Positions 1 to 28,048 of a stretch of 28,048 bases of DNA are shown piece after piece. The position numbers were made by a program, and so were the translations under genes. The notes beneath the pieces are model-generated. The model ran no database searches. It was not told the DNA's origin and worked only from the letters and a program-made list of their open reading frames with translations. How positions within the stretch are numbered: the stretch's first letter is position 1; the number at the start of each line of letters is the position of its first letter. The DNA comes from a bacterium (GTDB taxonomy: Bacteria; CSSED10-310; JAJRTK01), in the NCBI GenBank assembly GCA_024278345.1, contig JAJRTK010000174.1, forward strand, positions 1 through 28,048, in the 5' to 3' direction.

Positions 1-61
1 AACCGCACGTACGGTTCGGAGGGAGGGGAGGCGCAAACCAATGCGCTTTCCCTACCCCTAT
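1..61 (+). mobile_element. Group II intron, 3' end (domain V 3' half and domain VI)
   Basis: Bases 3-17 (CCGCACGTACGGTTC) match the 3' strand and closing GUUC of a group II intron domain V. Bases 18-61 fold as domain VI: GCGC 31-34 pairs with GCGC 43-46, the stem continues through 24-30 with 47-53 (some G-U pairs), A54 is left unpaired, and 21-23 pair with 55-57. A54 is the expected branch-point adenosine. It lies seven bases before a CUAU end, so the 3' splice junction falls after base 61. The catalytic 5' domains and any reverse transcriptase/maturase gene lie outside the window. The fold is read from the sequence; the element's identity rests on established group II intron structure. Confidence 0.85.
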
Positions 62-795
62 CCACATTTTTGTGCGCTGCGCGTTTTCCTTTTGTTTCCA
101 ATCTTTGTCCCGCCTTGCGTGGATACCCCGCGTCAGCCAGCCTTGCAGCGTCGTTCGTGGCGTGCCGCTCTGACGTGCGAAGTTCCGCTGCGACTCGCCT
201 ACCGCGCCCTTGCTTTCGAACAGGTGCAGCCTCCGTGTGGCCTCGCTGCGCTTCCAACGTGCCTGTTGCTTCTGGAGTCGGACCGGTGTAGCATTTTCAC
301 GGGGCATGACTTCGGCTCCGGTAATGGGTTGGGGACCTATCAGATCCGGTTGACAACATTACCGCTGGGGCAGGCCTCCTTCCCGGCTCCGTGCAGCCCG
401 GAGGGCGCTACACCGGGAAGATGCCGGTGCCACCGTTTCGGCGAAGAAAATTGTAAAGCAAAAACACGACATTTGATAGGTCCCATGGGTTGCTTGATTC
501 CTTCCCATCGTGCCGGAGCGAGCCCTGTTTGTCCAACTTCTCACCCTGACTTCTCCCAGCTTCCCACGCCACCCTCTCTCACAGGGTCATGGCCGGTACT
601 ATGACCAAGGCCAGAGTTAGGCAGATTTTCGGGGGCGAAAAGCTGTGGAAGAAAGTGAAAAACTGCGAACATGGCAGAAGAACATGCCTGGGAATGTTAG
701 GTGGGGGGAGCGACCTTCGTCGTGTTCATTGAGGTTCCCCGGTGGAGTCGCTCACCAGGGCCGGAAAGAAGCGATTAGCCCGATAGCGGAGGGGT
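62..795. other. Intron 3' exon / gene-poor stretch, no convincing gene
   Basis: I see no supported gene here. A 187-codon frame runs through 41-604, but it starts inside intron domain VI, has no ribosome binding site, and is rich in Cys, Pro and Arg in the way of noncoding GC-rich DNA. Two short segments, 62-81 and 591-612, resemble a leftward gene at the right edge of the window (27873-27929, minus strand), with 1 of 20 and 2 of 22 mismatches, and in the same order. Read in frame they would give HIFVRC and GRYYDQG against HIFVRC and GRYHDRG there. The stretch may therefore hold a decayed gene fragment interrupted by about 500 bases. Bases 585-590 and 601-606 (GGTCAT/ATGACC) form a 6-bp inverted repeat. 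Confidence 0.4.
788..794 (+). promoter_or_regulatory. Ribosome binding site deciding the start of the Lon-like gene
   Basis: GGAGGGG ends seven bases before GTG at 802 but only one base before the in-frame TTG at 796. Normal Shine-Dalgarno spacing therefore favours GTG 802. Confidence 0.7.
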
Positions 796-801
796 TTGAA
801 A

Positions 802-1842
802 GTGGCAATTGAAAAGAAGGAAAGGCCAGAGGGGATTGAAGAATACCGAGAGGGCCTGAAGCAGGTGCTTGACACCTATATCGAGGGCAGGCTTCCCCGT
901 GAGCTCTGGGTTCCGGTGGAAACTTTGCTAGCCCGGCTCGATGAGGACGCATCCGTTTTGCCCTTGGCTGAGCGGAAAAGCCTGGGGCTAGAGGTGATGC
1001 AGGCTTTGGTGCGTCTCCAGGGCCAGGCGCGCCAGAATCTCCCCATGGCCGCGGCTTCCGCCTCTACCGCAGAGCTTCTGCTCGAAGGCGAAGTCGTGGG
1101 AATGGCCTTTGGCATCGTTCTTGACCAGGACTGCACCGGTGAACTGGTACAGGTGGAGGTTCGGGACATGGAGATCGAACCGGCCGTCCGCAGTCAGGTG
1201 ACAATTCAGACTTTCGGACCGCTGGCTAGAGTGGTGACCATCGACGGCGGCTACTATGCGCACTCGCAGTTCACCGATTCCATCAACCGTATCGAGAGGT
1301 TGTTGGAAAAATCGATGCTCGGACGCAAGATCCAACTGGAATGCGAGATCTTGTACTGCCGTGGAGCTGCGCCAGCCCGGAGCCGAACCATCGAGGGCGG
1401 ATCCTTGGCTGGCGCTGTCTTGCTCGCCGTGGTTTCAAAGCTCTACAATCGGTCGCACAGTCGAAATGTGGCCGCCAGCTTCACCGTGGGAAGTGATGGC
1501 CGGATTGGCGGTGTGGACAGCGTAAAGGAAAAGGCGAGGATCGCTAAGAGCCGAGGAATCACGAGGCTTCTTCTTTCGGTAGACGATGAGGAGAAACTGG
1601 CCGAGCTGCCGCCGGAGGAAAGGCCCGAGACCATCGTCTTTCTGCGCCACGTGGAAGAACTTTGGCGTTTCGAGGCCGTGGGGCCGAAGGAATATGCTCC
1701 CCAAGCCGTGTTGGAAGGAAACGAGAGAAACCTCGAGCACCGCCAGAGGCTGCGAAACCATCTTGGTGAGGCAGTCAGACGGCCGTGCGTGACCGTCGTA
1801 TCTGGCCGAAACGAGGGGGACACCTTTATCTTTGGCTGCTGA
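802..1842 (+). CDS. Stand-alone Lon-type (S16) Ser/Lys protease, no ATPase domain
   Basis: The 346-residue product carries a Lon protease domain without the AAA+ ATPase or the usual N-terminal Lon domain. The nucleophile region reads EGGSLAGAVLL (Ser at about residue 201), comparable to DGPSAG in Lon. The lysine region reads GRIGGVDSVKEKARIA (Lys at about 242), comparable to GGLKEKLLAA, and is followed by a Lon-like strand and the ELPPEE end. The Ser-Lys spacing of 41 is close to 43 in E. coli Lon. Residues 1-95 are mostly helical with no signal peptide or membrane segment, so a cytoplasmic location is expected. The last residues (VTVVSGRNEGDTFIF) look like the first two strands of an FHA domain, then the frame stops. 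The SEDS gene follows after 64 bases. Its target is unknown; regulated proteolysis of the neighbouring cell-wall proteins is inference only. Confidence 0.75.
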   Translation: MAIEKKERPEGIEEYREGLKQVLDTYIEGRLPRELWVPVETLLARLDEDASVLPLAERKSLGLEVMQALVRLQGQARQNLPMAAASASTAELLLEGEVVGMAFGIVLDQDCTGELVQVEVRDMEIEPAVRSQVTIQTFGPLARVVTIDGGYYAHSQFTDSINRIERLLEKSMLGRKIQLECEILYCRGAAPARSRTIEGGSLAGAVLLAVVSKLYNRSHSRNVAASFTVGSDGRIGGVDSVKEKARIAKSRGITRLLLSVDDEEKLAELPPEERPETIVFLRHVEELWRFEAVGPKEYAPQAVLEGNERNLEHRQRLRNHLGEAVRRPCVTVVSGRNEGDTFIFGC

Positions 1843-1906
1843 TTCGGCTAGAAAGGAATCCTATAGGGCTCCCCATGCTCTGTGCCCTCAAGAGGTACCA
1901 CAACCC

Positions 1907-4837
1907 ATGATCCCGCCGGAGAGCTGCATAGATCGCCTACTGCGGAGTCTGCTTTCCCTGGGCTTGGGTTTCATTCTGCTGGCCGGGGTGCTCCTCGTCG
2001 CTCTTCTTCCGGTGGAGCCAGGGCAGCTTCGTTTGAGCGTCGTGGGGCATCTGGCGGAGATCCCCGCGGACAGCAGTCTCTTGAGGCTTGGCCGATCGCC
2101 CGCGGCGGATCTTCGGCTCCTCGACCGGCTGGTGGATGGCGAAGTCCATGGCGAGCTCCGGCGGGAAGAATCCGGCCATGAGGTTCCGGGCTCCGCTGGG
2201 CGCTGGTTTGTCTGGAACCGGAGCATCACGCAGCGCCTGGCTGTGGATGGGATCGAGATCACGGAGCGCTGGCTTGAGGTTGGCGATAGGCTGAGGATCT
2301 TCGTTCCGGATCCTTCGGAGGATGCGAAGGGTCTGCAGCGGTTGCTTTTGAAGGCCAGCCCGAAACCCGCGCCCGGTTTGCGGGAGGCAGAGATCGTCAT
2401 CGGTTCGTCCACGCCCTGGGGCCGTCTCTGGGAGGGCCGACCCCTCCCCAGGCAGAGCTTCCTCCAAGAGGCAGAGAGCCACAGAAAGATGATCCTAGAC
2501 CCGCTGGCAGTCCGCAGGTTTGGCGATGGATGGCTTTTTCCGGTGGCCGAGAACTTTTTTTGGGTTTCCCCCGAAAAGGGCCGCCGGCTGATGGAGCCGG
2601 GCGCCAAACTTGATCACGGGGGGAAAGAGTGGGTGTTCGGAACGCGGCTGGAGGGCCTCGATCGCCTCATGGCCGAACGCCCCGAGTTGGAGCTCCGATT
2701 GGGCAGTGGGAGATTTCCTTTTGTTTTCGGGAAAAAAAACCTCTCTTTGGGCGACTGGGGGCGTTTGAAACGGATCGGAGCGCGGCTTCGCTACCGGGAC
2801 CTGGGGCGGCTTGCGGGGATGGAAATCGCCCTGAACGGTCGTGGGACAGTCGTTCCCGGGATGGCTGCCGTGAAGGAGGGGTCCACGGTCAAGTTGGGGA
2901 GGACGCGATACCGTTTCCTTCTGGAAGGCCAGCGGGTCCGCCTGGAAATCCAACCCAAGGGTACGAGTCGGTTGTTGGATTCCTTACCGCTGGTGGGATC
3001 GTTTCTGGGGAAGCTATTTCCCGGATACTACGATTCGGCTTATTCGTTGGGGGAAGGCCCGGTACACCTTTCCACGGGCCGGCTGGGGGAGGTGGGGGAA
3101 TCGGACGTTTTTCTCCGGTCGGCCAAACGCTGGCAGGATCGAAGCCTTGCCCTTCTCACCACCAGCGGTGGGGAAGTCCGTGTTCGCTCCCTGGGGGGAG
3201 TGAAGTTGAGGTTGCGACGGAGATCCGGGGAGTCCGTTGATCTGCCGAACCGGTCCAGCCTCAAGAGCTATGGAGATCTCCAATTGTGGCAGCGGGGCGA
3301 GATCATGTTGGTGGGCGAGAGGCTCGAGGGAGCAGGATTGGTCCTCGAGTTACGGTGGCCTGATGAGCGCGGAGTTTCCGTGGTTTTCGTCCTGGGATTG
3401 GCCTTGTTGCTGTTGGTGGCGCAACTGTTGTTTTTTATGTTTCACCGCCCGGCGGGATTGCGCCTCTTGGATCTGACAAAGCCAGTTTACGGGCTGGATC
3501 CATCCACGGGCCGGGTCAGGGTGGTGGGTGAGCGCGCGGGGTTGCTCTCCATCGGTGTGCCTCGACTGTTGTTGCCTATATGCGGAGCACTGACACTTCT
3601 TGGCATGTCGATGCTACTTCATTTTGGAGTCGAACCCGATCTCTTGGGGTCGCCAGATTTTTTTGCTAGGCAAGCGGTCGCGCTATTCCTTGGCCTGATG
3701 TTGTTTTTCTGGTTGGCCCTCCGCCGGCGGGGAAGGGTTCAGGCGGATGGAGGTACCGCGGCGTCGGGTTTTTGGGGGATTGACTGGGCCATCTGGTTGG
3801 GGATTCTCTCGTTGCTTTTAACGACCATCTTGACGTTGGCGAGAATTGGCTCCCGCCACAACGGCTTTTTCTTTCGAGTCCCGGTCATTGGCGTCACCCT
3901 CAAGTTTTCGGAGTTTGCCAAGATCTTCTTTAGCGTCGGGTTTGCCCGGATGTTCGCCCGAGGCCTCCAGACGGCTCGGGGAGGAGACAATCTTGGAATC
4001 GAGGACCATCGCCTCAACTGGAGGCGCCTGCTTTTTCCCAAGAGACATCATAAAAGTTCGACCGGTGAAGCACTTCTCTACGTCCTGCGGAAAATTGTCT
4101 TGCTTGCGATTCTCCTTGGGGTGATCTTCGGCTTATACGTGCTTCAAAACGACTTGGGACCTGGGTTGATCTTCACGTTGACGCTAGCGCTCTTCTTGGC
4201 CTTCGTCATGGGGCAGTACAACCGCGGGCTGAGGGGATTCGGCCTCCATGCCGGGCCTCAGTTCTTTTTGTTCTTCCTCGTGCTTGGAGTGATGCTCTTG
4301 TGGCTGGCCTTGCCGGTGGAGCTCAAGGCATGGGACGGTCCCGTGGGTAGCGTAGTGGCTCCGATTCTGGACAAAATCGTCGAGCGTCTCAACCTATGGT
4401 GGGAGCCCTGGCGGTTCACCCGTGGTGACCAGGTGGTTCAGAGCCTTTGGACCGTCTCGGGTGTCGCGGGGGAGCTCCGCTATTTCCCGAATCTCCACTC
4501 AGATTTCGCTTTTTCGGCTCTAGTACATCGGTACGGCGTGGCTGTGGGCTACGGTGTGCTCTTGGCTTACGTCGCCTTTTTTGTCAATGGGTTGGCCTTG
4601 TCCCGCGCCCTTTACCGCGAGGCGGTCCGGCAGGGGAGCACTCTTCTTTACGAGGATTCGTTTACGGTGCTTTTGGGCTGTCTGGTTCTGGTGGCGGAGG
4701 CAGCCATCCACATAGGGGCCTGTCTCAACTTGACACCCCTCACCGGTGTCAATCTGCCCTTTGTCTCTAGCGGGGGCACGTCGTTGATCACCAGCTATGG
4801 CCTTCTTGGCGTGATCTGCTCGAGGCTATCCAGATGA
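1907..4837 (+). CDS. SEDS-family (FtsW/RodA) peptidoglycan glycosyltransferase with large FHA-like extracytoplasmic block
   Basis: The 976-residue protein is more than twice the usual SEDS length. ATG 1907 is chosen because AGAGG lies about ten bases upstream and the peptide then opens with a normal membrane helix (about 13-36). Residues about 45-480 are soluble and beta-rich. The first module (LRLGRSPAADL, Gly62-Arg63-Ser64, then VHGEL) is FHA-like, and further FHA-like turns occur (VKEGSTVKLG near 321). A second helix (about 485-508) leads into ten predicted SEDS helices. SEDS landmarks are visible: KFSEFAK (666-672) for QPSEFAK, QNDLG (Asp749) for QPDLG, PNLHSDFAF (Asp866) for PEPHTDFIF, and NLPFVSSGGTS near the end. 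SEDS proteins polymerise lipid II into glycan strands. If the SEDS core is N-terminus-in, the FHA-like block is outside the cytoplasm. The stop overlaps the PBP start (ATGA). Whether it serves division or elongation is not resolved. Confidence 0.85.
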   Translation: MIPPESCIDRLLRSLLSLGLGFILLAGVLLVALLPVEPGQLRLSVVGHLAEIPADSSLLRLGRSPAADLRLLDRLVDGEVHGELRREESGHEVPGSAGRWFVWNRSITQRLAVDGIEITERWLEVGDRLRIFVPDPSEDAKGLQRLLLKASPKPAPGLREAEIVIGSSTPWGRLWEGRPLPRQSFLQEAESHRKMILDPLAVRRFGDGWLFPVAENFFWVSPEKGRRLMEPGAKLDHGGKEWVFGTRLEGLDRLMAERPELELRLGSGRFPFVFGKKNLSLGDWGRLKRIGARLRYRDLGRLAGMEIALNGRGTVVPGMAAVKEGSTVKLGRTRYRFLLEGQRVRLEIQPKGTSRLLDSLPLVGSFLGKLFPGYYDSAYSLGEGPVHLSTGRLGEVGESDVFLRSAKRWQDRSLALLTTSGGEVRVRSLGGVKLRLRRRSGESVDLPNRSSLKSYGDLQLWQRGEIMLVGERLEGAGLVLELRWPDERGVSVVFVLGLALLLLVAQLLFFMFHRPAGLRLLDLTKPVYGLDPSTGRVRVVGERAGLLSIGVPRLLLPICGALTLLGMSMLLHFGVEPDLLGSPDFFARQAVALFLGLMLFFWLALRRRGRVQADGGTAASGFWGIDWAIWLGILSLLLTTILTLARIGSRHNGFFFRVPVIGVTLKFSEFAKIFFSVGFARMFARGLQTARGGDNLGIEDHRLNWRRLLFPKRHHKSSTGEALLYVLRKIVLLAILLGVIFGLYVLQNDLGPGLIFTLTLALFLAFVMGQYNRGLRGFGLHAGPQFFLFFLVLGVMLLWLALPVELKAWDGPVGSVVAPILDKIVERLNLWWEPWRFTRGDQVVQSLWTVSGVAGELRYFPNLHSDFAFSALVHRYGVAVGYGVLLAYVAFFVNGLALSRALYREAVRQGSTLLYEDSFTVLLGCLVLVAEAAIHIGACLNLTPLTGVNLPFVSSGGTSLITSYGLLGVICSRLSR

Positions 4838-7800
4838 AACTTACCCGAACTTTCCAGATCATCGCACGGCACGGGTTGGAGAATGCCCGTTGGTACCTGG
4901 TGATCTTCTTGGTGCTCTTCTGGTTTGGTGCGCTGGGCAAGAGGTTGGAGCACTTGCGGAGGGCGGCTGGAACCGGCGAGCAGGAGATTGCCCTTCGGAC
5001 CCGGGCCGACAAGAAGTTTGTGCCTTTGCGAGTGAACGGTGTGGGAGCCTACTTCAGGATTCGCGATTCTCGTGCGGGAGGAGCAAAAGAGAAGAGCTAT
5101 CGGTTGGAGCCCCTGATGTTTCCCCTCCGCGTGGACGGTCGTGCCGTGGGGCCTGAAGGTTTGGAGTTGGGCTCCGGGAAGCCAAGCCGGACCCTCGATG
5201 TGGATGGACTGAGGTTGAACTTTTTTTCGGATGGAGAATCTCCCATCCTTGCCCAAACCGCCTGGCGAATCGACAGCGACTGCACCACCATGGGAAGTGG
5301 GCTTTCTAGCAGCATAAGCTTAGAGATCAACGGTGTTTCCGGCAGGGTCGCCGAACTGTGCCGAGGCAAAGGGCAGGTGCGAAACGTCTCGACGCGGCAG
5401 GCAATCTGGCTGGCCGGCCGCCGTTTGGGACCTGGTGAGGCGGCTCCTTGGAATCCGAAGGAACTCGTGATTCTCGAACTCCAGACGGCTCGGGGGAAGG
5501 TGCCTTTCCGGATCTCTACGGAGAACCGGAGCACTCTTGTGGAAGCGCCGGAGACGGTTTGGCCAAAATGGGTCATCCATCCGCCATCCATCGTGGGGTC
5601 CCTTCAGATGAACTATACCCGGACGATACCAAGAGAGAAGGTTGACTACGAATTTCTGGAGAGTGTCGAAGCCAGTCTGGAGCAAATACAAGGTGCGGAA
5701 ACGTCCCGGGCGGGAGCCGACAATCCGGATCGTCTCTTTGCCGACGCCCTGGATGTCGGCGGAACGGATGTTGCCAATCTGCCCGTCAGCCGGCGCATGG
5801 ACCGGCTTCTGGAGGAAAGCCGCCGCGAGCTTGCGGCGGGACGCCCAGAGAACTCCCATTTTCTTGCCTCTCCGGGCGGAAGCCTCTTCCTGGGGCTCCG
5901 GCCACGAGCTGTCACGCTTCGCGCTCCGGCAGCCAGAAGAGAGCATTTGCCCAGCCGGCTTGTCGCTGGGAAGGGCGGCGGATCTTTCTTGGAGCTCTTG
6001 GATGGTCCCTTGAAGGGAAGCTTGATTCTGCTCGAGGCTCCAGTTTCCAAAGGGAAGCTCGATCTGGTGGTGATTGGCAGCCAAAGGATGGAGATGCTTG
6101 CCCCGCCGAGCGACCTCCACTTGTGGGGCGGTGAGCCCGGAGCCCTGGCTCTGGCGGGCAGGACTGTCATTCTTTCCAACAAAGGTGCGGCGACGATGCG
6201 TCCCGGGGTTTTGGCTCGCTTGGGTGATGGTTCCAAGGCTTACTACTTGATCCGCCGGGGAGATACCCTGTCGAAACTGCTGAGGGCTTGGGCCGCGGTC
6301 GCCAGCATGCGTAAGCCTCTTCTAAAGAAGGTCCTGAAGGCCAATCCGAACCTCGATCCACGTCGTATGAAACCGGGTCAGAGGATTGAAATCGCATTGG
6401 ACTGGCCCGAGCTTTCCAAGGAGGCGAAGAAACGTGTCGGGAGCTTGGGTAGCGCCGCCCACGTCCGCCTGGAGCGGCACGCCTCGGATCTCTATCTTCG
6501 GGTTCTAAGTGGCCCGGTGTGGTTGGAGGGAAATAGCCTTGCGGAAGACGCCATTGTGCCGCTTCGGGATGGAGACGGGGTGCGAGTGGGAAATCGGGCT
6601 TTCAGCGTCCGCCGGTCGTCGGGAGTCTTGAGGGAGCGCCGCCTTCGGGGCGGCAGGTTCGTGGAACGCTATCCCATGGGGTCTGCAGCGGTTCTGCTAG
6701 GCGGCTTCGAGGAGCGATTGTCGCCGGTGGTTTCCCTCCCCAGCAGTGGAGCGAAGAAGCTTTCCATCGACGCCGACCTCCAGATGATGGCGGATCGTGT
6801 GCTTCGATCCCATTTGGAGTGGCTCGGTTCCCTGGATGGTCGGGCGTACAAGAGAAAGGGGAAAGTTCACGGCGGCAGCCTCGTGGCTCTCGACTACCGG
6901 ACAGGCGAAATTCTTGCCTCGGCAAGCTTTCCGGCCTTTGACCCGGCGGTGCCCGGAAACTACCGGGTGGCAAAGAAAAAGATGGGCGCCAGCGCGCCAT
7001 TCCTGAACCGGGCCTTCCGCTCCACCAGGGCACCGGGGTCGGTCTTCAAGCTTGTGGTCTTGGCGGCCTGGTTCGACCAGTTGGAGCGCCGGGGCGAGCT
7101 CGCGGAAAAAAGTGTTTCCAAGGGGCCTGGATTCTGGTGTGGAGACGGCTATACCGCGGGATCTGGAGCGATCATCCTGGGCGGAAAGAAAGTCCGATGC
7201 CACCGGTGGAAAAAAGGTGGCCACGGTTGGGTACGTAATCCTAGCATGGCACTGCAAAAGTCTTGCAACGTCTATATTGCGAAACTAGCACTCCGGATGG
7301 CCGGGTTGACCTGGAAGGAGCCCTCCGCGGTTCACGCCCCTCAAAGGCTGGACCCCAAGGGGATCCCTACCTTGAAGAACCCGCTCTTTTCCATGGCCAG
7401 CAGGTTGGGCTTTGACTTCGACTACCGGGGGCAGGGTCCGAAGGACCGCAAGATTCTGCGAAATGCCAGGACCCCTTCCCAGGTGGCCGATCTCTTTCAG
7501 CCCCTTGGAATCATTCCCGCGGCCAGACCCGTGTCCGGCTCGATCCCGGCGCCGTTGCACTACGTACCTGGGGCTCGGAAGCTTTTCGATCCCGTGGCCG
7601 CCGGTTTGAAGGAACTTGACCGGAGACCGATCCTGGAGCGGAAACCGGTTCGCCATCTGGCCTACTTGGCCATCGGTCAGGACATGACGGCAACGACGTT
7701 GGAATTGGGGCTCCTCACGGCGACGATTGCCAATGGCGGAGTCATGCCCAGGCTCAGGATCGTGCCTTTTTCATCGCCGAATCGGGGAAAACCGAAGATC

Positions 7801-8235
7801 CCGCCAGACTCTTCTGGTGGTGGGCGCAGGATCTTCTCTCAGGCGGTGGCGGCGCGTATTGCCCACGCCATGGAGCTCGTGACGCAACCCGGGGGCACGG
7901 CTCCACCGCTCCGGTCGCGAGAGCATGGGGGCCGCTATCCTTTCATCATCCGGGCCAAGACGGGAACGGCGCAAGTGTCCGGGACTCGGGGAGACGAATC
8001 TAGGAGGGCCGACTCGCTTTTGGTGGCCTACGTCGATGACCCCCGGCTGCCTTCGGTTGCCATGGCCTGCCGAGTGGAGAATGGGGATGCAACCCGGAAT
8101 CCTCGGGGAGGGATGTTGCCCACGACGGCGAAGCACCTGGCAAATCGCTTTTTTACTTCTCTTGGGGAGATGTACGGAGCTTGGCCCGAGCCCCCGTCTG
8201 AGAAACCGCCAGCCAAAGAGGAGGAGAGCCGGTGA
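4834..8235 (+). CDS. Class B penicillin-binding protein with FHA-like modules and LysM domain
   Basis: This 1133-residue protein is the cognate transpeptidase of the SEDS enzyme, to which it is coupled by a 4-base ATGA overlap. A single membrane anchor spans about residues 22-38. Beta-rich FHA-like modules follow, then a LysM peptidoglycan-binding domain (about 468-525; YYLIRRGDTLSKLL, NPNLDPRRMKPGQRIEI). Another FHA-like module ends with LRDGDGVRVGNRAFSV (about 577-592). The transpeptidase domain has all three motifs: Ser736-Val-Phe-Lys739, Ser810-Cys-Asn812 and Lys1042-Thr-Gly-Thr1045. No GT51 domain is seen, so this is a class B (PBP2/FtsI-type) enzyme that crosslinks strands made by the SEDS partner. 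Typical class B PBPs are 550-750 residues, so the N-terminal half is an unusual addition. All domains after the anchor should be periplasmic, because the transpeptidase must be. Confidence 0.9.
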   Translation: MKLTRTFQIIARHGLENARWYLVIFLVLFWFGALGKRLEHLRRAAGTGEQEIALRTRADKKFVPLRVNGVGAYFRIRDSRAGGAKEKSYRLEPLMFPLRVDGRAVGPEGLELGSGKPSRTLDVDGLRLNFFSDGESPILAQTAWRIDSDCTTMGSGLSSSISLEINGVSGRVAELCRGKGQVRNVSTRQAIWLAGRRLGPGEAAPWNPKELVILELQTARGKVPFRISTENRSTLVEAPETVWPKWVIHPPSIVGSLQMNYTRTIPREKVDYEFLESVEASLEQIQGAETSRAGADNPDRLFADALDVGGTDVANLPVSRRMDRLLEESRRELAAGRPENSHFLASPGGSLFLGLRPRAVTLRAPAARREHLPSRLVAGKGGGSFLELLDGPLKGSLILLEAPVSKGKLDLVVIGSQRMEMLAPPSDLHLWGGEPGALALAGRTVILSNKGAATMRPGVLARLGDGSKAYYLIRRGDTLSKLLRAWAAVASMRKPLLKKVLKANPNLDPRRMKPGQRIEIALDWPELSKEAKKRVGSLGSAAHVRLERHASDLYLRVLSGPVWLEGNSLAEDAIVPLRDGDGVRVGNRAFSVRRSSGVLRERRLRGGRFVERYPMGSAAVLLGGFEERLSPVVSLPSSGAKKLSIDADLQMMADRVLRSHLEWLGSLDGRAYKRKGKVHGGSLVALDYRTGEILASASFPAFDPAVPGNYRVAKKKMGASAPFLNRAFRSTRAPGSVFKLVVLAAWFDQLERRGELAEKSVSKGPGFWCGDGYTAGSGAIILGGKKVRCHRWKKGGHGWVRNPSMALQKSCNVYIAKLALRMAGLTWKEPSAVHAPQRLDPKGIPTLKNPLFSMASRLGFDFDYRGQGPKDRKILRNARTPSQVADLFQPLGIIPAARPVSGSIPAPLHYVPGARKLFDPVAAGLKELDRRPILERKPVRHLAYLAIGQDMTATTLELGLLTATIANGGVMPRLRIVPFSSPNRGKPKIPPDSSGGGRRIFSQAVAARIAHAMELVTQPGGTAPPLRSREHGGRYPFIIRAKTGTAQVSGTRGDESRRADSLLVAYVDDPRLPSVAMACRVENGDATRNPRGGMLPTTAKHLANRFFTSLGEMYGAWPEPPSEKPPAKEEESR

Positions 8236-8359
8236 TGATAGGCGAGGGGCGCGAACGGCCGTGAGCGACGTGAGCGGAACACAACTCAAAAAAGGATAAT
8301 TTTGGTGGAGACATGTTGGCGGAGCTCCTGTAAGATGAGCTGGACCTTTTTCTTTGCCT

Positions 8360-8366
8360 GGAGAGG
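8360..8366 (+). promoter_or_regulatory. Ribosome binding site deciding the start of the 670-aa protein gene
   Basis: GGAGAGG abuts an ATG at 8367 but lies six bases before the in-frame ATG at 8373, which is therefore the more likely start (product MEIYPESLG...). Confidence 0.65.
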
Positions 8367-8372
8367 ATGAAC

Positions 8373-10385
8373 ATGGAGATCTATCCCGAATCCTTGGGCC
8401 GTTTGGTCCGCGATGATCTTCTGCAGAGCCAGTCCTTTTTCGAGCCGGGGCAGTTCGCGTACATCCTGGAGATTTCGGTGAAGCACTATCTTCGCCACCA
8501 CCCGGTTGAGTTGCTGGAGGTCACGCTGGATCCGAGTTTTCTGGCTGAGCTGCGGACGGCTGGAGTAGAGGTGGAACGGGTTTGCGGTATGGTGGCTTCA
8601 CGGTTGCTGGGATCGGGTGGCGGAAGAGTTCGGATCCACGTGGTTGGCCGTGCCGGTATGGGGCTTGGCTCCCGGGAGTTGGGCCTGGGTCCGGGAGATT
8701 ACAGGTTTGTGGAGGGCGGCAGTGCTGCCGGGGATCTCGTGGCCCATTTTCTGGATGGCGACACGGAGGTCTATTCTCAGCTTTTCGAAGGAGAGCTCCA
8801 TCTGGCGCCGGGCAAGGTGACTCGGTCGTGGGTATTGAAGCGGATTATCGAGCAAAAGTATGGGGAGATTCGCAATATTTACGAAGGTCGTCTGCCCCCG
8901 TCGCAACTGGAAGCACTGGATGTACTTGAGGTTCGGGTCGAGCTTCATGGAAGCGGCGGTCTGGAGGTCGAGATCGAGCCCGTCGGCCGGCGCCAGCGGG
9001 TTCGTTTGGGGGAACGGGTTGAGATCTGCGAAGTCGAGGCCAACCGGAAGCTGAGTTTCATCGTTCTGCCGCGAGGCCAGGAGCTTAGCCCGCCGGAGGT
9101 AAAGAATTGCTGGGTCGCCGTGGCTTCCCACGGCAGACTCGAAGTGGCAGCCTGTATCCGTGATCCGTTCGAGCTTCAAGATTCGAAGGTCCTGGCTTTT
9201 GTGAACCCCAGGCATGGTCCCGCGGCGGAGGCCTGTGTGGAGCTTTGCCTCGTGGACCGGAAGGGCTCGCTCCAGATCTTTCGGGGAGGCGTGGACGGCC
9301 TCACCCCGGCGCTTGCGCCCGGCGTCGTCGTCGATTTGCGGTTGTCGGGAAGGAGTCGGACCGGATTTAGCCTGGAATCGACGGGCAGAGGCATTGTGGA
9401 GACGGAAGTCCTTTCGTTGGAAAGGCCTGAGCCTGTGGCGGCGCCTGGATTCTTGACGCCGGAGCTCTTGGCCAGGGGATTCGATCTAGAGTTCCTCTTG
9501 AGGGGAAGCCAGTTCCAAGGAGGGGAGGTCAAGCTCATCTGTCGCCAGGACAATGAGATCCTCGAAGTCGGGAGCGGTCGGGTCCGCCAAGGGCAGGTGC
9601 GTTTTTCGGTGTCTCCCTTAGAAAGTGGGCTCGATGAGCCGCTCTCCTTTTGGGTTGCGTCCAGGCTTCACGAGCTGCCGCTGACCTTGGAGGGGAACGG
9701 GCGTGATTCGCCATTGCTTTCCCTTCCCATTTATCCGATTCCTCCCGGTGCTCGGCCGCTTTTCGGCCGCGACAATTTCCTCTTTTCGGGGGAAGAGCTA
9801 TTGTTTGGGGACGAACGTCTCCGTCTGGTTCGATGGTCTCCCACGTGGAAAGTTGTTTTCCCCGATCCGGAGGCGTATCCCTATTTCCTGTGGCGCTCTT
9901 CTCCAAGGTTGCCTCGGCGGTTCGAAGTCTTGAGGGAGTCGTTCGCCGTGGAAGGTGACCAGACTATCCAGCGCGTGGTCATCGGTGCGGATTGGAAAGG
10001 CAGAGTACCGATGGAGGGGGAGAAGCTCGTGTCCATTGCGGCCCTGGGGCGTGATTCCTACATGTTTATCGAGTCCGACGGGGTTGGCGGTGTCCGGATC
10101 TTGAAAGCGGCCGGTCGAGTTCACAACGTTTCCCTGAACTTTCAGCCGCTGGAGTCCGTGACTTCCCTGCCTTCTGGGCGCAGTCTGTTGGTGGCCGGAA
10201 ACGCCCTCTTCGGAGTGGAGTTTGGCGAAGGTAGCTTGGAGCTGGCTCTTCTTGGGCATTATCTTTCGAGCGACGCCCTGAGTGTCGGAATACGCCTGAC
10301 TTCCGGGGATGTGGCGGACGGGGATCTGAGTTCCATCACGATTGCCGCCCATGATGTTCGGAGCTTGGTTCTGACGAAGGAGTGA
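8373..10385 (+). CDS. Large beta-rich protein of unknown function in the FHA/SEDS/PBP locus
   Basis: I do not recognise a family for this 670-residue product with confidence. There is no signal peptide or membrane helix, so it is probably cytoplasmic. The first 110 residues mix helix and strand (YILEISVKHYL, VTLDPSFLAELR, VERVCGMVASRLL, VRIHVVG). In layout, not clearly in sequence, this recalls the N-terminal DUF3662 domain of actinobacterial FhaA. Residues about 145-175 are helical (KVTRSWVLKRIIEQKYGEIRNIYEGRLPPSQL). The rest is almost all predicted beta strand with FHA-like turns, for example FLFSGEELLFGDERLRL in the last third. It starts 137 bases after the PBP gene and ends three bases before the next start, so co-translation with its downstream neighbour is likely. 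A scaffold or sensor for the synthase pair is a guess from context. Confidence 0.7.
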   Translation: MEIYPESLGRLVRDDLLQSQSFFEPGQFAYILEISVKHYLRHHPVELLEVTLDPSFLAELRTAGVEVERVCGMVASRLLGSGGGRVRIHVVGRAGMGLGSRELGLGPGDYRFVEGGSAAGDLVAHFLDGDTEVYSQLFEGELHLAPGKVTRSWVLKRIIEQKYGEIRNIYEGRLPPSQLEALDVLEVRVELHGSGGLEVEIEPVGRRQRVRLGERVEICEVEANRKLSFIVLPRGQELSPPEVKNCWVAVASHGRLEVAACIRDPFELQDSKVLAFVNPRHGPAAEACVELCLVDRKGSLQIFRGGVDGLTPALAPGVVVDLRLSGRSRTGFSLESTGRGIVETEVLSLERPEPVAAPGFLTPELLARGFDLEFLLRGSQFQGGEVKLICRQDNEILEVGSGRVRQGQVRFSVSPLESGLDEPLSFWVASRLHELPLTLEGNGRDSPLLSLPIYPIPPGARPLFGRDNFLFSGEELLFGDERLRLVRWSPTWKVVFPDPEAYPYFLWRSSPRLPRRFEVLRESFAVEGDQTIQRVVIGADWKGRVPMEGEKLVSIAALGRDSYMFIESDGVGGVRILKAAGRVHNVSLNFQPLESVTSLPSGRSLLVAGNALFGVEFGEGSLELALLGHYLSSDALSVGIRLTSGDVADGDLSSITIAAHDVRSLVLTKE

Positions 10386-10388
10386 GGT

Positions 10389-13388
10389 ATGTCACGGCGT
10401 TTCTATCTTCAGCGGCGGGAGTCGAACGAGGTCCACGCTTACCAGGTGGGGGATTGGATCGATGGCGCCTTCAACGGGAAACCTCTGTCGTTTCGGCTAC
10501 AAGCCCTGGAGCATGGGGGGAAGAAGCGTTTTCTTCTGGGTTTTCGGGATGCCACGGGCCACCAGCAGTTCTTGGGTCGGGTTCAGGGGGACAATCTGGT
10601 TTTCAAGAGCGCTCACACTTCGGTGTACGAGCAGTTCGCTCCTCGCCGAACGGAGTTCCCTGAGAGCGGTGTGCGGCAAGGTGATATTCTGGTTGGCTCG
10701 AACATTTGGAGCGTCGATTATTGGGTGCCAAAAGCCTTTTCCACCAGGGAGAAGGCTTTTGTTTTGAGGGCGCGGGATGGCGGAGTTGTGGCTGTTCCAT
10801 GTGCTGGAGGCGGCCTCCGGATGTTGACCTCCGATGAGCAGGCCACGCGCCCTGTAACGGGTGATGACCTCTTGCTTTTTTCCGCAAAAGAGCTGGAGAG
10901 CGGAAGCACGAGGCGCGCCTGTTTCTTGGCGGACGATGTTCTGTACGAGGTCGTGCTGCCAAGAGCGACCAAGGTGCAAGCTGACTTTCGGCTGGCGACC
11001 ATCGGTTTTGTGCTGCAACCAGATCTCCACTGTGTCACCTTGGGCTTTTCGGACGATTGCACCGTAAAGCTCCACTGGGAGGGACTGGGAAGAGGTTCTC
11101 CCGTGTCGGGGGGGGATCAACCGCTTTATACGCTCTGGTTCGAGGCCTTGAATTGCCGAGTGGACGGGGCCGCGGTCTTTTCGTCCATGGGCCGCGCATC
11201 CGACTCTGGAACCGATCTGGAGGAGCTCAACGAGTTCTTGCGTGGCTGGATGGCCGCCAGCTCGATGGACGCAGAGACTTCCGTGGCGCCGTCTTCTTCT
11301 GGAGAGCGCCCGAAAACGGAGGTTTCTCCCCGGGCTTCAGAGTCTGAGCTCCCGGCGAGGTCTCGCACGGCCTCTGGTGAGGCCGTGGTCAACCAGCAAT
11401 TCGTCCTGGAGAAGTGCCGTAAGGTTCTGAGCAAGGCCCGGGAGATGTCACGGGGGCCGGAAGTGGAGAGTCAGGCAGACGATCTCCAGCGCCTTCTCGA
11501 TGTCAAAGACTACCACGAGGCGTCGATTCTTGCCGAGCGCCTAAAATGCGCTCTCGATGGATTGGAGCGCCAACGGGAGAGAGCCTGCCAGAACCTCGTG
11601 CATGGCCGCCGTTTTCGTGTGGGTGCCTCGGACTTTTGGTTCCTGGAGCGCCAGCGGCTGGCCAGACAGGAGGTGCCGCAGCCGGAAGATTATCCCGCAC
11701 TCATCCTTTGCTGCCAGCCGACCCTCCTTTGCACCATCGAACAAGAGTCTGAGAAGCTCCGCCTCACTTCCGGTGCTGGAGGCGAATCCGTCATGGCTCC
11801 TGAGCTTCATCTGGGCCGCTATTCGCCGTCGGAGACGGAGCATGAACCCGATGAGCGCATGTTTCGCCCACCGGCGGCAGCGGGAGGCGCGGCGGAACTC
11901 CTCTTTCCCCGGGCCAACTATTCTGTTTCCTCCAGAGCAGCCCGCTTCTTTCTCCAAGAGGGAGAATTGATTGTGGCTCCGTGGCGGGAGAACCGTTTCG
12001 AAGGCGATAGAGTGGTCGTCAACTTCCAATTGGTCCTGGAAGAGCCCCAGGATCGGGCCCTGCTCAAGGATGGAGATTGGCTGGTTCTGGGCAACCTCCT
12101 GCTGAAGCTTCAACGCCATCCCACCGCCGAAGCCTGGGAGGTTCTGCTGGCTGGAGCCCTGCTGGAGAGCTCTGACGAGGAGCTTTTCTTAGGTCCGCTT
12201 CTGGCGGACAGCGTCGGGCTACCAACCTTTCCCCCGACCGATGCACCGGAAGCGCCCGCCGAGGTCTCCATGGCCTCCGGCCCCGGAGTCGCCACCACCG
12301 GAGAAGACCAGGCAGCCCAAGCTCAGGCTCGGATCCGCTTCCAAGCCGGTTGCCAGCTCACGGAAGGAGATGCCCCCCCCGATGGCACCGGTTATCGTTT
12401 CGGCACCTACCTCATTCATTGTGAATCCGACGATGCGGGAATCCGTCTGCGGTTCGATTCCAATCGCATTCCTCTCCTCAGATTCGGGAGGTCGGATGCG
12501 GGAAAACTCCTTTACAGTCAGCAAAAGCGCCTCACCCGGGTTCAAGGAGGACCCCTTTACCCAGAGGCTGAGACCCTGGCCGTTGGCCTCAACTGGAGCC
12601 GGACACGGGACCTTCCCGGAGTCGATCTTCGGCTCTACGAAGAAGGCACGGAATGGGAGCCGAGCCCTCTGTTTTTCGAGATAGCCTTGGATCCAGAGAC
12701 GAAGGAGCCTGTCTGCCAGCCCGGTAGTTGGGGGGCGCCCCTCTCCAGAGCCGACAAATCCGCACCCTTGGCCCATCTCCGGGATGGGGAGATCTCGCCG
12801 AATGCGGAGCTGCGGCCGGGCGACCTGCTCGTCTGCCCTCCCGTGACGTTTCAAGTGTCGGAAGTCGAAGGGGTCCAGGGCATGGAGCTCGAACTCGACA
12901 TCTTGTTGGTGACTCTGGCTTCAGGGAGGACGGGTTGGATCGCCGGCCTGGAGGCGGAGCTGCCCGATCCCGATGAATGGGTGTTGCGGATTCCCGCTCC
13001 CGTCACTTCTTGGAAAAAGGCTCGCTGGACCAGCGCCGGTCGATTCGAGATTCAGGAGGAATTCGAAATGCTGGGGCTGGAGGAGCCCGCCTTCCCCGTT
13101 TCGCCGGAAGCGAGCTTTCATCTTTTCGAGGCGCCCCGGATCACCATCGGTGGGCCAGGTTCTTGCGCAACCCTCGTGCATCGAGATTTGCAACCCGGTG
13201 CCCTCTTCGCCGAGATCGAATCGGCCGATCCGGGAGCCTGCCTCAGACCGCTTGGCCCCGGAATCTCTCTTTGGTGGCGCCGCGGAGACGAGCGGGTCGA
13301 TCCCGTGCCGCCGGAAGGTATCTCGTTGCAGGAAGGTGATCGGTTTGGCATCGGCAAGGCCGAGCTGGAATTCCAACTCACTTTTTGA
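10389..13388 (+). CDS. Giant multi-module protein with repeated FHA-like folds
   Basis: This 999-residue product starts at an ATG with AGGAG about eight bases upstream, three bases after the previous stop. It has no signal peptide or membrane helix. It appears to be a chain of beta modules, several ending in the FHA-like turn 'hydrophobic-x-x-G-D-x-hydrophobic': VRQGDILVG (about 97), LKDGDWLVLGNLLLKL (about 559), LRPGDLLVCPPVTFQV (about 808) and LQEGDRFGIGKAELEFQL (about 978-995). The last module also has an FHA-like opening (PRITIGGPGSCATLVHRDL). A helical stretch at about 330-400 (VLEKCRKVLSKAREM, LDVKDYHEASILAERLKCALDGLERQRERA) may be a coiled coil. I do not see full canonical GR...S..H phosphothreonine-binding sets, so ligand binding is uncertain. 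No named family is assigned. Confidence 0.7.
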   Translation: MSRRFYLQRRESNEVHAYQVGDWIDGAFNGKPLSFRLQALEHGGKKRFLLGFRDATGHQQFLGRVQGDNLVFKSAHTSVYEQFAPRRTEFPESGVRQGDILVGSNIWSVDYWVPKAFSTREKAFVLRARDGGVVAVPCAGGGLRMLTSDEQATRPVTGDDLLLFSAKELESGSTRRACFLADDVLYEVVLPRATKVQADFRLATIGFVLQPDLHCVTLGFSDDCTVKLHWEGLGRGSPVSGGDQPLYTLWFEALNCRVDGAAVFSSMGRASDSGTDLEELNEFLRGWMAASSMDAETSVAPSSSGERPKTEVSPRASESELPARSRTASGEAVVNQQFVLEKCRKVLSKAREMSRGPEVESQADDLQRLLDVKDYHEASILAERLKCALDGLERQRERACQNLVHGRRFRVGASDFWFLERQRLARQEVPQPEDYPALILCCQPTLLCTIEQESEKLRLTSGAGGESVMAPELHLGRYSPSETEHEPDERMFRPPAAAGGAAELLFPRANYSVSSRAARFFLQEGELIVAPWRENRFEGDRVVVNFQLVLEEPQDRALLKDGDWLVLGNLLLKLQRHPTAEAWEVLLAGALLESSDEELFLGPLLADSVGLPTFPPTDAPEAPAEVSMASGPGVATTGEDQAAQAQARIRFQAGCQLTEGDAPPDGTGYRFGTYLIHCESDDAGIRLRFDSNRIPLLRFGRSDAGKLLYSQQKRLTRVQGGPLYPEAETLAVGLNWSRTRDLPGVDLRLYEEGTEWEPSPLFFEIALDPETKEPVCQPGSWGAPLSRADKSAPLAHLRDGEISPNAELRPGDLLVCPPVTFQVSEVEGVQGMELELDILLVTLASGRTGWIAGLEAELPDPDEWVLRIPAPVTSWKKARWTSAGRFEIQEEFEMLGLEEPAFPVSPEASFHLFEAPRITIGGPGSCATLVHRDLQPGALFAEIESADPGACLRPLGPGISLWWRRGDERVDPVPPEGISLQEGDRFGIGKAELEFQLTF

Positions 13389-13544
13389 AACAATCTCGAT
13401 CATCGCCACCCCTTTTCTCAGGGTTGAGTTCCGCTCCCATCGCTCACATCCGTTGCGCGCTGCTTCGCCTTTCACGCCGCCGCCGCGCCGTGATGAGAGT
13501 TCCGGGCAGATCAGATTTCTGCCAGCATCTGAGGCCTCCCCGCC

Positions 13545-13550
13545 AAGGAG
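13545..13550 (+). promoter_or_regulatory. Ribosome binding site deciding the start of the TPR gene
   Basis: AAGGAG lies seven bases upstream of GTG 13558. The reading frame is open for almost 600 bases further upstream, but that part overlaps the preceding gene out of frame, so this site places the true start. Confidence 0.75.
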
Positions 13551-13557
13551 TTTTCCT

Positions 13558-14658
13558 GTGTCAAGAAGACCCTCTTCCGCCAGCGCCCTTCCATGGATCG
13601 GCACTCTAGCTTGCCTCTTGCTCCTGGTTCTGGCGGCCTGGTACTGGTGGAGGCCCGGCAGACCGGAGCCGCGGCTGGAGGCCCCGGAAGAAGCGGTGGC
13701 AGCCTTCTATTCAGGATTGGCCGCTCTTGCCGTTGATGAAAGAGAACTGGCAATCGATCAGTTTCGGCGGGCGGTGGCGCTGGCTCCGGAAGAACCAGCT
13801 ATCTGGGCGAATCTCGGGCTGGCCGAGCTCCGGGCCGGCCAGATGGAAGGTGCCGGAAAAGACCTGGCTCAGGCTGCGAGCCTGGCCCCAACCCACGGGG
13901 AAGTGCGGTTTTTCCAGGGCCTCCTGGAAAGCCGAAAAGGCAATCCGGCGGAGGCCATCCGCCACTTTGGGGACGTGATTCGTCTCAATCCCGGCCATCT
14001 CCAAGGGCGGTACTCCATCGTGAAGGAGATCCAGAGACGTGGCGAAGAAGGCAAAAACGACGAGATCAGCAGGCTTTGGGAAGAAATGCTGGAACTGCGG
14101 CCGGCGAACCTTGCCATTCTTCTGGAAATGGCACGCCAGGCCGCGGAAACCGGTCACCGGCAGAGGCTTGACCGTGCCGTCCTAGGCCTCTCCAAACAGG
14201 CGAAAAACTGGCCGGACCAGGCGCAAAAGGCCTTTGAAATGCTGGAGAAGGCCGCCGGAGACAAAGATGTTACGGCGGCCCGGGTCCGGGCCTTGGTCCT
14301 CCGAAACCTGTTGGTCCGAACCTACGAATTCCGGCGGGACCTGGCGGAGGTCCACACGCCTCCAGAGAACCCCGGCGCACCGCTGGAAAGGTTCATCATT
14401 CTGGCCACTCCACCGGTGGAAACCGCCGAGCCGGACATGGCCTTGGGTTTTCAGATAGAACTTTTTCCTGAGCCCGCCGCCACGGCGCAAAACCGACAAA
14501 ACTCGGGAGCCGGCGCTGGAAGAGTTACGGATGAGGCGGGGAGATCTAAGACCGGATCTGGAGGAACCCCGGAAACGCCGGAAAAACCTTCCGGCGGCTC
14601 CAGAGAGGCTCCGAAACAAGCAGGGAGACCTGTCACCGTCTCCAAGGAAGCCTCGTAA
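13558..14658 (+). CDS. Membrane-anchored tetratricopeptide-repeat protein
   Basis: The 366-residue product starts at GTG 13558 with a good AAGGAG. A signal-anchor helix (about residues 11-31, preceded by Arg) is followed by TPR units from about 45 to 260, for example AFYSGLAALAVDERELAIDQFRRAVALAPEE-type helices with the typical A-x-x-L-G/A and P spacing. The C-terminal part (PDMALGFQIELFPEP) resembles the short bridge that, in many TPR/ASPIC proteins, leads into FG-GAP repeats. After it comes a low-complexity Gly/Pro/Glu/Lys linker, then TAA at 14656. The next gene is in the same frame with no other stop between, so this may be the N-terminal half of one interrupted protein. The repeats probably lie outside the cytoplasm and mediate protein contacts. 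Confidence 0.8.
   Translation: MSRRPSSASALPWIGTLACLLLLVLAAWYWWRPGRPEPRLEAPEEAVAAFYSGLAALAVDERELAIDQFRRAVALAPEEPAIWANLGLAELRAGQMEGAGKDLAQAASLAPTHGEVRFFQGLLESRKGNPAEAIRHFGDVIRLNPGHLQGRYSIVKEIQRRGEEGKNDEISRLWEEMLELRPANLAILLEMARQAAETGHRQRLDRAVLGLSKQAKNWPDQAQKAFEMLEKAAGDKDVTAARVRALVLRNLLVRTYEFRRDLAEVHTPPENPGAPLERFIILATPPVETAEPDMALGFQIELFPEPAATAQNRQNSGAGAGRVTDEAGRSKTGSGGTPETPEKPSGGSREAPKQAGRPVTVSKEAS
14656..14658 (+). other. Single in-frame TAA separating the TPR and FG-GAP/ASPIC halves
   Basis: Reading on from the TPR gene in the same frame, TAA is followed by an open stretch (GRWTSFLPLWLKGEGQPLL) that runs into the FG-GAP protein without another stop. The downstream half has no signal sequence of its own. 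A nonsense mutation or a sequencing error in one ancestral gene fits. Two separately translated genes remain possible. Confidence 0.6.
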
Positions 14659-14715
14659 GGGCGCTGGACCTCTTTCTTACCGCTCTGGCTGAAGGGCGAA
14701 GGTCAGCCTCTTCTC

Positions 14716-17178
14716 GTGGCTGGCGGTTTCTCGGGCATCGTTCAACTTCCCCCGGGCAAGTCGTTGCTCCCATTGCGGGACAAGAAACGGAGGAGCCTCC
14801 TTCCTTTGGATTGGAACTCCGATTTTAGAATGGATCTCGCCGTCTGCGGTTCCGGGGGGTTGAAGCTGGCACTTCAGGGGAACAACAGCAAGTTCGAAGT
14901 CCAGGAAAAGATTGTCCCGGAGTCCCTTTCCAAGGCTGGCTGTGGAGCGGTCTGGGCCGTGGACCTAGAGATGGACGGAGACCTCGATCTTCTAATGGTT
15001 ACAGGTGGCTCTGCCGTTCGAGCCTTGCAAAACAACGCCGACGGGTCGGCGATTCTCTTAGACCCGTTTCAAGGCTTGGACGGCGCCCGGGCATTCGCCT
15101 GGGGGGATCTTGACCTGGACGGCGATCCTGACGCGGTCTTTCTGGATGGGGCTGGCCGCCTGAGGATCTACGCCAACGAACGCGGGGGCAGGTTCCGGTC
15201 ACTTTCCGGCCTCCCCGATCAAATTGGCCGGGACTTGGTTATGGCCGATACAGACGGAGACGGCCACTTGGAACTATTGCTTCTGACCCGGAAGGGCGGC
15301 GTCAAAGCCTGCACGCTGCTTCCCGGCCACCAAGGTTGGAGCTGCGCCACTCTCATTGATCCGCCAGTGGAAAGGGATTTACCGGAAAAGCTGCTCTTGG
15401 GAGACCTGGACAACAACGGCGCTCTCGATTTGGCTCTTGCGGGGCCAAGTCGAACCGGAATCTGGCTTGGAACCGGCGGGGACTTTTCAAAGCTGGAAAA
15501 GGTGCTTGATTTCGGGGCTACGGCCCTAGCCGACATCGACGGGGATGGCAGGCTAGAGGTGATGGGCCTGACGAAAGATGGGGAGGCAGTCCTAGCCAGG
15601 TCCCGGGGAACACTGGACTATCGATGGCAAGTCCTTCGCCTTCGTGCCCAGCAGGTTGCCGGAGACCAGCGGATCAATTCGTTCGGCCTCGGTTCCGTCG
15701 TGGAGTTTCGGGCCGGCCTCCAGTACCAGAAGCTCCTCGTGGAGGGACCGCTGCTCCACATTGGCCTTGGGCGTGCGCGGAAATCGGATGTCGTTCGGAT
15801 CCTCTGGCCCAACGGCACCGTCCAGGCCGAATTCGATCTAGATTCCAACGCCGTGGCCGTGGCCGAGCAGCGCCTGAAGGGCTCCTGCCCTTGGCTCTTC
15901 GCCTTCGATGGACAAGAGGTTCGGTTCGTCACCGATCTTATCTGGCGATCTCCCCTTGGGCTCCGTATCAACGCACAGGAGACGGCTGGCGTGGTCCAGA
16001 CCGAGGATCGCGTCAAAATTCCAGGTTTCATGCTCTTTCCCGTCGATGGCCAGTACGATCTCCGGATTACCGCCGAGCTTTGGGAGACCCATTTCTTCGA
16101 TCATCTCTCTCTCATGGTGATCGACCATCCAGCCGACACCGAGATTTCTATCGACGAACGGTTCTCCATCCCGCCGCCCTCCCTTGACCCCGTCTTGACC
16201 TCGCCTCTCAGGCCGATCCTCCGCGCTCTTGCCCAGGGCGGGAACGACGTGACAACCCTGATCCGGGAAAAGGATGGCCAGTACCTTGCCTCCTTCGGGC
16301 TGGGCCGCTACCAGGGAATCGCCAACGAACATTTCGTAGAGCTGGAGCTTCCACAAGCGGCGGATGGCCACGGCTACCTCGTGGCCGAGGGATGGGTCCA
16401 GCCCACCGACAGCTCTCTCAACGTGGCCATGGGCCAGGGCCGCCATTCCCGGCCCACCCCACTCTCGCTGGAAACCTATGGGCCCGACGGCCATTGGCGG
16501 ATCGCCAGGAAAAACATCGGCTTGCCCGCAGGGAAGAACAAGAGGATGCTCATCCCCCTCAAGGGGCTGTTCGAACCTTTCGGACCCCGCAGGCTCAGGC
16601 TCAGAACGAATCTCGAAATCTACTGGGATCGGATTTCCTGGGTGGAAGCTCCCTCTGGCGCATCGATCCAGATGACGCGGCTTCCGGCCAGCAAAGCCAC
16701 ACTCCACCATCGCGGCTACTCCGTCGTGGAAAGAGCCTCCCGTTCAGCTCCGGAACTCCCCCGCTACGGAACATTGCAGGGAATCGGGCAACGCTGGCTC
16801 GATCTGGAGGGTTTCTACACGCGGTACGGCGACGTCTTGGAGCTCCTGGAAACGACCGATGACCGAACGGTCATCATGAATGCCGGCGATGAACTACTCC
16901 TGAAGTTTGCTGCCCCCGACCCGCCTCCCTCCGGGTGGCGCAGGGACTTCGTCCTCGTCGCTGACGGTTGGGTCAAGGACGGCGACTACAACACCGCATT
17001 TTCCAAGACCGTTCGGCCACTGCCATCCCACGACTGGCCCCAATACGACTCCATGCCCGCCTCCTTGGAAGCCGAGCCAGTCTTTAGGCGTTATCCCGGC
17101 GATTGGCTGCGTTACCATACCCGCTACGCGACGCCGGAGCCCTTCTTCCAAGCCCTCGTTCCCGCCAAGCAAGACTGA
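14716..17178 (+). CDS. FG-GAP/VCBS repeat protein with ASPIC/UnbV domain
   Basis: The 820-residue product has five Asp-rich calcium-loop motifs of FG-GAP type: DLEMDGDLD (about 83), DLDLDGDPD (131), DTDGDGHLE (178), DLDNNGALD (230) and DIDGDGRLE (273). These are typical blades of an integrin-like beta propeller. An ASPIC/UnbV domain follows (about 318-376; NSFGLGSVVEF, LLHIGLGRA, ILWPNGTVQ). The last 440 residues are beta-rich and unassigned. Such proteins are normally extracytoplasmic, yet this one begins directly in propeller sequence with no signal peptide. The GTG 14716 start has only a weak, distant GAAGG upstream. Both facts suggest it was once the C-terminal part of the TPR protein just upstream. 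Family proteins are often single TPR plus FG-GAP plus ASPIC chains; their ligand is unknown. Confidence 0.75.
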   Translation: MAGGFSGIVQLPPGKSLLPLRDKKRRSLLPLDWNSDFRMDLAVCGSGGLKLALQGNNSKFEVQEKIVPESLSKAGCGAVWAVDLEMDGDLDLLMVTGGSAVRALQNNADGSAILLDPFQGLDGARAFAWGDLDLDGDPDAVFLDGAGRLRIYANERGGRFRSLSGLPDQIGRDLVMADTDGDGHLELLLLTRKGGVKACTLLPGHQGWSCATLIDPPVERDLPEKLLLGDLDNNGALDLALAGPSRTGIWLGTGGDFSKLEKVLDFGATALADIDGDGRLEVMGLTKDGEAVLARSRGTLDYRWQVLRLRAQQVAGDQRINSFGLGSVVEFRAGLQYQKLLVEGPLLHIGLGRARKSDVVRILWPNGTVQAEFDLDSNAVAVAEQRLKGSCPWLFAFDGQEVRFVTDLIWRSPLGLRINAQETAGVVQTEDRVKIPGFMLFPVDGQYDLRITAELWETHFFDHLSLMVIDHPADTEISIDERFSIPPPSLDPVLTSPLRPILRALAQGGNDVTTLIREKDGQYLASFGLGRYQGIANEHFVELELPQAADGHGYLVAEGWVQPTDSSLNVAMGQGRHSRPTPLSLETYGPDGHWRIARKNIGLPAGKNKRMLIPLKGLFEPFGPRRLRLRTNLEIYWDRISWVEAPSGASIQMTRLPASKATLHHRGYSVVERASRSAPELPRYGTLQGIGQRWLDLEGFYTRYGDVLELLETTDDRTVIMNAGDELLLKFAAPDPPPSGWRRDFVLVADGWVKDGDYNTAFSKTVRPLPSHDWPQYDSMPASLEAEPVFRRYPGDWLRYHTRYATPEPFFQALVPAKQD

Positions 17179-17246
17179 ACTTGCCACAACCGGAGGCGCG
17201 GGCGATCCCGGCGCACACGCTGATCCGCTCTTGTCCAATGCGGTCT

Positions 17247-17268
17247 TACGGTTGGTTCACAAACCGTA
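17247..17268 (+). other. Inverted repeat after the FG-GAP gene
   Basis: TACGGTT (17247-17253) and AACCGTA (17262-17268) can form a 7-bp hairpin with an 8-base loop, 69 bases after the FG-GAP stop. A second palindrome, TGGGGAAATCCCCA, lies about 20 bases further on. Neither has a downstream T-run, so a classical intrinsic terminator is not shown. Confidence 0.35.
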
Positions 17269-17339
17269 GCGAGCGCAGCGGATCCTTGGGGAAATCCCCA
17301 CGAGCAGTTCGCAAACCACTGGTGTCAGCAGAGCAAACA

Positions 17340-17555
17340 TCAAGTTGAACAGGAACTCTTCAAGCCCAGCTTCTTTAGGATCACCATCATGGGACACCAC
17401 TTGGTGAAGGCCGACTGAAAGAGGTTGAGGCCCACGAAGGCCGTGAACCACAGGATGTTCAGGTTGATCGTGAGGGCGAGTACCACGGAGAGCATGATGA
17501 AAAAACCCGCGATCATGCGCAGGGCATCGTCTACGGTCATGGATTTCTGGGACAT
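17340..17555 (-). CDS. Small DUF2892-type inner-membrane protein
   Basis: The 71-residue product starts at an ATG with GGAG eight bases upstream. The core (MTVDDALRMIAGFFIMLSVV, then ILWFTAFVGLNLFQSAFTKW, then CPMMVILKKLG) matches the DUF2892/YgaP C-terminal family. That family has two membrane helices, an aromatic-rich FTAFVGLNL segment and a conserved Cys-Pro before the C-terminal ILKKLG. The length is normal for stand-alone members. In other proteins this domain accompanies rhodanese or sulfide-handling functions, but nothing of that kind is next to it here, so no role can be given. It is the only leftward gene between two long rightward runs. Confidence 0.8.
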   Translation of the reverse strand: MSQKSMTVDDALRMIAGFFIMLSVVLALTINLNILWFTAFVGLNLFQSAFTKWCPMMVILKKLGLKSSCST

Positions 17556-18108
17556 AATCGATTCTCCAGACTTGAGGTGTGCCTCAATGAAACTTCATTC
17601 GGAAGGTTTGCCCTTTCAGCGATGCCTCCCGCTGAGGTAGAATGGTAAAATAAACCAGCAATTGTCGCGCCAAAATCAGGCGCGAGGTGGAAAAAGCGAG
17701 CCTGACAGCCGCAAGCATCGTCTTTTTTGCACATCCGGACAAAACCAAGATCCTTGTTATCGCATCTGTTGCTCCGTCTGTACCATGAATTGCTGCATCA
17801 TGTTGCGCTGCAATTGATGCACGAATGTTGCGTTTTTTCCCGGTAGTGTGTCTTTGCTGGGGGCCACGAGGCGGTCCTGAAGCGGCACGGGTCCGATCCT
17901 ACAAGGCGATCCCACTCAACATGGAGGAACTCAGCGCTTCTGAAGCCGGTTGTGGGCCGGCCCAGTTGTAATCGACCCTCAGCGTTCCCGGCATTTGACT
18001 CAAGGTGGCACGAAGCTTGCTATCTGTGGCGATGTCTAATAGAACGTGCGGCAACTGGCCGCGGAACAAATGAACAGCCTTATTTCCAAAACGGAATAGG
18101 GGGATAAG
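17556..18108. promoter_or_regulatory. Divergent intergenic region between the DUF2892 gene and the MMPL operon
   Basis: No gene is supported in these 553 bases. They must hold promoters for both flanking transcription units, but I could not place -35/-10 boxes with confidence. Visible structure: TCGCGCC/GGCGCGA (17665-17671 and 17679-17685, 7-base loop); TGCATCA/TGATGCA (17794-17800 and 17815-17821); and AATTGC/GCAATT (17788-17793 and 17810-17815). An 82-codon leftward frame (17899-18147) overlaps the MMPL start and is not credible. Confidence 0.5.
17788..17821. repeat. Nested inverted repeats, possible operator
   Basis: AATTGC...GCAATT and TGCATCA...TGATGCA overlap head to tail in a 34-base stretch about 290 bases before the MMPL start. 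Perfect arms of six and seven bases suit a protein-binding site; the two RNA hairpins could not form together. Confidence 0.35.
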
Positions 18109-20742
18109 ATGCGTGCAACTTTCTTGTCGGATTGGTCCGCGGATCATCCATGGCTAACCGTTGTCTTGAGCGTGATCATCACGGCTTTGATGGTTTCGTT
18201 CATTCCAAGGATCAAGATCGATACCGACCCGGAGAACATGCTGGATAAGAGCGAGCCGATCCGGGTTTTCCATCAGCAATCGAAGAAGCGTTTCTCCGCG
18301 TACGACCGAGTCCTTGTGGCGGTCGTGAACGACGATGATCCGGACGGAGTTTGGAATCCGGATACCCTGGCGCGCGTCCACAAGCTCGTCAAAAAGATTG
18401 AACGGATGGAAGGTGTGCGGCCGGTGAATATCGTGGCTGCCTCCACGGTGGATGACATCGAGCAGGTGTCGGAGGGCACGGTTCGTTTCCGTTGGCTTAT
18501 GGCGGAGCCGCCAAAGACGCGAGAAGCGGCCCGGCATATCCGGGACCGTGCCCTGGCCAACCCCATGCTGGCCGGAACGGTGGTGTCGCTGGACAAAAAG
18601 GCGATGACGATGTACGTCGCCATCGAGGGGAAGGAATACGGACACTCGGTGGCCACGGGAATCAAGAAGGTGATTGCCGAGCTGGCCGGGCCGGAAAAAT
18701 ACTATATCACCGGCTTGCCAGTGGCTGAAGACACCTTCGGCGTGGAGATGTTCGAGCAGATGGCGGTGACCGCGCCCTTGGCTGGCCTGGTGGTCTTCCT
18801 TTTGATGCTCTTTTTCTTCAGGCGATTTGGCATGGTTGTGGCCCCCATGCTCGTTGCCATGATGAGCATCGGCTGGGCCATGGGCCTTCTTATTGGAACA
18901 GGGTTCACGGTTCATATCATGAGCTCCATGATTCCAATTTTTCTCATGCCCATCGCGGTGGTGGATTCGATTCACGTTCTGAGCGTGATGTTCGACCGTC
19001 TACGCCACGGCGAAGAGCGGAAGGCAGCTCTAGCCGCCACCTATGAAGAGCTTTTCTGGCCCATGCTCTACACATCCCTCACGTCGGGTGCGGGATTCGC
19101 CTCTCTTATCCTCACGCCTATTCCCCCGGTGCAGGTCTACGGCGGGTTTGTGGCGTTCGGGATTGCCGCGGCCTGGTTCTTGACCATGACCTTCCTGCCC
19201 GCATACGTGATGCTCCTTCCCCAAAAGGGTCTCCAGCGTCTTGCTGCCTCGACCGACTCCGAAGGAGAAGTGGATCACGGCAGGATAGCCCGCTGGTTGG
19301 AGCGGCTGGGACCATGGACCGTACGGCGTTCCAGGCTTCTTGTGGCGGGAACCGTCCTCGTCGCCATCATCTCCGCGGTGGGGATTTCCATGATCCGCAT
19401 CAACGACAATCCCACCCGCTGGTTCCACGCGGGCCATCCCATCCGGGTCGCGGAAAAGGTTCTGAACGAGCGGCTCAGTGGCTCCTACCTGGCCTATCTG
19501 GTTTTAGAAGCGAAAAACCTCGATGCAGACGGTGCTTACCTGTCGGAGCTGGAAACCCGGCTCACGGAGTGGTCCAAGAAGTTGGAGGACGGCGCGGACG
19601 AATTCCAGGCATCGGGACAGGAAGCCCTTGCCCTTGTCAAGAAGGCGTTCCCAGAAGCAGCCAATTCTGAAAACCCCCGTGAGGCAGTTCTTCTCCAGGC
19701 CATGAGCGCCCTGGAGGATAAACTCTATGAAGTTGACGATGACCAAGGCACCGCCATGGAGGAAGTCCTGCGTTGGCTGGGAGACGAGGCCGGAAAAACC
19801 AAACCATGGTCGGATCCCGCGGCCTTGAGGCGCCTTGAAAAGCTCCAGCGCCAGATCGAGAAACTTGACGGCGTTGGCAAGGCCCTGGCCATTACCGATG
19901 TCGTTCGGAAGGTCTATCAAGAGCTGCGTGGCGGTGATCCGAAACACTCGGTCATCCCACCTACGAGTTCCGCGGTGGAACAGTCTCTTCTGACCTTCCA
20001 AAGCAGCCACCATCCCGAATGGCTCGATCACTACGTGACGCCTGATCGCCGGGCAATCAACGTGTGGGTGATGCTCCGTTCAGGGGACAACATCGACGTG
20101 ACAAGGATCGTCGGACAAGTAGAAAAGCTGTTGGACGAAGAGCCATTTCCCATGCCGGTACAGCGAAAATGGGCTGGCCTGAGCTACCTCAACGTTGTTT
20201 GGCAGGCCCGGATGGTAGGCGGGATGGTCTGGTCGCTCCTGGGGAGCTTCGTCGTGGTTTTCTTCATGATGGTCCTTCTTTTCCGCTCGTTCTGGTGGGG
20301 CTTTCTCACCATGGTTCCCCTCACCCTCACCATCGCGCTGATCTACGGCATCATCGGCATCGTGGGAAAGGACTACGACATGCCGGTGGCTGTCCTGAGC
20401 TCGCTGACGCTGGGGCTCAGTGTTGATTTTGCCATCCATTTCCTGGAGCGGATCCGATCAGTCTACGCAGAGGTGGGAGATTTCAATAGGGCCATCGAAG
20501 AGATGTTCCGCGAACCGGCCAGAGCCATCAGCCGGAACGTCATCGTCATCGCCATAGGCTTCGTGCCGCTCCTGGCGGCGACCCTGGTTCCCTATCAGAC
20601 GGTGGGCTTCTTCCTGCTCGCCATCATGTTGATCTCAGGAGTCGCAACGCTGATGATCTTGCCTGCTCTGTTGGCCGTCTTCGGTGAAAAACTGCTGGAG
20701 AAGGCGGAAGTGACTCATTCGACATATCGGAACGAAAGCTAG
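18109..20742 (+). CDS. RND superfamily (MMPL-type) exporter
   Basis: The 877-residue protein has the two-fold RND/MMPL layout: helix 1 (about 15-34), a soluble loop, a bundle of helices (about 218-405), a second soluble loop (about 430-705) and a second bundle (about 710-865). Each bundle carries an in-membrane acidic residue at the usual place: MPIAVVDSIH (Asp286) and LGLSVDFAIHFLERI (Asp773). These are the likely proton-relay residues. The ATG has GGGGGA four to five bases upstream. The length and 12-helix plan resemble lipid or hopanoid transporters (HpnN/MMPL) rather than trimeric drug pumps. It is followed within 20 bases by a LolA-like gene and then an outer-membrane barrel, so movement of a lipid or hydrophobic compound between the inner and outer membranes is a reasonable inference. 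The substrate is unknown. Confidence 0.9.
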   Translation: MRATFLSDWSADHPWLTVVLSVIITALMVSFIPRIKIDTDPENMLDKSEPIRVFHQQSKKRFSAYDRVLVAVVNDDDPDGVWNPDTLARVHKLVKKIERMEGVRPVNIVAASTVDDIEQVSEGTVRFRWLMAEPPKTREAARHIRDRALANPMLAGTVVSLDKKAMTMYVAIEGKEYGHSVATGIKKVIAELAGPEKYYITGLPVAEDTFGVEMFEQMAVTAPLAGLVVFLLMLFFFRRFGMVVAPMLVAMMSIGWAMGLLIGTGFTVHIMSSMIPIFLMPIAVVDSIHVLSVMFDRLRHGEERKAALAATYEELFWPMLYTSLTSGAGFASLILTPIPPVQVYGGFVAFGIAAAWFLTMTFLPAYVMLLPQKGLQRLAASTDSEGEVDHGRIARWLERLGPWTVRRSRLLVAGTVLVAIISAVGISMIRINDNPTRWFHAGHPIRVAEKVLNERLSGSYLAYLVLEAKNLDADGAYLSELETRLTEWSKKLEDGADEFQASGQEALALVKKAFPEAANSENPREAVLLQAMSALEDKLYEVDDDQGTAMEEVLRWLGDEAGKTKPWSDPAALRRLEKLQRQIEKLDGVGKALAITDVVRKVYQELRGGDPKHSVIPPTSSAVEQSLLTFQSSHHPEWLDHYVTPDRRAINVWVMLRSGDNIDVTRIVGQVEKLLDEEPFPMPVQRKWAGLSYLNVVWQARMVGGMVWSLLGSFVVVFFMMVLLFRSFWWGFLTMVPLTLTIALIYGIIGIVGKDYDMPVAVLSSLTLGLSVDFAIHFLERIRSVYAEVGDFNRAIEEMFREPARAISRNVIVIAIGFVPLLAATLVPYQTVGFFLLAIMLISGVATLMILPALLAVFGEKLLEKAEVTHSTYRNES

Positions 20743-20761
20743 AAGACAGGAGGAACGATCC

Positions 20762-21616
20762 ATGAAACCGACAAGACTCCACGGGTCCCAGAAGACCCGG
20801 ATATTTGGCCTTATCGCGGTCTTGGCACTTTTCGCCCTGGCTGCCCCCATGCCTGCCATGGCAAAGCCCGATGCAAACCTCACCGCACAGCAGATCGTCC
20901 AACGCGCCAACTATTCTTCCTACTATTCGGGGAAGGACGGCCGTTCCAAGGTCAAGATGACCATCACAGATTCTCAGGGGCGGGAAAGAAGGCGCGAACT
21001 AACAATTCTCCGCCTCAACTCCGTGGTGGGGCCGGAAGCCGGGAAGGGATCGGACCAGAAATATCTGGTGGTCTTCCACCGCCCCGCCGACGTCCGGGGA
21101 ATGGTTTTCCTGGTCTGGAAACGCGCCAAGGGCGACGATGACCGCTGGCTCTATTTGCCTGCCCTTGACCTTGTGAAACGGATCGCCGCCGGGGATGAGC
21201 GAACCAGCTTCGCCGGCTCGGATTTCTTTTACGAGGACGTCTCCGGTCGCGGTCTCCAGGAAGACGAGCACAAGCGCCTTCCCGATGAGGATGGCCTCTA
21301 TGTCATCGAGAACACTCCCAAAAAACCGGGCTCCGTCGAGTTCGCAAGTTACAAGGTTTGGATCGACCCCGAGACCTTCATCCCCATGAAGGGCCAGTAC
21401 CTCGATAGATCCGGCAAAGTGTACCGCACCATGGAAGTCCAGGCGGTGGAGACCATCCAGGGCAATCCCACGGTCACGAAGAGCAAGATCGCCGATGTAG
21501 GCCGAGGAACCACGACGATCCTGGAGTTTACCGGTGTCAAGTATGACGTCGGGCTGCCCGACAAGATCTTCTCCGAGCGGTATCTACGCCGCCCGCCAAG
21601 GAAATACCTGCGGTAG
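20762..21616 (+). CDS. LolA-like outer-membrane lipoprotein-sorting family protein
   Basis: The 284-residue protein has a Sec signal peptide with likely cleavage after AMA (residue 34). AGGAGG lies eight bases before the ATG. The mature part matches the LolA-like family usually encoded beside MMPL transporters: NYSSYYSGKDGRSKVKMTITDSQGRERRREL, RPADVRGMVFLVWKR, DRWLYLPALDLVKRI, FAGSDFFYEDVSGR, YKVWIDPETFIPMKGQYLDRSGKVYR. It probably forms a half-barrel that carries a lipid or lipid-like cargo across the periplasm, taking it from the exporter. It is unlikely to be housekeeping LolA, which is shorter and lacks the FAGSDF and DRWLYLP motifs. Confidence 0.88.
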   Translation: MKPTRLHGSQKTRIFGLIAVLALFALAAPMPAMAKPDANLTAQQIVQRANYSSYYSGKDGRSKVKMTITDSQGRERRRELTILRLNSVVGPEAGKGSDQKYLVVFHRPADVRGMVFLVWKRAKGDDDRWLYLPALDLVKRIAAGDERTSFAGSDFFYEDVSGRGLQEDEHKRLPDEDGLYVIENTPKKPGSVEFASYKVWIDPETFIPMKGQYLDRSGKVYRTMEVQAVETIQGNPTVTKSKIADVGRGTTTILEFTGVKYDVGLPDKIFSERYLRRPPRKYLR

Positions 21617-21877
21617 CACCCCCCTGAACCAGGGAATCTCATCACGGATCCGCTGCATCGGCTGATCCAGCGTATCCACCGGCGTCTCCGTCAGGAGGAG
21701 CCTCAGCGAAGAGCATGACGACACCTGGTGTCCGACTCTCCTCCTCCCTGGCGGAAACGCGCCCGCTGCCTCGCGGCGATCCGTGATGATGACTCCGGTC
21801 TGGCGTTTCACGCCAACCCCAATGAAATAAGTCTCGCGCGAATCCCGGCAAACTTACCCATGAGGGAGAATGGAACG
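21617..21877 (+). other. Intergenic stretch within the MMPL operon
   Basis: About 260 bases without a supported gene separate the LolA-like and barrel genes. TGGCGT/ACGCCA (21801-21806, 21810-21815) form a perfect 6-bp hairpin with a 3-base loop about 60 bases before the barrel start. It has no T-run and could be an RNA processing or stability element. Confidence 0.3.
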
Positions 21878-23065
21878 ATGTCAATGATGCGCAAGCTCAA
21901 TCTCCAAAGCGTTATCTTCGCCGTACTGGCGGTGATTGCCGCCGGAGCACCAACGAGCCTCCAGGCCCAGGTCGAGGTCCACGGCTTCGCGGAGCTGGAT
22001 ACTGCTGCCCGCCTCCAGGATGACCCGGCTATGGAATCGGACTTCACACTGCAGGAAGCGAGAGCCCAGCTCAAACTGGAGGCATTCGGCGACCTGGCGG
22101 AAGCCCATGTCAAGCTCGACTTTGTCCGTGACGAGCTACTTGGTGAAACTCGCATCGAAGTTCGGGAAGCTTATGTAACCGCGACCCTGGGCGAATCGGT
22201 TGAGTTGCGGGCTGGTCGGCAAATCCTGACTTGGGGGACAGGTGATCTGCTATTCCTCAACGATCTCTTCCCGAAAGACTACATAGCCTTCTTCGTTGGC
22301 CAGGATGATGAGTATCTCAAGGCGCCATCCAATTCCGTAAAGCTCGACCTCTTTGCCGGAGATACCACCTTCAGTCTTGTGTGGACGCCCATCTACACGT
22401 CGGATGTCTTTCCCACGGGTGAAGTTCTGAGCATAGGTCTTCCGGAAGGCATGGTCTTGGAGGCCAAGGCTCCCCCGAAGAGACTTGGCGAGGGCGAGTT
22501 CGCTGGCCGGATCGCCCGCACCGCCGGCTCCACGGAGCTTGCCGCCTACGGCTACTATGGCCGGCTACCGCAGCCCATGGGGATTGACGAAAGCGGGATG
22601 CCCTTTTTCCCTCGCCTTTGGCAGGCAGGCGCAAGCATCCGGCGCCCTCTCTTCGGCGGGATTTTCTGGCTTGAAGGAGCCTGGGGCGCCACCGAGGGCG
22701 ATCCCAACGAGACCGTTCCAGAGGACGCCGGACACGCCTTTGCGGGCTTCGAGCGGGAAATGGCCAAGGATTTTACCGTGGGAGTCCAGGTGCAGGTGGA
22801 TGCTCCGCGGGAAGGCGATTCCAGGACCCAGCTCACGCTACGTCTCACCAAGTTGGCCAGGCGCCAGACCGTACGCATTGGATTCTTCGGGTTCTATTCA
22901 CCTGATGACAAGGATGGCCACCTGCGCCCATCCATCAGCTATGACCTGAGCGATTCCGTGCGCCTTACCGCTGGCGCCAACATCATGTGGGGCGATGCCA
23001 CCACGCCGTTCGGCCAGCTCGAAAAGAACACCAACGCCTATGCCCGAGTCAGATATTCATTCTGA
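21878..23065 (+). CDS. Outer-membrane beta-barrel protein of the MMPL/LolA-like operon
   Basis: The 395-residue product starts at ATG 21878 with GGAG nine bases upstream. The signal peptide probably ends at LQA (residue 30). The mature protein alternates polar and hydrophobic residues throughout, as in transmembrane beta strands, and ends in ARVRYSF, the terminal Phe recognised by the barrel-assembly machinery. The segment RAGRQILTWGTGDLLFLNDLFPKD resembles the 'GRQ...WG' strand-turn of DUF1302 and alginate-export-type barrels found beside similar MMPL and LolA-like genes. Its likely role is an outer-membrane channel or receptor at the end of the pathway. The frame is open 50 codons further upstream, but that part has no signal peptide or binding site. 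Confidence 0.8.
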   Translation: MSMMRKLNLQSVIFAVLAVIAAGAPTSLQAQVEVHGFAELDTAARLQDDPAMESDFTLQEARAQLKLEAFGDLAEAHVKLDFVRDELLGETRIEVREAYVTATLGESVELRAGRQILTWGTGDLLFLNDLFPKDYIAFFVGQDDEYLKAPSNSVKLDLFAGDTTFSLVWTPIYTSDVFPTGEVLSIGLPEGMVLEAKAPPKRLGEGEFAGRIARTAGSTELAAYGYYGRLPQPMGIDESGMPFFPRLWQAGASIRRPLFGGIFWLEGAWGATEGDPNETVPEDAGHAFAGFEREMAKDFTVGVQVQVDAPREGDSRTQLTLRLTKLARRQTVRIGFFGFYSPDDKDGHLRPSISYDLSDSVRLTAGANIMWGDATTPFGQLEKNTNAYARVRYSF

Positions 23066-23073
23066 TTTTTTTT

Positions 23074-23106
23074 CTGGGGCAGGGCGATGCCCCCGCCCCA
23101 GCGGGG
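23074..23106. terminator. GC-rich hairpins between convergent genes
   Basis: CTGGGGC (23074-23080) pairs with GCCCCAG (23095-23101). Alternatively CCCCGC (23091-23096) pairs with GCGGGG (23101-23106), followed on the plus strand by the T-rich CCTGTTTGTTC. The run of eight Ts at 23066-23073 precedes the hairpin on the plus strand. The second hairpin could act as a weak rightward terminator; no clean leftward terminator is visible. Confidence 0.4.
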
Positions 23107-23115
23107 CCTGTTTGT

Positions 23116-24315
23116 TCAAAGATCACTGGTCATAATGAAGAGCGGCCTTCGATTAAAGGTGTCGTAGAGGGGGCGGAGCCGATCTGCACTGTAGTATTTC
23201 CGAATGTCTACGACCTTCTTGTAGCGGCTCACCACATCGATGGGCACGTTGTCGTAACAGCCGTTCCGTAGCGAAACCAACCGTCCCGATACACCGTCCA
23301 GGATCAGGTCGAGGGCTAGATTCCCGAAAGCCATGGGGACGATGGAGTCCATGGCATCGGGTTCTCCGCACCGGACCAGATAACCCAGCCGCTGGCTAAT
23401 GACGTTGACGCGAATCCCACCATTGTATTTCGGCGAGATCTCCTTGAGAAGCCTCGCCACCTTGTCGCCGATTCCGCCAAGCTTGCGGTGGCCGTACTGG
23501 TCTTTTTCAATACTTTCGAAACTCATTCCCTCCGCTTGCTTCATCGTGGCGCCCTCGGAAACCAGCACCACGGAGTAGTTGCTCGGATGGCGTCGTCGAT
23601 CCTCGGAAAGCAGCTCCGCGAGGCATTCGATTTCAAAGGGGTGCTCTGGAATGACACATCGGTCGCCGGCCCCCGCCAGTGTGGGAAGCATGGCCGTGAA
23701 TCCGGCATATCGCCCAAAGACTTCCACCACTAGGAAACGTTCGTGGGACCCGGCCGATGTCCGCAGCTTTCGCGTCAGCTCCAGGGTCCGTGTGACGCAA
23801 GTGCTGAAGCCGATGCAGTAGTCGGTGCCGGGCACGTCGTTGTCCATGGTCTTTGGGATGGCGATGATCTTGACGCCTTCCTCGTGAAGGCGTCTGCCGT
23901 AGCTCAGGGTATCGTCGCCGCCAATGGGGATCATGTAGTCGATCCCCAGGAATTCCAGATTCTGAAGAATAATAGGAGTGACGTCGTTGATCTCGTCCGT
24001 ATAGCGGTCTCGGAGATGGGGCGGGACGATTCGTCGTGGAAGGTGGCTTGGCCGGGTTCGCGAAGTGTGCAAAAAAGTGCCGCCGGTGCGACCGGCGCGG
24101 TTCACCAGGTTTTCCGTCAGCAATTGCACGCAGTCGCTGTTATCGGCGTTCTTGTCGGGAATAAAATCTACCAGGCCGGCCCATCCGCGGCGGATTCCAA
24201 GAACTCGGTACCCCTCGCGAAGGGCACGATAGGTCACGGCTCGAATGGCGGGGTTGAGGCCCGGAACATCGCCGCCGCCTGTCAAGATGCCGATGGTCTT
24301 CTGCTTCTTAGTCAT
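23116..24315 (-). CDS. Pyrophosphate-dependent 6-phosphofructokinase
   Basis: The 399-residue enzyme phosphorylates fructose 6-phosphate in glycolysis, reversibly if pyrophosphate is the donor. The ATG at 24315 has AAGGAG eight bases upstream. Family motifs are clear: GILTGGGDVPGLN (about 9-21), IGGDDT (Asp134-Asp135), PKTMDND (Lys155, catalytic Asp158) and VFGRYAGF. At the two donor-specificity positions, Asp135 replaces the Gly of GGDGS and Lys155 replaces the Gly before T-x-D-N-D (E. coli PfkA Gly104 and Gly124). This Asp/Lys pair is the recognised sign of PPi-dependent enzymes. It lies 56 bases downstream of the kinase-like gene on the same strand, so the two are probably co-transcribed. 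Donor choice is inferred from sequence only. Confidence 0.92.
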   Translation of the reverse strand: MTKKQKTIGILTGGGDVPGLNPAIRAVTYRALREGYRVLGIRRGWAGLVDFIPDKNADNSDCVQLLTENLVNRAGRTGGTFLHTSRTRPSHLPRRIVPPHLRDRYTDEINDVTPIILQNLEFLGIDYMIPIGGDDTLSYGRRLHEEGVKIIAIPKTMDNDVPGTDYCIGFSTCVTRTLELTRKLRTSAGSHERFLVVEVFGRYAGFTAMLPTLAGAGDRCVIPEHPFEIECLAELLSEDRRRHPSNYSVVLVSEGATMKQAEGMSFESIEKDQYGHRKLGGIGDKVARLLKEISPKYNGGIRVNVISQRLGYLVRCGEPDAMDSIVPMAFGNLALDLILDGVSGRLVSLRNGCYDNVPIDVVSRYKKVVDIRKYYSADRLRPLYDTFNRRPLFIMTSDL

Positions 24316-24371
24316 TTTATTTGCTCCTTCAGGTCTCGCCAATTCGGCCTTCCATGTCGGCTCCCCCGGAA

Positions 24372-27300
24372 TCACGTGGCCCTCGGCCGAGTCCGCTTCT
24401 GCTTCTTTCGTTTCCCCGGCGCCCAGGCCCGGGCCCGGCGTTTTTTTACCGCGGTGGGAGGCTTGATTTCAGTGATACTAAGATTGGTCTTTGTCTCCGC
24501 ATAGCAAAAATATAGGAACCTGCCGTCCAGGGATACCTCGATCTCCCTGGGTGCGGCAAAGGGAACTGAGAAAACCTCGGTGCCTTTGTTTTCAAGAAGA
24601 TTCCAGATCGTAAGGACCGCCGACTTCGCCCCGGTGGGGACAAAAAAGATCAACCGTTTCCCGTCAGGCAACCAGCGAGGCCGGACGATGGCACCAAGGG
24701 AACCAAAATCCAATCGCCGGTACCGACCCGTCTCCACCTCGTAAAGAAACCAAGCGTCTGGACCCCATCCGCCGGCCATGGGTCCACCGTTCGCCCGGAC
24801 CCAGCCAAGGATATGTTTTCCGTCACGAGACCAGTCTTCGGCGTAGAACTGGCCCAAGCCGGTGAGAGGCAGGAAACGGTGGATCCTTCTTTCCACGTTC
24901 AGAAGAACCGTTCCCCGATGATCCACCGAGTACGCGATTTCTTCTCCATCGGGCGACCAGAGCAAGGAAGACTGGTAGCCCCACTCCGGAATGGGAGCCG
25001 TAGATTCAGTCAGTTTGTCAAAACTCGCACCGTTGGCCTTCACAACCCACAAGGCCAATTGCCCATCGCGATTTGCCACGAAAGCCAACTTGCTTCCGTC
25101 TGGGGCCCAAGCCGGATAGCCAGCTCCAGGAATGGAGGCGGCGACCTTTCCCCGCAAGCCTCGCACCTGGATCGAAAAGTGTGCCCTCTTGGCGTTGTAG
25201 CGGGTCAGCGCCAAGTGCTGTCCGGCTGGGGAAAGCTCGACGTCCACAATGTCCAGGCGCTTATCGCCCGGATAGAGGCCGGTTGGGGTGCCCATCACCG
25301 CTTCGCGGCCCAGGTCAATGCCCAATCTTTTCAACCTATTCGACTTCTGACGCACAAGTGAAACCATTCGCCGGCCTCCACGGGAGAAACTTGGCGACAG
25401 GGCATATCCCTTCAAGCGCACGGGCTTGGGGCCGGATTCTATGCGTCCTGTCTTTTCATCGATAGCCATCCTCCAGATCGTCGTGGCGAGTTTTCCCACT
25501 GATCGGATACCGCTGAAATAGAGGTAGCGCCCCCCGTGAGACCAGATCGGCCTCCAAACCGCTGAAAAACCCGCAAGAGGAAGACGCCTGGCATTCTTGC
25601 CCATGGAGGAAACAGTCCAGATCTCCGCTGTGCCTGTCTTGCGATTTCTTAGCCAATAGGCGATTCGTTGCCCGTGGGGCGACCAGTCGGGTTCCAGCCC
25701 GTTTTTCGCAAGAACCCGAGTCTTCCCATTTTGCAGGTTGACAGCCTCGACGCGGCTTGACGATGGGATAAACGCGAACCCCTCCGGGTCCGACATCCCG
25801 GTGGAAAAGGCGATCTCTTGCCCCGTGGGGGACCAAGAAGGATGCCACGCCGGGGCGGAAGTGAGTTTTTTGGGCTGTTCCAACTCAAGGGGCATGGCAT
25901 AAAGCGCTCCTTCCCACCAGTGCGCGGCATCGCCAGACGAGTAAAAAGCCACCTGGCGTCCGTCGGGCGAAACGCTCCCCGAGGCCTGAATCCCGGGTAA
26001 GGTCCGGGTCAAATTCAATGGCTGGCCGCGGCCGATGGGGAGACGAAAGAGATCGTGGGCTCCCGCGGTCCAAGAGTCATACACGATAAACCGACCGTCA
26101 GGGGTGATCCGGGGACGCTCTGGGATCGAAGCACTCAGGACGAAGAGTGGCCGGAATCCTGTTTTTTCACCGTCGGTGTTCGAAACGGCCTCCCTAAAAC
26201 CCGTCCATAGGAACCAACCGCAAGCCGCGGCCACCGCCATGGCGACCCCCAAACGAACAACTGTGGCGGTCGTTTCGGAGCGGCGGACAGCGCGAGCTTC
26301 GCTTTCGGTCAGCCCATGGGATATCTTGCCGGTGCCCCCCGGCCCCGCGCCCCCTGAACCCTTTCCGCGGGATCGCCGGGTTTGGCGGTTCTTTTTCATC
26401 CTGCCAGCTCTGGGGAGGACCGCGAGCTCCTCCAATACCTCGAACGCCGACCAGGGCCGCTTCCATGACTTTTTTTCCAGACACCGGCTGATGAGGGGAT
26501 CGAGCCCCTTCGGCAGCTTGGGATTCAGCTCCGACACCGGCGGCGGTGTTTTCTCAAGGACAGTGGTCAAGCAATGGGCGGTTGTTTCCCCCTCAAAGGG
26601 ATGGTGGCCCGTGGCCATCTGATAAAGGACGACCCCCAGAGCAAAAACGTCTGACCGGGCATCGGCCGGCCGGCCTCGCAGTTGCTCTGGCGCCATGTAA
26701 GAGGCCGACTCAAAAAGGCTTTCCGCTTTACATTCCAACGCCTGAGAGACCGAGACCCCCCAAGAGGAGAGGCTATCTAACAGCAGTTGTTCCCGTGGAC
26801 AATTGGGCTGCGCCAGGCGCGAGATTTGTTCTTGCAAGCCCTGGCCTAAGCTAGCGGCCAACGGGTCTTTCCCGGAAGGCTCCCTGGTGCCGGAATCGAA
26901 CTCCAAGTCGGCGAGTCCACAACCCAGGATCCGGATCCCACCCTCCCCATCCACAACGATGTCGGATGGCTTGAGATCGCGGTGGACGATCCCACGCTCG
27001 TGGGCGGCGGCCAGGGTTTCGGTGAGCTCCATGGCGACGTCAAGGAAGCGATCCGGTTCCATTCCCGTGGCCGGGATGAGCCCACCAAGAAACGTTCCTT
27101 CCACGAGCTCCATTGTGGCAAACCAAAAGCCATCCGCCTCTTCCACGGTATCGATGGGAACGACCCCCGGATGTTCCAAGGCAATCATGACTTGGGCTTC
27201 CTGGCGGAGCTGCGCTCGGCGATCCTCATCTTCCACCAGATGGCGAGGAAGAAATCTAAGAGCGACAGCGCGATTCTTTGACGTATCAATGGCGCTCCAA

Positions 27301-27383
27301 AGGTGGCCTCCAGCCAATCCCTCCAGCGGCTTCTCCAAGCGGTAGACGCCGAGCAGGAAGCCTCTTCCCATTTTCTTTTCCAT
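24372..27383 (-). CDS. Degenerate Ser/Thr protein kinase (probable pseudokinase) with PD40/TolB-like beta propeller
   Basis: The 1003-residue product has a PknB-type kinase domain (about 14-345), a Lys/Arg-rich linker, one membrane helix (about 375-393) and a C-terminal propeller of PD40/TolB repeats (such as SPDGRQVAFYS, SPTGQEIAFST, APDGSKLAFVA, SPDGEEIAYSV). The propeller should lie outside the cytoplasm. The kinase fold is recognisable (HRDLKPS, YMAPEQLRG, ARSDVFALGVVLYQMATGHHPF), but key residues are changed. The VAIK lysine is Arg43 (VALRF), the metal-binding Asn after HRDLKPS is Asp141, and DFG reads Gly-Cys-Gly (154-156), removing the Mg-binding Asp. HRD Asp136 remains. A long insert precedes the APE motif. 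Phosphotransfer is therefore doubtful. The start with GGAGGGG four bases upstream is chosen; a duplicated start lies 72 bases further upstream. Confidence 0.85.
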   Translation of the reverse strand: MEKKMGRGFLLGVYRLEKPLEGLAGGHLWSAIDTSKNRAVALRFLPRHLVEDEDRRAQLRQEAQVMIALEHPGVVPIDTVEEADGFWFATMELVEGTFLGGLIPATGMEPDRFLDVAMELTETLAAAHERGIVHRDLKPSDIVVDGEGGIRILGCGLADLEFDSGTREPSGKDPLAASLGQGLQEQISRLAQPNCPREQLLLDSLSSWGVSVSQALECKAESLFESASYMAPEQLRGRPADARSDVFALGVVLYQMATGHHPFEGETTAHCLTTVLEKTPPPVSELNPKLPKGLDPLISRCLEKKSWKRPWSAFEVLEELAVLPRAGRMKKNRQTRRSRGKGSGGAGPGGTGKISHGLTESEARAVRRSETTATVVRLGVAMAVAAACGWFLWTGFREAVSNTDGEKTGFRPLFVLSASIPERPRITPDGRFIVYDSWTAGAHDLFRLPIGRGQPLNLTRTLPGIQASGSVSPDGRQVAFYSSGDAAHWWEGALYAMPLELEQPKKLTSAPAWHPSWSPTGQEIAFSTGMSDPEGFAFIPSSSRVEAVNLQNGKTRVLAKNGLEPDWSPHGQRIAYWLRNRKTGTAEIWTVSSMGKNARRLPLAGFSAVWRPIWSHGGRYLYFSGIRSVGKLATTIWRMAIDEKTGRIESGPKPVRLKGYALSPSFSRGGRRMVSLVRQKSNRLKRLGIDLGREAVMGTPTGLYPGDKRLDIVDVELSPAGQHLALTRYNAKRAHFSIQVRGLRGKVAASIPGAGYPAWAPDGSKLAFVANRDGQLALWVVKANGASFDKLTESTAPIPEWGYQSSLLWSPDGEEIAYSVDHRGTVLLNVERRIHRFLPLTGLGQFYAEDWSRDGKHILGWVRANGGPMAGGWGPDAWFLYEVETGRYRRLDFGSLGAIVRPRWLPDGKRLIFFVPTGAKSAVLTIWNLLENKGTEVFSVPFAAPREIEVSLDGRFLYFCYAETKTNLSITEIKPPTAVKKRRARAWAPGKRKKQKRTRPRAT

Positions 27384-27517
27384 GACTCCCCTCCGCGGAA
27401 GGTTTCCCTCATCATGCACACCATAGGAAAGAAGGTCTATCAAACTCTTTTCCATGACTCCCCTCCGCGGAAGGTTTCCCTCATCATGCACACCATAGGA
27501 AAGAAGGTCTATCAAAC
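27374..27517 (-). repeat. Perfect 72-bp tandem duplication over the kinase start
   Basis: Copies 27374-27445 and 27446-27517 are identical. On the minus strand each copy holds GGAGGGGAGTCATGGAAAAG, that is, a ribosome binding site and start codon. The unit is 24 codons with no stop, so the upstream start at 27455 reads in frame into the kinase and adds MEKSLIDLLSYGVHDEGNLP-type sequence. In each copy CCTTC-CGCG-GAGGG can form a small hairpin that covers the binding site. Confidence 0.9.
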
Positions 27518-27840
27518 GCCACCCCATCGTCAAACCCAGATTCTTGAATCGTTCCGGGCCGCCATTTTCTAGAGGCCATTCATCAGCTCTGCGGTTCCAT
27601 GCCGGAAAAAAGTCCATCTTGGAGGTGCATGATCCACGCCGGAAACCTCAGCTTCAGGGCTATGGGATACGGCCTTTGGGAGATCTCGTCTCCTGCGCTA
27701 GTGTGGACCGAAATCTTGGTGGTGCCCAGGTGCAGGGCATGGATCGAGCCTGTCGATTGTCCCTTTTTTTTGGGGTTGGGTCTGCTCGCATCGGCGTCCA
27801 TCCGGCCACCGCCACTCGCCTTTTCATGGGTCCTGGGGCA
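27518..27840 (-). other. Intergenic stretch upstream of the kinase gene
   Basis: About 320 bases without a supported gene. A 72-codon leftward frame (27583-27801) begins after a weak upstream site and resembles no family I know; it may be noncoding. The kinase promoter should lie here. TTGACG is present about 25 bases before the duplicated unit, but no well-spaced -10 box accompanies it. Confidence 0.35.
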
Positions 27841-28048
27841 TCATTCCCGCCGTGGCGGCGTGAGGGGAACGAGGCCTCGGTCATGGTACCGGCCACCCGA
27901 AAAAAGCACGCAGCGCACAAAGATGTGGGTCCAGAGAGCTGGCTCCCTGGCGTGGGTCTGGGAGCGGCGCTCCCAGCGGAGGTGCCGGAACCGGAGCGGA
28001 GCGTAAGCGCAGCGGAGATAATCGCCGTAGGCGATATCCAGAGCCTCC
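27841..28048 (-). CDS. C-terminal part of an unidentified protein
   Basis: A leftward frame enters from the right edge and ends at TGA (27841-27843), giving 68 residues rich in Arg, Tyr and Trp (AYGDYLRCAYAPLRFRHLRW, WTHIFVRCVLFSGGRYHDRG). The aromatic and basic make-up is plausible for a real protein, but I cannot name a family. Two pieces of it, HIFVRC and GRYHDRG, recur as similar DNA just downstream of the group II intron at the left edge of the window. The start lies outside the window. Confidence 0.45.
   Translation of the reverse strand, partial: EALDIAYGDYLRCAYAPLRFRHLRWERRSQTHAREPALWTHIFVRCVLFSGGRYHDRGLVPLTPPRRE

Follow-up and report, generated by a model that had tools for sequence, protein, structure and literature searches.

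The window analysed here is a stretch of 28,048 nucleotides from a bacterial genome of 6.06 Mb in 550 contigs. Open reading frame calling confirms the run of five consecutive, co-directional genes that the initial annotation had placed on the plus strand between positions 802 and 13388. Genes 1 and 2 share 11 bp, unless gene 2 starts at a later ATG (position 1909), and genes 2 and 3 share 4 bp; gaps of 131 and 3 bp separate gene 3 from gene 4 and gene 4 from gene 5, respectively. In a scan of the window neither promoter- nor terminator-like sites set off the ends of the run; the former occur in the window no more often than in shuffled sequences, the latter somewhat more often (35 versus 23.2, sd 4.9). 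The domain search also bears out that no kinase or phosphatase gene lies within the run, yet a Ser/Thr kinase gene is present on the other strand of the same window. The genes are as follows.

802 to 1842, plus strand: gene 1, Lon-like protein with an S16 protease domain and without AAA+ (Pfam Lon_C, E = 8e-7, 29.3 bits versus a cut-off of 21.1)
1832 to 4837, plus strand: gene 2, SEDS polymerase of 1001 aa with a predicted FHA extension (PF01098, E = 1e-18; alternative start at an ATG near 1909)
4834 to 8235, plus strand: gene 3, class B PBP of the PBP2 type, 1133 aa, with a putative FHA/LysM-like extension (PF00905, E = 4e-24; pbp2_mrdA, E = 1e-33)
8367 to 10385, plus strand: gene 4, 672-aa protein without recognised domain, FHA signal or predicted transmembrane segment (domain search, hhalign, hydropathy)
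10389 to 13388, plus strand: gene 5, 999-aa protein containing a helical coil and stretches of FHA-like sequence, without predicted transmembrane segment (hhalign, hydropathy)
24372 to 27617, minus strand: Ser/Thr kinase gene, 11 kb from the run (domain search)

Gene 1, proposed to encode a stand-alone Lon-type protease, has a Lon-like product with an S16 domain: the match exceeds its cut-off, PDB chains of Lon match the protein with E-values down to 5e-5, and Pfam and NCBIfam searches detect no AAA+ ATPase domain in its 348 residues. The best start is the GTG at 802, which is preceded by GGAGGGG. In the alignment to Lon, Lys244 (numbered from the TTG at 796) is matched and Ser203 is one residue off, so that the two fit the Lon dyad once a single-residue insertion is allowed (GGSLAG versus GPSAG). 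A possible start of an FHA domain at the C-terminal end of this protein (VTVVSGRNEGDTF) was dropped, as the translated frame downstream offers no continuation and hhalign returns nothing. The PADLOC matches were not counted as evidence for a role in defence: they are weak and partial, placing the S16 stretch against much longer models (the best is BrxL, E = 0.002).

The identities given earlier to genes 2 and 3 are upheld by both profile scores and catalytic motifs. The SEDS family match of gene 2 reaches 68 bits against a curated cut-off of 26.4, and the best NCBIfam match of gene 3 is PBP2 (pbp2_mrdA). Since the source genome holds two more SEDS genes, belonging to FtsW/FtsI and RodA/PBP2 pairs and each accompanied on its contig by a transpeptidase gene, genes 2 and 3 represent a third SEDS/bPBP pair. 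The parts of the two proteins, with residue numbers, are listed below.

1949 to 2005, plus strand: SEDS, extra transmembrane segment N-terminal to the extension, residues 40-58 (hydropathy)
2069 to 2299, plus strand: SEDS, FHA-like module 1 of the extension, residues 80-156 (hhalign 92%, E about 5e-7; Pfam FHA, E = 0.0015)
2771 to 2929, plus strand: SEDS, possible FHA-like module 2, residues 314-366 (hhalign 16%; colinear in relatives)
3380 to 3436, plus strand: SEDS, the other extra transmembrane segment, C-terminal to the extension and ahead of the core, residues 517-535 (hydropathy; positive loop after it)
3536 to 4825, plus strand: SEDS core (Pfam; 37% identity to relatives over residues 657-998)
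6244 to 6393, plus strand: PBP, LysM-like stretch of the extension, residues 471-520 (Pfam LysM, E = 0.16, below cut-off)
6520 to 6621, plus strand: PBP, putative C-terminal part of an FHA-like module, residues 563-596 (hhalign 35%)
6760 to 8172, plus strand: PBP, transpeptidase domain, residues 643-1113 (hhalign 99.8% to PBP2 and to the PBPs of third pairs)

The distribution of this pair was studied at several levels, in genomes that are probably all metagenome assemblies. Its own phylum is small and was sampled with 8 genomes, the source genome included: five of the seven others possess a third pair whose members are of ordinary size, with the PBP adjoining the SEDS and without FHA parts, and a sixth has instead a single SEDS-PBP fusion of 1218 aa. 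Among 386 genomes sampled across the domain, a set that seems to hold few genomes per phylum so that a wider occurrence is possible, close relatives of the 1001-aa SEDS were found only in one further family (genomes G134 and G270; E = 1e-39, 37% identity, reading frames of more than 1100 aa). All five sampled genomes of the phylum to which this family belongs, a second and distant one, carry a giant SEDS and also a giant PBP of 1400-1660 aa homologous to gene 3; the two genes overlap in one of these genomes (G388) and lie apart in the other four. The window SEDS and four giant SEDS proteins form one group in the tree (support 100/99). Scans of genome and viral contigs with the 1001-aa SEDS, and of viral contigs with its alignment, gave no match; in the last alignment scan of genome contigs the sole match was the SEDS-PBP fusion from a Candidatus Schekmanbacteria MAG, and a search of plasmids with the 1133-aa PBP gave only generic PBPs. 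The literature searched contains no FHA-SEDS fusion. The FHA-extended pair is therefore a real lineage and apparently an undescribed one. Of the cell-wall synthesis system first suggested for this locus, what stands is a non-standard pair that is additional to two standard ones, recurs elsewhere and is absent from the papers searched; its extent over five genes does not.

These data bear on whether the giant pair might be no more than an elongation synthase that has diverged but kept RodA/PBP2 function, whose extensions would bind or space the wall and have no regulatory role. The PBP2 affinity of gene 3 and the LysM-like stretch in its extension agree with such a role, and so does the second phylum, where only two SEDS proteins were found per genome, one giant and one ordinary, the latter placed nearest the source genome's FtsW by the tree, though weakly supported (84/77). 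The source genome, however, has also kept an ordinary RodA/PBP2 pair, and long extensions of one type are found on both partners rather than on one alone; we regard this explanation as rather doubtful.

A different concern is whether the two enzymes are active at all. In the SEDS core the catalytic Asp is kept (Asp891 in NLHSDF, in the loop before TM8, aligned with that of all paralogues), and the PBP keeps all its transpeptidase motifs (S736xxK, S810CN and K1042TG). Nevertheless, the loop that normally precedes the catalytic Asp is incomplete, and for this reason the activity of the 1001-aa SEDS is not assured; the usual Glu pair after the Asp is also missing, and the relatives in addition have no TM4 Lys. 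A degenerate or enzymatically silent pair retained for scaffolding would account for these losses. The HSDF Asp, SxxK, SCN and KTG motifs of the window pair, which are visible also in the alignment of the relatives wherever the contig is complete, argue against silence, and we consider it quite unlikely.

The PBP departs from its family in another respect. There is no Pfam PBP_dimer match in the 1133-aa protein and nothing of a pedestal (dimerisation) domain upstream of about residue 603; the only trace found by hhalign is 24 residues long (603-626). Likewise, in the one giant PBP of the second phylum that was tested, the match to ordinary PBPs starts near the end of the pedestal. Judged by its motifs and profile matches, gene 3 is an atypical class B PBP, for which the transpeptidase assignment stands despite the missing pedestal. 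Residues 553-618 match the giant PBPs of the second phylum at 83-89%; outside this segment and FHA module 1 of the SEDS, homology between the extensions of the two phyla is weak.

The FHA character attributed to the extensions, and to the products of genes 4 and 5, was assessed by hhalign comparison of overlapping segments with a profile made from 26 unambiguous FHA domains of the window's own phylum. Shuffled segments gave a 95th percentile of 0.9% and a maximum of 9.8%, and unrelated proteins of the window gave at most 2.1%. Against these controls the probability is 92% for the SEDS extension, 35% for the PBP, and 66% and 46% for two stretches of the 999-aa protein; it stays below 1% for the 672-aa and Lon-like proteins. 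The two stretches of gene 5 are located as follows.

11913 to 12128, plus strand: FHA-like stretch, residues 509-580 (hhalign 66%)
13101 to 13379, plus strand: C-terminal FHA-like stretch, residues 905-997 (hhalign 46%)

Thus, of the two enzyme extensions described as FHA-like, the case is good for the SEDS and weaker for the PBP, and of the two giant FHA-like orphan proteins only the 999-aa one keeps that description. Pfam FHA (PF00498) scores a fragment of the SEDS extension just under the curated cut-off (E = 0.0015; 19.3 versus 20.7 bits). At the equivalent position all five SEDS homologues match the same family (best E = 1e-5) and two pass the cut-off; four of the five members of this module also match Pfam Yop-YscD_cpl. 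A PDB search with the module alignment returned three weak matches (E = 0.18-0.61), all of them to what we take to be proteins with FHA or FHA-like domains. Single-sequence structure prediction gave no usable model (pLDDT 35 for the 999-aa protein and 38 for FHA module 1). Overall, these comparisons support a predicted FHA domain in the SEDS extension and, more weakly, modules of FHA-like type in the PBP and the 999-aa protein. The residues of the phosphothreonine site follow another pattern. Ordinary FHA domains of the phylum have GR and SxxH in 26 of 26 cases and S.NG[TSI] in 22 of 26; none of the five extended SEDS proteins has GR, SxxH and S.NG together, and that of the window has GR only. 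Most likely, the FHA-like modules of the pair do not read phosphothreonine. In this they resemble the degenerate FHA domains of the type III secretion ring proteins YscD/SctD, with which most members of the SEDS module share the Yop-YscD_cpl match. Those domains serve as ring scaffolds and not as phosphothreonine readers; unlike the modules of the window pair, they are located in the cytoplasm, and no wall enzyme is joined to them.

The topology of the two enzymes points in the same direction. The orientation of the SEDS core is established for RodA and FtsW. In the 1001-aa SEDS and in the two relatives that were checked, hydropathy indicates a hydrophobic segment on each side of the extension, then a positive loop leading into the core; with two transmembrane segments framing it, the extension would lie outside the cytoplasm if the core has its usual orientation. 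The transmembrane segment of the 1133-aa PBP itself falls below the hydropathy threshold, with a hydrophobic stretch visible at residues 20-35 and a clear segment in the relatives; the protein being bitopic, its extension would be outside as well. Both enzyme extensions should accordingly be extracytoplasmic, and there is therefore no basis for cytoplasmic phospho-signalling through them. The Lon-like, 672-aa and 999-aa proteins look cytoplasmic.

This matters for the original interpretation of the locus when it is taken to mean a wall system of five genes that signals by phosphorylation in the manner of the actinobacterial fhaA-fhaB-rodA-pbpA-pknA-pknB cluster, the FHA parts having been fused to the enzymes and the kinases replaced by a protease. 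The two loci share a SEDS, a bPBP and FHA content; the SEDS-then-PBP order, the FHA-like parts, the tight spacing of genes 2-3 and 4-5, the abundance of FHA domains in the source genome (34 matches) and the kinase gene at 11 kb can all be cited in its favor. In actinobacteria, however, the FHA proteins are separate and phosphorylated by PknA/PknB (PMC3989709), while here the FHA parts are fused, extracytoplasmic by topology and do not keep the Arg/Ser/Asn phosphothreonine set, with no kinases in the run; the analogy does not hold, and nothing supports the replacement of kinases by the protease. Nor does the evidence support a single system of five genes. For genes 1, 4 and 5, the respective genome searches revealed no relatives: the Lon-like gene has no counterpart beside the giant SEDS/PBP genes in the second-phylum loci inspected, and elsewhere in its own phylum only one weak match, to a Lon-like reading frame; the 672-aa protein has no credible relative in the 386-genome sample, and the 999-aa protein none in 13 genomes searched from both phyla. 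Weak matches of the latter two elsewhere (E = 0.002-0.1) look like chance, one being in a frame with four stops. When genome neighbourhoods were compared for conserved synteny, only the SEDS and PBP genes recurred, and these touch in one of five other genomes. We therefore find the signalling system highly improbable; the Lon-like, 672-aa and 999-aa genes are tied to the pair only by adjacency, and may or may not belong with it.

We think it probable that genes 2 and 3 form a dedicated third peptidoglycan synthase whose extracytoplasmic FHA-like extensions serve in docking and gating. The SEDS partner would polymerise lipid II and the PBP2-type partner would cross-link the product. The extension of each, 450-640 residues long, would consist largely of degenerate FHA-like beta modules, plus the LysM-like stretch in the PBP, and would sit outside the cytoplasmic membrane. 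In the PBP these modules would occupy the place of the ordinary PBP2 pedestal, and because they hold that position their most likely tasks are to dock the two enzymes to one another and to the wall and to gate the polymerase. We infer the topology, docking and gating. In E. coli it is the pedestal of PBP2, with MreC, that controls RodA (PMC6207328); the modules would thus do the job that the pedestal does with MreC in Rod systems, and the most economical reading is that they took over docking and gating from it. The pair shares with RodA-PBP2 and other SEDS-bPBP synthases the two catalytic families, the cognate pairing and a PBP2-type transpeptidase. It differs in the FHA-like extensions on both partners, in a pedestal that is not detectable upstream of about residue 603 and in a SEDS with two extra transmembrane segments. 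Natural SEDS-PBP fusions have been reported (PMC10449877); here the partners remain separate and the added parts are FHA-like.

A bolder reading, which we put forward only tentatively, is that the pair represents a SEDS-bPBP synthase class of its own. Extracytoplasmic FHA-like modules on the two enzymes would interlock and replace both the pedestal and an MreC-type activator, and throughout one phylum this class would provide the sole non-FtsW wall polymerase of the kind. How bPBPs switch on SEDS polymerases is a central question in wall synthesis, and a naturally occurring pair that has seemingly traded the pedestal for large modules, matching on its two enzymes, offers a way to test which contacts are essential. 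Such a pair would also put an FHA-type fold to work outside the cytoplasm and away from phosphothreonine reading.

After the closest relatives of gene 2, the FHA-extended SEDS protein, the next-nearest SEDS are proteins of about 500 aa from two further families, with E about 1e-21 to 1e-24:

L080:9303-10814, ~500-aa SEDS
L081:9255-10766, ~500-aa SEDS
L082:9422-10924, ~500-aa SEDS

None of the tested ORFs flanking these three genes has a PBP match. Within the phylum, five genomes (L039, L040, L041, L042, L043) carry a third PBP-SEDS gene pair of ordinary size; PBP_dimer_2 is present in those of their PBPs that were scanned, and the gene neighbourhoods differ between genomes. In the Candidatus Schekmanbacteria genome G006, SEDS and class B PBP are fused:

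L037:11418-15074, - strand, single ORF of 1218 aa

In the window, the Lon-like ORF ends in VTVVSGRNEGDTFIFGC (1780-1842), a stretch similar to the strand with which an FHA domain begins. Two other regions follow:

24372-27617, - strand, Ser/Thr kinase/PD40 ORF
13560-17178, + strand (that of the run), TPR protein, then FG-GAP/UnbV_ASPIC protein

A perfect 72-bp tandem duplication (27374-27517) lies within the annotated start of the kinase/PD40 ORF; because it repeats 24 residues in frame, the true start may be downstream. The TPR protein, 171 bp beyond the run, likely starts at GTG 13560, preceded by AAGGAG, and both genes may share a transcript with the run.
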